From positions 4,812,412 to 4,876,411 of the forward strand of contig NZ_CP132335.1 of assembly GCF_030758295.1 (NCBI RefSeq): DNA of 64,000 nt. Direction: 5' to 3'. The notes under the pieces were generated by a model. That model had not been told where the DNA came from and searched no databases. It saw only the letters and a list, made by a program, of their open reading frames with translations. This stretch comes from Pararhizobium sp. IMCC21322 (GTDB lineage Bacteria; Pseudomonadota; Alphaproteobacteria; Rhizobiales; GCA-2746425). The stretch's first letter is position 1. Each line of letters opens with the position of its first letter. Below, piece after piece: positions 1-64,000 of the stretch. A program made the position numbers and the translations under genes.

Positions 1-580
1 TTTTCTGAACGCCGATGGAGAGCGCCACTTTGCTGTGATCAAAACCTTTCAATTGACGATAGGTGATTGCGCGATCAGTGAAGAGCGAGGCAAAGCAGCG
101 TCGACATGTCTCAAGCAGGGCTCGTTCGCCGCGCACATTCAGAAAGGTTTCCTGCTGACCGGCAAAACTTGCATCCGGCAGATCTTCAGCAGTGGCACTG
201 GAGCGCACGGCCACCGACAGATCATCGGAACCGGTGCGTGCGCCCAATTCCGCAAAGCAAGTCAGAATGTCATGCTTGATATCGGGTGGCCAATCGCCAG
301 CCGTGAAGGCTCTTCGTATTTCAGCTCCGGCTTCCGCAAGGGTGACTTTATTATTCTCCAGGTCACCCAAAACCCGATCGAGCACGCGATCCAGTTGATT
401 GAATTCCACATAGGCGCGGCATGCATCTGCAGTGGTGGCAAAGCCGGGCGGCACCTTGATGTCGACTTGTGACAGCTCTCTCACCATCTCGCCAAGCGAT
501 GCATTTTTGCCGCCGACAAGGCTCACATCACCGCGCGACAAATCCTCGAACCACATTACATTTCTGGTTTTTGTTGTCAT
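1..580 (-). CDS. ppsA: Phosphoenolpyruvate synthase, N-terminal part (runs off window)
   Basis: Only the first 193 residues are in the window; the gene continues past its left edge. PEP synthase converts pyruvate and ATP to PEP, AMP and phosphate in gluconeogenesis. The visible part is the ATP-binding domain: VGGKNASLGEM near residues 22-32, VPPGFATT near 43-50, and the family block VRSSATAEDLPDASFAGQQ at about 125-143. I chose the ATG at 580 because a CAGGA Shine-Dalgarno lies 7-8 bases upstream; the in-frame ATG at 589 sits directly on that sequence. The gene is divergent from the small gene at 715. A pyruvate phosphate dikinase-like relative is possible, but the motif order and spacing fit PEP synthase better. 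Confidence 0.9.
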   Translation of the reverse strand, partial: MTTKTRNVMWFEDLSRGDVSLVGGKNASLGEMVRELSQVDIKVPPGFATTADACRAYVEFNQLDRVLDRVLGDLENNKVTLAEAGAEIRRAFTAGDWPPDIKHDILTCFAELGARTGSDDLSVAVRSSATAEDLPDASFAGQQETFLNVRGERALLETCRRCFASLFTDRAITYRQLKGFDHSKVALSIGVQK

Positions 581-714
581 ACTGGCCATCCTGAATGTGA
601 AGGTATTGGACCCAGCTTCGCGCCTTTTTCACAAGCGTCCATTGATGCACATCAACGCAGGACACAGTGCAATGGCAGACCATATTTACAAGGCTTGCAA
701 CGGGTGAGGATGTG

Positions 715-1086
715 ATGAATACCAAAGCACTGGCAAATGTCGTCAATCAGGTCAGACAGGCGAAAGTTCTCGATACCGAGTTATTGGCGCAAGCCATTGG
801 TGCGATGGAACAGGCTTTCCCGGACGAGAACTTTGCTGATGCAAAACAGCTTGTCGATTTCGAACCCACAGAAGCTGTGCTGCATTTGATTGAGGCGCAT
901 TTACCGGAATGGGCCATCACACTGAAAGGGCGCGCGGATGAAGTGGACGGAAGCTGGACATGCGCCCTGCGCAAAACTGATGCAAGCGACGACGACGCAT
1001 TTATCGGCATCGGATCAGGCCCGACGCTGCCTTTGGCGCTGCTGACGGCTGTTCTGAGAGCAAGCATTGTGCGCACCGCACGATGA
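715..1086 (+). CDS. Hypothetical protein, 123 aa
   Basis: I do not recognise this protein. I prefer the ATG at 715, preceded by GGTGAGGAT, over the GTG at 667 or the GTG at 712. The chain looks soluble: an amphipathic N-terminal helix, a middle with WAITLKGRAD and GSWTCALR that suggests a small mixed alpha/beta fold, and a C-terminal GSGPTLPLALLTAVLRA helix. The late glycine-proline turn followed by a helix faintly recalls NinX-like phage ABA-sandwich proteins, but I cannot support that. It lies 41 bases upstream of the glycosyltransferase on the same strand and may be co-transcribed with it. No signal peptide or membrane segment is visible. Confidence 0.6.
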   Translation: MNTKALANVVNQVRQAKVLDTELLAQAIGAMEQAFPDENFADAKQLVDFEPTEAVLHLIEAHLPEWAITLKGRADEVDGSWTCALRKTDASDDDAFIGIGSGPTLPLALLTAVLRASIVRTAR

Positions 1087-1127
1087 AGTTCAGACTCTGG
1101 TGACACATGCGCGGAGCCTGTTGAAAC

Positions 1128-2420
1128 ATGAACGTGTTGATGTTCACCAATACGTTTACCCCGCATGTCGGCGGTGTTGCCCGAAGTGTGAGTGAATTGG
1201 CACACCAATTGCGCCAGGCGGGTGACAGCGTGCTGATTGTTGCGCCGGAATTTGAAGGAATGCCCTCGCAGGAAGACGGCGTGGTACGCATCCCCGCGTT
1301 GCAGAATTTTGGCGGCAGCGATTTTTCAGTACCGATACCACTCACCACGAATCTGTCGGACATCATCGAGGATTTTCAACCTGATATCGTTCACAGCCAT
1401 CATCCGTTCTTATTGGGTGACAGTGCCCTGCGGGCAGCCAGTTCCACGGAAACTCCGGTCATCTTCACCTATCACACGCGCTATGAATTATATGGTCACT
1501 ATGTCGCCCAGGATTCTGATCTTCTGAAACGGCTGGCACAGAGCCTGTCGATTGGCTATTGCGATCTTTGCGACGGCGTTATTGCGCCCAGCGACAGCAT
1601 TGAACGTTTTCTGCGCGCGCATTCGGTTAAAACCGAAATTGCAACCATTCCAACAGGTGTTGATACTGCAGTGTTCTGCAACGGCGTAGGCGCACACACG
1701 CGTCAGATATTTTCAATTCCCACCAAGGCCCCGCTTGTGGGCCATGTGGGCCGTCTGGCCCCTGAAAAGAACCTTGGCTTTTTGGCCGCCTCACTGGCGC
1801 TCTTTCTCAATCAGAACGCGGAAGCCCATGTTCTGATCGTGGGTGACGGGCCGTCACGCTCTCATATGTTGGAGATTTTTCGGTCGGTGAATGTTGACGA
1901 CCGTGTCCGATTTTCCGGCGTGTTACAGGGACCGGCATTGGTCGATGCTTACGCATCAATGGATGTCTTTGCCTTCACCTCCTGCTCAGAAACGCAAGGC
2001 CTCGTCTTGGCCGAAGCAATGGCTGCCAGCGTACCGGTTGTCGCCCTTGATGCACCCGGTGTCCGCGAAATGGTGCGCGACCGCATCAATGGCAGACTGC
2101 TATCTGCAACGGCGGAAGAAACAGAGTTTGCGTCCGCCGTTGCGGGTCAGTTCAGCTGCAACATCGAGGCGCGCAAACAACAACAGGAAGTCGCCCGCCA
2201 GACGGCCGCGCGCTTTTCCATTTCATCCACCACCGACCAGATGCGGTCCTTTTACAACAAAATCGAATCCGGGCATAAGCACACGGAATACAAGCATGAC
2301 AATCTTTGGACATGGTCAAAACGTGCCGTCTCGAATGAACTTGATATTATAGGCAATATTGCCCACGCTGCGAGCAATGCATTATTCTCCCCACCAGCAA
2401 AATCCGATGAACAACAATAG
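1128..2420 (+). CDS. GT4-family glycosyltransferase (diacylglycerol glucosyltransferase-like)
   Basis: A 430-residue GT-B retaining glycosyltransferase that transfers a sugar from a nucleotide donor, probably to a lipid or glycan acceptor at the inner membrane face. The N-terminal domain has the glycine-rich FTPHVGGVARS loop at 10-20 and HSHHPFLLG at 89-97, typical of the 1,2-diacylglycerol glucosyltransferase and mannosyltransferase group. The C-terminal nucleotide-binding domain has GHVGRLAPEKN, LIVGDGPSR, and the E-x7-E region SETQGLVLAEAMA followed by a DAPGVREMV helix. The stop overlaps the start of the DUF374 acyltransferase by 14 bases, so the two are translationally coupled and probably modify the same lipid. 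The true acceptor is unknown. Confidence 0.85.
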   Translation: MNVLMFTNTFTPHVGGVARSVSELAHQLRQAGDSVLIVAPEFEGMPSQEDGVVRIPALQNFGGSDFSVPIPLTTNLSDIIEDFQPDIVHSHHPFLLGDSALRAASSTETPVIFTYHTRYELYGHYVAQDSDLLKRLAQSLSIGYCDLCDGVIAPSDSIERFLRAHSVKTEIATIPTGVDTAVFCNGVGAHTRQIFSIPTKAPLVGHVGRLAPEKNLGFLAASLALFLNQNAEAHVLIVGDGPSRSHMLEIFRSVNVDDRVRFSGVLQGPALVDAYASMDVFAFTSCSETQGLVLAEAMAASVPVVALDAPGVREMVRDRINGRLLSATAEETEFASAVAGQFSCNIEARKQQQEVARQTAARFSISSTTDQMRSFYNKIESGHKHTEYKHDNLWTWSKRAVSNELDIIGNIAHAASNALFSPPAKSDEQQ

Positions 2421-3072
2421 TGGCTCAAACGCCGTTGAGCGGCTGCTTGCCCGGATCATTGCCCTGCCAATCTGCCTGCTGATGTCTGCATGGTGCATGA
2501 CATTGAACAGGCAAGTGCAGGACCTAACGAAACTCGATCAGATGACAAAAGACGGCCACCGGGTTCTGGCAATGTTCTGGCACGGGGAATATCTGCCGCT
2601 GTTTGCCCTGGCCAAGGGCAGAAATGTCGTCGTGGTGACCACGAGTTCATTCCGCGGCAATGTCATTGCAAACATTTGCCATTGGTTCGGCTATCAACCG
2701 GTCAGGCTGCCGGTAAAGGGTCGCGGAATGCACGTTCTTGCAAAGCATTTTGACCAAAACTATGGGCTCTATGCGGTCGCCCTGGACGGTCCTTTGGGAC
2801 CCTATCATCGCATCAAGCATGGCGCTTTGCAGCTGGCCATCGAACAGGGGGTTCAACTTGTCCCTATCGGGATTCAGAGCAAACGAAAAATAGTGCTTGC
2901 ATCACGTTGGGACAAACAGGAAATTCCGCTGCCATTTTCACGAGTGTCCATCACTGTTGGCGATATGATTGACGGCAAGGATACTTCACCGGGACCCGAC
3001 CATGCGCTGCTCGATCAAAAAATCGCGACCGCAATGGAGGAGCAAAGCCGCCTTGCCGGCGACCTGCTGTGA
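2407..3072 (+). CDS. DUF374 / lysophospholipid acyltransferase-like protein
   Basis: About 221 residues when started at the ATG at 2407, overlapping the glycosyltransferase stop; in-frame ATGs further upstream (e.g. 2377) are possible. One N-terminal hydrophobic helix (LPICLLMSAWCM) would anchor it in the inner membrane. FWHGEYLPL near residue 55 supplies the DUF374 version of the acyltransferase histidine motif. VVTTSSFRGNVIANI, AVALDGPLGPYHRIKHGALQLA and LVPIGIQSKRKIVLASRWD are conserved blocks of the family. The family is thought to acylate lipids with the LPLAT fold. Coupling to the glycosyltransferase suggests the pair makes or finishes a glycolipid or lipid A variant; that is inference. 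Confidence 0.8.
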   Translation: MNNNSGSNAVERLLARIIALPICLLMSAWCMTLNRQVQDLTKLDQMTKDGHRVLAMFWHGEYLPLFALAKGRNVVVVTTSSFRGNVIANICHWFGYQPVRLPVKGRGMHVLAKHFDQNYGLYAVALDGPLGPYHRIKHGALQLAIEQGVQLVPIGIQSKRKIVLASRWDKQEIPLPFSRVSITVGDMIDGKDTSPGPDHALLDQKIATAMEEQSRLAGDLL

Positions 3073-3324
3073 AATGCATTTCATCAAATTGATGAGGGTC
3101 TGAATTGATCAGCTATTGACCGTCATCAATCGAAGTTCTCCCACCTGCGCAGCTTTCTATCATAGGTGCGTCGATACAATGCAAAACTCAGGCTGCAACA
3201 ATCGGACATTCGTTGGGCAGAGGCTGCAGGTCCAGGTCATTTCAGATCGGCTGCGAAATACATCCGTTTCAGATTGAAATCAGCGTAGCTGCGCTTGTCA
3301 GCAGGCTTTTTTGCCCAATCAATC
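3073..3324. other. Intergenic stretch with a coding-like remnant
   Basis: This 252-base gap lies between the convergent ends of the acyltransferase and the antiporter. It holds a short inverted repeat (CATCAAATTGATG) just after the acyltransferase stop that lacks a T-run. On the minus strand an open 39-codon frame (3353 to 3237) runs past the antiporter stop and ends in residues that look like a natural C-terminus (SYADFNLKRMYFAADLK). It has no start codon or ribosome site, so I read it as a possible gene remnant, not a gene. Confidence 0.35.
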
Positions 3325-4503
3325 TCAATCAGTTTCAGAAGTTTGCGACGCCTTCACCTTTGACAGTGCAATCTGAGTGAACAAGGGCCCAACCAGTTCA
3401 AAAATAACGGTGGTTCCGATGGCAATGGCCAAAATGGATCCGGCGCGGTCCGGAAATGCGCTGGCAGCAACCAGTGCCATGCCCATGGCCACACCGGCCT
3501 GCGGCATTAGTGCGACACCGATCCAGCGGCTCTCAAGTCGGTCCATACCGCTGACACGTCCCCCGGCCCAGCCGCCAACAACACGCCCAAGGGCGCGCAA
3601 CAGCACATAGGCAAGGCCAATCAGGCCGATTTCCAAAATGGCTGAAAATTCAAGTGAAGCCCCGGCGAGAATGAAGAACAGCACCATGAACGGCCATTCA
3701 ATACTCTCGATTTCGTGAAACGGACGCGTATGATGGCGCGCGATATTGGCAATCACCACACCACATATCATTGTTGACAGCAGAAAAGACGCACCAAGCT
3801 CAAGCGCGAGCCCGCCACACAAAAACACAACACCAAGGGCTTCAATCATGGAAGGTTCGCCCGGTTTCAGACGCCCCGTCAGATAGGCTGCCGGCATTCC
3901 AATCGCGGCCCCTAAAAGAAATGCGCCACCAATCTCCAGTGTAATGTGCCCCACCACCTGAGTGGCATCACCGCCCCCGAGAGCATAACTAGCAGCTAGC
4001 ATGAGGCTGAACACAATCAGAGCCCATGCATCATCTATGGCAACTGTACCCCGCAGAATTCGTGGGAAAGCCCCTTCAAGACCTGAACTACGCACAACAT
4101 CTTCAGTTGCAGCCGGATCGGTAGCGCAGGCAATGCCGGCAAAGACAAGGCACAGAACCGGATCAATTCCAAGCGCCCACAGGCCCAGCCCGACAAACAT
4201 GGATGTCAGAAAAACGACCCCCAGCGATACGCCCAGAATATGTCGCCCGTCCCGTGTGATAACAGATCGCGTCAGATGGCCACCCAGCAGAAAAGCAACC
4301 ATCACCAGCGCAAATTTGGCGATCAGGGGATACCAGTCATTGGCAGCAACAGGAATGAGATTCAGAACTGATGGACCAGCCAGTATTCCAAACGTCACAA
4401 GCAATGTAACCCTTGGAAGCCGTGTCCGCCTGCCCAGAGCATCCAATGCCAAACCTGCCAGCAGCAGCATACCGAGCGTGATCAGAATTCTGGAATGTTC
4501 CAT
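3325..4503 (-). CDS. Cation:proton antiporter (CPA2 type, membrane domain only)
   Basis: A 392-residue integral membrane protein with about 12 hydrophobic segments. It should exchange Na+ or K+ for protons across the inner membrane. Features of the Na_H_Exchanger family are LLLAGLALDALGRRTRLPRVT with ILAGPSVL near the N-terminus, the ATDPAATEDVVR segment near residues 127-138 carrying the conserved aspartate, and a discontinuous-helix region with IDDAWALIVFSL. It stops after the transport domain: no TrkA-N or USP domain as in KefB/KefC. The gene follows the P-type ATPase by 58 bases on the same strand, so the two may form an ion-homeostasis operon. Confidence 0.87.
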   Translation of the reverse strand: MEHSRILITLGMLLLAGLALDALGRRTRLPRVTLLVTFGILAGPSVLNLIPVAANDWYPLIAKFALVMVAFLLGGHLTRSVITRDGRHILGVSLGVVFLTSMFVGLGLWALGIDPVLCLVFAGIACATDPAATEDVVRSSGLEGAFPRILRGTVAIDDAWALIVFSLMLAASYALGGGDATQVVGHITLEIGGAFLLGAAIGMPAAYLTGRLKPGEPSMIEALGVVFLCGGLALELGASFLLSTMICGVVIANIARHHTRPFHEIESIEWPFMVLFFILAGASLEFSAILEIGLIGLAYVLLRALGRVVGGWAGGRVSGMDRLESRWIGVALMPQAGVAMGMALVAASAFPDRAGSILAIAIGTTVIFELVGPLFTQIALSKVKASQTSETD

Positions 4504-4561
4504 AACTTCATCTTTCGCAACGATTTTGGTCTGACGACCTGTGCAGTCTTTGGCAATGATT

Positions 4562-6406
4562 TTACGCTTCGAGCGGCACTGTATTCAGGACTCTCAACGC
4601 ATTCAGGATCACCGCCACATCAATCACTTCCTGCAGAACAGCGCCCTGCACCGGTGCGAGATAGCCCAGTGCGGCGGCAATCATTCCGACAAATGACAAA
4701 CCGATCCCGATGCCGACACTTTCCAGAGCTATGCGACGTGATCTGCGTGCAATTTCCAATCCGGGCAGCAATCGATCCAGTTGATCAACCAGCAGCACGA
4801 CATCTGCAGCTTCTGCCGACGCCGCCGTGCCGCGTGCGCCCATGGCCACCCCAACATCAGCAGCGGCCAATGCCGGCGCATCATTCACACCATCGCCGAC
4901 CATCATGACAGGGCCGTTCTTTCGCTCACTCAGAACCAGCAGCACCTTTTGGTCAGGCGTCAGCTCGGCACGCAAACCATCAAGATCAAGTCCGTCAGTC
5001 ACGGCCTCGGCGACAGAGAGACGGTCACCGGTCGCAAGCAGAATACGTTTCATGCCAATCCGGCGCAGACCCTTCAGAAAAGCAATTGTGCCGCTGCGCA
5101 GCGCATCTGCCATTTCGATGTGCCCAACCAATTGGCCATCCACTGCCAACGCGACAATAACCGCGCCGTTCGACCGGGCCGGGTGATCCATCCGGGCACA
5201 TTCTGCAAGACCCATGACAAAATCCTCGCCGCCAACAACAACATCATGCCCGTCAATCCTGCCGGTGATGCCCTCACCGGGGGTTTCCACAAGATCGGTT
5301 GGGACCGGAAGATGCATGCCCCTTTGCTGCGCCGACGCCACAATGGCCTGTGCAACAGGATGCTTTGACCCTTGGTCAAGCCCGGCTGCAAAGAACAGCA
5401 TCTCATCAGGTGTCAGATCAGATAGTGCGTCGATTGACACGATTTTGGGCCGCCCTTCTGTCAGCGTGCCAGTCTTGTCAACGATCATGGTCTCAATCCG
5501 CGCCAAAGCCTCAAGCGGCTTTGCGCCCTTGATCAGCACACCGTAATGCGCAGCCCGTGACAGCCCTGCCACCAGAGCAACCGGAACGGCCAGAATAAGC
5601 GGACAGGGCGTTGCAACCACAAGCACAGCGACCGCTCTGATAGGATCGCCACTAAACCACCAGGCCAGAGTTGCCATGGCAATTGTGACGGCCAGGAACA
5701 GAAGGGAATACCGATCCGCCAACCGCACCATTGGTGCTTTTGACTTTTGTGCCGCCTCCACCAGCCGCACAATTCCAGCATAGGTGCTGTTGGCTGCCAG
5801 ATGCGTTGCACGCAGATCAAACGTTTCGCCCGCATTGGTGGATCCGCTCATCACGGCCTGGCCTTGTTCCAGCCGGACTGGCATCGATTCACCGGTCAGC
5901 GCCGATTGATCCAGCAGCGCCCGACCGCTCTCTACCGCGCCATCCACAGGCGCAATGTCGCCCTGGCGTATCAACAGCAGATCACCGGGCGCCACATCAT
6001 CCAGCGGAACTTCTTCCAATTTGCCGTTGTGATGAATTGTTGCTGTCCGAGGCACGCGCGAAAGCAGATCGCTCATCTCCCGGCGGGCCCGCACCTCTGC
6101 AAAGCTTTCAAGAAGGGTGCCGCCGGAATACATCAGGGCCACAACGGCCGCAGCCAATGTTTCCCCAAAAAACAGCGCGGCAGACATTGAAAGCGCTGCC
6201 ACAATATCGAGCCCTAAATCACCCTGCCTCAGGCTTCGGATGATCTCGACAATGAGGGCCGCCAGAATCGGAATGACGCCGCCAGCCCAGACATAATCCG
6301 CCAGACCCGAATACCCAGCTGCCCAAAGGCCTATACCAGACACAAGTCCGATAAGCGCAATGGCCAGCAGAGCTACATTCCAACGATCTGGAGACAGCAA
6401 TTTCAT
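4562..6406 (-). CDS. P1B-type heavy-metal-translocating ATPase with TPC motif
   Basis: A 614-residue ATP-driven metal exporter of the inner membrane. Visible are the actuator TGES at 171-174, the membrane metal-site motif TPCPL at 266-270, phosphorylation site DKTGTLTEG at 310-318, the nucleotide-domain HP at 349-350 within GSKHP, and the hinge GDGVNDAP at 504-511. There is no N-terminal heavy-metal-associated domain and no cytosolic CxxC. The membrane motif is TPC, not the CPC of copper exporters or the SPC of Co/Zn exporters, so the metal cannot be assigned. The ribosome site before ATG 6406 is weak. The antiporter gene follows on the same strand. Confidence 0.88.
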   Translation of the reverse strand: MKLLSPDRWNVALLAIALIGLVSGIGLWAAGYSGLADYVWAGGVIPILAALIVEIIRSLRQGDLGLDIVAALSMSAALFFGETLAAAVVALMYSGGTLLESFAEVRARREMSDLLSRVPRTATIHHNGKLEEVPLDDVAPGDLLLIRQGDIAPVDGAVESGRALLDQSALTGESMPVRLEQGQAVMSGSTNAGETFDLRATHLAANSTYAGIVRLVEAAQKSKAPMVRLADRYSLLFLAVTIAMATLAWWFSGDPIRAVAVLVVATPCPLILAVPVALVAGLSRAAHYGVLIKGAKPLEALARIETMIVDKTGTLTEGRPKIVSIDALSDLTPDEMLFFAAGLDQGSKHPVAQAIVASAQQRGMHLPVPTDLVETPGEGITGRIDGHDVVVGGEDFVMGLAECARMDHPARSNGAVIVALAVDGQLVGHIEMADALRSGTIAFLKGLRRIGMKRILLATGDRLSVAEAVTDGLDLDGLRAELTPDQKVLLVLSERKNGPVMMVGDGVNDAPALAAADVGVAMGARGTAASAEAADVVLLVDQLDRLLPGLEIARRSRRIALESVGIGIGLSFVGMIAAALGYLAPVQGAVLQEVIDVAVILNALRVLNTVPLEA

Positions 6407-6621
6407 GTTATGCGCAGCGAACTTTCATTGATCACAAACCAGCAAGCCCATAATGAACGTTGGCTGGGTATCTCGACACAAACGGAACTGCAGATCATCG
6501 GTCTGCATTATGTTTCGATTGTCAGGATAAAGTTCAGAACTGTCATTGATTTTGATCAAGAGGGACCGAATGGCGCTGAGCCGCTTTAAGCCCGGTATAG
6601 TTAGGCTTAGGATCTTTTTCC
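6407..6621. other. Intergenic region upstream of the metal ATPase
   Basis: This stretch of about 215 bases separates the end of the ABC operon from the P-type ATPase and probably holds the ATPase promoter. I see no convincing hairpin, repeat or small gene in it. Confidence 0.4.
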
Positions 6622-6930
6622 TTAGCGGGAAGCTGTCAAATACAGGATGTAGCCATAGGCCGCGGCCGAAGCCAAAAGGGCCATTACCAATAAAATAGCG
6701 ACAACCCAGCCCAGTCCGGTAAGCAGTTTTCGTCTGGGCGTACCCTCCGTGCAAAAAGGCATGATGTTGAACACCAGACCACCACAGATAACCCCAAGGC
6801 ACCCGATGGAAAACAGGGTCAGGGAAAATGGCTGGAACACGAAGATCAATGACAGGATGCAAAGCCCGAGAATGGCAAAACGATAATTACGGGCTTCGCG
6901 CGCGCCCATCAGCGCTGGATTGTCACTCAC
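6622..6930 (-). CDS. Small three-helix membrane protein ending the ABC operon
   Basis: A 102-residue protein I cannot name. The GTG start overlaps the stop of the upstream ATPase gene by four bases (GTGA), so it is the translationally coupled last gene of the operon. Three hydrophobic stretches are clear: FAILGLCILSLIFVF, LTLFSIGCLGVICGGLVFNI and LLTGLGWVVAILLVMALLA. A PFCTEGTPRRK loop lies between the second and third. Glycerol-type ABC importers carry a small DUF2160 membrane protein in a comparable place, but this sequence does not resemble DUF2160 as I know it. It may be an accessory subunit of the importer; that is inference from position only. Confidence 0.7.
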   Translation of the reverse strand: MSDNPALMGAREARNYRFAILGLCILSLIFVFQPFSLTLFSIGCLGVICGGLVFNIMPFCTEGTPRRKLLTGLGWVVAILLVMALLASAAAYGYILYLTASR

Positions 6931-8024
6931 ACTGTGTCTCCAATCCTGTTGCCATCGGCATGAAACAATCTGTAACTGCCCTGCGCAAACCGAACGTGAA
7001 TGGTTCCGCCTTCATTCAAACCCTGTCGGTCAGTCACGATAGCCCTGATCTGGCCTGCCGGATGCGCAATGCGCAGCAGCGTTTCAGCGCCCATCGGCTC
7101 AATCAATTCGCAAGTGCCGGACAGAATCCTCGGCCCGCTTTCACTCTCCAGGCTTGCGCTTCTTGGACGCATTCCCAATGTCACGGCATCACCAAGCTTA
7201 AGATAATGTCCGGGTTGCGCCAGTTCCCCGGTCAACTCGATTACATCCTGTCCAATTGAAACAGCTATTGCTCCACCAATTCCGGAGATGATGCCGCTCA
7301 CAAGGTTCATCTGCGGGGTGCCGATAAAACCGGCGACGAACGTATTCGCAGGATTGTTGAACACATCCTGCGGCGCGCCAATCTGCTCAACTTTGCCGTC
7401 CCGCATGACCGCAATTCTGTCTCCCATGGTCATGGCTTCCAGTTGATCATGCGTGACAATCACTGTGGGACGCGACAGACCAGAAAGGACTTTTTTGATG
7501 TCGCTGCGCATCTCCTCGCGCAATTGCACATCCAGACGACTGAGCGGTTCATCAAACAGAAAGCAGTTTGGACGGCGAATGATGCAGCGCCCGACCGAAA
7601 CCCGCTGTTTTTCACCTTCCGAAAGCTGATGGGGAAAGCGGTCCAGCACATGATCCATTTGCAGCACTTGCGCAATGTCACGCAACTTCGCCGCAATATC
7701 CGCAGAGCTGTCGCCTTCGGCATGCAGCGGATAAGCCAGATTATCGCTCACCGTCAAGTTCGGATAAAGCGCGTAGAACTGAAAGGCCATCGCTACATTG
7801 CGCGCGCGCGCAGGCAAATGGGTCATGTCCTGACCACTCAGATAGATCTCACCATCTGTTGCGTTTTCAAGGCCGGCAATCATCCGCAAAGTTGTGGTTT
7901 TACCGCACCCGGATGGCCCCAGCAGGCACAGCACTTCATCATCGGCAACATCAAATGTGACAGCATCCACTGCCGTCAGATCACCAAACTGCTTGGTTAT
8001 GTTTTTCAGCGAAATTCCACTCAT
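6927..8024 (-). CDS. ABC importer ATPase B (degenerate signature, intact H-loop)
   Basis: A 365-residue MalK/UgpC-type ATPase with a C-terminal TOBE domain, driving solute import. Walker A is GPSGCGKT at 36-43, Walker B is CFLFDEP at 154-160, and the switch histidine is in THDQLEAM at about 191-198. The signature is LSEGEKQR, not LSGGQ. The ATG overlaps the upstream permease stop (ATGA). The same operon encodes a second, different ATPase (11342-12415) whose defects are complementary, so the importer probably uses a heterodimer with one good and one poor ATP site. The substrate is not readable from the sequence. Confidence 0.92.
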   Translation of the reverse strand: MSGISLKNITKQFGDLTAVDAVTFDVADDEVLCLLGPSGCGKTTTLRMIAGLENATDGEIYLSGQDMTHLPARARNVAMAFQFYALYPNLTVSDNLAYPLHAEGDSSADIAAKLRDIAQVLQMDHVLDRFPHQLSEGEKQRVSVGRCIIRRPNCFLFDEPLSRLDVQLREEMRSDIKKVLSGLSRPTVIVTHDQLEAMTMGDRIAVMRDGKVEQIGAPQDVFNNPANTFVAGFIGTPQMNLVSGIISGIGGAIAVSIGQDVIELTGELAQPGHYLKLGDAVTLGMRPRSASLESESGPRILSGTCELIEPMGAETLLRIAHPAGQIRAIVTDRQGLNEGGTIHVRFAQGSYRLFHADGNRIGDTV

Positions 8025-8896
8025 TTGCGGATGGTCCCGAATGTAACGCCGCGCAGCAATTGTTTTTGCAGGACAAAGGTGACGATGAAAACAGGTATCA
8101 AGAACAGGCTGACAATGGCAGACAGCAGGCCCCAGTCGACGCCAATTTCACCCCCGATTGTGTTGGCCATGGCCACGGGAACCGTGCGGGTGTCAGAGCC
8201 GGTCAACAACAGGGCAAACAGGAATTCATTCCAGGTGAGAATAAGCGCAAACACTGCCGTTGCGGCCAGCCCGGCCAGAACCTGGGGCAGGCAAATCCGG
8301 AAAAAGACTTTCCAGTCGTTTGATCCATCCAATCGTGCGCTGTCCTCGATCTCCGGATTGAGATCATCAAAAAAGCTTTTCATCATCCAGATGGAGAACG
8401 GCAGATTGAACGCCGTATAAAGCAGAATAATACCAATATAACTGCCCGACAGACCGGTAACACGGAACATCAGAAAGATCGGGATGATGACCACAATCGG
8501 CGGCAACATCCGTGTCGTCAGAATGATGAACATGTAAGTGTCATTGCCCTTGAGCGGATAGCGCGAAAAAGCATAGGCAGCCAGTGTGCCGATGATAAGT
8601 GCCAGGATCACGCTGCTTCCGCCGATAAAGGCTGAATTGACAAAATATTGAACAAAGCCCGTGGCAACGGCGTCGCCCGCCTGGGTATCGCGGAAAAACA
8701 CGGATTTGAAATTATCAAATGTCGGTGTGAAAAACAGCTTTGGCGGAATGGCCAGCGCATCGGAGCGCGTCTTGAACGCAGTCAGGATCATCCACAGGAC
8801 CGGAAAGAAGTAGATCAGCGCAATGACACCCGTCACCAGACTATAGAGCCAACCGGCTTGGCCCGGCTTGCGGAAAGGAGCTTTGCGATATGCCAT
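8021..8896 (-). CDS. ABC sugar-type importer permease (MalG-like)
   Basis: A 291-residue inner-membrane subunit with six hydrophobic segments. The coupling loop, which contacts the ATPase, carries the EAA-type motif in EIEDSARLDGSNDWKVFFRICLP. The C-terminus (LLRGVTFGTIRK) is typical of MalG-like subunits of the carbohydrate uptake CUT1 family. The gene starts two bases after the preceding permease stop and its own stop overlaps the ATPase B start, so it sits in the middle of a coupled operon. It should pair with the permease at 8899-9816. Confidence 0.92.
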   Translation of the reverse strand: MAYRKAPFRKPGQAGWLYSLVTGVIALIYFFPVLWMILTAFKTRSDALAIPPKLFFTPTFDNFKSVFFRDTQAGDAVATGFVQYFVNSAFIGGSSVILALIIGTLAAYAFSRYPLKGNDTYMFIILTTRMLPPIVVIIPIFLMFRVTGLSGSYIGIILLYTAFNLPFSIWMMKSFFDDLNPEIEDSARLDGSNDWKVFFRICLPQVLAGLAATAVFALILTWNEFLFALLLTGSDTRTVPVAMANTIGGEIGVDWGLLSAIVSLFLIPVFIVTFVLQKQLLRGVTFGTIRK

Positions 8897-8898
8897 GA

Positions 8899-9816
8899 TC
8901 AGCCCTCCTCATTGCGCCGGTTGACGATGTAGAGATAAATGCTCGTCAGCACGATCACGACAAACAGGATCAGATAGGCCAATGCGGATGCCTGACTGGT
9001 TCTGAAGAACTGAAAGCCCAACCGGTAAGCATAAATTGCAACCGTTTCAGTTGACGCGCCGGGACCACCTCCGGTGATCAAAAAAGACAGGTCAAACAGC
9101 TTGAAGGTTTCAATCGTCCGAAACAAAAGCGCCAACAGTAAAAGGCTCTTGATGTAAGGGAATGTGATTGTTCGAAAGCGCCGCCACGGCGATGCCCGGT
9201 CAATTTCGGCAGCTTCATAAAGATATGTCGGCACCGACACCAAACCGGCCAGCACCAGCAACATGACAAACGGTGACCACATCCATGCATCTGCGATTAC
9301 GATGGCTGCAATGGAACCTGCCGGTGTGGCCAACAGAATAAACGGCTCGCCGGTGAAAAGCCCAATGGCCCAACTCAACAATCCCAGCGTGGGATCATAA
9401 AACAGTTTGAAAAAGATCGCGACGGATACGAAAGACAGCATCATTGGCGCCAGCACAAGCATCAGCAAAATGCGACGTAACGGAAATGTCTTGGCAAACA
9501 GCAATGCCAGCAAAAATCCAAAGATCAGTTGCAGCGTTACGGAAGCACCGACGATGATACCCGTCGTTTGAAAGCGTTCCCAGACCACAGGGTCGGTTAG
9601 CACCTTCTCGTAATTATCGAGCCCCTTGAAGGAAGGGACGGTCAGCCGATTGGCCCGGTAGTTGAAAAAGCTCAATCCGAAAGACCACAGAAGCGGAAAA
9701 ATATTCATCACGAACAATGTGATAAGAGCAGGCGCGACCAATAAAGGGCCGCGCCGCTCAGGCGCGTTCAACCAGGCTAACAAGCCACCAGATCTGGATG
9801 GGTTGAGATCAACCAT
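8899..9816 (-). CDS. ABC sugar-type importer permease (MalF-like)
   Basis: A 305-residue CUT1 permease with six membrane segments. The EAA loop reads YEAAEIDRASPWRRFRTITFP. I chose the ATG at 9816 because AAGGAG lies 9 bases upstream; the in-frame ATG at 9837 has no such site and would put the ribosome site inside the gene. It lies 27 bases after the solute-binding protein gene and 2 bases before the second permease. It should form the membrane channel with that partner. Confidence 0.9.
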   Translation of the reverse strand: MVDLNPSRSGGLLAWLNAPERRGPLLVAPALITLFVMNIFPLLWSFGLSFFNYRANRLTVPSFKGLDNYEKVLTDPVVWERFQTTGIIVGASVTLQLIFGFLLALLFAKTFPLRRILLMLVLAPMMLSFVSVAIFFKLFYDPTLGLLSWAIGLFTGEPFILLATPAGSIAAIVIADAWMWSPFVMLLVLAGLVSVPTYLYEAAEIDRASPWRRFRTITFPYIKSLLLLALLFRTIETFKLFDLSFLITGGGPGASTETVAIYAYRLGFQFFRTSQASALAYLILFVVIVLTSIYLYIVNRRNEEG

Positions 9817-9843
9817 GGCAGAACGCTCCTTCGTCATTTCAGA

Positions 9844-11316
9844 TCAATCTTCGATCCGACCGGCGTCACGCAGCAACTCATCCTGGAATGCAGCTACATT
9901 ATCCAGAGCTTCCTGTGCGGAAATCTGACCGGTGATGGCTTTGTCAAACTCCTCCTGCTGCTGTGTCAGCAACTCAAAGAATTCAGGCACGTGCCACAGA
10001 TCTTTCTGCCACTCCAGCATCGCCTTGTGCTGTGCATTCCAGGGTGCCCAGCTCTCATAGTCCGGGTTGTTCAGCACGCTGACCAGGCCCGATTGTCCGC
10101 CAGCTTTGACCGCAGCAATCTGGGTCTCTTCCGACAACCACCATTTCACCACATCAAGCGCTTCCTTGATGATTTCATCATCATTCCACGTGGTCAGAAC
10201 AAAAGGTTGTCCGCCCAGATTACCGGTCCGATCCATCTTGCCATCGCGCATATTGCCTGGTGGCACCGCAAAAGCGGCACGGTCATGAACCTTGGATGTG
10301 GCCGAATCGATAACAGGGGCTCCCAAAGCAACCCAGTCAACAATGGCTGCGATTTTGCCCTGCATGAACAGATCCTGGATTTCAAAAATACCCATCTGAC
10401 CTGTTTTGGCGATTGGCGGTGCATATTCCAGCAAATCAAGGAAGCGTTGGAACCCTTCCACATTCTCAGCTGAGTTTACAACGCCCAGTGCCGGGGAATT
10501 CGGCTGCGTAGTTTCATCCCAGATGCCACCACCAAATTGCCAGAAAAACGCATTGATCTGCATGGTTGAGAAATCAAGCGGTTTGGCTGCCTGATAAGCG
10601 ATCCCATAGAAGTCACCATCGGCAGTCCCACTGCCAAGCTTCTCGCCGCTTTTGCGGGCAAAATGCTTTCCGAAATTCTCCCAATCATCCCAGGTAATGC
10701 TTTCCCAATCATCGGGATTACAAGGCAGATCGCTTCCATAAGCAGCCTTGAAAGTGGCATGCTCACCTTCATCACAGAACAGATCAGTTCGGTAATAGGT
10801 CACATAAGTGTCAGGGAATTGCGGGAAGCCATAGTAATTCGCATCCGGATGCGGATAGCCGGTTTTCTCAATTTCAGCGGCAGCGACATTCGGATAAGTC
10901 GAGTAGCCAGAGACCAAAGCCGGGTGCAGATTGTTCATGATGGCCTGCAATCCCGGATCGGCTGCAATCAGATCATTGAGCTTCAGGAAGTGGCCACTTT
11001 CAATGAACGTTCCCAGCCACTGACTGTCAGAGACAATCATCTGGTATTTCTGCTCGCCGGAATTGAGCGATGCATTCACCCGGTCAAAAAAGTTCGGCCA
11101 TGGAATGAAATCAATTTCGAGCTGAACATTGTTGCCAGACGGTGCCTTGTAAGTCGCATTTGCATGCTCCTGCATAAAGCGCGTTGGGCCCCAGTCAGGT
11201 GCAGCCATGCGGATTGTAATATCCTTGGCCCAGGCACTTTCGGCAACCAGAAACGGGGCTGCAGTCAGCGCCAGAACCGACAGGGTTCTCTTCAGTGTCA
11301 TTCGCTTGTGTTCCAT
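9844..11316 (-). CDS. ABC importer solute-binding protein, 490 aa
   Basis: A periplasmic binding protein of the extracellular SBP family 1 type, which delivers solute to the permeases. A Sec signal peptide is clear: basic MEHKRMTLKR, then a hydrophobic core ending in ESAWA. The mature protein has long family segments such as YQMIVSDSQWLGTF and FWQFGGGIWDETTQ. Two cysteines about 20 residues apart (FCDEGE and LPCNPD) could form a disulfide. I take the second of two adjacent ATGs (11316), five bases after GGAGG; 11319 is nearly as good. At 490 residues it is longer than most sugar-binding proteins, as in the glycerol and polyol importer group. Confidence 0.9.
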   Translation of the reverse strand: MEHKRMTLKRTLSVLALTAAPFLVAESAWAKDITIRMAAPDWGPTRFMQEHANATYKAPSGNNVQLEIDFIPWPNFFDRVNASLNSGEQKYQMIVSDSQWLGTFIESGHFLKLNDLIAADPGLQAIMNNLHPALVSGYSTYPNVAAAEIEKTGYPHPDANYYGFPQFPDTYVTYYRTDLFCDEGEHATFKAAYGSDLPCNPDDWESITWDDWENFGKHFARKSGEKLGSGTADGDFYGIAYQAAKPLDFSTMQINAFFWQFGGGIWDETTQPNSPALGVVNSAENVEGFQRFLDLLEYAPPIAKTGQMGIFEIQDLFMQGKIAAIVDWVALGAPVIDSATSKVHDRAAFAVPPGNMRDGKMDRTGNLGGQPFVLTTWNDDEIIKEALDVVKWWLSEETQIAAVKAGGQSGLVSVLNNPDYESWAPWNAQHKAMLEWQKDLWHVPEFFELLTQQQEEFDKAITGQISAQEALDNVAAFQDELLRDAGRIED

Positions 11317-11341
11317 CATATCCTCCCTAAGTTGATGGCAG

Positions 11342-12415
11342 TCAGTTTTGAACGGGCGGCATATCAAGGCGCAACCCGGTCGTGGTGTCGAAGTACAAAA
11401 GGCGATCGGCGTCGAAATTCAGCGGTAGAAGATCGCCAGGCTTTGCCTGACCGACGTGTGCCCCTCTAAGGGCAACCTTCAGTTCATTTCCCGAAGTTTC
11501 GACATCGACAATTTCCAGATCACCAAGGGGTTCGGTCACAATGACCTTTCCGTGCAGAAGTGCGGTCTCGGCACTCTCTGCAACCTGAATATCAAAGGGC
11601 CTCAACCCCAATGTGAGTGCACCCTGGGCGCGATGATCAGACGGGATTTTTGCAAATCCCAGATCAAGTTCCACGCCGCTGCCTGTCGCCTCGATGAGGT
11701 TGATCGGCGGAGAGCCGACCAAACGCGCAACGCCAATGGAACCGGGCGTTGCATAAAGCGCATCAGGCGTGCCAATTTCACTGATCTGACCATTTTGCAA
11801 AACACCAATCGTGTCGGCCATGGTCATGGCTTCCAGCTGATCCGGCGTTGCGTAGACCATGGTGATGCCAAGATCCCGGTGCAGCCGTTTGAACTCAGCG
11901 CGCATCTCGTCACGCAGCTTTGCGTCCAGATTGGTCAATGGCTCATCCAGCAACAGCAGTTTGGGCTGTCGGATTAACGCCCTGCCAATGGCAACACGCT
12001 GTTGCTCTCCACCGGATAATTGTGTGGTCTTTCGACCCAGCGCATGGCTGATGCGCAGCAGCTCTCCCATTTCCCCCACGCGAGATTTAATCTCCGCAGA
12101 TGGCAGTCCGGCTTCACGCAGCGGATAGGCAAGATTCTGTTCGGTCGACAAATGCGGATAAAGGGCAAAGGATTGAAAAACCATCGCCAGATCGCGCCCC
12201 TGAACCGGTGCCTGTGTCACGTCCTGCCCATCGACAAATACGGTGCCGCGATCCGGTCTTTCCAAGCCACAGATCGTTCGCAAACAAGTTGTCTTGCCAG
12301 CCGCACTCGGCCCCAGAAGCGCAAAAAACGCACCCTCCGGAACATCAAAGCTCAGGCCATCAAGCGCTGTTACGCGGCCAAAGTTTTTCTCAAGTGATTG
12401 GCAAGACAGTTTCAC
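11342..12415 (-). CDS. ABC importer ATPase A (H-loop histidine replaced by proline)
   Basis: A 357-residue MalK-type ATPase with TOBE domain. Walker A is GPSAAGKT at 35-42, the signature LSGGEQQR at 133-140 is intact, and Walker B is LLLLDEP at 153-159. The switch region reads TPDQLEAM at 190-197, with Pro191 where the catalytic histidine normally sits. The start is the GTG at 12415, with AGGAGG six to seven bases upstream inside the end of the Tm-1-like gene; the ATG there would hit a stop at once. In a heterodimer with ATPase B this subunit would supply the good signature while its own ATP site would be crippled. Confidence 0.9.
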   Translation of the reverse strand: MKLSCQSLEKNFGRVTALDGLSFDVPEGAFFALLGPSAAGKTTCLRTICGLERPDRGTVFVDGQDVTQAPVQGRDLAMVFQSFALYPHLSTEQNLAYPLREAGLPSAEIKSRVGEMGELLRISHALGRKTTQLSGGEQQRVAIGRALIRQPKLLLLDEPLTNLDAKLRDEMRAEFKRLHRDLGITMVYATPDQLEAMTMADTIGVLQNGQISEIGTPDALYATPGSIGVARLVGSPPINLIEATGSGVELDLGFAKIPSDHRAQGALTLGLRPFDIQVAESAETALLHGKVIVTEPLGDLEIVDVETSGNELKVALRGAHVGQAKPGDLLPLNFDADRLLYFDTTTGLRLDMPPVQN

Positions 12416-12416
12416 C

Positions 12417-13643
12417 TCATGCCTCCTGCCTGGTCGCAATCAGGGCAAGCAAGGCATCCACAGCCTGATCGACAAAAACCGTGTCTTCTGCACCCGCATC
12501 AATCTCGGTCACCTCATGGGAAACATGCTTGTGCAAAGCGGCAATCAAGCGCGCATCAGCCTCTTTGTCTTCCAGGGGGCCACCTGGAACGGAATAACTG
12601 GACAGACCCCTGGTCGGCACCAGAACGCGCGTCGGCCCTTTTGCGCCGCGCAAGCGGTCGCCAATCGTCTTGGCCAATTGCTCCAACTCTTCACCAGATG
12701 TGCGCGGCACCAGAATGACCGGGTTATGAAATGTCACTTTCCGGTCTGCATACTTCTCCGGAATACTGTTCGGCTCATCTACCAGTATGCCCAGATGATC
12801 GGTGCCACCTGGCACAACCACCTGCGGCAGACCCAAGGCGCCCGCAACCGTCAATCGGTCCTTATCAGCTGCACGGATACCGCCGCCGATCTCATCCATC
12901 AAATCCCCGAGAGCGAAATCAAAAACGGCTTGAATAATGCCATCACGCATCAATTGCTCCATGGCACGACCGCCAGAGCCAACAGCGTGAAACACCATGG
13001 TTTCAAAGCCCTGATCAGACAGGCGCTTCATGGCGTGGATAGTGCCCTGTGTCAGAACCCCAAGATTGGTCATCCCGATGACCGGTTTGCCGGGCGTAAA
13101 GCTGATTGGCTTGGTTGCGTCAGCCATGCCAACAATGGCACCGGCAGCATTGGATAAAATTGTCCGGAAGAAAGGGTTCAAACCCAGAATATCACTGACC
13201 GAGAACATCATGGTGATGTCTTTGATGCCGACATAACCGGATGTGTCACCGGACGCCATGGTCGACAGCATCAGTTTCGGAAATCCATATGGCAGAGCTT
13301 GCATGACTTGCGTGCAATTGCCTGTGCCCTGTGTCCCGCCAAGGCTGATGACACCATCCACGTCGCCTGATCCGATAAGCCCAAGCATTTTGGCAATTGC
13401 ACCCCGGACCATCACCTCGGAAGCCACTTCCCGGGAAGGCGCGACGCGCAGACTGGTCAAAGACGTGCCGCCCGCATCAGCCACTTCGGCAGCGCTGATA
13501 TCGGCCGTCAGATCAGCATCACCCACCACACTTATGTCAATCAGATAGGGCGTGGCCCCAAGGCGGGTGATCTCATCCCTCAGATAGGCGCATTCATCGC
13601 CCTTGGTATCCAGTGTCGCAAGAATGGCAATTGTCTTGGTCAT
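12417..13643 (-). CDS. Tm-1-like ATP-binding protein (UPF0261)
   Basis: A 408-residue protein of the UPF0261 family, homologous to the N-terminal ATP-binding half of the tomato Tm-1 resistance protein. Recognisable pieces are the start IAILATLDTKGDECAYLRD, the central glycine-rich SLGGTQGTGNCTQVMQALP, the ADATKPISFTPGKPVIGMTN segment, and LVPTRGLSSYSVPGGPLED near the C-terminus. No enzymatic reaction is firmly established for the bacterial proteins. The ATG at 13643 lies just after the stop of the TIM-barrel gene; the ORF could also start at the overlapping GTG 13655. The adjacent gene encodes the other half of the plant protein, implying the two act together. Confidence 0.88.
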   Translation of the reverse strand: MTKTIAILATLDTKGDECAYLRDEITRLGATPYLIDISVVGDADLTADISAAEVADAGGTSLTSLRVAPSREVASEVMVRGAIAKMLGLIGSGDVDGVISLGGTQGTGNCTQVMQALPYGFPKLMLSTMASGDTSGYVGIKDITMMFSVSDILGLNPFFRTILSNAAGAIVGMADATKPISFTPGKPVIGMTNLGVLTQGTIHAMKRLSDQGFETMVFHAVGSGGRAMEQLMRDGIIQAVFDFALGDLMDEIGGGIRAADKDRLTVAGALGLPQVVVPGGTDHLGILVDEPNSIPEKYADRKVTFHNPVILVPRTSGEELEQLAKTIGDRLRGAKGPTRVLVPTRGLSSYSVPGGPLEDKEADARLIAALHKHVSHEVTEIDAGAEDTVFVDQAVDALLALIATRQEA

Positions 13644-13651
13644 TGGTCTTC

Positions 13652-14512
13652 TCACGAATTGAATGTCAGAGAGGTGAATTCAGCGGCGGCAGCAGTGACC
13701 GCGCGTTCAATGGGAAGACGCTCGGTCGAGGACCCGGTCCAGAACCCATCGCCTGATGTATGATCAAGCATGTATTGCGCGTCTTCCGGTGTCTCCATGG
13801 CCGCGCCATGACCAACCAGAATGATGTTTGGATCAATCTTGCGAATGGCCTGATAGACGTCTTCAGTTTCGCGCGCTGTTTCGGCAATGGTGACACCATT
13901 GTCGTAACCGGTGCGGCCGCCCTTCGTGGTTCCGGCGTGGTAGCAGAATATGTGGGGCCGTGCGCCTTCGACCAGTTCCAGCGCGTCATCCTTGGTGAAG
14001 GTCAGGCCAATCGTCACCATGCCCATTTCTTCACGGGCCAGTTTCAACATGTCTATTTCGTTCTGAAGCGTGATGCCGGCACTGGTCAGGACATTGAAGA
14101 TCTCGCTATCCTTGTCGACATAGCTGATGGAAGGGCCGATGTTGGAGACAGAATTCACCCCCATCGCCAGGCAATCATTCAGCACCATGCGCATATCGCG
14201 CAACGGGTCATTGGCATTCAGGCAGGCGCAGACAAAGGACTGACCCTTCAAGGCAGGCATGATGTCCTCTCGGGTATACGTCAGGGTCTGATGATTGCTG
14301 TCCAGGATCGGCCACATCATTGACATGGTGCCCATTCCATTGGCCCGAAGCCGCGCGCCGGAAAAAGTATTGATGCAATCAACACCGGATTCTTCAAGGA
14401 TTTTCGCCACAAGGCCACTCCCCGCACTGGCGATCATGATGGGTTTTTTTGCAGCCCGTTTTGCTTGCAGTTTTTCAAGAATGGCCTCAGTGGAAATACG
14501 TTTGGTAATCAT
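13652..14512 (-). CDS. PEP-hydrolase-like TIM-barrel protein
   Basis: A 286-residue protein of the phosphoenolpyruvate hydrolase-like TIM-barrel family, related to PEP mutase/isocitrate lyase folds. Characteristic stretches are PIMIASAGSGLVAKILEESG near 24-43, NTFSGARLRANGMGTMSMM, GPSISYVDKDSEIFN, and the C-terminal HGAAMETPEDAQYMLDH with GFWTGSSTERLP. In plants this domain forms the C-terminal half of Tm-1. The reaction is unknown for most members. The gene lies 11 bases after the alpha/beta hydrolase and its stop abuts the Tm-1-like gene, so all three are expressed together with the importer. Confidence 0.87.
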   Translation of the reverse strand: MITKRISTEAILEKLQAKRAAKKPIMIASAGSGLVAKILEESGVDCINTFSGARLRANGMGTMSMMWPILDSNHQTLTYTREDIMPALKGQSFVCACLNANDPLRDMRMVLNDCLAMGVNSVSNIGPSISYVDKDSEIFNVLTSAGITLQNEIDMLKLAREEMGMVTIGLTFTKDDALELVEGARPHIFCYHAGTTKGGRTGYDNGVTIAETARETEDVYQAIRKIDPNIILVGHGAAMETPEDAQYMLDHTSGDGFWTGSSTERLPIERAVTAAAAEFTSLTFNS

Positions 14513-14523
14513 GACGAACCTCT

Positions 14524-15357
14524 TCAGGATGAATGAGCCAGCGCAGTGCTGTGCGCTGAAAGAAAGGAATGAAAATGCGTCAGCAGCGCCGCACCGTGAG
14601 CCTCAGCTTCCAGATAGCGCGGTGGCAAATGGGCATAACGACCCTTTGGCAATGAGCCTGCGATAATACGTGCAATGCGGGGCGGATGAAGCGGGTCTGC
14701 ATTGTTGCCAAGAACAAGCGCCGGACAGTTGATACCCGCCAAATCCTCAAGTCTGCCAAACGGTTGATCATCGACGAGTTCGGACAGAACATTGGGATTT
14801 TCGCTAATCTGTCGATGCTTTGCAGCATTCAACACAGAATCTGCAGCAGAGGGAATACCGGAAAACAACTCTTGAAATTCAGCATCACCGGCCAAAGCTT
14901 TGGCGGCTTTTTCCGGTGTTGTCTCGCCCAGAAGCCTGCCCAGTTGCGCAATCACATTCAAATGCGGTCTGGCAGGTTGCGCCAACCATGCAGGCCGAAC
15001 CAGGAACAGCCCAAGAGCGCGCTTTGGTTGCGCCAAAGCCATATGCAGCGCAATTCCAGAACCCATGGAAATGCCGCCCAGAATGGCCCGGTCAATGTTG
15101 AGGTGGTTCAGGAGGGAGAGCGCGATCCGGCTGTAAATTTCAAAGCCTGTCAGGTCACTGGAAGGACCACCCGCATTTGCATGGGTCTCACCATGGCCGG
15201 GCATATCAAGCGTGATCAGTTGATTGTTGTTTTCGGAGGCGAGCGTTTGTTGAGCCTGGCCGCGCTCAGCAGCCAGACCGTGCATAAACAGCACTGCAGG
15301 ACCTTCTCCGGACACATCATAATGCACGGATAGGCCTTCAAATATGAAAACCGGCAT
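14524..15357 (-). CDS. Alpha/beta-fold hydrolase, first gene of the ABC operon
   Basis: A 277-residue serine hydrolase. The nucleophile elbow is GISMGSG at 95-101 (Ser97), preceded by the oxyanion-hole segment FMHGLAAERG and the DMPGHGET loop. A likely acid is the aspartate in GNNADPLHP, and a likely histidine is in EAEAHGAALL. No signal peptide is present, so it is cytoplasmic. A strong GGGAGG site precedes the ATG. Its position ahead of an importer suggests that an ester, lactone or amide bond in the imported compound, or in a breakdown product, is cut. The family covers esterases, enol-lactonases and C-C hydrolases, so the reaction is open. Confidence 0.88.
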   Translation of the reverse strand: MPVFIFEGLSVHYDVSGEGPAVLFMHGLAAERGQAQQTLASENNNQLITLDMPGHGETHANAGGPSSDLTGFEIYSRIALSLLNHLNIDRAILGGISMGSGIALHMALAQPKRALGLFLVRPAWLAQPARPHLNVIAQLGRLLGETTPEKAAKALAGDAEFQELFSGIPSAADSVLNAAKHRQISENPNVLSELVDDQPFGRLEDLAGINCPALVLGNNADPLHPPRIARIIAGSLPKGRYAHLPPRYLEAEAHGAALLTHFHSFLSAHSTALAHSS

Positions 15358-15451
15358 ATCGTCCTCCCAATCCGATCTCCGCCGGATTATGGGATTAGCC
15401 TAGCGGCACATCGCAGGAGAATGATTTTGCTATTCGAGCCTTTTTTATAAC

Positions 15452-16216
15452 TTATCGCTCATTAGCGCCAGATTGCCATACCTGCCGATACCGTCGTGGC
15501 GGCATGCCAAAAAAGCCACGAAACTGCTTTGTGAAGTAGCTCTGATCGCAATAGCCACACTTCAGAGCGATGCGTACAAGCGGCATATCAGTAGAAGACA
15601 GGAGCTTTGCAGCCCGTTGCAACCGGGCTCGCAGAATGAATTCCTGCGGCGAAAGTCGAAAAAGAGCGCGAAACCGTTTCCGAAACTGGCTCTCGGAAAG
15701 GCATGATATTCGCGATAAGTCACTGATACTTATCGTACTATCAATACCGTCCTGAATATGTTGCATGACAGCCTGAAACGGTTGATAGGCTTGCGGTAAA
15801 TCATCCAACCGGTGCAAGACCTGCGTGGTTCCAACCAACCCGGCAACGCAATTATCTTTCCCAACAAGTGGCGTCTTGCTGGTCGAAACCCAGGTTAACA
15901 AACCCGCCTCGTCCACAATCAACTCTGTACGGTTTATAATTTTACGATTATTGCGGATAACGTCCAGATCATCGGCACGGATTGCATCAGCAATGATCTT
16001 GGGGAAAAAATCATGCTCCACCGCTCCGTAGACTTCTGAAACACTTGCAAAGTTGAGCAGTCGCAAACTGGCCTGGTTACAGGTGATCCAGCGCGAATTG
16101 GCATCTTTGATATAGAATAAGATGTCCGGCAGATTATCAAAGACATCCATGACCCACGGTTGCTCGTGCAACTGGGAAAAGAATTTCGAGACGGCCTTTG
16201 ACATGAGCATCGGCAT
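15452..16216 (-). CDS. AraC-family regulator with N-terminal PAS-like domain
   Basis: A 254-residue transcription factor. Residues of about 20-130 look like a PAS sensor (DILFYIKDANSRWITCNQAS, later TELIVDEAGLLTWVSTSKTP). The C-terminal 100 residues carry two AraC-type helix-turn-helix motifs (SISDLSRISCLSESQFRKRF and PLVRIALKCGYCDQSYFTKQF, ending GMPPRRYRQ). I chose ATG 16216 because GGAGGTG lies about five bases upstream; the ORF is open back to 16234. It sits 94 bases upstream of the Tm-1/ABC operon on the same strand, so it is a good candidate for that operon's regulator. It could equally be the last gene of the polyol operon. Confidence 0.88.
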   Translation of the reverse strand: MPMLMSKAVSKFFSQLHEQPWVMDVFDNLPDILFYIKDANSRWITCNQASLRLLNFASVSEVYGAVEHDFFPKIIADAIRADDLDVIRNNRKIINRTELIVDEAGLLTWVSTSKTPLVGKDNCVAGLVGTTQVLHRLDDLPQAYQPFQAVMQHIQDGIDSTISISDLSRISCLSESQFRKRFRALFRLSPQEFILRARLQRAAKLLSSTDMPLVRIALKCGYCDQSYFTKQFRGFFGMPPRRYRQVWQSGANER

Positions 16217-16402
16217 TTTCACCTCCACAAGCACTCTGTCGAAACAGGTCTGATGAGTGTGACAGATTTCGACAGAACGCCAAAGGGGTCAAGAAGATCT
16301 ATGATGTGCGTCAACACCATCCTTGGTCTTTGCCAGTTCCGGCCCAGTTACACGTGCGCCGCGCCTGTTCCCGGGACTTTATTCTTGGCTCCCTGTATGA
16401 CT

Positions 16403-17335
16403 TCAGATTTTCAAATCAGCAGCGCCCGTATCGATGTGAGGCGCCCAAAAGGCGACAGATTCTGCAATGTGGGGCACGACTTCGCGATCATTGGGTTCCC
16501 TTTCCTTGAATGACAGTTCCAGACAGATTTCATTATCGGTCGCACCGCCTTCGGCAAACGCAGCCAGCAATGGTTCCGGTTGAATCCGGCCCTTGGCATT
16601 AAACTCCGCAATGAACGGGCGGTGCCCACCCTTATCCATCAGGGATTGCTTGATATGAATGATCGGAGATATCTGCGGCACAGCCCGAGCCCAGGCATAT
16701 GGATCAAAATCATCCGGATTGGCACTGGTGACATCGCCATGATCAATATCGGCCATCATCCACATCGGGATTGCCATCTCCGCCTTGGTCAGTTGATCCT
16801 GCAATGCCAACGATGCTGAAATGGTCTCACCGAATTCTCGCCCGACGGACATCGGCTCCCAGAACAGGAACGAAAGGCCGGCGCGCTTGGCGTGTTCGGC
16901 CACCTCCGCCCAACATTCAATGGCAATTTGAATCAAGTCTTCCCGGCGCTTTAACTCATCAAAATCCTTGAAGGTAAAGATCGCGAACTGCGTGCCAAGC
17001 GATGTGCCACCCAGATCCCCAATGATATCTGCGAAGGTTTTGAACCAATCGATATAATAGCGGCGCACATCCGCATCCGGGTGGCCAAAATGATTCAGCC
17101 GCCCGTAAGGTCCGGTCATTCCACTGGTCACCCGCGCACCAGTGCGTTGCAAGGCCCCGTCCATTTGCTTTGTCAGCCGGTTGATGACAAGCGCAGACCA
17201 GCTAGGATTGATGAACTCATGGGTGAGCTGGATATCCCGCAACTTGATGTCACGGGCAATTGTCTCAACCAGATCATCGGGTTCCGCAAACCGATTTACC
17301 AGCGGGTTCGTGTTGAGTGAAAGCGTCAATCCCAT
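16403..17335 (-). CDS. EryC-like xylose-isomerase-type TIM-barrel isomerase
   Basis: A 310-residue AP-endonuclease-2/xylose-isomerase-like TIM barrel. Likely metal-binding acids and histidines are in LTHEFINPSW, LFWEPMSVG, MMADIDHGDV, IIHIKQS and EICLELSF. Length and sequence resemble EryC of erythritol catabolism, a tetrulose-4-phosphate isomerase/epimerase, but I judge this from memory of the family and not from an alignment. The start is ATG 17335, 13 bases after the HAD stop; the longer ORF upstream has low-complexity out-of-frame character. As last gene of the operon it probably interconverts the ketose or ketose phosphate produced by the dehydrogenase and kinase. Confidence 0.78.
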   Translation of the reverse strand: MGLTLSLNTNPLVNRFAEPDDLVETIARDIKLRDIQLTHEFINPSWSALVINRLTKQMDGALQRTGARVTSGMTGPYGRLNHFGHPDADVRRYYIDWFKTFADIIGDLGGTSLGTQFAIFTFKDFDELKRREDLIQIAIECWAEVAEHAKRAGLSFLFWEPMSVGREFGETISASLALQDQLTKAEMAIPMWMMADIDHGDVTSANPDDFDPYAWARAVPQISPIIHIKQSLMDKGGHRPFIAEFNAKGRIQPEPLLAAFAEGGATDNEICLELSFKEREPNDREVVPHIAESVAFWAPHIDTGAADLKI

Positions 17336-17348
17336 AGGTCTGGTCCTG

Positions 17349-18188
17349 TCAGAATGCGAAGCGGGACAGTAGAAAGTCAGGTCGGGCTTTGTGCCAGACG
17401 CAAATGGCTTGAAGGCCTGCAATCGTTTCGCCCTCATGAATGCCAGTGCGAACAAGGGCTGTGGCACAGCCTGCATCCCGGCCACCCCGAATATCGTGTT
17501 CAGGACTGTCCCCGATGCACAGCACTTTGGAGGGCAGTGGCTTGCCAAGCTTTTTAAGGGCAATCTGATAAATCGGCGGATGCGGCTTGCCGAACCACGC
17601 GACCTGACCGCCCAGCTCCTCATAGAGCTTTGCTATGCGCCCTGCCCCATACATTGGGCCGGCTTTTGTCAGCATGGTCTTGTCCGGATTGGTGCACCAG
17701 CACGGCACCAATCGGTCCGCTGCAATTTTGAGCAGAGCTTCATAGTGCTCCAGCTTGTATTGCTCCGCCTCGCTGCCGGCAATCAGCAACAAATCAGCTT
17801 CATCGATTTGATCGGTCAGCAACAGATCGAGCCCGTCAATGGCCGAGCGGTCTCCATCGCGTGCAATGAGAAAAACTCTGGCACCATGGGGCAGCGTCTT
17901 GCCAACGGCCTCCTGCAAGGCAAAATGCGCAGCTTCGCCTGAGGACAGAACGCCCAAAAATGCATCCCGCGCAAAACCCCGTTGAGCCAGCCTGTGTTCA
18001 TTTGGGGTTGAGCGCTTGCCCGAATTGGAGAGCAGCAAAATAGGTTTGCCAAGCCCTGCCAATTTCGCCAGGGCTTCAGGTGCACCGGGGTAGACAACGG
18101 GCCCGTTGAGAAGCACGCCAAACTGGTCAATCAGAAAGGCATCAAAATTCTCTGCCACATCTTTCAAATCCACTTCACGAAATGCCAT
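17349..18188 (-). CDS. HAD-superfamily class IIA hydrolase (TIGR01459-like)
   Basis: A 279-residue HAD phosphatase-fold protein with a class IIA cap. Motif I is FLIDQFGVLLNG near residue 20; the nucleophile aspartate is present, but the usual second aspartate of DxD is a phenylalanine, as in the DxWGV variants of this family. Motif II is ILLLSNSGKR, motif III the lysine in WFGKPHPPIY, and motif IV GDSPEHDIRGG. ATG 18188 follows GAGGTG and overlaps the FGGY kinase stop by 14 bases, so translation is coupled. A role in removing unwanted sugar phosphates fits this position, but the substrate is unknown. Confidence 0.85.
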   Translation of the reverse strand: MAFREVDLKDVAENFDAFLIDQFGVLLNGPVVYPGAPEALAKLAGLGKPILLLSNSGKRSTPNEHRLAQRGFARDAFLGVLSSGEAAHFALQEAVGKTLPHGARVFLIARDGDRSAIDGLDLLLTDQIDEADLLLIAGSEAEQYKLEHYEALLKIAADRLVPCWCTNPDKTMLTKAGPMYGAGRIAKLYEELGGQVAWFGKPHPPIYQIALKKLGKPLPSKVLCIGDSPEHDIRGGRDAGCATALVRTGIHEGETIAGLQAICVWHKARPDFLLSRFAF

Positions 18189-19449
18189 AAGCACCTCGCC
18201 TGGCCAGAAGCGCTGTACCAAAAGCAGCTTCCAGGCTTTTGGCAGCCAGAAACCGAACGCTCAATCGGCGTTCCCGAATTCGGCGCCACACAGCATTCTG
18301 TGCCCCGCCACCAACGCTGCGCAAACTGCGAAGCGCAGGTCCACCAAGCTCGGTCAAGCGCGAAAACCCTAGGGCCTCAATCGCAGATATGCCTTCAAGC
18401 ATTCCTTGCAGGAAATTAGCATCATTTGCAGGACGAGGCGTCAATCTGGGAGGGAGTGACGGATCGGAAATGGGAAAGCGTTCCCCGGCTTTGCTGAGCG
18501 GGTAATAATCAAGATCGATTGAAATCTCAGGGTTAATCTCAGCGCTTAAATCCATAATTTGCTGCGGTGTGAAAAAACCCAGAAGCACATTGCCACCGCT
18601 GTTGGAAGCGCCACCAGCAAGCCATTGATCGCCCAACCGATGGCTGTAGATGCCATATTCAGGTGCAAAAATCGGTTTGTCCGAGAGTATCTTGAGGGTG
18701 AGCGTCGTGCCGAGTGCGGTCACACCATCGCCAACGACTGCAGCACCGGTTGCCAGAAAAGACGCGCAGCCATCTGTTGTGCCCGTGATAATTTGACAGG
18801 AACCTGGCAGGGAAAAACGAGCAGAAATATCTTCGGATATCGGACCAACCAGCGTGCCCGCTGGCAAGACATCTGGAAGCAATGACACTGGCAAGCCGGT
18901 CTCACCCACCCAGTCTGGCCAACACCGTTCAACCGGATCGTAACCGGTTTTCAGAGCGTTGTTTTCATCGCTGACAAACTGTCCGGACAATCGGAATGAT
19001 ATCCAGTCTGCCTGGTGGAGAATTTTGTAGGCTTCATGATCCTGCGCCAGTTGCAGAGCCCGCGCAAGGCCACTGGAAGCACCATGAACCGCGCTGGTCT
19101 CAGGCGCGAGCTGCCCAATGCGTTTGAGCAATTCCTGATCCGTGCATGGATCATTATACATCAGCGCATCAGCCAAAGGCACACCATCTGGATTGACAGC
19201 AAGAAGCGTTCCCGACGTTCCGTCAATCGCAAGTCCTGCAACGCATGAGGGATCGATCTGAGCCAGTGCATTGTCCAGGGTCAATTGAAATGCGCGCCAC
19301 CAGATGTGCGGATCACGGCCATTAGCGCCGATAGAAGCAAAGGCTGTTTTAGCGTGGGCCTGCTCCACCCCCCGCGCATCAATGATGCTGACGCGTACTC
19401 CAGATGTGCCGAAATCAACTCCGATAAACAGAGCTTTTTCTTCAGGCAT
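18175..19449 (-). CDS. FGGY carbohydrate kinase, short SePSK-like type
   Basis: A 424-residue sugar kinase. FIGVDFGTSGVRVS at the N-terminus is the phosphate-binding loop, AIDGTSGTLLAV holds the catalytic region, GTTDGCAS the second-domain nucleotide loop, and SVGGGAQNAVWRR the adenosine motif. The chain is shorter than xylulokinase (about 480-500) and resembles the D-ribulose/D-xylulose-type kinase SePSK of cyanobacteria and plants. It overlaps the aldolase by eight bases and the HAD gene by 14. It probably phosphorylates the ketose made by the xylitol-type dehydrogenase. It is clearly different from the second FGGY kinase at 29416-30906. Confidence 0.88.
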   Translation of the reverse strand: MPEEKALFIGVDFGTSGVRVSIIDARGVEQAHAKTAFASIGANGRDPHIWWRAFQLTLDNALAQIDPSCVAGLAIDGTSGTLLAVNPDGVPLADALMYNDPCTDQELLKRIGQLAPETSAVHGASSGLARALQLAQDHEAYKILHQADWISFRLSGQFVSDENNALKTGYDPVERCWPDWVGETGLPVSLLPDVLPAGTLVGPISEDISARFSLPGSCQIITGTTDGCASFLATGAAVVGDGVTALGTTLTLKILSDKPIFAPEYGIYSHRLGDQWLAGGASNSGGNVLLGFFTPQQIMDLSAEINPEISIDLDYYPLSKAGERFPISDPSLPPRLTPRPANDANFLQGMLEGISAIEALGFSRLTELGGPALRSLRSVGGGAQNAVWRRIRERRLSVRFLAAKSLEAAFGTALLARRGAYGIS

Positions 19450-20464
19450 TCATCTGTTGCCGGTAGGTTTCAGCATCCCAATCCAGCAATTCATAATCCT
19501 GCGCTTGGGTGAAATAATTCAGCTTGGCAGTTGCTGGAACCCGGACCATAACGTCCGACAGGCACCGGGTCATGGTGCGCCCGTTTTCAGTAATATCCTT
19601 GCGCCATAAAACGCCTGCATCAGGCACAATCAGGAAATGAGGTTTTGTTTCGGCTCGGACACAATAAGCATCGGCTGTTTCACCCGGACGGGTTGCATGG
19701 GCGCCAATACCACAAAAAATCACATGATCCGGGTAGAGCGTTCCACCAATCGCCTGCTCGATACGCGCGCTTGTCATGGCAAGTTGATGAACCTGGTCAT
19801 CCGGCTCGGCCGGTTCAAAATATGCGCCAGCCGCATCCTGCAACCGCGCCAGATCTACAGGCTGTTCCGGCGCGGCATCGGCGTGAAGCGCAGAACTGAC
19901 CTGTTCAATTAACCCGGCAGCTTCTTCAACAGTATCACCCGCCACAAGCAAACCGTGATTGCCAAGAATAATTACCTCAACCGTTTCGTTCAGCGCCTTA
20001 CGAACCAGCTTCGCCAATTGCGCACCCGGCTTTGCATAATCCACATAGGCCCAGTTGAAAGCCGTCAGTCTCGTGCTCAGTTCGGTAACAGCATCTGTCC
20101 TGATCGCCAGCGCAATAGTGTTGACACAGTGGACATGCAAAACGACACGCTTGGGAAAAGCCGCATGCAGGCAGGTCTCAATTGAAGGCTTCAGACCGCC
20201 AGCCTGCAGCAGATAACGCTGTGGCTCATCGGCGCGCTCGGGATGCGCTGCAGTTTCTTCAATCATGGTGGTCAGATCGACCGGGACAAATATGTCTTTA
20301 TCCAATGCTTCGGAAAGCTGGGTGCCGGACGCCTTGATCCACATCACACCATCTTCCTTGATCGACGTATTGCCGCCAGCCCCCTGAACCATCAGCGGGT
20401 TACTGCCAAATTTACGCGACCATGTCCTCAACAAGGGCAGGTCATGGGGGTCAGCACGTGTCAT
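19442..20464 (-). CDS. Class II aldolase/adducin-family protein
   Basis: A 340-residue zinc-dependent aldolase-fold protein. The phosphate-binding loop GAGGNTSIKEDGVMWIKASGT is near residues 29-49. The metal and catalytic residues lie in SIETCLHAAF (Glu), HVHCVNTIA (HxH) and GNHGLLVAGD (third His). Fuculose- or rhamnulose-phosphate aldolases are usually about 215-275 residues, so this has an extra C-terminal domain of about 90. It would cleave a ketose 1-phosphate to DHAP and an aldehyde. It sits between the dehydrogenase and the kinase in the operon; overlap with the kinase suggests coupled synthesis. Confidence 0.85.
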   Translation of the reverse strand: MTRADPHDLPLLRTWSRKFGSNPLMVQGAGGNTSIKEDGVMWIKASGTQLSEALDKDIFVPVDLTTMIEETAAHPERADEPQRYLLQAGGLKPSIETCLHAAFPKRVVLHVHCVNTIALAIRTDAVTELSTRLTAFNWAYVDYAKPGAQLAKLVRKALNETVEVIILGNHGLLVAGDTVEEAAGLIEQVSSALHADAAPEQPVDLARLQDAAGAYFEPAEPDDQVHQLAMTSARIEQAIGGTLYPDHVIFCGIGAHATRPGETADAYCVRAETKPHFLIVPDAGVLWRKDITENGRTMTRCLSDVMVRVPATAKLNYFTQAQDYELLDWDAETYRQQMNA

Positions 20465-20519
20465 GTCGCTCCATGTTTTCCAGCCGGCAGCTTGCTTGCC
20501 CAGCTCGTTGAGGCTGTGC

Positions 20520-21560
20520 TCAGCTTTTCAATTTTATCTGTATTTTCACATCAGTCGGGCGCGCCTCGACAGCCCGGTCAAATGCCTCAACACTGTTTTT
20601 AAACGCGAATGTTTCTGAAATCAGCGGCTTGAGGTCAACCTTGCCCGATGCGATCAGATTGATGGCACGATCATAAATATTGCCATAGCGAAACACCGTC
20701 TCGATGCGAATTTCTTTCGCCTGTGCCGACACGATGTCAAACGGCACCGGATCAACCGGCATCCCCACAAGCACCAGACAACCGCCAGGACGAATAGCGG
20801 CCAATGCGGTCTTGTAGGCAGGCCCTGCACCGGAACACTCCAGCACAACATCGACACCCCAATTCGCTGTCTCCTTTGCGATAACCGAGGCAACATCCTG
20901 CTTGGCTGCATTGATCGGTTCAATTCCGTCATATTGAGCGGCCACGCCCAGTTTTTCGTCCACGAGATCTGAAATGAAAACTTTGGCACAGCCCCCGGCC
21001 AATGCTGCCAAAGCAGTCATGATGCCGATGGGTCCTGCACCAATAACCAATGCAATATCGCCGGGTTTGATGGCAGCTTTCGCTGCGGACTGCATACCAA
21101 TTGCAAACGGTTCCACCATGGCACCTTCAGCCATGCTGACGTGATCTGGCAATTTGTAGGTAAAGGCTGCGGGATGAACCACTTCGGGCGTCAGGCAGCC
21201 ATGAATGGGCGGCGTTGCCCAAAACGTAACAGCAGGGTCCACATTATAAAGCCCCAGCTTTGATGCCCGTGATGATGGATCGGGAATTCCAGGTTCCATA
21301 CAGACACGATCACCGACAGCAAGGTTTGATACCGACGATCCGGTCTCAATCACCGTTCCGGCTGCTTCATGCCCCAGAACCATTGGTTCCTTCACAATGA
21401 AGGGGCCGATCTTTCCATGGGTATAATAGTGAACGTCGCTTCCGCAAACACCGACCGTATCAATGGCAATCCGCACATCCTGTGCGCCCATTGCCTGGTC
21501 CAGATCAATATCACGAATCTGAATTCGGTTTTTTTCTTCCAGAACAAGAGCTTTTGGCAT
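20520..21560 (-). CDS. Xylitol dehydrogenase-like zinc alcohol dehydrogenase
   Basis: A 346-residue medium-chain dehydrogenase that should oxidise a polyol to a ketose with NAD+. Catalytic zinc ligands are visible: [11 protein letters not shown] (Cys), LGHEAAG (His, Glu) and VEPFAIG (Glu). The Rossmann loop is [11 protein letters not shown], followed by ISDLVDEK, whose aspartate favours NAD+. The structural-zinc cysteines are absent ([19 protein letters not shown]), as in the rhizobial xylitol dehydrogenase group. It follows the ABC ATPase by only two bases. Xylitol, arabitol, sorbitol or a tetritol are all possible substrates. Confidence 0.88.
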
Positions 21561-21562
21561 GA

Positions 21563-22636
21563 TTACATCTTTCGTTTAATGGCCTGGTCTGTTTGTGCGT
21601 CAAAAACGTGGACATAATCAACAATTGGTTCCAACGAAACAACTTCATCAGCTTTCCAATTCATGCGTTCACGTGAGATCGCGCAAACATCGTGGCCTGA
21701 CAAATGACAGAACAGATGTGTTTCCGGTCCGGTCGGCTCAACAACACTGATGGTCGCCTTCAAGCCGGTCTCGGACGGGATCAAATGTTCGGGTCGAATT
21801 CCGTAAAGAACTGTCTGACCCACGGTTACATCCAATTGGTCCGGGAGCGGAAGATGCAACTCGTTAACCCGGCAAACCATCTTGCCGCCCTCTTCAATAA
21901 TCTTGCCCTTCAGCAAGTTCATCCCGGGCGAGCCGATGAATTCGGCAACAAACAGATTGGATGGATTGTCATAAATCTCCATCGGCGTACCCATTTGCTC
22001 AATGTGGCCATCGCGCATGATCACCACTATATCAGCCATCGTCATGGCTTCAATCTGATCATGAGTTACATAGACGGTCGTTGTCTTCAGTCGCTGGTGC
22101 AGCTCTTTGATTTCGGTGCGCATCTGCACACGCAGCTTGGCATCCAGATTGGACAAGGGTTCGTCAAACAGAAACACATCAGGATCGCGCACAATCGCGC
22201 GGCCCATGGCGACACGTTGGCGCTGACCACCGGAAAGTTCTTTTGGATAGCGGTCGAGATAAGGTTCCAGGCTCAGAATGGAAGCTGCCCAGTTCACACG
22301 CTCTTCAATGCGCGCCTTTGGCGTTTTGCTGAGCTGCATGGAGAACGCCATATTGTCGCGGACTTTCATATGGGCGTAGAGCGCATAATTCTGAAATACC
22401 ATGGCAATATTGCGGTCTTTGGGATGCACGCCATTGACCCGGCGGTCACCAATGGAAATATCGCCTGAAGTGGATGATTCCAAACCGGCAATTGTCCGCA
22501 AAAGTGTGGATTTTCCACAACCGGACGGTCCAAGAAGAACGACGAACTGCCCATCTTCCACATCGAGATCGATGCTGTGCAGAACTTCCAGATCTCCGTA
22601 TTTCTTGACCAGTTTTTCTACTATTACCGATGCCAT
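21563..22636 (-). CDS. ABC polyol/sugar importer ATPase (UgpC/MsmK type)
   Basis: A 357-residue ATPase with TOBE domain. Walker [10 protein letters not shown] at 36-44, signature LSGGQRQR, Walker B VFLFDEP and H-loop THDQIEAM are all intact, so it can work as a homodimer. This contrasts with the mismatched pair in the 6.9-12.4 kb operon. It is separated from the binding-protein gene by about 120 bases holding a strong hairpin, and it leads directly into the dehydrogenase. It powers the importer made by the next three genes. Confidence 0.93.
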
Positions 22637-22704
22637 TTGTAGCCTCTGCGATATCCGCCATTTGCGGTCTTGATTGCCCTTTAAATCAAGGGCCTTTTGT
22701 AGAA

Positions 22705-22730
22705 GTCACCCGGCCATCAGGCCGGGTGAC
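22705..22730. repeat. Perfect 11-bp stem-loop between binding-protein and ATPase genes
   Basis: GTCACCCGGCC and its exact reverse complement flank a four-base loop (ATCA). It lies 26 bases downstream of the solute-binding protein stop, inside the operon, and has no T-run. In many importer operons a hairpin here protects the mRNA of the abundant binding protein and lowers expression of the next genes. That role is inferred. Confidence 0.7.
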
Positions 22731-22755
22731 AGTTTTCGACAGAAGGATCTAGCGC

Positions 22756-24282
22756 CTAAAGAAGATCGGCGTCTTTTACTTTCTGATCAACCAGTTTGGC
22801 GATCTGGTCCATACAGGCTTGCGCATTGCCATCGTAATCCTGACCGGTCAGCAATTTGCCAAGCTCGGTTGGGATTTCATTGTTGGCAACACCGGCCCAG
22901 ATGGCAACATCCGGCTCGGATGCCATCACATTGTCGATGGTCCATTTCACTGTATCAAGGTGACGTGTTGTGCCTGAACCGACGCGGTCCTTGCGTTCCA
23001 CGATCCGTGGATCTGTGTAGGAGGAGTTACGCATTGGCGCAAAGCCGCCTGCAAGGGTGCATCGTGTCATGATGTCCTTGGAGCAGGCCCATTGCAGGAA
23101 CAGCCATGCTGCATCCTGGTTTTTGGAATAGCGGGACAGCGCAATGCTGGAACCACCCTGGTGACCCCAGTTTGGAATCTCGCCAAATCCAGCCATGTCA
23201 CGACCCCGCAAAGTTGAGGGTCCCTGCAATGGCCGGGTCATTTCCCAAAGGCCCTTCACTTCAGAATCATCGGCATTCCAGCCTGGGAAGAATTCTGCCC
23301 AGCTCTGTACCATTGCAACCTGACCGGATGCACCCATCTGCCACTGTCCATCCCATGTGGATGCGACAGAGTTGGCCGGTGCATTGTTCAGCATCCGCAT
23401 GTACCACTCCAGGCCTTCAACGCCTGCAGAATCATTGCCGGAGAACTTCTTGTCGGCACCGAAGATAGAACCGCCATGTCCCCAAACTGCCTGGCTCCAG
23501 TCACACTCGAGAGAATAGTGACCAGACTTGGCCTGTAGACCTGTACCGAAGATACCATTTTCTTTTTCGGCAGCAGTGATGAGTTCAACAGCAGCTGTGA
23601 ATTCCTCATAGGTTGTTGGCACTGCAATACCGTGTTTTTCAAGCAGATCCTTACGATACATCAATGTGAAGATCGGAATGTCAAAGGGCAGGCCGATCCA
23701 CTTATTGTCATAAAGAGAGATGCCTTCGACCAGAGGCGCCGAGAAATCATCAAAGTCGAAGTCAGGCATCGCAAGGTCTGGTTTGGACTCGTACAATTCA
23801 CGCGGATCAACCGTGTCCCGCGCAAATGTCGCAGTCCAGGCCTGATCAAGATAGTAGATGTCATAGGTACCAAGTTCGCCCTGAACATCCTGTGTGGCTT
23901 TTGCCAACACCTGCTCAAGTGGGACAATCTCGATTTCGACATTGATACCGGTCAGTTCGGTGAACTCACTTTTCAGCTGATTCAGCACAACTGTCGGCGG
24001 TGTTGATTCAGACGTATAGCGAATGGTCGTACCGGCAAATGGCTTGCCAGCTTCACGCAGGAAATTGGCAACATCTTCCGGTGTGCCGCCATGTGCTGCT
24101 GCATGGGCCATATTGCCGTGAAACGGCCGTGAACCACCCATAACACCTGTTGCAAAAGCGGACATGCCGATACCGGCCATCCCCATATTGCGCAGGAAGT
24201 CTCGTTTGGACATCTTTCGGTTTGTAAAGGCGTTGGCAGTATCAATTATGAATTTCTGCCTGTCGTGGTTTTTGAAGCTCAT
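22756..24282 (-). CDS. ABC polyol/sugar solute-binding protein, 508 aa
   Basis: A family 1 extracellular solute-binding protein. The N-terminus carries a Tat-like signal: MSKRDFLRNMGMAGIGMSAF, with KR where RR is usual, so Tat export is likely but not certain. Mature-domain segments include YDIYYLDQAWTATFARD, LPFDIPIFTLMYRKDLLEKHG and WGHQGGSSIALSRYSKN. The start at ATG 24282 has GGAGG five bases upstream; the ORF extends far further without support. It is the third gene after two permeases, instead of the more common first position. It should deliver the polyol or sugar that the island degrades. Confidence 0.91.
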   Translation of the reverse strand: MSFKNHDRQKFIIDTANAFTNRKMSKRDFLRNMGMAGIGMSAFATGVMGGSRPFHGNMAHAAAHGGTPEDVANFLREAGKPFAGTTIRYTSESTPPTVVLNQLKSEFTELTGINVEIEIVPLEQVLAKATQDVQGELGTYDIYYLDQAWTATFARDTVDPRELYESKPDLAMPDFDFDDFSAPLVEGISLYDNKWIGLPFDIPIFTLMYRKDLLEKHGIAVPTTYEEFTAAVELITAAEKENGIFGTGLQAKSGHYSLECDWSQAVWGHGGSIFGADKKFSGNDSAGVEGLEWYMRMLNNAPANSVASTWDGQWQMGASGQVAMVQSWAEFFPGWNADDSEVKGLWEMTRPLQGPSTLRGRDMAGFGEIPNWGHQGGSSIALSRYSKNQDAAWLFLQWACSKDIMTRCTLAGGFAPMRNSSYTDPRIVERKDRVGSGTTRHLDTVKWTIDNVMASEPDVAIWAGVANNEIPTELGKLLTGQDYDGNAQACMDQIAKLVDQKVKDADLL

Positions 24283-24332
24283 GGTATCCTCCAATGTTAG
24301 AGCCGTCATCCTGCACACCGCTTGGCATGCAG

Positions 24333-25223
24333 CTAGTCTTTGATTGCACCCATAGTCAGACCGCGAACCAAATGGTTCTGGACCAACAGAATGAATATAA
24401 ATCCTGGAATAATGGCCGATGTGCCAAGCGCGGAAATATAGCCCCACTCAGACCCGGTAGACGTTACGAACGTTGTGATTTTGACCGGAATTGTGCGGAT
24501 CGAGCTGGTCAGGAACAGTGACAGCAGGAACTCCGTCCAGGAGAAGATGAAACAGAGCACCGCTGTCGCCGCCATGCCGCCCTTGGCCATCGGCATGATG
24601 ACTTTCCAGAAAACCTGCAAGCGCGTGGCACCGTCAATCATCGCTGCTTCATCAATGTCACGCGGAATATCATCTATGAATGATTTCATCAGCAAGACGG
24701 CAATCGGCACATTGATCAAGGTATGGGCGATGATCAGCCCCAGATGCGTATCCCGCAAACCAAGATCCCGGAAAATGAACACCATCGGAATGATAATGGC
24801 GATTGGCGGCAGAAACCGCTGAGATAAAATCCAGTGCAACATGCCCTGAGACCCGCGGAACCGAAGTCGGGACAGTCCATACGCGGCCAGAATGCCAATC
24901 CCGGTTGCCAGAATCGTCGACCCGATCGCAACAATAAGCGACGATATGATGGAGCCTCGTCCATCATAGGAATTGCCACCGCTTGTGCCGAAGTCCGACC
25001 GGGAATTTTCGCTCACATCAATGGATTGCTGGCCAAACAACGTAACCTGATAGTTCTCGTAAGTCGGCACGAAGTCGAAGACGACAACACCGTCCTTGTC
25101 AAAGATCGCGGAAATCGGCTTGATGGACGTCAGCGCAAACCAGGCAATCGGGAACACGAACAGTGCGACAATCACAATGGCGAGGGAGTAGCGCGCAAAA
25201 ATGCTGAAACGTGAGCTTTCCAT
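24333..25223 (-). CDS. ABC polyol/sugar importer permease (MalG-like)
   Basis: A 296-residue inner-membrane permease with six predicted helices and a large periplasmic loop after the first. The EAA loop reads DIDEAAMIDGATRLQVFWKVIMP, and the C-terminus LVRGLTMGAIKD is typical of MalG. Its start overlaps the stop of the upstream permease by one base (TGATG). It is the second gene of the operon, 50 bases before the binding-protein gene. Confidence 0.92.
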   Translation of the reverse strand: MESSRFSIFARYSLAIVIVALFVFPIAWFALTSIKPISAIFDKDGVVVFDFVPTYENYQVTLFGQQSIDVSENSRSDFGTSGGNSYDGRGSIISSLIVAIGSTILATGIGILAAYGLSRLRFRGSQGMLHWILSQRFLPPIAIIIPMVFIFRDLGLRDTHLGLIIAHTLINVPIAVLLMKSFIDDIPRDIDEAAMIDGATRLQVFWKVIMPMAKGGMAATAVLCFIFSWTEFLLSLFLTSSIRTIPVKITTFVTSTGSEWGYISALGTSAIIPGFIFILLVQNHLVRGLTMGAIKD

Positions 25224-26152
25224 CAGAATCGCACCTTGAAAATCTTGATAAACACATTGGCAATAATCAGGACCGTCAGAAGCGTGAAGATCGCCACTGT
25301 CGATGCATAGGGAAAGTCAGCGCTTTTGAAATAAACCGTGCCGGTATAAGCCGTCAGTGTTTCAGTTGCGGTGCCCGGCCCGCTATCGGTCATCACTTTC
25401 ACATAGTCATAAATACGGAACAGATCGATGCCGCGGATCAGTACCGCCAGCGCAATAATTTTTGACATCATCGGCAGGGTCAGGCGGAAAAACGCCTGAA
25501 CATCTGTGGCACCATCAATGGCCGCCGCCTCAAAAGGGTCCTTAGGCAATGCGCGCAGACCTGCAAGCATGATCAGCACCATAAAGGGCGTCCATTGCCA
25601 AACATCTACGATGATGACGGACATCAATGCAGTTGAACCGGTCGCCAGAAGAGGCGCATTGGGAGAGATGATCCCCAGATCATAGAGAACGTGGCTGATG
25701 ACGCCAAATGAGCCGTCATACATCAACAGGAACATCATCCCGGTAACAGCAGGCGGAACCACAAGCGGCAAGGTCATCAAAGCCCGTAAAACACCAAATC
25801 CGCGCCGGTCACTGTCCAGCAACAATGCGATCAGCATTCCAAGGGCAAGCTGAATTATGAGCGCAACCGACGTGTATGTCAGGGTGACAACTACAGCATC
25901 CCAGACCCGATCATCCTCAATTAACTTGGACCAGTTCCAGGATGGCTGAAACTTTTCGACCCGCGTGGCCGGGTTACGTTTGAAAAACGACAGCCACAAG
26001 GAATAGAGAACCGGATAGATACCGAAGACAACCAGCATGGCCGTTGCAGGAAAAAGCCAGGGGAACGGATGCTCAGATGTCAGCCACTGTGGAAATGCCA
26101 GCAGCTTTCGACCGCCGCGCCTGTCCTGTTGATTGATCTTTGCTTCGCTCAC
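25223..26152 (-). CDS. ABC polyol/sugar importer permease (MalF-like), first gene of the operon
   Basis: A 309-residue permease. Six hydrophobic helices are visible, with the EAA loop at DPFEAAAIDGATDVQAFFRLTLP. It starts the leftward operon that runs to the EryC-like gene at 16403 and is divergent from the SDR gene, with about 385 bases of AT-rich control region between. It pairs with the following permease to form the channel. Confidence 0.91.
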   Translation of the reverse strand: MSEAKINQQDRRGGRKLLAFPQWLTSEHPFPWLFPATAMLVVFGIYPVLYSLWLSFFKRNPATRVEKFQPSWNWSKLIEDDRVWDAVVVTLTYTSVALIIQLALGMLIALLLDSDRRGFGVLRALMTLPLVVPPAVTGMMFLLMYDGSFGVISHVLYDLGIISPNAPLLATGSTALMSVIIVDVWQWTPFMVLIMLAGLRALPKDPFEAAAIDGATDVQAFFRLTLPMMSKIIALAVLIRGIDLFRIYDYVKVMTDSGPGTATETLTAYTGTVYFKSADFPYASTVAIFTLLTVLIIANVFIKIFKVRF

Positions 26153-26537
26153 TTAGAAATCACTCATGGCGCGCTGGTGTCAGCAGGTTTAACCCAACCA
26201 ACCACAAAGGGCAGCCACCTCCAATTTTTCCTCTCCGAGAAAATTAGCAAACAGTTCGGCCTCTTACAATAGCGTCTCTCAATTCTGATGAAAAAATATG
26301 ACAATTCTATAAGATGCTGATTTTAAGTGTTTTAATGCTGTATTTTCCGCAAAATTTCAGTTTTATCGATCAAAAAAATCACATATCGATTGATTTTAGA
26401 AATATACAAATGCAATTTCGCTTTTGAAATTGTATGATACATGGGCATGAAAAAGCGAAATTGCGCTGACCGTCGCGACCTGCAAATATGCGATTCACGC
26501 CTTCACTTTTTCACCGAATTAAATGGGAGATATTGTC
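26153..26537. promoter_or_regulatory. Divergent control region of the polyol island
   Basis: An AT-rich stretch of about 385 bases between the ABC operon (leftward) and the SDR/aldolase genes (rightward). It should carry both promoters. Two candidate signals stand out. One is ATCACATATCGA at 26378-26389, a near copy of a motif in front of the SorC/AraM divergent pair. The other is a 14-base perfect inverted repeat at 26412-26464. The SDR ribosome site (GGGAGA) lies at the right end. No gene is visible inside. Confidence 0.6.
26412..26464. repeat. 14-bp perfect inverted repeat upstream of the SDR gene
   Basis: GCAATTTCGCTTTT (26412-26425) is matched by its exact reverse complement AAAAGCGAAATTGC (26451-26464), with 25 bases between. 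The right arm ends about 73 bases before the SDR start. It could be a pair of operator half-sites or a leader hairpin; no T-run follows. Confidence 0.6.
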
Positions 26538-27263
26538 ATGACCAAAAAACCACTTATTGCTGTGACCGGTGCGAGCTCCGGTATCGGCGCTGCAACCGCC
26601 GAAGCGTTTTCAAAGGCTGGACATCCTGTCCTGATGATGGCGCGGCGCACAGCGCCCATGGAAGAAATGGGCCTGCCCAACTCGGTTATTGCCGAAGTTG
26701 ACGTACGCGATCGCAAGCAGCTTGCAGCGGCCGTCGCCAAAGGCGAAGCGGCGCACGGCCCGATTGATATGATGTTTGTGAATGCCGGGATTGCCCGTCT
26801 TGCCGATATCGGACGTCAGCCGCCCGAAGAATGGGACGAGATGATCGATATCAACACCAAGGGGGTGATGAACACTGTCCATGCTGTCATGAACGGCATG
26901 ATGGAACGGCGCACGGGTACTCTGGTTATGATGAGCTCAATTGCCGGGCGTAAAGTCTATGCGGACCATACTGTGTATTGCGGCACCAAATATTTCGTCC
27001 ATGCCGTGTCGGAATCGCTGCGCGAATATCTGTCGGATTACAATGTTCGTGTCATCGTCCTCTCGCCGGGCGTCATCGAAACCGATGTCCTGTCCGGCGT
27101 TCTGGATGAGCAGACTTTAGCGTCCTATAAGGAGAACAAGGCGAAGATGGGTGGCGGCATTGGCGCAGACATCGTGGCCGATCTCATTCTCAACGCCTAT
27201 CAATTGCCGCAGCAGGCCCTTGTTCAGGAAATCTGCCTGACGCCTACACGTCAAAAGTTTTAA
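26538..27263 (+). CDS. Short-chain dehydrogenase/reductase (SDR)
   Basis: A 241-residue classical SDR that oxidises or reduces a hydroxyl/ketone with NAD(P). The cofactor loop is TGASSGIG, followed by the adenine-pocket residues EVDVRD, NAG, catalytic serine in MSSIAG and YxxxK in YCGTKYF. The basic MARRTAP after beta-2 favours NADP(H). ATG 26538 has GGGAGA upstream; the longer ORF start at 26523 has none. It lies 24 bases ahead of the fused aldolase-SDR gene and is divergent from the importer, so it is likely induced with the island. A polyol or ketose substrate is inferred. Confidence 0.88.
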   Translation: MTKKPLIAVTGASSGIGAATAEAFSKAGHPVLMMARRTAPMEEMGLPNSVIAEVDVRDRKQLAAAVAKGEAAHGPIDMMFVNAGIARLADIGRQPPEEWDEMIDINTKGVMNTVHAVMNGMMERRTGTLVMMSSIAGRKVYADHTVYCGTKYFVHAVSESLREYLSDYNVRVIVLSPGVIETDVLSGVLDEQTLASYKENKAKMGGGIGADIVADLILNAYQLPQQALVQEICLTPTRQKF

Positions 27264-27287
27264 CTCACTCAGGAAAGCACTCACATC

Positions 27288-29336
27288 ATGAAGTCACGCT
27301 GGTCAGATGCCGACGCGAAATCCCTTGTCGACCAATACAGGTCTGACGGGATCAACGAAGACATTGCCATTCGCACCTACACAACCAGAATTCTGGGTCA
27401 GGAACCGCGCCTTGTGCTGCATGGCGGCGGCAATACATCCGTCAAGACTACGGTCACCGATCCGCTTGGTGACACATATGAAGTGCTGTGCGTCAAAGGC
27501 TCCGGCTGGGATATGGGAGTCATCGAACCTGCTGGCCTCCCCGCCGTCCAATTGGCACCACTGGCAGCTTTGGCCGACCTGGAAAGCCTGAGCGATGAAA
27601 ACCTAGTCGCCGCCCAAAGACGCATGCTGATCGATCCCTATGCACCCAACCCGTCAATTGAGGCTGTGTTGCACGCCATAGTGCCGCATAAACACGTGGA
27701 CCACACCCACGCCGATGCCATCATCGCGCTATCCAATCAGCCCGATGGCGATGCGATCATTCGTGATCTATTTCCAGATACAACAATCATTCCATATGTG
27801 ATGCCAGGGTTCATCCTGTCCAAAGTCTGCCGCCAAGCTTTGCTCAAAGAGCCAGACTCCAAACATATGATCCTGATGAACCACGGCATCTTCACGTATA
27901 ATGATGATCCCCGTCAGGCCTATGACGACATGATCAACATGGTGGACATGGCTGAAAAACGCCTGGAGAAAGGAAACTCCAGACCCTTCACCGGTATCGA
28001 CCTGCCAGCCAAATTGGCAGCACAAGCCGAGATTGCGCCCATCATTCGCGGGTTGCTGGCACAAGAGGGCAAGATTGAAGGCAAGCCTGATCGATGGATT
28101 CTCGATCACCGCGCAAGTGACCAGATCCTGCATTTCGTAAACGGAAAAAATGCATCTGATTATGCCATGCGTGGCAATGCAGCCCCTGACCACTCGATCC
28201 GCATCAAGCGTTTCGGGGCGGTGCTTCCCGCCCCGATTACCGGAGAACTGAGCGCCTTTCGTGAGGGCGCAGAAGCGGCGCTTGCAAGCTTTGCCGATGA
28301 CTACAAAGCCTATTTTGACCGCAACAACAGCCGCCACGGTGGCAGCCTGACCATGCTCGACCCGGCACCACGCATTATCTATGTGCCAGGTATTGGTCTG
28401 TTCGGCGTCGGCAAAACGGCCAAGGAGGCAGCCATCTGTGCTGACATTGCAGAGGCAACGGTGAATGTGATCACCATGGCCGAAGGCATCGGCAAATTCG
28501 TCGCCTTGCCTGAAAACGATCTGTTCGACATTGAATACTGGTCCCTAGAGCAGGCAAAGCTGGCCAAATCCGTCGAAAAGCCGCTGACACGTCAGGTCGC
28601 GATTGTGACCGGCGCAGGCAGCGGTCTCGGTCTGGAAGTTGCCAGAACATTGGCCAGAGAAGGCGCAGCCGTTGCGGTTTTTGACATTAACGAAAAGGCT
28701 GCACAGGCTGCTGCCAAAAGCATTGGTGGTCTGGCTGTCACATGTGACGTCACCAATGAGGCAGCGGTCCACGATGCCGTCAACTCTGTGGTTGATGTCT
28801 TTGGTGGGGTCGATGTGTTGATTTCCAATGCCGGTGCAGCCTTCCAGGGACGCATGGTGGAAGTCGATCAGGCTCTGTTTGAAAAAGCCTTTGCCCTGAA
28901 TTTCTGGGGGCATCATTTCATGGCAAAAGCCTGTGTCAAGGTGATGGAGGCCCAGCGCAGTGGCGGCGCACTTGTCTTCAATGTCACAAAACAGGTTCTC
29001 AATCCCGGGCCTGATTTCGGACCTTATGGCACATCAAAATCAGCCCTTATGGCGTTGATGCGTCAATATGCCATTGAACATGGCGCTTCCGGCATCACCG
29101 CCAATGCAGTTAATGCGGATCGCATTCGCACTAATCTGCTGACCGACGATTTCATCGCCGAGCGTGCCAATGCACGAGGCATCACACCTCACGAATATAT
29201 GCGCGGCAATCTGCTCAAGCGTGAAGTAACAACGCAGGATGTGGCTGATGCATTCCTCCATCTGGTCAAGGCCACCAAAACCAGTGGTGCGGTGCTGACC
29301 GTTGACGGTGGCAATGTGGCGGCAATGGTACGTTAG
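27288..29336 (+). CDS. Bifunctional class II aldolase / short-chain dehydrogenase
   Basis: A 682-residue fusion resembling the RhaD-type rhamnulose-1-phosphate aldolase/lactaldehyde dehydrogenase proteins. The aldolase half (about 1-420) has HGGGNTSVKT, SIEAVLHAI, the HxH in HTHADAI and MNHGIFTYND. The SDR half (about 425-682) has TGAGSGLG, NAGAA, and YGTSK as the YxxxK motif. The position of the usual catalytic serine reads FNVTKQ, a departure from classical SDRs. The fusion implies that the aldehyde released by aldol cleavage is oxidised or reduced at once. A good terminator follows. The substrate may be a deoxyketose or pentulose 1-phosphate rather than rhamnulose, because no rhamnose genes are nearby. 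Confidence 0.87.
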   Translation: MKSRWSDADAKSLVDQYRSDGINEDIAIRTYTTRILGQEPRLVLHGGGNTSVKTTVTDPLGDTYEVLCVKGSGWDMGVIEPAGLPAVQLAPLAALADLESLSDENLVAAQRRMLIDPYAPNPSIEAVLHAIVPHKHVDHTHADAIIALSNQPDGDAIIRDLFPDTTIIPYVMPGFILSKVCRQALLKEPDSKHMILMNHGIFTYNDDPRQAYDDMINMVDMAEKRLEKGNSRPFTGIDLPAKLAAQAEIAPIIRGLLAQEGKIEGKPDRWILDHRASDQILHFVNGKNASDYAMRGNAAPDHSIRIKRFGAVLPAPITGELSAFREGAEAALASFADDYKAYFDRNNSRHGGSLTMLDPAPRIIYVPGIGLFGVGKTAKEAAICADIAEATVNVITMAEGIGKFVALPENDLFDIEYWSLEQAKLAKSVEKPLTRQVAIVTGAGSGLGLEVARTLAREGAAVAVFDINEKAAQAAAKSIGGLAVTCDVTNEAAVHDAVNSVVDVFGGVDVLISNAGAAFQGRMVEVDQALFEKAFALNFWGHHFMAKACVKVMEAQRSGGALVFNVTKQVLNPGPDFGPYGTSKSALMALMRQYAIEHGASGITANAVNADRIRTNLLTDDFIAERANARGITPHEYMRGNLLKREVTTQDVADAFLHLVKATKTSGAVLTVDGGNVAAMVR

Positions 29337-29360
29337 CCCGCAACCGTCAATTCACGTAAT

Positions 29361-29389
29361 CGGCCCCACAATGTGGGGTCGGTTTTTTT
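29361..29389 (+). terminator. Rho-independent terminator after the fused aldolase gene
   Basis: A hairpin with a nine-base stem (CGGCCCCAC paired with GTGGGGTCG, including one G-T pair) and a three-base loop is followed by TTTTTTT. It lies 25 bases after the stop and ends the rightward transcript before the convergent FGGY kinase. Confidence 0.85.
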
Positions 29390-29415
29390 GCAAGATCGCC
29401 CACATGAGAAGGATA

Positions 29416-30906
29416 TCAGGACAGTGTCTCATTGTGGCAGCAAAACGCGTTGAATGTCTGCTGGCGTTCCAGAAGCACTTTCCACTCTTTGTGGGCAACA
29501 GGGTCCGGATGATAGGTTTCGCCTGTTGCGCTCATGGCTTGTGACGCTTCGTCAAAACTCTCAAACCAACCAGTTCCCACAGCCGCAATCATGGCGGCAC
29601 CAAGAGACGAAGCCTCCAGTGACTTGCTTAAGGTCAGCGGAATACCCGTTGCATCCACCAGCATCTGTCGCCACAGCGGTGAATTTGCACCGCCCCCCAC
29701 ACCGATTATCTCGGTTACTTTCAGGCCCTGATCGCGCATATCAAAAATGGTGCGGGCAACCTCCCCGGTTAGCCCCTCCATCGATGCGCGATAGAGATAG
29801 GATGTGTCATGTGCTGGACTGATGCCGTAAATCGCAGCTTTGGCATTCGCGTCCCAAAAAGGGTTCATGCAACCCGATAGATAGGGACAGACCATAAGAC
29901 CGTCAGACCCGACAGGCAGCTCCAATGCTTTTGCATGCAAGGCTTCGTGAGCAGCATTGCCCTCATCGGGTGCAATGTAATGCTTCACCATCCAGTCGAG
30001 GAAATAGGTACCCCCGCGCATAACACCTTCCAGAAAATAGCCATCCCCGGTGGGTGATAACATGGTGCGCCATGAATTCGATATATTTGGCGTCTTCGAC
30101 CATAGCCCGGTGACAACAGCTGTGCCCAGATTCAGATAAACCCGCCCTTCTTTGGCCGCATCCACGCCCAGTCCGGCACATTGCCCATCCCCTGCGCCTG
30201 CAAAGATCGGAGTGCCCGCCTTCAGACCCGTTGCCTCTGCAGCAGCGTCCGTAAGCCCGCCAACTAGCGTGCCCGGGGGGACCGGTTTGGCAAACTGATC
30301 TCGTGTGACACCGACAACCGCCAGGATTTCATCGGACCATTCCTTGCGCTCGATATCAAACATCCCGGACGGGTCGGCACTGGCCCAACTCACCGCATTC
30401 ACGCCTGCAAGATGCCAATGCAGATAGCTTCCAACTTCGCGCACCTGGCTCGCAGCGTTGAAAACGTCCGGGCGGTTTTTTCGCACCCACATGACGCTGG
30501 AATTGCTGGGGATGATGTCTTTTGGTTTTCCGCTGATGGTGTGCAGACGCTCACGGCCAACGCGTTCGGACAACTCGTCAGCCTCCAGGCCGGAACGGCT
30601 GTCGAGCCATACCATGGCCGGGTGTACAGAATTCAGCTCCGCATCAAAAAAGCCGATGGTTTCGCGTTGGTTTGAAATTGCCAACCCATCAACCAGCGAC
30701 ACGTCAATCTGCTGCGCCAATTGGTTCAGCGCCGTAACGGTGGTATCCCACCAATCATTCGGGTCCTGCTCACAATAGTCCTTCTGAGATGTCTGCATGG
30801 GGATGTCGGCGCGTCCCTCCGCCACGATCTCACCCGACTTCGTCCATGCAATTGCCTTGGTAGATTGGGTCGAACTGTCGAGACCGATAATCAATCTTTC
30901 CGCCAT
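29416..30906 (-). CDS. FGGY-family xylulokinase-like sugar kinase
   Basis: A 496-residue kinase of standard FGGY length that phosphorylates a ketose or polyol. IIGLDSSTQSTKAIAW is the first phosphate loop, LAISNQRETIGF the substrate-side loop, VWLDSR follows, NLGTAVVTGLW is the second-domain loop, and GVGGGANSPLWRQ the adenosine motif. ATG 30906 has GGAGG five bases upstream. It follows the SorC regulator by 23 bases and probably shares its transcript. Xylulokinase, ribulokinase and erythritol kinase (EryA) are all in this family; the EryD-like regulator beside it keeps a tetritol or pentitol in play. Confidence 0.9.
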   Translation of the reverse strand: MAERLIIGLDSSTQSTKAIAWTKSGEIVAEGRADIPMQTSQKDYCEQDPNDWWDTTVTALNQLAQQIDVSLVDGLAISNQRETIGFFDAELNSVHPAMVWLDSRSGLEADELSERVGRERLHTISGKPKDIIPSNSSVMWVRKNRPDVFNAASQVREVGSYLHWHLAGVNAVSWASADPSGMFDIERKEWSDEILAVVGVTRDQFAKPVPPGTLVGGLTDAAAEATGLKAGTPIFAGAGDGQCAGLGVDAAKEGRVYLNLGTAVVTGLWSKTPNISNSWRTMLSPTGDGYFLEGVMRGGTYFLDWMVKHYIAPDEGNAAHEALHAKALELPVGSDGLMVCPYLSGCMNPFWDANAKAAIYGISPAHDTSYLYRASMEGLTGEVARTIFDMRDQGLKVTEIIGVGGGANSPLWRQMLVDATGIPLTLSKSLEASSLGAAMIAAVGTGWFESFDEASQAMSATGETYHPDPVAHKEWKVLLERQQTFNAFCCHNETLS

Positions 30907-30929
30907 ATATTCCTCCACAGAATCCGGTC

Positions 30930-31892
30930 TTATTTTTTTGCCTTCAACAAGCGCTTGGCTGTCTGCTCGTCGGTCACCAGATGGGTTGCAAAGCCGCCGC
31001 GCAGGGCAGCAGCAGCAGCTTCAATCTTATCCTTCCCGCCACAAACAGCCAGACGTATGGGAATAGACCGGGCTGTCTTCAGATCGATGGCAACAGTTCT
31101 GTTCAGCAACGGGCCATCAATTTCATTCCCCTCAGCGTCGATAAAGCGTCCCATAACCACACTGGCAGCGCCAAGCTTCATGTAGTGGTCACGCAGATCA
31201 TCATTGTAGAAGTACTCTTCGTTGAGATAAAACCGCGTATGTTTGTTCAACTCTCCGATACCAAAAATCATCAAATCGGTTTCGTTGAACAGTCTGAACT
31301 GTCGCTGCAGAGTGGGTTCTGCCAGCAAGTCCCTGGCTAGGGATTCGGTGGACAAATAGGCTGGCGCAAACAAATTCACGCATTCAGCCGATAGTTTGCC
31401 TGCGATGAGTGACGCACAGGCTTCCGGCGAGGTATCGGACCCGCCAAGTGAACATCCAGCGACTTGCACCACCGTCGTTTTTGGCTGGTTGGAACTGGGC
31501 ATCAGCATGCCAACGCGAAATATGGTTCGCCCGAAAGCAACGCCAATCGTGTCACCATTGCGCACAAGGCTGTTAAGCACCTGCCCACCGGCGTGGCCCA
31601 ACCGCTTGAACAACTGGCTCTCGGATTTTGGCGTTGGCACAATATGAACAGCTTCAAGGCCATACAATTCGGCCAATGCGGTGGCGGAGGTCTGTCGCGA
31701 CAGAATATCGGGCCGTAACTCGACCCGAACCATGTCTTTCGCGACGGCTTCATTCAGGTAATTTGCAACTGTCTGGCGGCTGACTTCCAATTCTTCAGCG
31801 ATATCGTTTTGAGTGAGCCCCTCTACATGATAGAGCCACGCAGTCCACAAAAGCAGATCACCCGCAAAACCGGCTGGCACACGTTTCGCCAT
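30930..31892 (-). CDS. SorC/DeoR-type sugar-binding transcriptional regulator
   Basis: A 320-residue regulator. The N-terminal helix-turn-helix is in LTQNDIAEELEVSRQTVANYL (about 27-47), followed by the sugar-phosphate-binding SorC domain with NGDTIGVAFGRTIF, VAGCSLGGSD and LAVCGGKDK. SorC proteins usually repress polyol or pentose operons and release DNA on binding a sugar phosphate; EryD of erythritol catabolism is one. It lies in front of the FGGY kinase and divergent from the AraM-like gene, with inverted repeats between. It is the most likely local controller of the island. Confidence 0.9.
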   Translation of the reverse strand: MAKRVPAGFAGDLLLWTAWLYHVEGLTQNDIAEELEVSRQTVANYLNEAVAKDMVRVELRPDILSRQTSATALAELYGLEAVHIVPTPKSESQLFKRLGHAGGQVLNSLVRNGDTIGVAFGRTIFRVGMLMPSSNQPKTTVVQVAGCSLGGSDTSPEACASLIAGKLSAECVNLFAPAYLSTESLARDLLAEPTLQRQFRLFNETDLMIFGIGELNKHTRFYLNEEYFYNDDLRDHYMKLGAASVVMGRFIDAEGNEIDGPLLNRTVAIDLKTARSIPIRLAVCGGKDKIEAAAAALRGGFATHLVTDEQTAKRLLKAKK

Positions 31893-31929
31893 TTTAAAAA
31901 TCCTCGCCAGACCCTAACTAAACGCCACT

Positions 31930-32022
31930 TTTCAACCAAATAGCACGTTGAAACGAATCCTCCAACCTTGACAAATGCTAATCACATATTGAAAATGTAA
32001 AAACATGATGATGGATTTTACA
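31930..32022. promoter_or_regulatory. Candidate SorC operators between the regulator and AraM-like gene
   Basis: Three signals lie in this 130-base divergent gap. TTTCAAC and GTTGAAA (31930-31953) form a perfect seven-base inverted repeat with a ten-base spacer. ATCACATATTGA (31981-31992) closely copies a motif at 26378. TGTAAAA and TTTTACA (31996-32022) form another seven-base inverted repeat with half-site centres 20 bases apart, about two helical turns, running onto the AraM-like start. Operator function is inferred. Confidence 0.5.
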
Positions 32023-33368
32023 TGACCATAATGCCAAATATAATACCCGGCGAAAAAGGCTGGACCCACCTGATTGATGACATTTGCGACGGGCGCTGGA
32101 TCAGCCCTCTCAATGGCAAACAATACCCTGCTGCGCCCTATGACAAGATCGTCATGGAGCCATCCTTGAAAGGTAAGGAAGCTGAACTGGTTACCAGTTT
32201 GGGCTTTGAGCCACCCTTTGCTGTGGTGTGTGATGCCAGCACCCATAAGGCCATGGGAGAACGCGTTGCCCGGGCACTGGCTGAAATTGGTCCCGTGACC
32301 GAAATCATTCTCGATAACCCTCATGCCGACATGGCAGGTGTCCGCGATCTGACGGAAAAGCTGAAGGACTTTAAATCGGCGGTCGCCGTTGGGTCGGGAA
32401 CCATCAATGATCTGACGAAATACGCCACATTTCAGAACAACCGCAGCTACACCGTTTTTGCAACAGCCGGTTCAATGAACGGCTACACATCTTCTACGGC
32501 GTCCATAACGCTGGACAGCGGATTAAAGGTGTCATTGCCAGCTCAGGTGCCAGCAGGCTTCTTTGTTGATTTGGAAGTGTGCGCAGCAGCCCCCACCTAT
32601 CTTAACGCTGCCGGCTTTGGCGATTGCCTGTGCCGTCCGGTTGCGCAGATCGACTGGTGGATGTCGCACCGGCTTTTGGGCACCGTCTATTATCACGATC
32701 CCTATGTCATCGAAATTCCGGATGAAATACAGCTGATGCAACGTGCCAAGGGCATTGCAGAGGGTGATCTGGAGGCCGTTGGCTATCTCTTCCGTGTTCT
32801 CACCTTGTGTGGCCTTGGCATCTCTTTCACCAAGATTTCCAATCACGGTTCAATGGGCGAGCATCAGATTTCCCACTATATCGACTGCTTTGCCGGTGAT
32901 CGCCATCCAGGCTCCTTGCACGGGCAGCAGGTTGGTGTGGCAACGCTGACCATGGCACGCATCCAGTCGGCTCTGTTGTCCTCCGACAGCGCGCCGGAAA
33001 TGGCACCCACCAAAATCGACTTTGACAGCATGGTGGCGCGCATGGGTACAGATGTCGCGACCCAATGTCTGGACGAGTTGAACAAGAAAGCATTTGACGC
33101 TCAGGCCGTGGATGCGGTGAACACGAAACTGGAGCAAATATGGCCGGAGTTGCGGCAGCAATGTCTGGATATCGCCGTTCCCGTCGAAACCCTGCAAAAC
33201 CTGCTCGCGATGTCCAGCGCACCAACCACTGCCAAAGAGCTTGGTCTGGATGTGGATTTCTATCGCGAGGCTGTGTGCCATGCCCATGAAATGCGCAATC
33301 GCTTTTCATTCACTGACATTGCTGATCACACTGGCCAGCTTCAAACCATAGCTGCCAGAGAGACCTGA
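32022..33368 (+). CDS. AraM/glycerol-1-phosphate dehydrogenase-like protein
   Basis: A 448-residue member of the dehydroquinate-synthase-like/iron-alcohol-dehydrogenase superfamily, closest to the sn-glycerol-1-phosphate dehydrogenase (AraM/EgsA) group. The NAD loop is AVGSGTINDLTKY near 122-134. Metal ligands are likely Asp201 in FGDCLC, His285 in GEHQISHYID, and His300 in SLHGQQVG. In Bacillus subtilis AraM lies in the arabinose operon; here the gene lies in a polyol island and is followed three bases later by a HAD phosphatase. It probably reduces or oxidises a small ketose or polyol phosphate. Ether-lipid synthesis is unlikely here because no partner prenyltransferase is present. Confidence 0.82.
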   Translation: MTIMPNIIPGEKGWTHLIDDICDGRWISPLNGKQYPAAPYDKIVMEPSLKGKEAELVTSLGFEPPFAVVCDASTHKAMGERVARALAEIGPVTEIILDNPHADMAGVRDLTEKLKDFKSAVAVGSGTINDLTKYATFQNNRSYTVFATAGSMNGYTSSTASITLDSGLKVSLPAQVPAGFFVDLEVCAAAPTYLNAAGFGDCLCRPVAQIDWWMSHRLLGTVYYHDPYVIEIPDEIQLMQRAKGIAEGDLEAVGYLFRVLTLCGLGISFTKISNHGSMGEHQISHYIDCFAGDRHPGSLHGQQVGVATLTMARIQSALLSSDSAPEMAPTKIDFDSMVARMGTDVATQCLDELNKKAFDAQAVDAVNTKLEQIWPELRQQCLDIAVPVETLQNLLAMSSAPTTAKELGLDVDFYREAVCHAHEMRNRFSFTDIADHTGQLQTIAARET

Positions 33369-33371
33369 ACC

Positions 33372-34175
33372 ATGAAAAATATTGGCGCGATGCCAGACCA
33401 TGTTGCAGCCAAGATACAGGTTGTGCTGGCGGATATTGACGACACCATCACAACAGAGGGGCGTTTGACAGCCCGCGCCTATGGCGCTTTGGAAGCGCTG
33501 AAAAATATTGGCATCAAAGTCGCCCCGGTAACCGGACGTCCCGCCGGCTGGTGCGATATGATCGCTCGCTTCTGGCCCGTTGACGGGGTCATTGGCGAAA
33601 ATGGTGCATTTTACTATTCCTATGATGCGAATACCCGTCAGATGATCCGCAAATATCATCCGGCAATGGAAGAACACATCAACAATCCGGCCCGCTTTGA
33701 CCGCATCAGGGAGCGCCTGAAAACAGAAGTCCCCGGCGCGGATATTTCAGCCGACCAGCCTTTCCGCATGGCTGATCTTGCTGTGGATTTTTGCGAAGAT
33801 GTCCCGGCCCTGAATGAGGCTGACGTCAAGCGCATCAAAGAAATCTTTGAAGAAGAGGGTGGTGTTGCCAAAATCTCGTCCATTCATGTGAATGGCTGGT
33901 TCGGAAATTACGACAAAATGTCCATGTCGCGCGCCTTTGTGAAGGACCGGCTTGGTATGGATATCGACACCCAGAACGACGCCTTCGTATTTGTCGGGGA
34001 CAGCCCGAATGATGCCCCCATGTTTGCCGCTTTCAACCAGTCTTGCGGCGTCGCAAATGTCATGGATTTCAATGGAGCCCTGCCCGCTGAGCCGACATGG
34101 GTTGCCAGCCACAAGGGCGGCGAAGGATTTGTTGAGATTGCCGAAAAAATCATCGCTGCCAGAAGAGCCGCTTGA
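33372..34175 (+). CDS. HAD class IIB phosphatase-like protein
   Basis: A 267-residue HAD hydrolase with a Cof-type IIB cap. Motif I is LADIDDTITTEGRL near residue 20 (both aspartates present), motif II VTGRPAGWC, motif III the lysine in YDKMSMSRAF, and motif IV GDSPNDAPMF. The fold matches sucrose- and mannosyl-phosphoglycerate phosphatases. It starts three bases after the AraM-like stop, so the two enzymes probably act in sequence, for example reduction of a sugar phosphate followed by dephosphorylation, or the reverse clean-up. The substrate is unknown. Confidence 0.86.
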   Translation: MKNIGAMPDHVAAKIQVVLADIDDTITTEGRLTARAYGALEALKNIGIKVAPVTGRPAGWCDMIARFWPVDGVIGENGAFYYSYDANTRQMIRKYHPAMEEHINNPARFDRIRERLKTEVPGADISADQPFRMADLAVDFCEDVPALNEADVKRIKEIFEEEGGVAKISSIHVNGWFGNYDKMSMSRAFVKDRLGMDIDTQNDAFVFVGDSPNDAPMFAAFNQSCGVANVMDFNGALPAEPTWVASHKGGEGFVEIAEKIIAARRAA

Positions 34176-34246
34176 CCGGATTGACTAGGTTTCGAAGTGG
34201 CGCGAGGGATCATTTTTGATCAGCGTAAAACAGCCGACAGATACAG

Positions 34247-34888
34247 TTACTTCACAACCCTGATCGCGGGCATTGGCACTGCATCTTTAAGCGTCTCACG
34301 CAAAAGACGCTTCCAATAATCGGTGATTGAATCGAAATATTGACTGTCTGACCGCACAATCGTCTGCACACCCATGCCACGCATCAAACACAGCGTCGTA
34401 TTGAGCAACAACTCAATCTCGGCAGGCTGGCTGCCCTTGATGGCGAAAAATTGCGACCAGATTTCATTCAGGGATTTATGGAAACCCAGACTGTGCGGCA
34501 AAATTGCTTCTCTCAAAGCAGGATCTGTGCGCGCAGAAGACAGGAAGTCAATCGTGATCATGAACAGACGTCCCGAAAACCGCTCCCAGAGAAAATCAAC
34601 AAAGTCATCAATGGTGAGTTCATGATTGTGATAGGCGCCCGCCTTTTCACGCACCAACGCGATTTCCTCCTCCAGCAGCAATTCGACCGATGCCGCAATC
34701 AGAGATTCTTTGGTTGGAAAGTGATGTAACAAAGCACCGCGGGAAATTTTGGCGTGGCGCACCACAACATTGGTGGATACATTCTGAAACCCATAATTGT
34801 GAATGCAGTCCAAAGTAGCCGTCAGGATTCTCTCCTGCATACGGGCGGATCGTTCAGCCTGACTTTTGCGCCCTGTCGCGGTCGACAT
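34247..34888 (-). CDS. TetR-family transcriptional regulator
   Basis: A 213-residue regulator starting at ATG 34888 after AAAGGGACG. The N-terminal domain is a clear TetR helix-turn-helix: RILTATLDCIHNYGFQNVSTNVVVRHAKISRGALLHHFPTKE spans about residues 20-60. The C-terminal ligand domain is helical and not recognisable. It lies between the polyol island and the amidohydrolase/TRAP operon, convergent with the HAD gene. Its target is unclear; the 276-base gap upstream of it might contain its own operator. No efflux pump gene is adjacent. Confidence 0.87.
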   Translation of the reverse strand: MSTATGRKSQAERSARMQERILTATLDCIHNYGFQNVSTNVVVRHAKISRGALLHHFPTKESLIAASVELLLEEEIALVREKAGAYHNHELTIDDFVDFLWERFSGRLFMITIDFLSSARTDPALREAILPHSLGFHKSLNEIWSQFFAIKGSQPAEIELLLNTTLCLMRGMGVQTIVRSDSQYFDSITDYWKRLLRETLKDAVPMPAIRVVK

Positions 34889-35164
34889 CTTACGTCCCTT
34901 TCCCGTTCCGGGCCCGGACTCAATTGAAACTTGCTCTAATTGCGACAAGTAAGCCTCCTGTGTGATTATTCCTGACTGCGGCAGGCAGACAGGACACGCC
35001 GGTTGATTCACCCCATATACTGCAAACCAGCATTATCAAAGCGCTTGCTGCAACCAATCAGTGCTGCAGGGGCCATCAAAGTGACCAAAACGAACGGGAT
35101 TTCGAAGTGTTAGGTCGCTATGGCTCGCATATTCACAGATAATGGTGGCTCGTAACGATTTTTG
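34889..35164. other. Intergenic region upstream of the TetR gene
   Basis: About 276 bases between the TetR start and the end of the amidohydrolase gene. It probably holds the TetR promoter. I see no gene, strong hairpin or repeat in it. Confidence 0.4.
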
Positions 35165-36397
35165 TTACAGCCGCTCTTTGAACAGGTTTCCGCCCTTCAT
35201 GACCAGATCGAGATAACGATCCGGGTCCTGAAGTATTTCAATGTCTTCCAGCGGATTGCCCTGAAGCGCGATCAGATCGGCATGGGCATCAACGGCCACG
35301 ACGCCAACCTCACCGGTCATCTGAAACAAGTCAGCTGCCGTGGTCGTGGCCGAGCGAATAACTTCCGCCGGGGTTTGAAATTCGCTGCGGATCTTGAATT
35401 CAAGCAATTGATGGCGATGCATTGGCCCCAGCAGATCGGTGCCAAACACCATTTTCACGCCGCGCGAATGAGCGTGCGCATGAGTAATGCGGCCAGCATC
35501 GACAATCTCATGAACCTTGTCACACATTTGTTGCGGCATTCCGCCGGCGACGCCTTCGGTGGCAAGCACCGCGTGGGTGGACATGGTAGGCACCAGAAAC
35601 GCGTCTTTTTCCAGCAGCAAGTCGATGGTGCTGTCGTCAATCAGATTGCCATGTTCAATGGAACGCACACCGCATTCCAGAACGCGGTTAGCAGCACGCG
35701 CCGTATAGACATGGGCAGCAACATATGTCTCTGCAGCCTCGGCCTCTTCGACAGCTGCTGTCACTTCATCCAGAGCAAATTGTGTGCTTGAAATGCGATC
35801 GGTCGGTGATGCAACACCGCCCGATGCCATGATCTTGATGAAGTCCGCACCCTTGCGAATTTCTTCACGGCAGGCCCGCCGCACTTCCGGCACGCCGTCT
35901 GCAATCCGGCCTAGGCCCGCACAACAGGTACAGCTGTCAACGTCCTCGTTTTTGTCTCGCATGTCACCATGGCCGCCGGTCTGTGAAATGGCGTGGCCCG
36001 CAAAAAGGACGCGTGGACCGATCAGATATCCTTCCGCAACAGCCTGCGCAATTCCAAAGTCCGCCCCGCCGCAGTCGCGCACTGTGGTAAATCCACGCGA
36101 CAGCATGCCAGACAGAATCTGACCCGCCCGCGCTGTTACATACATCGGCGACCAGCGCATCAGGTCAGGAAAGCTTGCGGTGGCAGCCACAACATGCACA
36201 TGGCCATCGCACAGGCCCGGCATCAATGTACGCCCTTTCAGCTCCAGAACCTTGTCACCTTCGGTCACCGGCCCGGTTGAGATTTCCCGGATGAAACCAC
36301 CTTCGATGAAAACATTGTGCTCGCCGAGCAACGCACCCGCTGCCGCGTCCAGAATGTTTGCGTTTTTAAGGGTTACTGTTTGCATGTTCTGCGTCAT
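35165..36397 (-). CDS. Amidohydrolase (imidazolonepropionase/prolidase-like)
   Basis: A 410-residue metal-dependent hydrolase with a TIM-barrel core. Metal ligands are DGHVHV (HxH, about 63-68), a probably carboxylated lysine in FIKIMASGG, His in YVAAHVYT, His in RSIEHGNL, and the catalytic Asp in FGTDLLG. This arrangement matches Xaa-Pro and Xaa-Arg/Lys carboxypeptidases of the Sgx9260 type. There is no signal peptide, so it acts in the cytoplasm on an imported compound. It is the last gene of the TRAP operon and should split the transported substrate, perhaps a peptide-like or N-acylated amino acid. Confidence 0.85.
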   Translation of the reverse strand: MTQNMQTVTLKNANILDAAAGALLGEHNVFIEGGFIREISTGPVTEGDKVLELKGRTLMPGLCDGHVHVVAATASFPDLMRWSPMYVTARAGQILSGMLSRGFTTVRDCGGADFGIAQAVAEGYLIGPRVLFAGHAISQTGGHGDMRDKNEDVDSCTCCAGLGRIADGVPEVRRACREEIRKGADFIKIMASGGVASPTDRISSTQFALDEVTAAVEEAEAAETYVAAHVYTARAANRVLECGVRSIEHGNLIDDSTIDLLLEKDAFLVPTMSTHAVLATEGVAGGMPQQMCDKVHEIVDAGRITHAHAHSRGVKMVFGTDLLGPMHRHQLLEFKIRSEFQTPAEVIRSATTTAADLFQMTGEVGVVAVDAHADLIALQGNPLEDIEILQDPDRYLDLVMKGGNLFKERL

Positions 36398-36426
36398 TCA
36401 AAAATGCCTCGATTCAATGAAAGTGA

Positions 36427-36921
36427 TTACTCGAGAAGAAGTGCCGGGCTGAGAAGACCAGCTATGACCTGCCCCAGTTCCAGATGTGATTGTGTGTAGT
36501 GACCGGGTCCAGCGGTGAGGTTCAGTGTGATCAGCGTTTTACCGGCGCTTACCATCGGTAAATTGATGGCCGTCTCAAACCCCATGCCAATCAGAATCTC
36601 ATGGTCAAAATAGGCCCACCGGATAGCATCCGCATCTTGCCCCAGCCATGGCTGCCCTCTGGTCAGAACCAGATCACCCCAAGGGGTTTCCCCCATCGGT
36701 TTCCGCCCGCCCACCGGATACGCATCGGGACGATTTGAATAAAGCCGCGCCACTTCGCCACTCGCCGGAACATGCTCCAGCACAGTGAACATCAACTGAC
36801 CCAGCATCTGGGAAAACGCCTCATCGGCGATTTGCCAGACATGGTTCGCAGTTGGTGCAACAGCTACGGCAAGGGTCAGCGAGCGCAATTTTTCAAATGT
36901 GTCAGTGGATGTTTGAACCAT
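36427..36921 (-). CDS. GAF-domain-like protein in the TRAP operon
   Basis: A 164-residue soluble protein starting at ATG 36921, two bases after the TRAP permease stop, with GGGGAGGTG ahead. Its pattern (FSQMLGQLMFTVLEHVPASGEVARLYSNRPDAYPVGG near 30-66, then GETPWGDLVLTRGQPWLG, and FETAINLPMVSAGKTLITLNL) is that of a lone GAF domain. Such domains bind small ligands. No DNA-binding or enzyme domain is attached. Its fixed place between a transporter and an amidohydrolase suggests it senses or handles the transported compound. Confidence 0.72.
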   Translation of the reverse strand: MVQTSTDTFEKLRSLTLAVAVAPTANHVWQIADEAFSQMLGQLMFTVLEHVPASGEVARLYSNRPDAYPVGGRKPMGETPWGDLVLTRGQPWLGQDADAIRWAYFDHEILIGMGFETAINLPMVSAGKTLITLNLTAGPGHYTQSHLELGQVIAGLLSPALLLE

Positions 36922-36923
36922 GG

Positions 36924-38240
36924 TCACCTCCCCGACAAATGTTGGGGCAGCCATAGAGCGATCTGAGGAAACGCCGTCAGCAGTACCACGCCGATGCACA
37001 TCAATACGAAGAATGGAGCTGACACTTTTGCAACCTGACCAATGGAATGATTGGTCAGTCCCTGAAGGACAAACAAATTGAAGCCAACTGGTGGCGTGAT
37101 CGTGGCAAGTTCGACCATGAGGATCAGAAAAATCCCGAACCACAATGGATCGAACCCGGCCTGAACAATCAAAGGCAACGTGATTGGAAGGGTCATGACC
37201 GTAATCGATATGCCCTCAAGGAACATGCCCAGCAGAATGTAGAAAGCGGCCAGAGCAACGATCAAACCATATGGCGATAATTCCAGACCCGCGATAAAGC
37301 CGGCAACGCTCTGCGGCAATTGCAGATAGCCCATCGTGGTCGACAGAAGTGCTGCCGCCAGAACCAGCGTGACAACCATGGCCGACATGCGCACTGCGCT
37401 TTGCAAGGAATCCATGGCAATCCGAAACGAAAACTGACCAATACAGATCGTAACGATCAAAGTTGCAACAACACCAATGGCAGCAGCTTCTGACGGAGTT
37501 GCAATGCCGGAATAGATAGCGCCCAGAACAATGCCGATCAGTATGAAGACCGGCAGCAAATCAACAAAACACCGCCATGTGACCGGCGGTATGGGGTTGT
37601 CAGGATCGTGAACTCCGGTCAATTCCGGGTTCATGGTGGCCCGCACAGCAATGTAAGTGGAATAAAGCCCGGCAATCATCAAGCCGGGCAGAATACCGGC
37701 CGCAAAGATCGCAATAATCGAAACTTCGGCCAGAATGCCATAAACGATCATCACAATCGATGGCGGGATCAACAGCCCAAGACTGCCCGCCCCGGCCAGT
37801 GACCCGACTGAAATGCCCCTGTTGTAGCCACGGGCCTCGAGCTCACCGAGTGAGATTTTTCCAACAGTGATTGTGGTCGCTGTACTGGATCCGCTCACGG
37901 CGGCAAACAATGTGCAGCCGATCACATTGGTATGCAGCAATCTGCCCGGGATCTTGTTGACGATTGGCGCCAGCCCGTTGAACAGACGTTGGGAAATATC
38001 TGTTCGAAAAATCATATCCCCCATCCAGATGAACATGGGAATGGCTGAAAGCTCCCAGGAATTGGCGCTGCGTAACAAAATACGCGCTGCGATGGTGCCG
38101 ATCTTGTCGAGCGGAAACCCCGACAGGAAGAATTGCGACGTGACGGAGACCAGCAACAGACCGACAAACACCCAGATGCCCATCCCCAGAAAGAGAAAGA
38201 CCAGAAGCAGAATAATGATCCCGGCAGTAAGTGCGGTCAT
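36924..38240 (-). CDS. TRAP transporter large permease (DctM)
   Basis: A 438-residue inner-membrane protein with about 12 hydrophobic segments. It forms the sodium- or proton-coupled channel of a TRAP importer. Typical DctM stretches are AAVSGSSTATTITVGKI, GSLAGAGSLGLLIPPSIVMIVYGILAEVSI, IATPSEAAAIGVVATLI and ATITPPVGFNLFVLQGL. It follows DctQ by nine bases. Confidence 0.93.
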   Translation of the reverse strand: MTALTAGIIILLLVFLFLGMGIWVFVGLLLVSVTSQFFLSGFPLDKIGTIAARILLRSANSWELSAIPMFIWMGDMIFRTDISQRLFNGLAPIVNKIPGRLLHTNVIGCTLFAAVSGSSTATTITVGKISLGELEARGYNRGISVGSLAGAGSLGLLIPPSIVMIVYGILAEVSIIAIFAAGILPGLMIAGLYSTYIAVRATMNPELTGVHDPDNPIPPVTWRCFVDLLPVFILIGIVLGAIYSGIATPSEAAAIGVVATLIVTICIGQFSFRIAMDSLQSAVRMSAMVVTLVLAAALLSTTMGYLQLPQSVAGFIAGLELSPYGLIVALAAFYILLGMFLEGISITVMTLPITLPLIVQAGFDPLWFGIFLILMVELATITPPVGFNLFVLQGLTNHSIGQVAKVSAPFFVLMCIGVVLLTAFPQIALWLPQHLSGR

Positions 38241-38249
38241 GCCATTGGC

Positions 38250-38753
38250 CTACAATTCCTTCTGGATGTGGACGATGGGAGCGCCGCGCAAATAGCTGAT
38301 GCTGAGCGTCGCGAATTGCAGGACAAAAATTATCAGCCCGACAGCCATAACCGCCTCGGGAATCCAGAGCGGAACCTCTGCAATCGAGTTACTGACGGTG
38401 CCGCGCGAAAAGTCACGCGCTACGATTTTCAAAAAATAGAAAGTCAGGAAACTGAACAGCAGAACGCCGGCCAGATGCGAAGCAACCTCCACCACCCTGC
38501 GTGGTCCTTCGGGGAGGTTTGCCAGCAACAGATTCACGCGAATGAACACCTGAGATTTCAAGGCGGATCCCAGGGACAAAAACGTCATGCTGGCAACGCC
38601 ATAGCCAACAAATTCATCAAGCACGAAAGTCGAGGTATCAAGCACGGTGCGCATGAATATCTCGACACAGATCAACCCGGCCATCGCGACCAGAATGATA
38701 CAGGCCGCCAATGCCGCCAATCGGGACAGATGATCTGAAATCGCTGCGATCAT
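38250..38753 (-). CDS. TRAP transporter small permease (DctQ)
   Basis: A 167-residue protein with four membrane helices and the family motif around EIFMRTVLDTSTFVLDEFVGYG near residue 31. It is the small membrane subunit that helps the binding protein dock onto DctM. It lies about 90 bases after the binding-protein gene in the same operon. Confidence 0.9.
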   Translation of the reverse strand: MIAAISDHLSRLAALAACIILVAMAGLICVEIFMRTVLDTSTFVLDEFVGYGVASMTFLSLGSALKSQVFIRVNLLLANLPEGPRRVVEVASHLAGVLLFSFLTFYFLKIVARDFSRGTVSNSIAEVPLWIPEAVMAVGLIIFVLQFATLSISYLRGAPIVHIQKEL

Positions 38754-38846
38754 GCAGAATGTCCTTTGGCTAAAATGGCGGTGAATAGGGGTGCCGCTTC
38801 GCCCGAGGGCAAAGCGGCTGGGAGGAGGAGAGGCTGTCTGTTCGGC

Positions 38847-39866
38847 TTACATCTTGCCAAAGGCTTCAATAACGGCAGTTCCGCGCTCGCCCGATTTGCC
38901 AAGCCACTCTTCAAGGACACCATCGCCAGCGGTACCAAGTTCGGCCAGAAATGTATCACTCAGTTCCGTGATGATCGTGCCGCCATCGGCACCAAGCGCA
39001 TCGTAGTTTTTCTGTGTGCGTGCAACGACTTCTTTCCAGTTGCGGTCTGATGCCTCAGCGGCAGCGTCCATAACTGCCTTCTGCATCTCAGGTGTCAGGC
39101 CGTCATAGAGATCCTTGTTCATATGAACAAAGTTGAGCGGCAGCGCATAATTGATCTCGGTAAAATAGGGGGTGTGCTCGACAAAACTCTGCGTCACACC
39201 ACCTTCAGCAGAGGTCAAAACCGCCGCAATGCCACCTGTTGCAAGTTGAGGAACAACGTCAGCCCAGGCCAGTTGAATGGGCGACGCTCCAATAGCCTGA
39301 AAGGCTCTGGTGCTGCTGGAATCGAATGTTCTTATTTTGACGCTGGCAAGATCACTGGCGGATTTCACGGGTGTTTTGGCCCATATGCCAGACGCTGGCC
39401 ACGGTGAGGCGTAGAGCACAATCTGACCGTTGCTTTCAAAAATCTTCTCATATTCCGGCATCGCTACTTCCATCAGATCACGGGCCTGATCAACCGTATT
39501 GGCCAGGAATGGAAGGGCCGATAAAAGCAGGAAGGAATCAATACCGCCAAGGAAATTACCCGGTGTATCCGCAATTTCCACAGCCCCATCAGCAACCGCG
39601 TCAAAGTGGTCACCGGAGGCATAGCCAAGCGCGCCACCTGGATGCAGTGTCACAGTAATTTCGCCGCCACTGTTCCGCGCCAGCGCCTCGGCAAAGACAA
39701 CATTGCCTTCGCCGTGAATGCTGTTTGCTGCGTAGGCATTCGACAGGTTCCAGTTTTCAGCTGCATTTGCAACGGTGACAGACGACACGGCCAGGGCAGC
39801 CGAGGCCAGCACGAATGAGAAGCGACTAAGCAGTTGCGGGGCCGAAAAATTCTTGGGGAAATTCAT
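38847..39866 (-). CDS. TRAP transporter solute-binding protein (DctP)
   Basis: A 339-residue periplasmic receptor. The Sec signal runs from MNFPKN through FVLASAALAVSSVTVANAA. Mature-domain features include NGQIVLYASPWPASGIWAKTPV and the signature area VKIRTFDSSSTRAFQAIGASPIQLAWADVVPQLATG, whose Arg usually binds a carboxylate. That suggests a carboxylate-bearing substrate, consistent with the peptide-like amidohydrolase at the operon end. I prefer ATG 39866, with GGAGA upstream, over 39878. Confidence 0.92.
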   Translation of the reverse strand: MNFPKNFSAPQLLSRFSFVLASAALAVSSVTVANAAENWNLSNAYAANSIHGEGNVVFAEALARNSGGEITVTLHPGGALGYASGDHFDAVADGAVEIADTPGNFLGGIDSFLLLSALPFLANTVDQARDLMEVAMPEYEKIFESNGQIVLYASPWPASGIWAKTPVKSASDLASVKIRTFDSSSTRAFQAIGASPIQLAWADVVPQLATGGIAAVLTSAEGGVTQSFVEHTPYFTEINYALPLNFVHMNKDLYDGLTPEMQKAVMDAAAEASDRNWKEVVARTQKNYDALGADGGTIITELSDTFLAELGTAGDGVLEEWLGKSGERGTAVIEAFGKM

Positions 39867-40314
39867 GACAGTCTCCATGGTTGGACCATCGAAAGCTAAC
39901 AGGCCAAATTACAAACAGTCAATACTGTTTGTAATTTGGCCTGTGCAAGTTTGGCCCATATCATGTTGTTTTCATGAACTTATACAAAGAGTATTATAAA
40001 AATAAGCGAATGAAAACACACACTTCAGCACGACTTGTCGCATCGATCGCTGCCACCTTATTGCAATGTCGGCGGTTGAAAATGAAAGCGTAACCAGAGC
40101 GCAAAATGCGGGTATGCAATGCCGCAGAGCGCTCGGTATTTTTAGCAAATATAATTATTGCATTCCTTTTGTCGGCAAGCTCCTAATCCAAATCCCGTTG
40201 GGGTGATCAGCTGGTTTGACGGCATGATGCCCATGAAGATTACGGCAGCTGACTGGGTCGACTTGAAGCCTACAGCTACAATTTGTATGTATTTCAACTA
40301 CAAGGGAGTGCACC
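39867..40314. promoter_or_regulatory. Divergent control region of the TRAP operon and GntR gene
   Basis: About 450 bases between the DctP and GntR starts, holding both promoters. It contains the large palindrome at 39901-39942, followed rightwards by AT-rich sequence (around 39980-40010) that could hold -10/-35 elements, and an AT-rich stretch (ATTTGTATGTATTTC) just before the GntR start. No gene is visible. Confidence 0.55.
39901..39942. repeat. 42-bp palindrome in the TRAP operon leader
   Basis: AGGCCAAATTACAAACAG (39901-39918) is followed after six bases (TCAATA) by its exact reverse complement (39925-39942); the outer bases of the spacer also pair. It lies 34 bases upstream of the DctP start. 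No T-run follows on the DctP strand, so it is not a simple terminator. An operator for the divergent GntR or an mRNA hairpin is likely. Confidence 0.75.
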
Positions 40315-41007
40315 ATGACTGCTGCGACGACACCAAAACAAAACCGTCGCAAACGCGGATCAGGGGCCACTCTGGTTTACCAGGAATTGCGTGATGAGAT
40401 CATTGATCTGGTTCTGCCTCCCGGCAGCGCCATTGATGAGATACAGCTGGCGGCACGCTTTGACATGTCACGCACACCCATTCGCGAGGCGTTGGTCCGG
40501 CTTGCTGCTGAGGGGCTGGTAACAACACTTCCCAACCGGTCCTCTGTTGTGTCGAACATTGATTTTCTGAACCTTAATGCGCTGTCATTGATGCACCGGG
40601 TCACCACACGGCTGGCCGCCCAATACAGAACCGACGACGATTTGGAAGATATAAGGGCGAAGCAGGCAATCTTCGCGCAGGCCGTCGAAACGCGGGATGT
40701 GCTGGCCATGATTGCGACAAACAGGGATTTTCATGCAGCTATCGCTGCCGCAGCCCGCAACACCTATTTCGAAACTCTCTTCAACCGTGTTCTGGATGAA
40801 GGCCGCCGCATCATGCGCCTGTATTACTCATCATTCGATGATTGCTTACCCGAGCAATATCTGAAAGAGCATGACCTTATGATCGAAGCAATTGCAGCCG
40901 GAGATGTTGAAACTGCGGATCAGGTCGCAAGCGCACACGCCGACCAGATCGTAAAACAGATCCAGCAATTAATCGCCAGCGACAGACGACAGAAAATCCC
41001 GCTATAG
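40315..41007 (+). CDS. GntR-family (FCD domain) transcriptional regulator
   Basis: A 230-residue regulator. The winged helix covers about 20-85: VYQELRDEIIDLVLPPGSAIDEIQLAARFDMSRTPIREALVRLAAEGLV. The C-terminal FCD ligand domain has the metal-binding pattern NRDFHAAIAAAARN, EHDLMIEAI and SAHADQIV. It is divergent from the TRAP/amidohydrolase operon and probably represses it until an inducer, likely the carboxylate substrate, is bound. Confidence 0.9.
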   Translation: MTAATTPKQNRRKRGSGATLVYQELRDEIIDLVLPPGSAIDEIQLAARFDMSRTPIREALVRLAAEGLVTTLPNRSSVVSNIDFLNLNALSLMHRVTTRLAAQYRTDDDLEDIRAKQAIFAQAVETRDVLAMIATNRDFHAAIAAAARNTYFETLFNRVLDEGRRIMRLYYSSFDDCLPEQYLKEHDLMIEAIAAGDVETADQVASAHADQIVKQIQQLIASDRRQKIPL

Positions 41008-41040
41008 CCTTCTGTAGCCCGCTTTAGCCTTTTGTAGAAT
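41001..41040 (+). repeat. Imperfect 20-bp tandem repeat across the GntR stop
   Basis: GCTATAGCCTTCTGTAGCCC is followed directly by GCTTTAGCCTTTTGTAGAAT, 15 of 20 positions alike. The first copy contains the GntR stop codon; the second ends at a possible ATG (41039) for the next gene. It looks like a small local duplication. Confidence 0.55.
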
Positions 41041-41083
41041 GCATCCTGTCATCAAACAGGGTTCAAATTTGATTGGAAAAGAC

Positions 41084-41992
41084 ATGCCTCTGATTTCCGT
41101 CGGAATGCCGGTTCTCAATGCGGAAAAAACAATCGGCGTGGCAATCCAAAACCTGTTGGCGCAAACCTTCCAGAATTTCGAGCTCGTCATATGCGACAAC
41201 GCCAGCGAAGACGGCACACCCAAAATTGTTGAGGCTTTTGCCAAACAGGATTCCCGTGTGCGCCTCGTCAGATTTGACGAACGCGTCGACATTCGTTTGA
41301 GCTTCAAAAGGGCTTTTGAGAACACCTCAGCGCCCTACTTTATGTTCGCCCCTGCGGATGACCGTTGGTACCCTGAATTCATGGAAGAGACGCTGGTAAT
41401 CCTGCAAGCAAACACGGACATTGCAGCCAGCACCGGCAAGGTTGCATTTTTTGAGGACGGCCAATTCAGTCACATGTCCAAGGGCACGGCACCTTTGATG
41501 GACGACAACGACAAGAATCTGGTGCGTTATCTGACCGATCCGGTGGAAAACGCGAGGGCTTTCTCGCTGATGCGCCGTGAAGCTTTGATCAACGCATTTC
41601 CGGACGTGACCTATCCCGGCTGGGACTTCCAGCTGATTGCGCGCACCATGGAGCATGGCAAATATTTCGAGATCGATAAAGTGCTGGCCGAACGGGATGT
41701 AACGCCACTTGAGGCTTATATTGTCCAGGCTGAAAACACTCAAAAATACGCATTGCAGAAAGCGTTTCGGCTGTATCGCCTGCTGACCGAAATTCTAAAA
41801 GACAAACAAATACCCCGAGTGCCTGGTCTCTACTGGGCATTGGTCAAATTAGTCTGGCGCTCTCATGTCAACTACGCCGCCTATCGGATGCCGCGCTGGT
41901 TCAAGGTCATTACGTTTTACCAATCCGTATTTTCTACCAAACCTGATCTCTGGCCTGTAAGGAACGCAGACCCAGTATCGAAAGATGGCTGA
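41084..41992 (+). CDS. Family 2 glycosyltransferase
   Basis: A 302-residue GT-A transferase. MPLISVGMPVLNAEKTIGVAI opens the nucleotide-binding fold, CDNASEDGT is the family's D-N-A-S motif, and FAPADDRWYPEFME carries the metal-binding DDR in place of DxD. YPGWDFQLIART is the acceptor-side ED-like motif. ATG 41084 has GGAAAAGAC in front; ATG 41039 is an alternative adding 15 residues. It is convergent with the methyltransferase operon and probably belongs to the same surface-glycan locus. Confidence 0.85.
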   Translation: MPLISVGMPVLNAEKTIGVAIQNLLAQTFQNFELVICDNASEDGTPKIVEAFAKQDSRVRLVRFDERVDIRLSFKRAFENTSAPYFMFAPADDRWYPEFMEETLVILQANTDIAASTGKVAFFEDGQFSHMSKGTAPLMDDNDKNLVRYLTDPVENARAFSLMRREALINAFPDVTYPGWDFQLIARTMEHGKYFEIDKVLAERDVTPLEAYIVQAENTQKYALQKAFRLYRLLTEILKDKQIPRVPGLYWALVKLVWRSHVNYAAYRMPRWFKVITFYQSVFSTKPDLWPVRNADPVSKDG

Positions 41993-42020
41993 GGCCTGCG
42001 CAACATCTTACATCCCAATC

Positions 42021-43253
42021 TTACGTCCCGTTGGAAATCCGGAATTGCGGCAATGGCACAATGAATTGTCCACCAGCCAGAGCATAGTCTTTTTGCTGGC
42101 CCACGATCTCATCCGCCAGATTCCACGGCAGAATAATCAGATAGTCCGGTGGATCACTTTGCAGAACATCCGGTGATACAATCGGAATGCGCATACCGGG
42201 CATCAGTCTGCCCTGCTTCTCGGTGTTTTTATCGACGACATAGTCGAGCACAGTGCCATCAAGTTGTGCCGCATTCAGCAGCATCGCACCTTTCGCAGCA
42301 GCGCCATATCCGGAGATAGAAGCGCCATCCGACTTTAGTTGCCGCAGACAGGCTGATATCTGTGACACCAGTTGTGTGACCCGGTCGGAAAAGTCACTCA
42401 ACAACCGCCCATCAGCGACACCCAACGTGCTCTCATAGAGCAGCCGGTCCTGAATCATCTGGGAATGCGCTGCGGAAGAAGCGCTTTGATGCCGAGCAAA
42501 CACGCGTAATGAGCCGCCCTGCGCCGAAATGCTCTCACAGTCAAATATCTCCAGCCCGTTACGCTCGAACAAGCGGACCAGTGCCGTCAGACTGAAGTAA
42601 CAATGATGCTCATGATAGATCGTATCAAATGCCAGCTTTTCAACCAGATCAATCAGATAGCCCACATCGAAAGACGCGATACCCTTGGGTTTCAACAGAC
42701 GCCTGATACCTGCAACAAACCCGTTCAGATCAGGCACGTGAGCCAAAACATTATTGGCAATTACCAAATCCGCACGGTTGCCTTCATCAACAAGTGACTG
42801 CGCCAATTCCTCAGAAAAGAACGCCTGCAATGTGTTGACGCCAACACTGCGGGCCAGAGCAGCCGCCTTCGGCGTTGGCTCAATTCCAAGGGCCGGAATT
42901 CCCATGCGCACAAAATTCTGAAGCAGATAGCCATCATTGCTGGCAATCTCGATGACCTGCGACGTCTCCGACAGGTCGAGTTGCGCACCAATCTCGTCCG
43001 CAAAATCCCGCGATGCTTCCATCAGAGTCTGTGAGAGCGATGAAAAATACGGATAATTCTCATCAAACATCAGCGCGGCTGGCGGCGTTTCACGAAGCTG
43101 CACCAAGGTGCAATCAGCGCAACTGACCAAGTCCAGTTCAAACAGCATCTCGGTGTCAACCGGATCAGACGGCTTTGGGAAATGGGCGGTTAAAGGCACT
43201 TTGCCAAAGCTGATAACATCGTGCAGCGCTGGCGAGCCGCAGGAACGGCACAT
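42021..43253 (-). CDS. Sugar C-methyltransferase-type protein with zinc-binding N-terminus
   Basis: A 410-residue SAM-dependent methyltransferase of the Methyltransf_13/14 type used to make branched deoxysugars on nucleotide carriers. The N-terminal zinc site is CRSCG (residues 2-6) with CADC further on. The SAM loop is IEIASNDGYLLQNF, and YHEHHCYFS is the putative catalytic histidine motif. The C-terminal domain has SGYGAAAKGAMLLN and VDKNTEKQGRLMPG. ATG 43253 has AGGGG six bases upstream; the TTG at 43271 is unlikely. It is the last gene of a four-gene operon with epimerase, nucleotidyltransferase and a second methyltransferase. Confidence 0.85.
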   Translation of the reverse strand: MCRSCGSPALHDVISFGKVPLTAHFPKPSDPVDTEMLFELDLVSCADCTLVQLRETPPAALMFDENYPYFSSLSQTLMEASRDFADEIGAQLDLSETSQVIEIASNDGYLLQNFVRMGIPALGIEPTPKAAALARSVGVNTLQAFFSEELAQSLVDEGNRADLVIANNVLAHVPDLNGFVAGIRRLLKPKGIASFDVGYLIDLVEKLAFDTIYHEHHCYFSLTALVRLFERNGLEIFDCESISAQGGSLRVFARHQSASSAAHSQMIQDRLLYESTLGVADGRLLSDFSDRVTQLVSQISACLRQLKSDGASISGYGAAAKGAMLLNAAQLDGTVLDYVVDKNTEKQGRLMPGMRIPIVSPDVLQSDPPDYLIILPWNLADEIVGQQKDYALAGGQFIVPLPQFRISNGT

Positions 43254-43267
43254 GTGTTGCCCCTGTT

Positions 43268-44326
43268 TCAAGCTGTGTGGTCTCTTGAAAGAGCGTGGCG
43301 CAATTCCGATGTCAGTTCACCATTCGAGACTCGGGATTTCAGATGCGCGAGGCGCTGAAACCTGGTCCCTTCAAACTCATCTGGCCGAACCTTTGTCGTC
43401 GTGAGAGCAGCATGGAGCTCAGCAATACCGTCTTCCAGACTGTGTTGTGTCCAGTCCGGACCTAATATGGTTTCAAGCTTTTTACCGCTGACCCGATAAT
43501 TTCTGTTGTCGCTGCTGGCAGCAGTTTCAAACACAATATTGGAATTCGGTATCTGGCTCTGGATCTTGGCCGCTATATCGCGAATTTGATAGTTTTCGCT
43601 GTCAACCGCAACATTGAATGCCTGCAAATGCACATGCTGACGATCGACTTCCAGCATGGCCACAAAAGCTTTTGCCACATCGCGAAGATGAATGATCGGA
43701 CGCCAGGCAAGCCCATCACTCTTGAGGAAAATCTCTCCGGTATCGACAGTCCATGCCATAAGATTGTTGACAACAAGATCAAAACGCATGCGCGGCGACA
43801 ACCCGTAAACAGTCCCGCTGCGCATGAAAACCGGTGAGAACACATCATCCGCAAGCGCTGCAATATCCTGCTCCATTTTCAGTTTGGACCAGGCATAGGC
43901 AGTGACCGGAGCGAATTCCGATTGCTCATCCAAAATGGCGTCGTCACTGGCGCCATAGACTGAACAGGAGGAGGCAAGTATGAGACGGCTTATGCCAGTT
44001 TGCCGACATAGCTCTGCAAGGCGAACAGACGCTTCATGATTGATTTCATAAGTTAATTTTGGATCGAATTCACCCAGTGGATCATTCGACAAGCCGGCAA
44101 GATGAATAACGGCATCCTGCCCCGCAATGTGTTCAGCGCGAACATCGCGCAAATCCATCGCCAATTCGGCAATTGTCAGACGAGCGTTTGCATCACGGTC
44201 ATACTCGTAAACACAGCGTTCAAAAAGGTCGGTATCCAGTCCGGTGACTTCATGTCCTTTTGACAGCAATTCGTCTGTGACAGCGGCCCCCAGATAGCCC
44301 TTATGTCCCGTCACCAGTACCCGCAT
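43268..44326 (-). CDS. NAD-dependent nucleotide-sugar epimerase/dehydratase
   Basis: A 352-residue extended SDR. The NAD loop is VTGHKGYLGAAV, the catalytic serine lies in ASSCSVYGAS, and the YxxxK motif is YAWSK. HLAGLSNDP and WRPIIHLRDVAKAF are typical nucleotide-sugar contacts. It should act on an activated hexose made by the adjacent nucleotidyltransferase. It lies 14 bases before the methyltransferase start. Confidence 0.88.
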   Translation of the reverse strand: MRVLVTGHKGYLGAAVTDELLSKGHEVTGLDTDLFERCVYEYDRDANARLTIAELAMDLRDVRAEHIAGQDAVIHLAGLSNDPLGEFDPKLTYEINHEASVRLAELCRQTGISRLILASSCSVYGASDDAILDEQSEFAPVTAYAWSKLKMEQDIAALADDVFSPVFMRSGTVYGLSPRMRFDLVVNNLMAWTVDTGEIFLKSDGLAWRPIIHLRDVAKAFVAMLEVDRQHVHLQAFNVAVDSENYQIRDIAAKIQSQIPNSNIVFETAASSDNRNYRVSGKKLETILGPDWTQHSLEDGIAELHAALTTTKVRPDEFEGTRFQRLAHLKSRVSNGELTSELRHALSRDHTA

Positions 44327-44332
44327 TTACAG

Positions 44333-45055
44333 TTAGTCCTTTTTTGATGTCTGCAACCATGGTGCATGTCCATCTTCCCAAATTTCGTTCAGCAATTCCG
44401 CGTCTTTCAATGTGTCCATCGATTGCCAGAAACCGCGATGCTTATAGACCATCAATTCATTGCTGCCAGCTAGAAGAGGTAAAGTTTCTAGCTCCCAACT
44501 TGTGTCATCACCGGTCAGATGGCCAAAGACATCCGGTTCCAGCACAAAGATACCCGCACTCACCCACAAATCTTCGAGCATCGGCTTTTCAATCATGCTG
44601 GTGACCTGGTCTCCGTTCAGGCCAAGCAGTCCGTAAGATAAACGCGGCTGGACAGCAACAATTGTCGCAGTCCGCTTATGGGATCTATGAAACCGAAGCA
44701 GATTGGATAAATCCACATCCCAAACGGCGTCGCTATAGGCCAGAATGAACGGGTCTTGCTCCAATATGGATTTCAGCCGGAGAACACGGCCACCCGTATC
44801 AGTATCCTCGCCCGTATCAACCGGCTCAATCCTGACATTTGATTGCTCCCCGGAAAAAAACGCACGCATGGCCCCTTTGTAGTGGCCAAGCGCAACAACA
44901 ACATCCGTAAAACCCTGCCTGGCAAAGCCATCGATGATATGAGCGATAATGGGATTCTCACCGATTGGTGTCAGGGGCTTTGGTGGGCTGTCTCCCTGTT
45001 TTATCCGGCTCCCCTTCCCCCCAGCCAGCAACACTATCTTCTCACGACCGCTCAT
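44333..45055 (-). CDS. Sugar-1-phosphate nucleotidyltransferase (RfbF-like)
   Basis: A 240-residue nucleotidyltransferase that activates a hexose 1-phosphate with CTP or a related nucleotide. The nucleotide loop LLAGGKGSRIKQGDSPPKPLTPIGENPII, the metal-binding ILAYSDAVWDVDL and the substrate loop SMIEKPML are clear. Its length and GGKG...KPLTPIG pattern recall glucose-1-phosphate cytidylyltransferase, which feeds dideoxy and branched sugars, but the nucleotide is not certain. The ATG overlaps the upstream methyltransferase stop (ATGA). Confidence 0.83.
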   Translation of the reverse strand: MSGREKIVLLAGGKGSRIKQGDSPPKPLTPIGENPIIAHIIDGFARQGFTDVVVALGHYKGAMRAFFSGEQSNVRIEPVDTGEDTDTGGRVLRLKSILEQDPFILAYSDAVWDVDLSNLLRFHRSHKRTATIVAVQPRLSYGLLGLNGDQVTSMIEKPMLEDLWVSAGIFVLEPDVFGHLTGDDTSWELETLPLLAGSNELMVYKHRGFWQSMDTLKDAELLNEIWEDGHAPWLQTSKKD

Positions 45056-46254
45056 GCTGGCAGCTCTTGATCAGTGTCCGGCTGCGAGCAACCCAGCACA
45101 AGGATTTTGGCAACCACGGAAAGATCAGCCAGGACATCCTTGATTTCAGAGACATAGGCCGGGTTCATGATAATGATAAATTCGGCAGAAAGATCGACTA
45201 GTTCAGATGGTGGCACCACAGGATGCCCTGTTCCTGCAAGAAATGAATTTTGCTTATCCGGGTTGATGTCCACAACAGCCGCGACCTGACTGTTCAGCCC
45301 TAGTGATGTTAAAAAGGCCACCGCTTTCGATCCACTGCCCCAAAGAACAACTGACCGGGGTAACCGTCGTTCAAACCAGTGCCGCCACATGTTGCGCTGC
45401 TTATTCAGATTAGTGGCCAGGCGAGAAGTCAGCAACGTCACCTCCTGTGGCCGCGGATCTGTTCCATCAGCAGGCTTAACACCTGCATGAGTCTCCAGCA
45501 GATAAGCCGTTGCACAGACATATTGTCCATCAAATTCAGTATGGATATCTTCGGTTTTAAATCCGTTCAAGCGCAACACATTCTGCAGGCTGTCAGGTGT
45601 GAAATAGTGGCAATGTTCGTAATACACGTCCCAGAAAGCACCTTCATCCGCGATCCGTGTTGCATCAGGCACATCCACATAAAAGGGTATATCGGTGCGC
45701 CCCTGCATCAACCCCGAGACGTGCTGCAAAATCTCCTCAAGCTCACCAATGTGCTCAAGCGTGTGCCGACAAATGATCAAATCCGGTTCCAGCCCGTAAT
45801 GCTGCTCTCCCAGGCGTTCTGCCAAAAACCGTATAGTCCCGTCAGCGCTGGCGCTCTGCAAAAGGCTGGGGTCTATACCGGTTCCGCGGGCACCTGAAAT
45901 CTTGCACAAACCGTTCAGAAAGGTCCCATCCCCACAACCGATCTCGACAACATGCTTGCCACGCAGATCATGCTTTTCTCCCAGTCGTTTGGACAGATCC
46001 GCCGCATAGCGCCCAAAATGTGCCGAACTGTGTTGTGACCCGTTATAATTGCTGGAAAAACTCTGCGTCGAACTGGCAAACGCCGCGTTGGAAATCAGGC
46101 CCGTGACCTTGTTGTGCAAGAGCCGGATGTCACCGCGCGCCACCGCGCAGGCGATGGCCTGTTCCCCAAAAATCTCGCAACAGCTAACTGGAACATTTTT
46201 CTGAAGATAGATATCCGCAGAATCTGGCTCCGTTAGGAGACCTGAACGATGCAT
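45052..46254 (-). CDS. Second sugar methyltransferase-type protein, zinc cysteines lost
   Basis: A 400-residue SAM methyltransferase. EIGCGDGTFLNGL is the SAM loop; YYEHCHYFTPDSL matches the YHEHHCYFS motif of the downstream partner; VVLWGSGSKAVAFLTSLG opens the C-terminal Rossmann-like domain. The usual N-terminal zinc ligands appear replaced (LLHNKVTGLISN where relatives carry a cysteine pair). ATG 46254 has GGAGG eight bases upstream. It is the first gene of the glycan operon. A separate methylation, O- or C-, is possible, or a pseudo-enzyme partner. Confidence 0.82.
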   Translation of the reverse strand: MHRSGLLTEPDSADIYLQKNVPVSCCEIFGEQAIACAVARGDIRLLHNKVTGLISNAAFASSTQSFSSNYNGSQHSSAHFGRYAADLSKRLGEKHDLRGKHVVEIGCGDGTFLNGLCKISGARGTGIDPSLLQSASADGTIRFLAERLGEQHYGLEPDLIICRHTLEHIGELEEILQHVSGLMQGRTDIPFYVDVPDATRIADEGAFWDVYYEHCHYFTPDSLQNVLRLNGFKTEDIHTEFDGQYVCATAYLLETHAGVKPADGTDPRPQEVTLLTSRLATNLNKQRNMWRHWFERRLPRSVVLWGSGSKAVAFLTSLGLNSQVAAVVDINPDKQNSFLAGTGHPVVPPSELVDLSAEFIIIMNPAYVSEIKDVLADLSVVAKILVLGCSQPDTDQELPA

Positions 46255-46543
46255 GCTTCGTGCCTCCGGTGCTGTGACAATCGTGTGATAGAGACCCAAC
46301 GATGCGTCTGCATTTGCAGTGTGCTGCTCAATATAACAGTTGCCAAGCTGTTACAATCATCCTTCTTGATGCGTCGCCACCCATTCCGAACAACGGATTT
46401 TCGTTGCTTTTTAGCAACAGTTCGGATGGTTAATGGCCTGAAAGGGAGCTACGATCACTGGTCGCTTGTCGCTTTGGCAATGCTGCAGTAACATTTCAAT
46501 GAATCAATGTTTCTAAATATGACGTCATTAGGTTGGGGCTGAA
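46255..46543. promoter_or_regulatory. Divergent control region of glycan operon and beta-barrel gene
   Basis: About 289 bases between divergent starts. It should hold both promoters. I see no long hairpin or repeat. The beta-barrel ribosome site GGGGCTGAA is at the right edge. Confidence 0.4.
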
Positions 46544-48148
46544 ATGAGCAAAAAATCCATAGAGTTTACGTCCGAGATGAAATCTCGCTTGGCACAGGCT
46601 TGCGCGGCATCTGCTGCACGCAGTCACTTGGTGACAGCAAAACGCGACGCATTTGGCCGCACAATTGTGACAGCCCACACTGTTAAATCAGTGGCATCCC
46701 GCAAGGATAACAAGGCATTGCTTGCCGAGTTGAAAGCAAGCGGTCTGAATGCAACAGTCAAAGTCCGGTCTCATGCAGACCGCAAGATTGCCAGCGCAAC
46801 GTCCTTGCAGAGCCTGCTTGCACGCTATGAAGGCTCAGACTTCCTCCATGATCCAACAGGCGCATTTGGTCGCTCCGCAGAGTTGGTGGATTTCGCACAG
46901 AACATCCGCGCCTCCTTGAGTGATAAGGTTGCAGGCATCTATTGGAACACACAGCTGCGCACAGCTTTTGTAGTTCTGAACCACACAAAATTCTTCGCCG
47001 ACAAAAAGGTCAAAATTGCTGATCTTGCGGAAACTGAAAACGCAGTCAGAAATGCCTATCGCTCAGTCATGCCGGACAATTCTTCCTTGTTCGTACATGC
47101 CTTGCGCATTGGCTTTGAAATCCCGGCAATGAGCCTTGTTCCGGTTGATGCAGCCTCCGTCGTGGCATCAGATTCATTCCTCTCCGGCCTCTCAAAATTC
47201 GCCAAGGCACCTGCATTCGCTGCAATGGTCGGCCTCGGCGGAGCGATGGTCGCGGGCCAAGCCGTTGCTGCTGATCCAGCATCCGAAAATCCTATGATGG
47301 GCAGCTACCCGGCTGTTTCCGGTCTTAACTTTAAAATCGGCATCGCCGCTGGCCTCCAGGACGGCGGTACGTTCTTCAATAGTGATGAGACTGACAGAGA
47401 TACAAGCCAAACCTTTGTTGGCACAGCCTCTGTAACGACGCCAATCCTGCACTCCTTTGGTTTCCAGCTGGATGGTTTGCTCGGGTACATTAACCGCGAT
47501 GACGATATTTCAGGCATCAATGGTTTTGGATCCAGCGATGAAGTAGATGGCGAATTTGTGTATGGTGTCGGCGGACATTTGTTCTGGCGCGATCCGATGA
47601 AAGGTCTTTTCGGCGTCACGGCGTCCTACGTTGAGTTGGAAGGCGATGATGATGCTTTCGAAAGCTTTCCCAATCTGGAGTTCGCTCCGGGACTGTCTAT
47701 CACCCGCGTTGGCGCTGAAGGTGAGTTATACTTGGACCAGTTTACGCTGGCTGCAGGCGCCGGCTATCAGTTCATCAACTTCACTGGCGATTTTGAGCCA
47801 TCTCCGTTTTCTGATTTCGAAGAAGACGGTCTGTATGCTCAGCTGGATCTGTCGTGGTATGCGACCGACAATCTCGTCCTGTCAATTGGCGCTGCAACCG
47901 ATCCGAACACTGACATACTCGGGACAGCAGGCGTAGAGTGGGCCCCTGCAATTGAATCCTTTAACGGATTGTCCCTGTTTGCGGACGGCGTTGTAGGCGA
48001 AGACGATTATGTCAGCGCTTCGCTTGGCGTAAGGTTCTACTTCGGCGAAGGAACGACTTTGAAAACGCGTCATCGCTTCGACGATCCGGTTGACAATCTT
48101 CCTGGAAGCGCTCTTGCAACTGCTGGTGGCGGTGGCCTGGGATACTAA
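46544..48148 (+). CDS. Beta-barrel outer-membrane protein with a 240-residue N-terminal extension
   Basis: A 534-residue protein with an unusual layout. Residues 1-215 look like a soluble, mixed alpha/beta, basic domain. Residues 219-243 (KFAKAPAFAAMVGLGGAMVAGQ to AVAA) look exactly like a Sec signal peptide with an AxA cleavage site. Residues 250-510 are alternating, glycine- and aromatic-rich strands typical of an eight- to twelve-stranded porin-like barrel (for example YGVGGHLFWRD, LYAQLDLSWYATDNLVLSIG, YVSASLGVRFYFG), followed by a low-complexity GSALATAGGGGLGY tail. I recognise no named family for the N-terminal part. The reading frame is open throughout, and the start has GGGGCTGAA upstream. 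Glycosyltransferases on both sides suggest an envelope role. Confidence 0.75.
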   Translation: MSKKSIEFTSEMKSRLAQACAASAARSHLVTAKRDAFGRTIVTAHTVKSVASRKDNKALLAELKASGLNATVKVRSHADRKIASATSLQSLLARYEGSDFLHDPTGAFGRSAELVDFAQNIRASLSDKVAGIYWNTQLRTAFVVLNHTKFFADKKVKIADLAETENAVRNAYRSVMPDNSSLFVHALRIGFEIPAMSLVPVDAASVVASDSFLSGLSKFAKAPAFAAMVGLGGAMVAGQAVAADPASENPMMGSYPAVSGLNFKIGIAAGLQDGGTFFNSDETDRDTSQTFVGTASVTTPILHSFGFQLDGLLGYINRDDDISGINGFGSSDEVDGEFVYGVGGHLFWRDPMKGLFGVTASYVELEGDDDAFESFPNLEFAPGLSITRVGAEGELYLDQFTLAAGAGYQFINFTGDFEPSPFSDFEEDGLYAQLDLSWYATDNLVLSIGAATDPNTDILGTAGVEWAPAIESFNGLSLFADGVVGEDDYVSASLGVRFYFGEGTTLKTRHRFDDPVDNLPGSALATAGGGGLGY

Positions 48149-48262
48149 AACAAACAGACGCGGCGCAGATCAAATACAAGCGATCTGACAAGCACACTAT
48201 AGCGGCACCTTGTTTCTGGGTTGGAAACTGGTGCCGCAACTATTTTTGATTGATACCATGTC

Positions 48263-49447
48263 ATGAAAAAAATACTTTTTGTATCGGAACTCGGCGGCGG
48301 ACTGGGCCATTTCGCGCCCCTCAAAGCGGTAGCGGATCGTGTGCTGGCACAACAATCCGGTGCCGAGCAATATGAGTGCATTTTCTCGGTCAAGGACTGT
48401 GTCGGCGCGCATCAGGCATTCACCGGTGCTGCCTTTCCAATACTTCCCGCACCTGTATCAGAACCATCCCAGACGGCCATAACCAGAACGTCCAGCTATT
48501 CTGAAGTTCTGGAACAAATCGGCTATCTGAAAAAAGAGCGCCTGACTTCAATTCTGTCTGCCTGGGATGATGTGCTCACTCTGCTCAAGCCTGATCTGAT
48601 CGTCGCAGATCACAGCCCAAGCCTTTGTCTTGCAGCACGTGGCAGAATTTCGGTTGCCCTTATCGGAAGCGCTCACACAATGCCACCGGTTAACATGCCA
48701 AGATATCCGACTTTGCGCGCCGGTGTGGAACCTGCCCAGTATCAGGAAGCGATGCTTCGCAACATCAATACCGTACTGGCAGAGCGAGGCCAGCCAACGC
48801 TCTCGGCACTGCCTGAATTACTGAACACAGAAAAGCGGTTTGTATTCTCGTTACCGCAAGCAGACCCCTATGCCGGTCTTCGGAATGAAGAATTGCTGGG
48901 TTCGTACAATGAAGGACTCCGCAGGACAGACTTGCCGGATGAACCACATCTCTTTCTCTATGCCGGTGCAGTGCCGGAATATCTGGATCCGATCATTCAG
49001 GCTGTCTCTCAAACAAAAGCGAAAATCTCTGCCTATCTTGGAAATACAAATACAGCGGCTGCCCAGTTTCTAAAGCTTCGTGGGGGGCACATTTATTCAA
49101 AACCACCAGAACTCTCTGAAGTCTTACCCACGGTAACGGCCGTCATGTCACATGGCGGCGCCGGGCTTTCTCAAGCGGCACTGATTTCTGGCCGGCCACA
49201 AATCATTGTGCCCATCCATTTTGAGTCAGAAGCAACAGCGGGTCGGTTGGAAAGTCTGGGTGTCGGCAAGGGAATCCGATCTGCCAACGTAGATGATCTG
49301 AAGAATGCGATATCAGCCGTGCTGGAGGTCCGCCGCTTCGGAGAAAACGCACAGGCTGTGGCCAGGTCGATTGCTGACATGAACTTACCAGCTAGCGCAA
49401 CCCAATTGGTTGCGAAGGGTGTGGTGGAGCTTCTTGAGAGCACCTAG
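48263..49447 (+). CDS. UGT-like (GT1-type) glycosyltransferase
   Basis: A 394-residue GT-B transferase. The N-terminal glycine-rich loop is SELGGGLGHFAPLKAVADR, with an acceptor-domain ADHSPSLCLAAR. The C-terminal nucleotide-sugar-binding block is MSHGGAGLSQAALISGRPQIIVP, typical of UDP- or dNDP-sugar transferases of the MGT/UGT type. It lies 114 bases after the beta-barrel gene on the same strand. It could attach the branched sugar made by the neighbouring operon. Confidence 0.84.
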   Translation: MKKILFVSELGGGLGHFAPLKAVADRVLAQQSGAEQYECIFSVKDCVGAHQAFTGAAFPILPAPVSEPSQTAITRTSSYSEVLEQIGYLKKERLTSILSAWDDVLTLLKPDLIVADHSPSLCLAARGRISVALIGSAHTMPPVNMPRYPTLRAGVEPAQYQEAMLRNINTVLAERGQPTLSALPELLNTEKRFVFSLPQADPYAGLRNEELLGSYNEGLRRTDLPDEPHLFLYAGAVPEYLDPIIQAVSQTKAKISAYLGNTNTAAAQFLKLRGGHIYSKPPELSEVLPTVTAVMSHGGAGLSQAALISGRPQIIVPIHFESEATAGRLESLGVGKGIRSANVDDLKNAISAVLEVRRFGENAQAVARSIADMNLPASATQLVAKGVVELLEST

Positions 49448-49486
49448 GGGGCGACTAGACCGACCTTCGTTCTGAGAATCCCGGGC

Positions 49487-50503
49487 TCACACGCCCAAAG
49501 CGTGTTGCTGCGCGCGCTCATCCAAAAAATCGACGGCCACTTTTGCCATATCAGGTTGCTGCGGAAGGTCACATCCATAGGCTTTCGAAAATTTTTGCAA
49601 GCCATTTTTCCATCCACGTTCAAACTGAACCGATTTCAAAACACTGATCGCGGTAAATCCAAACGTCATCACCCAGGATTGACCCTGTTCGCGACACTCA
49701 GCCCATTGGGTCCCAACCTTGCGCCTGATTGTTTTAAGCCCTCCGCTAAAAGTGCCATCCGAACACATCTCCGCCACCACCCAATCCTGCTCCAGCAGAG
49801 TATATTGGACGGATCCAAAGCCATAGTTGAACGCACGCTTGGCAATCTCTCGAAGGTTTGTCTTTGCCTTGTGACCAATCAACCAGTTCCATGCGACCAG
49901 ATGCCGACCACCAGACTTGATTGCACGCTGGGTCAAGCAGCAATCCTCTGCAGCAACACTCAACTCCTGCTCATAACCGCCAATTCGTTCAAATAAGGTT
50001 CGCCGGAAGGCAGCATTGGCCCCAACTGCCGTTAACAAACCATGATCAGAGACGACTGGCCCTGGATAATTACTCCGCGCAGCTATGAGCGTTGCAAACA
50101 CACTTGGCTTGCTGTGCCATACCGGTTCTATGTTTCCCGCAATCACATCAATTTCCGGATCGGCGAGGACAATCGCTTCCAGATAGTCCAGCCAGTTCGG
50201 CCCAGGAATGCAGTCATCATCGGTCATGACCAGGAAATCCTCCTCAGCACCAGAAAAAGCCTCCTGCCGCGCCATTGCAGGGCCGGCATTTTGCGGCATG
50301 ATGCGATACTCAAACAATCCATCATGCTGCTCGACCAGCTTCTGATAGGCATCATCATGGCTGGCATCATTGACGATCACGAGACGAACATTCGGCTTGC
50401 CAAGCAATTGGGCCTTGATGGCAACAAGAAACCGTTGAAGGTCATCCGCACGCTTGTAGGTTGGGACCCCTATGCAAAAGGTTGGTTCAGCCATCAAGGA
50501 CAT
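49487..50503 (-). CDS. Family 2 glycosyltransferase
   Basis: A 338-residue GT-A enzyme. FCIGVPTYKRADDLQRFL and LVIVNDASHDDAY open the fold, MTDDDCIPGPNWLDY is the DxD region, and VAAEDCCLTQRA is the catalytic ED motif. A hydrophobic helix near SWVMTFGFTAISVL may bind the membrane. Start choice between 50503 and the ATG at 50494 is open; both have GGA nearby. It lies 18 bases after the peroxiredoxin-like gene and ends 39 bases from the convergent UGT gene. Confidence 0.85.
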   Translation of the reverse strand: MSLMAEPTFCIGVPTYKRADDLQRFLVAIKAQLLGKPNVRLVIVNDASHDDAYQKLVEQHDGLFEYRIMPQNAGPAMARQEAFSGAEEDFLVMTDDDCIPGPNWLDYLEAIVLADPEIDVIAGNIEPVWHSKPSVFATLIAARSNYPGPVVSDHGLLTAVGANAAFRRTLFERIGGYEQELSVAAEDCCLTQRAIKSGGRHLVAWNWLIGHKAKTNLREIAKRAFNYGFGSVQYTLLEQDWVVAEMCSDGTFSGGLKTIRRKVGTQWAECREQGQSWVMTFGFTAISVLKSVQFERGWKNGLQKFSKAYGCDLPQQPDMAKVAVDFLDERAQQHALGV

Positions 50504-50521
50504 CCAATTCCAAAAAGCCTC

Positions 50522-51040
50522 TCAGACAGTCCCGCGGGCAGGTCTGTTATGGGCAATATTGAATTTCATACCGTCCAGCAATTCATTCAGTTCTGGACGC
50601 GCGGCAGGCCCGTTGGAGATGCAGACCACCTGAATAATGCCATCTGGACGAACACAGAAAATACCAGGCTCTGCAAATCTGCGATCTGTCTCATCAGGTG
50701 ATAACGGGTCCGAAATATAAACACCAAGGCCAAGCATCTGCTCTTCACTCAGATCGTAGCCGATATCAAAACTCCAGCCGAATTCGTCGACATCCGCCTT
50801 TGCCTTTTCCCTCGGATCGGCTGACACAACAACCAGATCAAACCCGGCCTCTTCCCAGTCGGATTTCAATCCTTCAAGCATAGCCAGGTATTTCTTGCAA
50901 CGTCCGCAATGTTTTCCGCGATAGACGACCAACAGCGTGTGACGTTCAGTGGCACCGCCAATGCTGAGCGTGCCCCCACCAAGCTTCGGGAAACTCATGT
51001 GCGGCAAAGCCCCGCCTGCTTCTGGTTTGGTGTTCATCAT
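50522..51040 (-). CDS. Peroxiredoxin/AhpC-TSA-like thioredoxin-fold protein
   Basis: A 172-residue thioredoxin-fold protein of the redoxin family. VVYRGKHCGRCKKYLAMLEGL near 40-60 contains the CxxC in the place of the peroxidatic cysteine. LVVVSADPREKAKADVDEFGWSFDIGYDLSEEQ is typical of AhpC/TSA proteins. It should reduce peroxides or disulfides in the cytoplasm; no signal peptide is seen. Two adjacent ATGs (51040, 51037) are possible. It precedes the glycosyltransferase on the same strand, though a functional link is not obvious. Confidence 0.8.
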   Translation of the reverse strand: MMNTKPEAGGALPHMSFPKLGGGTLSIGGATERHTLLVVYRGKHCGRCKKYLAMLEGLKSDWEEAGFDLVVVSADPREKAKADVDEFGWSFDIGYDLSEEQMLGLGVYISDPLSPDETDRRFAEPGIFCVRPDGIIQVVCISNGPAARPELNELLDGMKFNIAHNRPARGTV

Positions 51041-51239
51041 AGACGAATGCCTTTCTGCTTGTGTATGGAACCCGCCCTCATCGGGGAATGGGTCTGCTTG
51101 AAGTTTGATAGGACGCTTAACTAATCTGATATCGGCCCGGCAATGCGTATTATGTGTTTTTCTAGTCTAAAAGTGATTTCCAATCATCACATATCTTTGG
51201 CAATTCTTACATCCATATGCGGAAGTTTCGGGAGTGAGT

Positions 51240-51796
51240 ATGCTGAAATCATTTGGACATGATATTTGGATTGCTGATGGATCGATGGCGGTTGCAGTCG
51301 CAGGTTTCCATTACCCGACACGAATGGCTGTCATAAGATTACCCAATGACGCTCTTTTTGTCTGGTCGCCGATACCACTGACGGACGAACTCCGGGAACA
51401 GGTGACGGCGCTGGGAAGCGTTGAGCACCTGACTGCACCGAAGATGGCCATGCATTCCTCAAGCGTGCATTTGACGGGCACAACAGCAGCCATCGCAGCA
51501 ACAGGCCTGTCTGGTGCAGCATCGGCGGTGGGCAACCCTACCAACTCGAGGGTGAGTTCACTGAAGTCGTCCCGCCACACAAGCTCTCCCACACCTGGAG
51601 AGCGGTCGGATCGCCAAGTGGCACAGCTTTTGTGACCTATCATCTGACCTCTCACCCGTTTGGCGTTCTATTAACATTGCGGCATACGGGTATTTTGAAT
51701 CCGGAAATTTGTGAAAAAACGCGTGCAGGTTGGGAGGCAAGTCTTTTGCGGCTTCAGGAGATTATCGCCGCAGAAAAGAAACCGACCCCCACATGA
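51240..51796 (+). pseudogene. Broken chimera: DUF4336 start joined to an SRPBCC/AHSA1 tail
   Basis: From ATG 51240 (GGGAG five bases upstream) about 65 residues match the N-terminus of DUF4336 proteins (LKSFGHDIWIADG, HYPTRMAVIRLP, LTDELREQVTALG, HLTAP). After about 51450 the frame loses all likeness. From about 51515 the frame one base back reads a typical AHSA1/SRPBCC C-terminus: YQLEGEFTEVVPPHKLSHTW, LRHTGI and GWEASLLRLQEIIAAEKK, ending at TGA 51796. So two unrelated genes have been joined by a deletion with a frameshift. The open frame to 51635 is not a functional protein. Confidence 0.72.
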
Positions 51797-51868
51797 GCTA
51801 TTATGCTGTCTCAACATCAAGGAGATTAAAGATCTTTGGCAAATCCCGCCACCCTGTCGTTCCAGTGG

Positions 51869-52516
51869 CTACCGGTTTCTCAGCATGGGTTTAACGACGC
51901 GCAGATGCAGGATAACGATTGCTGTCGCCAAAAGCACACCGATACATAGGAGCACCTTGGACAGATGACCCATCGCACCTTCAATCATCCATGCATGCAC
52001 AACGCTTGATACCACCACGACCACCGCCAAACTGTTGTGAATGATCCGCCAGATCCCGTAACGAACACCTATCCGCAACCGGACCGCAACAAGCACAGCA
52101 GTCAGCACGAGGCTCCAAAGTCCGACCACCCCATACACCGAAAACAGGGTTGGAGAGACCAGAAGAAGCGCATCAATCGTGTCTTGTGGACTGGTGATGT
52201 AAAGGCCGACCACATGCAGCAACACGGCGATAAAGATGCCGCTGCCAAGCCAACGGTGCCATCGTCGCTCCTGCATCATACGCAGGCCGGGCAGATATCC
52301 TGCGGCCAACAGCGGTTGCAAAAGCAGCAGGGCCAGAGCCGTAACACCGGCAATGCCTGAAACCAGGTAGGCAGCGTCGCGACCGACCAGCACAGGGCTG
52401 GTTGCGGCAATTGCAACAGGTCCGATAACTGCAGCGGCCAGAACAAGCCAGATCAACAAAGTGAGCGGACGCCCGGCATCAAGTCGGTGCCCACTGCGCG
52501 CAACTGGGGGCGACAT
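51869..52516 (-). CDS. Ferric reductase-like haem membrane protein
   Basis: A 215-residue inner-membrane protein with six hydrophobic segments. Histidines in RRWHRWLG, LLHVVGLY, WRIIHNSLA and VVHAWMIEG are placed like the paired haem ligands of the ferric-reductase/cytochrome b transmembrane domain (MsrQ/FRD type). No FAD/NAD domain is attached, so it would need another electron donor. It starts five bases after the Tat-exported dioxygenase-like gene, so the two may form a membrane electron-transfer pair. Confidence 0.8.
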   Translation of the reverse strand: MSPPVARSGHRLDAGRPLTLLIWLVLAAAVIGPVAIAATSPVLVGRDAAYLVSGIAGVTALALLLLQPLLAAGYLPGLRMMQERRWHRWLGSGIFIAVLLHVVGLYITSPQDTIDALLLVSPTLFSVYGVVGLWSLVLTAVLVAVRLRIGVRYGIWRIIHNSLAVVVVVSSVVHAWMIEGAMGHLSKVLLCIGVLLATAIVILHLRVVKPMLRNR

Positions 52517-52520
52517 GCGG

Positions 52521-53018
52521 TTAAGCTGGTGTCAGAACGAAATTGGCCTGAAGGCTGGTGTCATTCTTACTGTCCATGACAGGGCGCAGGAACACTGTTT
52601 CAAAGTCCGCATCATCATAAGCCAGATGGCCATGAGCCTGACCGAAATGAGGCACAATCTGCGACATTTCCAGTTGGTATGTGCCGTCTGCTGCGGTCAT
52701 CACGCTGCCATGATTGCTCGGCTCACGTTCACCGCCGCGCGGCGTCGCCGCCCAGATTTGAATGCGGACATTCGACAATGGTTCACCCGTACCGGCTTTC
52801 AGAACCGTACCGGACATCAGAAAGCCTGTGCCAAGATTTGCCACAAGCGGCGCATTGGGGCTGTAATTATTAGAGCCACCGCGCATGGTCTGGGTCGGCG
52901 CGTAATCGGTTTTGGCCTGCGCCGGCACCAACAGGCCAGTAGTTCCGGTCACCAAAGCAGCGCCGGAAACACCGGCACCAATCAGAAGGGAACGACGGTT
53001 AAAAGCGGGGCGGTTCAT
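52521..53018 (-). CDS. Tat-exported intradiol-dioxygenase-like protein
   Basis: A 165-residue protein. The Tat signal is NRRSLLIGAGVSGAALVTGTTG, ending near VPAQA. The mature part resembles the beta-sandwich of intradiol ring-cleavage dioxygenases: LSNVRIQIWAATPRGG, the DGTYQLEM turn, and HFGQAHGHLAYDD, whose HxH could bind iron. It is shorter than catechol or protocatechuate dioxygenases (about 200-300), and the two tyrosine ligands are not obvious, so catalysis is uncertain. It is followed after five bases by the haem membrane protein. Confidence 0.77.
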   Translation of the reverse strand: MNRPAFNRRSLLIGAGVSGAALVTGTTGLLVPAQAKTDYAPTQTMRGGSNNYSPNAPLVANLGTGFLMSGTVLKAGTGEPLSNVRIQIWAATPRGGEREPSNHGSVMTAADGTYQLEMSQIVPHFGQAHGHLAYDDADFETVFLRPVMDSKNDTSLQANFVLTPA

Positions 53019-53390
53019 ATCAATCTCTCCTATTCGAGCATTGGCAACTTCGCGTATGTTTCAATGGTTCTCATTCAGTATCTGTCAGCGCAGGCTGATA
53101 CCTGCTTCTGAAACCACATACTGCATACATAGGCAGCATATCCAATCTGGCAATCTCAGGCGGATTTTGACATGATTTGGGCCGGAGCACGCGCTTATGC
53201 TGATCGCAACAGAATTATACTTCGCTTGAAGCATACAACGGAACCGAGCGGTACGGTGCTTAAATTTTGGCAATATGAGTTCCACGGCTGCTGTGCCCGG
53301 AAAGGGTAGCAGCTAAAAACTCAGAGCGTGGCCGCCGCCCAGCACAGCCTGACCGTTAGACGTCACAATCAAGCAACGGTCAGCAACCAC
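53019..53390. other. Intergenic region between dioxygenase-like and amino acid ABC genes
   Basis: About 370 bases upstream of the dioxygenase-like gene. Its promoter is presumably here. A 66-codon open frame on the minus strand (53285-53085) has no recognisable domain or ribosome site. I see no hairpin of note. Confidence 0.4.
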
Positions 53391-54119
53391 TTAATGGTCG
53401 AGAATTTTGGACAAAAAGTCCTTGGCACGGTCACTTTCAGGATTTGAGAAGAAGCTCTGCGTTTCCCGATCTTCGACAATGGCACCCTCGTCCATGAATA
53501 TAACCCGGTCTGCGACTTTTCTGGCAAACCCCATTTCATGGGTCACCACCATCATGGTCATGCCCTCCTTGGCCAGCCCCACCATGACATCAAGCACTTC
53601 ATTGATCATTTCCGGATCCAGCGCCGAGGTCGGCTCATCGAACAGCATCGCAATAGGATCCATAGCCAGAGAACGGGCTATGGCGACCCGTTGCTGCTGG
53701 CCTCCGGATAACTGGCTTGGAAACTTTGTCAGGTGCTCGGACAGACCAACACGGTCAATCAATTGCTCGGCACGGCTGACGGCCTCATCACGAGAGCGCT
53801 TCAGCACCTTTTCCTGTGCCAGACACAAATTCTCCAGAACCGACATATGCGGGTACAGCTCAAAATGCTGGAACACCATACCGATTCGAGAGCGCAATTT
53901 GGTCAGATTGGTGGATTTTGCAGTAACTTCCTGCCCCTCAACGCTGATACGCCCCTGCTGAACCGGCTCCAGCCCGTTGACGCATTTGATCAAGGTGGAT
54001 TTGCCAGAACCCGATGGCCCGCAAACGACTACCACCTCGCCTTTGTTTACGGCTGTCGTGCAATCGGTCAGAACACGAAAACTGCCGTACCATTTGCTTA
54101 TATTATCAATTTCAATCAT
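53391..54119 (-). CDS. Polar amino acid ABC importer ATPase (GlnQ type)
   Basis: A 242-residue ATPase with intact Walker [10 protein letters not shown], signature LSGGQQQR, Walker B AMLFDEP and H-loop [10 protein letters not shown]. This is the usual compact form for amino acid importers. Its ATG overlaps the permease stop (ATGA). Last gene of the dcyD-importer operon. Confidence 0.94.
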
Positions 54120-54772
54120 GTGGCCATCCGGCTTTTCAGTCGTCTTACATAAAGGGAACCTGCAAAGCAGATCACGAAATACACAACAGCGGCAAACAGA
54201 TACATTTCCACAAGGCGCCCTTCCGTTCGGGCAACAATCGAAGAAGCCGTCATGAAGTCACGCAGGCTGACCACAAAGACCAGCGATGTATCCTGAAACA
54301 GGATAATACCTTGCGTCACCAAAATCGGGATCATGTTGCGAAATGCCTGTGGCAGAACAACAAACCGCTGAATTTGCCAATAGTTCAGCCCGGTTGCTTT
54401 ACCTGCAAAGACCTGGCCTTGGCGCACGCTTTGAATGCCAGCGCGCATGATCTCCGAATAATAGGCTGCCTCAAACAAAACAAACGCTATGAGTGCCGAG
54501 TAGAAACCGCCAATCGGACGTCCCAAAAGCAGCGGAACCAGAAAGTAGAACCAGAAGATTACCAGGATCAGGGGTACAGACCGAATGAGATTCACATAGC
54601 CAGCTGCCAAAAGCGACAGGGGTAGAATGCCGGAGAGCCGTGCCAGCGCCAACAGCGTACCAAGCACAATCCCGCCGACGATTGCCAGGAAAGTCAGCCA
54701 CAGGCTGAGTTGCAATCCTTCCCAAAGAAACGGAAGCGACTGGATGATAACGCCAAAATCAAAATCGTCCAT
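54116..54772 (-). CDS. Polar amino acid ABC importer permease
   Basis: A 218-residue inner-membrane permease of the HisM/GltK type with five helices. The EAA loop reads [22 protein letters not shown]. It lies one base after the preceding permease and overlaps the ATPase start. Confidence 0.92.
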
Positions 54773-54773
54773 C

Positions 54774-55493
54774 TTAAGCCTCCTTTCCTACAAATCCTGG
54801 AATGGCAGTGTAGCGTTCCAGAGACTGGCTGATCACGGTGGCAACGAGCGCAATACAGACATAAATCACGGTTGCTGCCGTAAAGGCTTCGAAACCCTGA
54901 AATGTGTATTCAGCAATCTGCTGGCTTTGCGCTGTCAGTTCCAGAAGCCCAATCGTCAGAGCCAATGATGAGTTCTTGAAAACCGTTAGAAATTCGGAAG
55001 TCAGCGGCGGCACAATAAGCCGGAAGGAAATAGGCAACAGAACATGTCTGTATGTCTGTGCAACACTCAGCCCGTGGGCTTTTGCTGCAGCGTTAAGACC
55101 GACTGGAACAGTTTCAATCCCGGCACGCACCTGTTCGGCAATTCGCGAGGCAGTGTAGAGTGCCAGTGCAATCACCGCAGTGGTAAATTCCGGATTGGGC
55201 ATATCGCGTTTCATCCAGCGTCCCCAATCATCGGGCACCAGTTCCGGTATCGCAAAATACCAGATAAACATTTGCACCAGCAGGGGAATGTTTCGAAACA
55301 GCTCAACATAGGAGCCGCAAATAATTCGGATGAAACGGTTGGGTACCGTGCGGCCGATTCCGACAAGAGAGCCAACGACAATGGCAATGCACCAGGCACA
55401 AAGAGCAACAGCAATCGTCCACCAGAACCCACTGATGAGCCAGCCGAGATACTCTTCTTCAAACAGAACGCCCCAATTCCAATTATAATCCAT
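54774..55493 (-). CDS. Polar amino acid ABC importer permease
   Basis: A 239-residue permease of the HisQ/GltJ type. Its EAA loop is PVGLNAAAKAHGLSVAQTYRHVLLP, and the helix-rich N-terminus FWWTIAVALCAWCIAIVVGSL is typical. It forms the channel with the next permease. It begins about 75 bases after the binding-protein gene. Confidence 0.92.
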   Translation of the reverse strand: MDYNWNWGVLFEEEYLGWLISGFWWTIAVALCAWCIAIVVGSLVGIGRTVPNRFIRIICGSYVELFRNIPLLVQMFIWYFAIPELVPDDWGRWMKRDMPNPEFTTAVIALALYTASRIAEQVRAGIETVPVGLNAAAKAHGLSVAQTYRHVLLPISFRLIVPPLTSEFLTVFKNSSLALTIGLLELTAQSQQIAEYTFQGFEAFTAATVIYVCIALVATVISQSLERYTAIPGFVGKEA

Positions 55494-55568
55494 CAGCTTG
55501 CCTGCAAATTGCCCCAGAAAAACGGGCCACTATACCGATTTTGGACAGTGGCCCGAATGATGATCGGA

Positions 55569-56444
55569 TTAGTTTGGCAAGCCGCCAAGTGTGAAGGCAG
55601 CTTTCAACAAATCATCTGCCGGAACACCAAGTGGATCGAACCATTTTCCGTAGATGTCATTGATTTCACCTGAACGGAAAACCTCTGCCAACGCCTTTTT
55701 GCCTACCAGCTCAAAGGCACTGTCATTCCTGCGCACCATCAGGGCATAGGGATCAAACGAAAGGAAATCGCCAACAACGACAAAATCGTCAGGATTCTTC
55801 GATTTGGAGATCAGACCAAACAGCAGAATGTGATCGGAAGAGTAAGCGTCAACACGATCGGTTTCGAGCGACAGCATGCCTTCAGCAAGATCACGCACAG
55901 GCAGGATTTTCACATCCATGCCAGCAGCTTCAACGGCTGCCTTCACGGCGCGCTCATTGGTTGTGCCCTGTGCAATGGCAATGGACTTGCCATCCAGGTC
56001 AGCAACAGAACTAATGCCGCTATCTTTGCGCACGAGCAGTTTTGTGCCTGTCACAAATGTGGTCGGCAGATATTCGACCTGTTGCTGACGGGTCAGATTG
56101 TTTGTGGTTGAACCACATTCCATATCAATCGTGCCATTGGCCAGCAACGCAATACGGGTTTTGGGATTGATTGCCACGTATCTGACTGCAACATCCATTT
56201 CCAGTTCGGCAGAAACGGCTTCAACAATTTTCATGCACAGATCAATCGAGTAACCAACCGGCTGTTGGCTGTCATCAAGATAGGCAAATGGAACCGATGA
56301 TTCACGGTGACCGATAACAATCTCGCCGCTCGACTTGATTTTTTCAAGTGTGCCGCCATCTTGCGAAAACGCGGTGGATGCGCCACCAAATGCAAGTCCC
56401 AGCCCAACACAGGCCGTGATCAGTTTGGATTTCAATGTAGTCAT
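55569..56444 (-). CDS. Amino acid ABC solute-binding protein
   Basis: A 291-residue periplasmic binding protein (SBP family 3). The signal peptide runs from MTTLKSKLITACVGLGLAFGG to ASTAFS. Mature features are SGEIVIGHRESSVPFAYLDD, VGYSIDLCMKIVEAV, GTIDMECGSTTNN and GKSIAIAQGTTNERAV, which bind the alpha-amino acid part of the ligand. ATG 56444 has AAGGAG ahead. It begins just after the desulfhydrase stop, so the ligand is likely a sulfur amino acid such as cystine, D-cysteine or cysteate. Confidence 0.92.
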   Translation of the reverse strand: MTTLKSKLITACVGLGLAFGGASTAFSQDGGTLEKIKSSGEIVIGHRESSVPFAYLDDSQQPVGYSIDLCMKIVEAVSAELEMDVAVRYVAINPKTRIALLANGTIDMECGSTTNNLTRQQQVEYLPTTFVTGTKLLVRKDSGISSVADLDGKSIAIAQGTTNERAVKAAVEAAGMDVKILPVRDLAEGMLSLETDRVDAYSSDHILLFGLISKSKNPDDFVVVGDFLSFDPYALMVRRNDSAFELVGKKALAEVFRSGEINDIYGKWFDPLGVPADDLLKAAFTLGGLPN

Positions 56445-56464
56445 TCTAGGCTCCTTCAGGGTTT

Positions 56465-57568
56465 TCAATTTACGTATTCTGGAAGATCGAACGTTTCGGG
56501 ATAACCGAACAGTGCAGCGCTGCCGCCCGTATGCAAAAAGACGATATTCTCCATACCGTCGAAATGTCCCTTGCGGATCAAATCAATCAGGCCGTCCAGC
56601 CCTTTGCCGGAATAGACCGGATCAAACAGCAGGCCTTCTGTCTCGGCCAGCATCCTCACCGCTTTGCGCATGCCATCTGTCGGCAGGCCGTATCCCGGGC
56701 CTACATAATCGCAAATCGCGCGCACATCGCTGCGCTCAATCGTGACGCCGGCATCAAGATGTTTTGCAGTCTGGACAGCCAGATCAAAGACCATTTGTTC
56801 CTGCTTTTCACGCGGCGCGCGCACACCAATACCCAGCAAATGAATATCGCTCTTGATCGCTGTCAGACCCGTTACCAGACCTGCTTGCGTGCCAGAACTA
56901 CCCGTCGCATGAACCAGAGCATCAATCTTGAGCCCCATATCTGCGGCCTGTTCGACCAACTCACGTGCGCAATTCACATAGCCTAGCGCACCAATAGGAT
57001 TGGAGCCACCTCCGGGAATTATGTAAGGCGTGGCGCCATCTGCACTTAACTTGTCGGCAAAGGTCACCATCTCCGCAGCCATATCCGTACCACCGGGGCG
57101 CTTGGAAACGGTCGCACCATGCAATCGGTCCAACAACACATTTCCGTTCAGATTATATTGCGGATCATTCGAACCGGTACGGTCTTCAAGCAAAATGTGG
57201 CACGCCAATCCCAGCTTTGCAGCAGCCGCCGCCGTCTGACGGGCATGATTGGATTGGGTCGCACCCTGCGTAATAATGGTGTCGGCACCCTTTTGCTGAG
57301 CATCTGCCATCAGATACTCAAGCTTGCGGGTTTTGTTTCCGCCAGATGACAATCCGGTGCAATCATCGCGCTTAACCCACAACCGAGGGCCGCCGAGAAG
57401 CTCCGACAGACGATCCATCGGTTCCAATGGTGTCGGCAAATGCCCAAGTCGGGTGCGCGGAAACGCAGAAAGCGCAATGGACAAATCCTTGCACAGCTTC
57501 AATTCCAAAGCCGAAGAACTTGAGTTGAGAGCTTGTTCGTCGTCATTCTTATCTTTTTGCAAATCCAC
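56465..57568 (-). CDS. dcyD: PLP-dependent D-cysteine desulfhydrase / cysteate lyase-like enzyme
   Basis: A 367-residue fold-type II PLP enzyme of the ACC-deaminase/D-cysteine desulfhydrase group. The PLP lysine is in [27 protein letters not shown] binds the substrate carboxylate; [11 protein letters not shown] is the phosphate-binding turn. It would release sulfide, pyruvate and ammonia from D-cysteine, or sulfite from L-cysteate (the CuyA reaction). The GTG start at 57568 has GGAG five bases upstream. It heads the importer operon, as dcyD sits with the tcyJ-tcyLN cystine importer in Escherichia coli. Which of the two reactions applies is not decided by sequence. Confidence 0.82.
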
Positions 57569-57679
57569 TACGACTCCTGTTAGCCAAACTTTTTCTTATC
57601 ATTGAGCAGGATTTACGTGCTGAAAAGTGCCAATATGTCTGCCTAGCCAAATAAAAAGTATGTCTGGGGGCGTTTTAAA

Positions 57680-58573
57680 ATGGATTTACGATGGTTTGAG
57701 GATGTTCTGGTTCTGCTGGAAGAGCAGAATATGACAAGAGCGGCAGAACGGCGAAACATCACACAACCCGCCTTCTCCCGCCGCATCAGATCGTTTGAAG
57801 ATTGGATGGGTGTGTCGCTTCTCCAGCGCAAGGCCAACCGTGTTATCCTGAGCCCGTCACTGCTGGCCAATGAAGATGAAATACGGTCAATGATTCTTCG
57901 CGTTCAGGAACTGCGCAACAAAATAAGCACGTTCAAACCAGAGCGATCTGTCATCACAATTGCCACCCAGCATGCCCTGATCACCTCATCTTTCCCCGAT
58001 ATTGCAGCCATCACGCGCGAACATATGCCGTCACTCGGCTTTCGCCTGCGGGCGGGTAATCGGGGCGAGTGTATATCGGTGTTTCTACGCGGTGATGCCT
58101 CCATCCTGCTGTGCTATGAGGATGAAACCGCCAAACCGATGCCCTTTGACAGTTCTATCCAGCATGATGAATGGGGCACCGACCGCCTGGTGCCTCTGGT
58201 CGGTGGAAAATTCCGTTACAATCGCGCCAATGACGGAAGTGTGGACGATCACACGCCCGCAATCGTGTATCCGGAACAAAGCTATTTCGGGGAGTTGCTG
58301 GCCGGAAAACAAAAACAGTTTTCAACACCCAGCAAAGCGGCCAACGCTGTTTATCAAACGGCTTTTTCAGCAGGTATCAAAGAAATGGCGATCAACGGAT
58401 TGGGCATCGCCTGGCTGCCTGTCAGCATGGTCTACCGTGAATTCGAAAACGGCCAATTGGTTGATCTCAGTGCAAACTATGGCAGTCTGGCGCTACGAAT
58501 TGCGCTTTACACAAACCTTGAGAACGAAGCCGCGACGACAGCACAAGCCTCATGGCATGCAAATCGCAAATAA
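57680..58573 (+). CDS. LysR-type transcriptional regulator
   Basis: A 297-residue regulator. The N-terminal helix-turn-helix is complete: FEDVLVLLEEQNMTRAAERRNITQPAFSRRIRSFEDWMGV. The C-terminal effector domain begins at VITIATQHALI. It is divergent from the desulfhydrase/importer operon with 111 bases between, the standard arrangement for a LysR activator of that operon. The inducer is probably the sulfur compound imported. Confidence 0.92.
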   Translation: MDLRWFEDVLVLLEEQNMTRAAERRNITQPAFSRRIRSFEDWMGVSLLQRKANRVILSPSLLANEDEIRSMILRVQELRNKISTFKPERSVITIATQHALITSSFPDIAAITREHMPSLGFRLRAGNRGECISVFLRGDASILLCYEDETAKPMPFDSSIQHDEWGTDRLVPLVGGKFRYNRANDGSVDDHTPAIVYPEQSYFGELLAGKQKQFSTPSKAANAVYQTAFSAGIKEMAINGLGIAWLPVSMVYREFENGQLVDLSANYGSLALRIALYTNLENEAATTAQASWHANRK

Positions 58574-58661
58574 GACCTTTAGAACCCAGAACGGTGGAGC
58601 AGACGGCAAACGCAGCGCCAATGCCAATCATCATCATTTGGTGAATATTGCCGGAAGCAAG

Positions 58662-58952
58662 CTAATAGCGCAGCTCATAATTTTGAGTTGAGACCGGGGA
58701 CACCATGCCTTTACTGAAAGAACGGCCCTCAGCCTTTGACCCGTCATCCACCTTCTTCAAAGCATCAGCTTCGTTCGGGTGAACCTGCTCGCCATTACCA
58801 TTCAGATCCCTGGAGAATGGCATTACGATATGCACCTTGGTGCCAAATCTGATTGTCGCGGCCAAGGGCTGCCCCGCCAACATATGATCACCATCCAGAT
58901 CGCCTGTGATCCCACGATCCAGCAAAGCTTTCCAATTGGCCTCCGGCTCCAA
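58662..58952 (-). CDS. Possible small secreted or remnant gene
   Basis: A 96-codon frame with a poor TTG start. The same frame stays open upstream to about 59090 without any ATG, reading RFWLVASDPTDTVVTN before the start. The sequence has acidic repeats (GDLDGDHM, DLNGNGEQVH) that look like calcium-binding turns and an AT-neutral, coding-like codon use. I do not recognise it. It may be the 3' end of a gene whose start has been lost; a real short gene is less likely. Confidence 0.3.
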   Translation of the reverse strand: MEPEANWKALLDRGITGDLDGDHMLAGQPLAATIRFGTKVHIVMPFSRDLNGNGEQVHPNEADALKKVDDGSKAEGRSFSKGMVSPVSTQNYELRY

Positions 58953-59593
58953 TGTGACAAACAGGGCTTGATTTGTAACTACAGTATCTGTCGGATCGGA
59001 TGCGACCAGCCAAAAACGAAAAAAGTCGCCAAACCGGCCGATCTGCGGGAGGGAGCAGAACGGTTGGTTTGGCGACTTTGCCTGAGGATCCCGTCATTGG
59101 ATCCCTGCGAGCCATGAGAAGCTGTTTTTTAATTGCACGGACCGTGCCAGTTTAACAAAAATATTTTAATCCTTATTTTTCAAATACCTATGGATTCACA
59201 TGATGTTTTAAAAGCGGTATGATTGATCACCGATTGTGCAAAGCTACCCACTTTTGAGCTTAAAAAATGTGCAGCGCAATAATTCGCCGGCAGTTTATTC
59301 AAGCTGCCTGGGGACGGGTGTAATGATCATCATGATGCGGGTCGGGCAACCGATCATAAAAAAGCCCGTCTGGGTCAGGCAACAAGGATTGCAAACAGGC
59401 CTCAACGACAATTGTCTCGCTCGGAATGCTCTCAACTTTTGAATTGCTGAGGGTTCGGAACCGGCAATGGGTACAATGGCCGCCCGGTAAATAGTTGTGC
59501 AACGCTCAATTTCATATATTCACAACCCTTGCCGGGCAACTTCTGGACCAACCGGCCAAAATCAACCGGCCTGTCCAGAAGTATTATTCGGTC
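58953..59593. other. Long poorly coding stretch before msrB
   Basis: About 640 bases with no good gene. It holds the open continuation of the 58662 frame, a 68-codon minus-strand frame (59502-59299, TTG start, CTHC motif, no ribosome site), AT-rich sequence around 59150-59220, and a hairpin after msrB (59540-59581). It looks like decayed sequence. Confidence 0.4.
59540..59581 (-). terminator. Hairpin downstream of msrB
   Basis: CTTCTGGAC and GTCCAGAAG are exact complements enclosing two GGCCGG copies that can also pair. It lies 13 bases after the msrB stop on the transcribed strand. No T-run follows, so it may be a processing or Rho-linked end instead of a classical terminator. Confidence 0.4.
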
Positions 59594-60067
59594 TTACCCA
59601 ACACTGGCTGGTTCGAATGTCAGGCTTACGCCATTCAAGCAGTGACGTTTGCCAGTTGGTTTTGGACCATCATTGAAAATATGGCCAAGGTGACTGCCAC
59701 ATCTGCGGCAATGCACTTCAGTACGCTTTGAGAAGAAGGTGTTGTCCGCCTTGGTGCGTACCGCATCAGGCAGCGATTCATAGAAGCTCGGCCAGCCTGT
59801 TCCGCTTTCATATTTGGTCTTTGATTCATAGAGCGCCAGTTCACAGCCCTTGCAATGGAAAACGCCATCGCGCTTTTCAGCATTCAAGGGGCTGGTATGG
59901 GCCCGTTCCGTAGCTTCTTCCCGCATGACCGAGAATTCGAAATCTGTCAGCAGCGCCCGCCATTCGGCCTTTGTCCGGGTAACTTCAAATTGTCCTTCGG
60001 AAGCAAAACCTGTAGCTGGTATCAGCGTCAGTGCGGCACTCATCTTCAAAAAATCTCTGCGTTTCAC
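59594..60067 (-). CDS. msrB: Tat-exported peptide-methionine (R)-S-oxide reductase
   Basis: A 157-residue MsrB that repairs methionine-R-sulfoxide. The zinc cysteines are in CKGC and CRRC, the substrate motif is SGTGWPSFYES, and the catalytic cysteine is in GKRHCLNGVSL. A Tat signal (KRRDFLKMSAALTLIPATG, cleavage near FAS) places it in the periplasm. I chose the GTG at 60067 because GAGGA lies seven bases upstream; the ATG at 60088 would add seven residues. It is divergent from the iron alcohol dehydrogenase. Confidence 0.9.
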   Translation of the reverse strand: MKRRDFLKMSAALTLIPATGFASEGQFEVTRTKAEWRALLTDFEFSVMREEATERAHTSPLNAEKRDGVFHCKGCELALYESKTKYESGTGWPSFYESLPDAVRTKADNTFFSKRTEVHCRRCGSHLGHIFNDGPKPTGKRHCLNGVSLTFEPASVG

Positions 60068-60276
60068 TGTTTTTTCCTCGGGCTTCATTAATATCTGAAC
60101 ACAACCTATCCGGTTGGCCTCTTGTCTAACAATTGGGAGAAATCTGCACAGAAGCAAGGTGTGATTGCCCCATCCACGATGATGTGATCGCCCGTGTTTT
60201 TTGTGTGAAGCGAAATTCCGACCAACATGGCTGGCTTTTGCCAGGATTCTCAATAAGATTTCAGCGGGAGAATATC

Positions 60277-61410
60277 ATGAGCATGATCAACTATCTGACA
60301 CGCATTCACTTCGGCACCGGCCTGCTGGAAGAGGCTCTGCGCACTGAATGCGCCAGGCTTGCCATCACCCGCGCCCTGATTGTCACCGACAAGGGCCTGG
60401 TCGCAACAGGACTACCGGACAAGGTATCCGCTCTTTTGGCACAAATTGGATCCAGCGTGGTGTTTGATGAAACACCACAGAACCCGACAGAGGCGGCAAC
60501 CCTTGCTGGACGCCAGTTCTATATGGCTGAAAAGTGCAATGGCGTGATCGCCGTTGGAGGCGGGTCAGCAATTGATCTGGCAAAAGCGATTGCCCTTACA
60601 TCCACCCATGATGGTCCGCTGGCAAACTATGCGGTTATCAATGGCGGAATTGATAAAATCACGGACACACTGCCACCGCTGATAGCAATCCCGACAACGG
60701 CAGGAACAGGCTCGGAAGTTGGGCGTGGCGCAATCATTGTCCTCAATGATCATCGCAAGCTCGGATTCATCAGCCCATACCTCATTCCAGACGCGGCCAT
60801 TTGCGACCCGCAGCTAACCACCACTCTACCGCCTCACCTGACCGCGGCCACCGGAATGGATGCGTTGACCCATTGTGTCGAGACTTATATTGCCACCGCG
60901 TTCAATCCACCTGCAGATGGCATTGCCATTGATGGTTTGAAGCGCGCATCGGCCAACATAAGACAAGCCACCCAAAACGGCCTGGATCTGGAAGCGCGAA
61001 CCCAAATGATGGCAGCGGCTATGAACGGGGCATTGGCCTTTCAAAAGGGACTGGGGGCCGTCCATGCCATGAGCCATGCACTCGGTGGACTACCGGGGCG
61101 CAGCCTGCATCATGGAATGCTGAATGCGGTGTTATTGCCGCATGTCCTGCATTTCAATGAGCCTGTTGTCGGCCACCGCTATGGGGAGGTGAAACAGGCC
61201 ATGGGGCTTCCTGCGACTGCAGATTTACCCAAAGCAATTGCCGATCTGACATCAGAACTTGGGCTGCCCACAACACTTGGCCAAATGGGCGTAACGCAAT
61301 TGGATTTGGATAAGGCTGCACCATTGGCAGAGCAAGATCACACCAATGGCACCAATCCACGCAAAGCCAGCGCAGCGGATTACGCTTCGCTGCTATCGCA
61401 GGCGTTCTAA
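60277..61410 (+). CDS. Iron-containing alcohol dehydrogenase
   Basis: A 377-residue group III dehydrogenase. The NAD motif is VIAVGGGSAIDLAKAIAL near 90-107, the TTAGTGSEVGRGAI block follows, and metal ligands lie in GMDALTHCVE, AMSHALGG and LHHGMLN. It reduces an aldehyde or oxidises an alcohol with NAD(P). ATG 60277 has GGGAGA upstream; the longer ORF has none. It is convergent with the broken dhaL/dhaK locus, three bases from its end. A role in C3/C4 alcohol metabolism is plausible beside dihydroxyacetone kinase genes. Confidence 0.89.
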   Translation: MSMINYLTRIHFGTGLLEEALRTECARLAITRALIVTDKGLVATGLPDKVSALLAQIGSSVVFDETPQNPTEAATLAGRQFYMAEKCNGVIAVGGGSAIDLAKAIALTSTHDGPLANYAVINGGIDKITDTLPPLIAIPTTAGTGSEVGRGAIIVLNDHRKLGFISPYLIPDAAICDPQLTTTLPPHLTAATGMDALTHCVETYIATAFNPPADGIAIDGLKRASANIRQATQNGLDLEARTQMMAAAMNGALAFQKGLGAVHAMSHALGGLPGRSLHHGMLNAVLLPHVLHFNEPVVGHRYGEVKQAMGLPATADLPKAIADLTSELGLPTTLGQMGVTQLDLDKAAPLAEQDHTNGTNPRKASAADYASLLSQAF

Positions 61411-61413
61411 GCT

Positions 61414-62331
61414 TTACATACCCCAACGCAATCCGGGCGTATGCACCGGCGCATCCCACCAGGACAGGGACTTATCGTCCATTCCCACAAGCGTAATGGA
61501 ACATCCCGCCATATCGAGCGACGTGACATAGGAGCCAACCAGAGAGCGGGCTATTGTAATACCGTGGCGCTCAAATATCCGCCGCGCGGCATGATACATC
61601 AGATACAGCTCCATCGATGGCGTCCCGACAAAGCCATTTACATACAGCAAGGCCGGTGTGTCGCTAGCCGGACCCAGATCATCCAGAATAGCCGTGCAGA
61701 TTTCTTCCGCAATCTCATCTGCCGGCTTCAGCGCATCGCGTCTGCGGCCTGGGACGCCATGAATGCCTACACCGAATTCCATTTCCTGTTCACCCAGATC
61801 AAAGGTCGGCTTTCCCGCTTCCGGAACCGTGCAACTGGTCAGTGCCACGCCAAAGGAGCGCGCATTGCCATTAACGCATCCCCAAGGTCCTTCAGGGCTT
61901 GCAGGCCCATTCCCTCTTCCGTTGCCGCGCCCAGAATTTTCTCAACAACCATCGTCCCGGCGACGCCCCGTTGTATAAGTGCTGTCTTCAACCGCAATGT
62001 CGTCATTGGTGACAACCTGCAGCACATCGCCAGCAGCCATTTCCGCGCCCATGTCGAAATTCATCACATCGCCTTCGTAATTCTTGACGATGAACAGTGC
62101 ACCTCCGACAGTCATGACAAGCTTCATGCCGGCAGCTGTCAAAGCATCTGGAAACGGTTTTTCTGAAATCACGTCGGCCTCTGCGCGCAACGCTTCAAAG
62201 CCGCGTTTCATATTGTACCCATGATCCCCGTCACCAATGGCACTGTCGAGTTCTGTCAGTTCATCGGTGTGCGCTTCAACCACCGCAGCGCAAGTGTTTA
62301 TGAGATCCATCATGTCGTCTTTTTCAAGCAT
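61414..62331 (-). pseudogene. Wrecked dihydroxyacetone kinase chimera (dhaL start joined to dhaK)
   Basis: Read leftwards from ATG 62331, the frame gives a DhaL N-terminus (DDMMDLINTCAAVVEAHTDE, SAIGDGDHGYNMKRG). At the shared motif GGA it switches in frame to mid-DhaK (IVKNYEGDVMNFDMGAEMAA, EDSTYTTGRR). A frameshift near 61975 continues as RGVAGTMVVEKILGAA, and another near 61870 continues as LTSCTVPEAGKPTFDLGEQ to the true DhaK end (CSITLVGMDDKSLSWWDAPV). So a deletion removed the rest of dhaL and the start of dhaK, with two frameshifts besides. Active-site His in GIHGVPG survives, but no intact kinase can form. Confidence 0.85.
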
Positions 62332-62476
62332 TGGCCAAAACCCTTTCACCGGCGGCATCAAAGAACAACGGGTTCTTCAATTGCAGATCAACTTCAGCGC
62401 CAGATTTGAACGGCGCTATGGGATCGGCCTTGATCTTTCCATCAGGCGCTGATGAGAACCATCGGAAGATCAGACG
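62324..62476 (-). pseudogene. C-terminal remnant of an ABC importer ATPase
   Basis: Fifty codons upstream of and overlapping the dhaL start read SSAPDGKIKADPIAPFKSG then VDLQLKNPLFFDAAGERVLA, which is the TOBE-domain end of MalK/UgpC-type ATPases. An in-frame stop (62477-62479) cuts it off and there is no ATPase core. It shows that an importer gene once lay directly ahead of the dhaL-dhaK pair. Confidence 0.6.
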
Positions 62477-62566
62477 TCAAAACTGAACCGCCTCCACACC
62501 GCATGTGTTTGCGCAGAGGCAGCACAGGCAGCCGGTTCTGGCTCAGTAGGTTTTTAGCCCGGTGAT

Positions 62567-64000
62567 TTAACCCTGCAGGTGCTCAAACAAACGCGCCACC
62601 GCTTCCGCTCCTGGGTCGGCATGGCCTTCAAGTTGCTGGGCATTGATATAGGTCGCCCGACCTGCATTGGCTTTGACCAACGTTGCCGTATGATCTGCTC
62701 CCGCGCGCGCTGCATTTGCGGCCATATCCCAACCATCATTCAATGCATCCAGGGCCGGAAGAAGTGCGTCGACCATTGTTCGATCGCCAAGTTTTGCGCC
62801 TCCGACTTCTTGCATTCTCACCAGACCTGCTTTCAAGGAGCTGGTCATGGACAGACCGCTTGAGGCAGCATCACCGGCTGCCGCGAAAAAGATAGCAAGT
62901 AAAACGCCTGAAGACCCGCCCATCGCCTGGCTTAGTTCTTGGCCGATCGCGCGATAGAGTTGCGTGTGATCGGCCAGTGGAAGTGTGTCCATCGTGGAGA
63001 TCAGAGCGCGCGAGGCGCCTGCCAAAGTTGATCCTGTATCACCATCTCCTGATTTTGCATCAAGTGCGTTGAGGTCACTTTCTGATGCAATCAAAACTTC
63101 GCAACATTTTATCAGAAAATCGCGCGTTTCCTGATGCTCTGATGGAAGCGGCTTTATACGGGCCAGGCCATCAGGCAGGTTCAGAACAGTCACAGGAGTG
63201 ATTTCAGAAACGCCTGGCCAAGCAGACAGCGATGTTGGGTGTGAGAGTGTCTCAAGATCCTCATCATCTGAAGCATAGACGGAAACCGAGAACCCGCGCA
63301 TATCCAAAGACGTGACCATAGAAGCCGGGCCAATCAGCCATTTCAGTTTACCGGCGATATCTGAATTTGCCAGTTCGTTGGTCAGAATGGCCATTTCGAG
63401 TACAGAAGCACCGCCCAGATTGTTTAGTAAGGCCACATGATTGCCGTCACCCATATGGTTGGCAAGCTTGGCTACAACAGCGCCCATTGCCTGTTTGGCA
63501 TTTGTATACTGAATTTGCTCCACACCGGCTTCACCATGAATGCCAAGGCCCAGTTCCGCCATACCTTTGGGAATTCGCATTTCCTTTGGAGAGCCAGGAA
63601 CTGTGCATGTATCGAGCGACATGCCAATGGTTTTGGTTCCTGAAATCACCTTTTCAACGCGTTTGGCAATTTCTTTGAGAGAAACACCGCGGTCCGCCAA
63701 TGCACCAGCGATCTTGTGCACGAACAAGGTTCCTGCAACGCCACGCGCTTGTGGTAGATCGGGCAATGCAACATCATCATCAACAACCACCATGCTGACA
63801 TCGAGACCAAATGCTTTGGCTCGCTCTGCGGCAAGGCCAAAGTTCAGCCGATCACCTGTGTAGTTCTTAACGATGAGCAGACAACCCGCCGGGCCGGTAA
63901 CCGCCAGAATACCTGCCAGCACCGCATCAACTGAAGGCGAAGCAAACACGTCTCCGCAAACCGCAGCCGTTAGCATCCCCTCGCCCACAAATCCTGCATG
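62567..64000 (-). CDS. Dihydroxyacetone kinase, DhaK-DhaL fusion (start beyond window)
   Basis: The last 477 residues of an ATP-dependent fused kinase; the reading frame runs past the right edge (HAGFVGEGM is the first visible motif, so about 50-90 residues are missing). The DhaK domain has LIVKNYTGDRLNF, VDDDVALP, CTVPGSPKEM and the substrate-binding histidine in GLGIHGEAG. The DhaL domain has AKSGDGDTGSTLAGA for Mg-ATP and AMGGSSGVLLAIF. It phosphorylates dihydroxyacetone or another small ketose such as erythrulose with ATP, not PEP. It lies upstream of the broken chimera and probably replaced it. Confidence 0.92.
   Translation of the reverse strand, partial: HAGFVGEGMLTAAVCGDVFASPSVDAVLAGILAVTGPAGCLLIVKNYTGDRLNFGLAAERAKAFGLDVSMVVVDDDVALPDLPQARGVAGTLFVHKIAGALADRGVSLKEIAKRVEKVISGTKTIGMSLDTCTVPGSPKEMRIPKGMAELGLGIHGEAGVEQIQYTNAKQAMGAVVAKLANHMGDGNHVALLNNLGGASVLEMAILTNELANSDIAGKLKWLIGPASMVTSLDMRGFSVSVYASDDEDLETLSHPTSLSAWPGVSEITPVTVLNLPDGLARIKPLPSEHQETRDFLIKCCEVLIASESDLNALDAKSGDGDTGSTLAGASRALISTMDTLPLADHTQLYRAIGQELSQAMGGSSGVLLAIFFAAAGDAASSGLSMTSSLKAGLVRMQEVGGAKLGDRTMVDALLPALDALNDGWDMAANAARAGADHTATLVKANAGRATYINAQQLEGHADPGAEAVARLFEHLQG

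Follow-up and report, generated by a model that had tools for sequence, protein, structure and literature searches.

We consider it somewhat probable that two adjacent genes of Pararhizobium sp. IMCC21322, one for a UPF0261 protein and one for a PEP-hydrolase-like TIM barrel (PEPH), belong to a carbohydrate-type catabolic module in which UPF0261 would serve as an ATP-dependent kinase of the MarK/Tm-1 family and PEPH would act on the same small molecule. The module rests on gene content, conservation, adjacency, and the occurrence of UPF0261 in place of a known kinase in another pathway. In the pathway that we propose, an alpha/beta hydrolase would open a lactone or ester upstream, UPF0261 would phosphorylate the resulting small molecule with ATP, PEPH would act on that molecule before or after its phosphorylation (by isomerization or C-C bond cleavage), and class II or LsrF-type aldolases would then cleave the phosphorylated product. 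In Pararhizobium sp. IMCC21322, the adjacent importer may bring in the substrate. The neighboring genes, and these alone, suggest that the substrate is sugar- or polyol-like. "Carbohydrate-type kinase module" could thus serve as a working annotation for a family that Pfam still labels uncharacterized.

Gene layout of the window

The window is the whole stretch of 64,000 nucleotides that we analyzed. In agreement with an earlier note on this DNA, the UPF0261 gene (12417 to 13643) and the PEPH gene (13652 to 14512) have an alpha/beta hydrolase on one side and a complete ABC importer on the other. Both genes are on the minus strand, and the importer comprises five genes (6927 to 12439). Transcription runs through the hydrolase, PEPH, UPF0261, ATPase 1, the solute-binding protein, two permeases, and ATPase 2 (to 6927). 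The hydrolase (Abhydrolase_1; 14524 to 15357, minus strand), which lies beside the pair in alphaproteobacteria and is our candidate for the lactonase or esterase step, ends 11 bp before the start of PEPH, and the UPF0261 ATG start codon at 13643 (alternative GTG at 13655) is 8 bp past the PEPH stop codon at 13652. The importer genes, all on the minus strand, encode two ATPases, two permeases, and one solute-binding protein: ATPase 1 (UgpC/MalK-like; 11342 to 12439) overlaps the end of UPF0261, and it is followed by the solute-binding protein SBP_bac_1 (9844 to 11367, with the true start probably closer to 11319), permease 1 (8899 to 9837), permease 2 (8021 to 8896), and ATPase 2 (6927 to 8024).

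Upstream on the same minus strand are a PAS-AraC-type regulator (15452 to 16234), which is kept with the pair in alphaproteobacteria and Verrucomicrobia, a sugar-isomerase-like TIM barrel (AP_endonuc_2; 16403 to 17323), a HAD-IIA phosphatase (TIGR01459; 17349 to 18221), an FGGY-family sugar kinase (18175 to 19449), and a class II aldolase family protein (19442 to 20464), which recurs with the pair in alphaproteobacteria (homologues in L014-L016 and L019). Farther upstream on the same strand (20520 to 25223), adjoining the class II aldolase and FGGY kinase genes, are another sugar-type ABC importer and a polyol dehydrogenase of the zinc type.

Both members of the pair match their families over their full lengths. 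The UPF0261 protein (PF06792 and PF23189) scores 191 bits for the N domain and 205 bits for UPF0261_C in Pfam (cutoff, 27 each) and 404.6 bits for NCBIfam NF002674 (cutoff, 335), and PEPH, assigned by Pfam and by fold, scores 186.5 bits for PEP_hydrolase (PF09370; cutoff, 33.8). Structures have been solved for homologues of UPF0261 (Tm-1, 3wrw/3wrx/3wry; and 9mpy) and of PEPH (2p10). The alpha/beta hydrolase and the solute-binding protein have only distant solved relatives and so name no substrate.

Conserved neighborhood of window-type UPF0261

For UPF0261 of the type present in the window (type A), we compiled 80 named genome loci with 82 copies, from Alphaproteobacteria, Verrucomicrobia, Bacteroidota, Planctomycetota, one Actinomycetota MAG, and Klebsiella indica. 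Neighbors were counted within about 8.6 kb, and the controls were 20 arbitrarily placed stretches, a small sample that is alphaproteobacterial only. Phospho-aldolase genes lie near 58 of the 80 loci and near 0 of the 20 controls; among the 22 loci with no aldolase nearby are several short contigs, and absences on short metagenome contigs are weak evidence. LsrF- and RhaD-type aldolases need phosphorylated substrates. The recurrent companions of the pair are the hydrolase, the PAS-AraC regulator, and a bifunctional class II aldolase/short-chain dehydrogenase, joined in Verrucomicrobia by LsrF (425 bits; cutoff, 297) with an RPE-like epimerase and a dehydrogenase and in Alphaproteobacteria by an FGGY kinase, a HAD-IIA protein, and a class II aldolase. 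No kinase is found among the conserved neighbors annotated in the Verrucomicrobia and Bacteroidota modules. With aldolases for phosphorylated substrates beside UPF0261 and no annotated kinase among these neighbors, the simplest reading is that a kinase step by UPF0261 would precede the aldolase step. A counterpoint is that the alphaproteobacterial modules, including that of the window, already have the FGGY kinase.

The earlier note had taken the hydrolase and the importer together as a hint that the pair works on an imported compound. Our survey upheld one half of this neighborhood: the hydrolase is present in all nine alphaproteobacterial window-type loci, but the importer does not rise above background. 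ABC ATPases occur near 5 of 9 alphaproteobacterial and 2 of 71 other window-type loci, compared with 8 of 20 random alphaproteobacterial loci, and we therefore rejected the importer neighborhood as general evidence for the window type. An importer homologous to that of the window was found only in L011, a near-identical MAG, and in L016. It is thus possible, if on balance unlikely, that the importer and hydrolase came to lie next to the pair by chance, this genome being rich in transporters, and are uninformative about its substrate, an explanation that the ATPase counts and the two-locus distribution of the importer favor and that is compatible with our main one. The tight packing of the genes (gaps of 8 to 11 bp) and the retention of the hydrolase argue against it, as does the presence of a related two-ATPase importer, with a permease 44% identical to permease 1 of the window, next to another UPF0261-PEPH pair on Rhizobium pRL12. 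The proposed action on an imported compound therefore fares unevenly: the joint metabolic role that we infer fits the published kinase finding described below, and the importer argument is weak here. The stronger neighbor link is to the phospho-aldolases, which the earlier note did not include.

UPF0261 replaces a two-component kinase in otherwise matching clusters

A UPF0261 type without PEPH is carried on plasmids of the bisphenol-A degraders Pseudomonas putida YC-AE1 (L095), Sphingomonas bisphenolicum (pBAR1; L151), and Sphingobium yanoikuyae YC-JY1 (L152), where it precedes three carboxylase genes and the HAD phosphatase gene of the hydroxyphenylethanone pathway. This pathway opens with the dikinase HpeHI, and because its carboxylase takes only the phosphorylated substrate, it requires a kinase (PMC9618137). 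We found 10 clusters that share the BCCP-biotin carboxylase-carboxyltransferase-HAD core, the plasmid clusters through homology and hence not as a random sample. Five have UPF0261 and no HpeHI (L095, L150, L153, and L151 and L152, which are the same element counted as two), and five have HpeH and HpeI and no UPF0261 (L163, L164, L165, L167, and L168). None of the four plasmids tested contained PPDK_N, and in G565, the genome from which L150 comes, there is a single large PPDK-type frame. UPF0261 thus takes the place of the two-component kinase HpeHI in clusters that match in other respects, and it is from this exchange that the idea of UPF0261 as a kinase derives. As the UPF0261-bearing clusters form one clade in the carboxyltransferase tree, the exchange was probably a single event. 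The HpeHI/AcvAB dikinase is a functional analogue, opening a catabolic pathway in the position that UPF0261 takes; its fold, an ATP-grasp domain with a swivel domain, is unrelated to that of UPF0261 (PMC12167813).

The catabolic segments of L151, L152, and L095 contain genes for an RPE65-family dioxygenase, an aldehyde dehydrogenase, a thioesterase, BKACE, UPF0261, biotin carboxylase, and the HAD phosphatase, with pobA near the segment on pBAR1; as a set, these genes look like a pathway that converts hydroxyacetophenone to protocatechuate.

The kinase reading also agrees with a published finding. In a 2026 paper, MarK of Novosphingobium aromaticivorans is described as a single-component acetovanillone kinase, and PDB entry 9mpy, from the same organism, is a UPF0261 protein (Saro_1862) with bound acetovanillone; we infer that MarK and Saro_1862 are one protein. 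L095, L150, and L151 form a clade of their own with 9mpy (support, 100/100).

PEPH is the usual partner of window-type UPF0261

PEPH adjoins UPF0261 in 61 of the 82 window-type copies, as counted from domain positions, which is far beyond chance, and in 59 of these 61 pairs PEPH comes first and UPF0261 second. Loss of PEPH was considered for 16 loci of the Akkermansiaceae kind that have no local copy and was rejected, since all 16 genomes have PEPH elsewhere (15 above the cutoff). Window-type PEPH proteins are 64 to 82% identical across phyla, a level of conservation that suggests one constrained reaction. The structural model of PEPH (pLDDT, 89.5) matches 2p10 with TM scores of 0.87 to 0.92; 2p10 is Mll9387 of the PEP_hydrolase family, which has the fold of PEPH and itself bears only its depositors' tentative name. 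After its own family, the PEPH fold is nearest to the PEP mutase/isocitrate lyase superfamily, including 2-methylisocitrate lyase (TM score, ~0.6; identity, 11 to 16%), and these likenesses of the model make isomerization or C-C cleavage plausible.

So close an association raises the question of whether UPF0261 and PEPH form a single two-subunit enzyme, made up of an acceptor-binding TIM barrel and its ATP-binding partner, whose subunits became fused in the plant. The plant fusion and the co-evolution of the two families (PMC5028733), the frequency of adjacency, the presence of PEPH elsewhere in 16 of 16 tested Verrucomicrobia-type genomes without it in the locus (15 above the cutoff), and the precedent of HpeHI as a two-component kinase (PMC12167813) would all suit such an arrangement. 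Nevertheless, other UPF0261 types have no PEPH partner (L093, L095, L097, and 13 survey copies), MarK is described as single-component, and PEPH alone occurs in fusions with sigma54-type activators. On this evidence, we regard a single two-subunit enzyme as rather unlikely, and strict obligate pairing of UPF0261 with PEPH was rejected because of the types without PEPH.

Two loci, L020 (the Actinomycetota MAG) and L035 (Klebsiella indica), have two UPF0261-PEPH pairs close together, one of the window type and one of the type nearest to Tm-1.

The window copy lies outside the MarK clade

The window UPF0261 protein aligns to 9mpy over nearly its full length (E value, 4e-58) and keeps the charged residues that are invariant across UPF0261 types (D14, K16, E19, D38, K125, D144, R265, and H308), and it belongs to the same family as MarK if MarK is indeed Saro_1862. 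It is, however, only 33 to 35% identical to members of the MarK clade and falls outside that clade in the tree, so that it could use another substrate or even catalyze another reaction. The genomic setting differs as well. MarK clade members have no PEPH alongside and sit in the aromatic phospho-carboxylase pathway, whereas the window pair is not beside a phospho-phenylethanone carboxylase (a HAD-IIA gene is present, at 17349 to 18221), and a search of its own genome at an E value of 1e-90 returned no carboxyltransferase homologue, the aromatic phospho-carboxylase pathway being absent.

Window-type UPF0261 might accordingly have diverged from kinase chemistry and catalyze another reaction on a pathway intermediate, for example, as a ligase or lyase. 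Besides the low identity to the MarK clade, this is consistent with a Foldseek search in which the model of the window UPF0261 matched no known kinase fold beyond the Tm-1/9mpy family. We nonetheless hold such divergence to be improbable: the charged residues are invariant in all UPF0261 types, and in several phyla aldolases for phosphorylated substrates lie next door with no other kinase among the conserved neighbors. We therefore retain an ATP-dependent kinase as the preferred role for the window copy.

Relation of the window pair to plant Tm-1

The earlier note had matched the two genes to the two halves of the plant virus resistance protein Tm-1 and had read their adjacency as the Rosetta stone form of that fusion. 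The domain families and the conserved adjacency are borne out, but the link itself is not new. According to Yang et al. (2016, PMC5028733), the plant Tm-1 fusion arose when two bacterial gene families were acquired by horizontal transfer and then joined; they found UPF0261 in 491 of 504 bacterial genomes having the TIM barrel (~97% co-occurrence) and reported that the evolution of the two was correlated. Transporters are unmentioned in that text. A phylogenetic-profile study ranked the UPF0261/TIM-barrel pair in fungi too (PMC8963296).

Nor is the window pair the closest bacterial counterpart. Tm-1 clusters in the tree with a LivF-associated bacterial UPF0261 (type B; support, 98/95), and the window copy (type A) lies outside the clade holding Tm-1; over the same segment of Tm-1, type B is 46 to 52% identical and the window copy is 38% identical, the Tm-1 sequence used for both the tree and the identities being the aligned part only. 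The window pair as a direct bacterial counterpart of Tm-1 was rejected on this basis. Gene order tells the same way, as the plant fusion places UPF0261 before the TIM barrel, which is the usual order in type B, but the window has PEPH before UPF0261. Furthermore, the window genes are two open reading frames separated by a stop codon and not one polypeptide as in Tm-1-like proteins. In fold, the model of the window UPF0261 matches Tm-1 (3wrw) with a TM score of 0.83.

Tm-1-like proteins are encoded in nearly all sequenced land plant genomes, and their normal function is so far unclear. A report of attenuation involving UPF0261 in Brucella (PMC2364660) and one of a phage resistance single-nucleotide polymorphism near a Tm-1-like gene (PMC12733950) gave no mechanism. 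The window pair probably helps explain what relatives of Tm-1 normally do. Were the UPF0261 half a metabolic kinase whose molecule is also acted on by the barrel, Tm-1 would be a two-step metabolic enzyme of which the virus interaction takes advantage, and its substrate could be sought via bacterial operons.

Further UPF0261 copies, importer fusions, and types without PEPH

UPF0261 was present in 33 of 289 alphaproteobacterial genomes surveyed, and the genome of Pararhizobium sp. IMCC21322 has three paralogues (the window copy, L004, and L005). The gene at L004:8238-10490 (own genome C1, ~3.285 Mb), a type B copy, encodes a 750-residue protein with a LivF-type ABC ATPase domain and both UPF0261 domains in frame and is followed by PEPH; it lies in a branched-chain-type importer operon with an iron-type alcohol dehydrogenase and an aldehyde dehydrogenase, both named from sequence. 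Among 40 alphaproteobacterial UPF0261 copies read in context, with those of this genome included, 12 have an ABC ATPase fusion. The LivF-UPF0261 fusions other than L004 (L109, L110, L112, L113, L115-L120, and L127) lie in branched-chain-type importer operons with PEPH in the locus, and L111 and L130 have the unfused order LivF-UPF0261-PEPH. We tentatively suggest that the fused protein might belong to an importer in which the uptake of the cargo and its phosphorylation are coupled, making it the ABC counterpart of group translocation; such a system would point to the metabolic role that Tm-1 had ancestrally. The fusion makes phosphorylation-coupled ABC uptake a specific and testable claim.

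In L005, UPF0261 and PEPH adjoin a flavoprotein, and at L005:4300-6015 a PEPH domain heads a protein that resembles a sigma54-type activator in its C-terminal part; by similarity, PEPH also heads sigma54-type activators in L110, L113, and L118, in or near UPF0261-PEPH loci. This position suggests that PEPH binds the small molecule of the pathway. That the pair is instead a small-molecule sensing or signaling module, as these activators and the older name "TIM-barrel signal transduction" might imply, is very improbable, given the many invariant charged residues of stand-alone PEPH and UPF0261 and the location of the pair in catabolic operons with a PAS-AraC regulator of their own. The third UPF0261 gene of this genome lies head-to-head with a partial PEPH-like open reading frame of 215 amino acids (L005:9727-10374).

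A divergent UPF0261 without PEPH (L142:9355-11152) is part of a compact operon in which a sugar-type ABC importer comes first, UPF0261 second, and a class II aldolase third; nearby, in divergent orientation, is a set of genes for an FGGY kinase, a class II aldolase, and a HAD protein. On a Serratia plasmid (L099:12031-12492), a truncated UPF0261 of ~154 amino acids, probably a remnant, lies beside an IS6 transposase gene and an intact PEPH gene.
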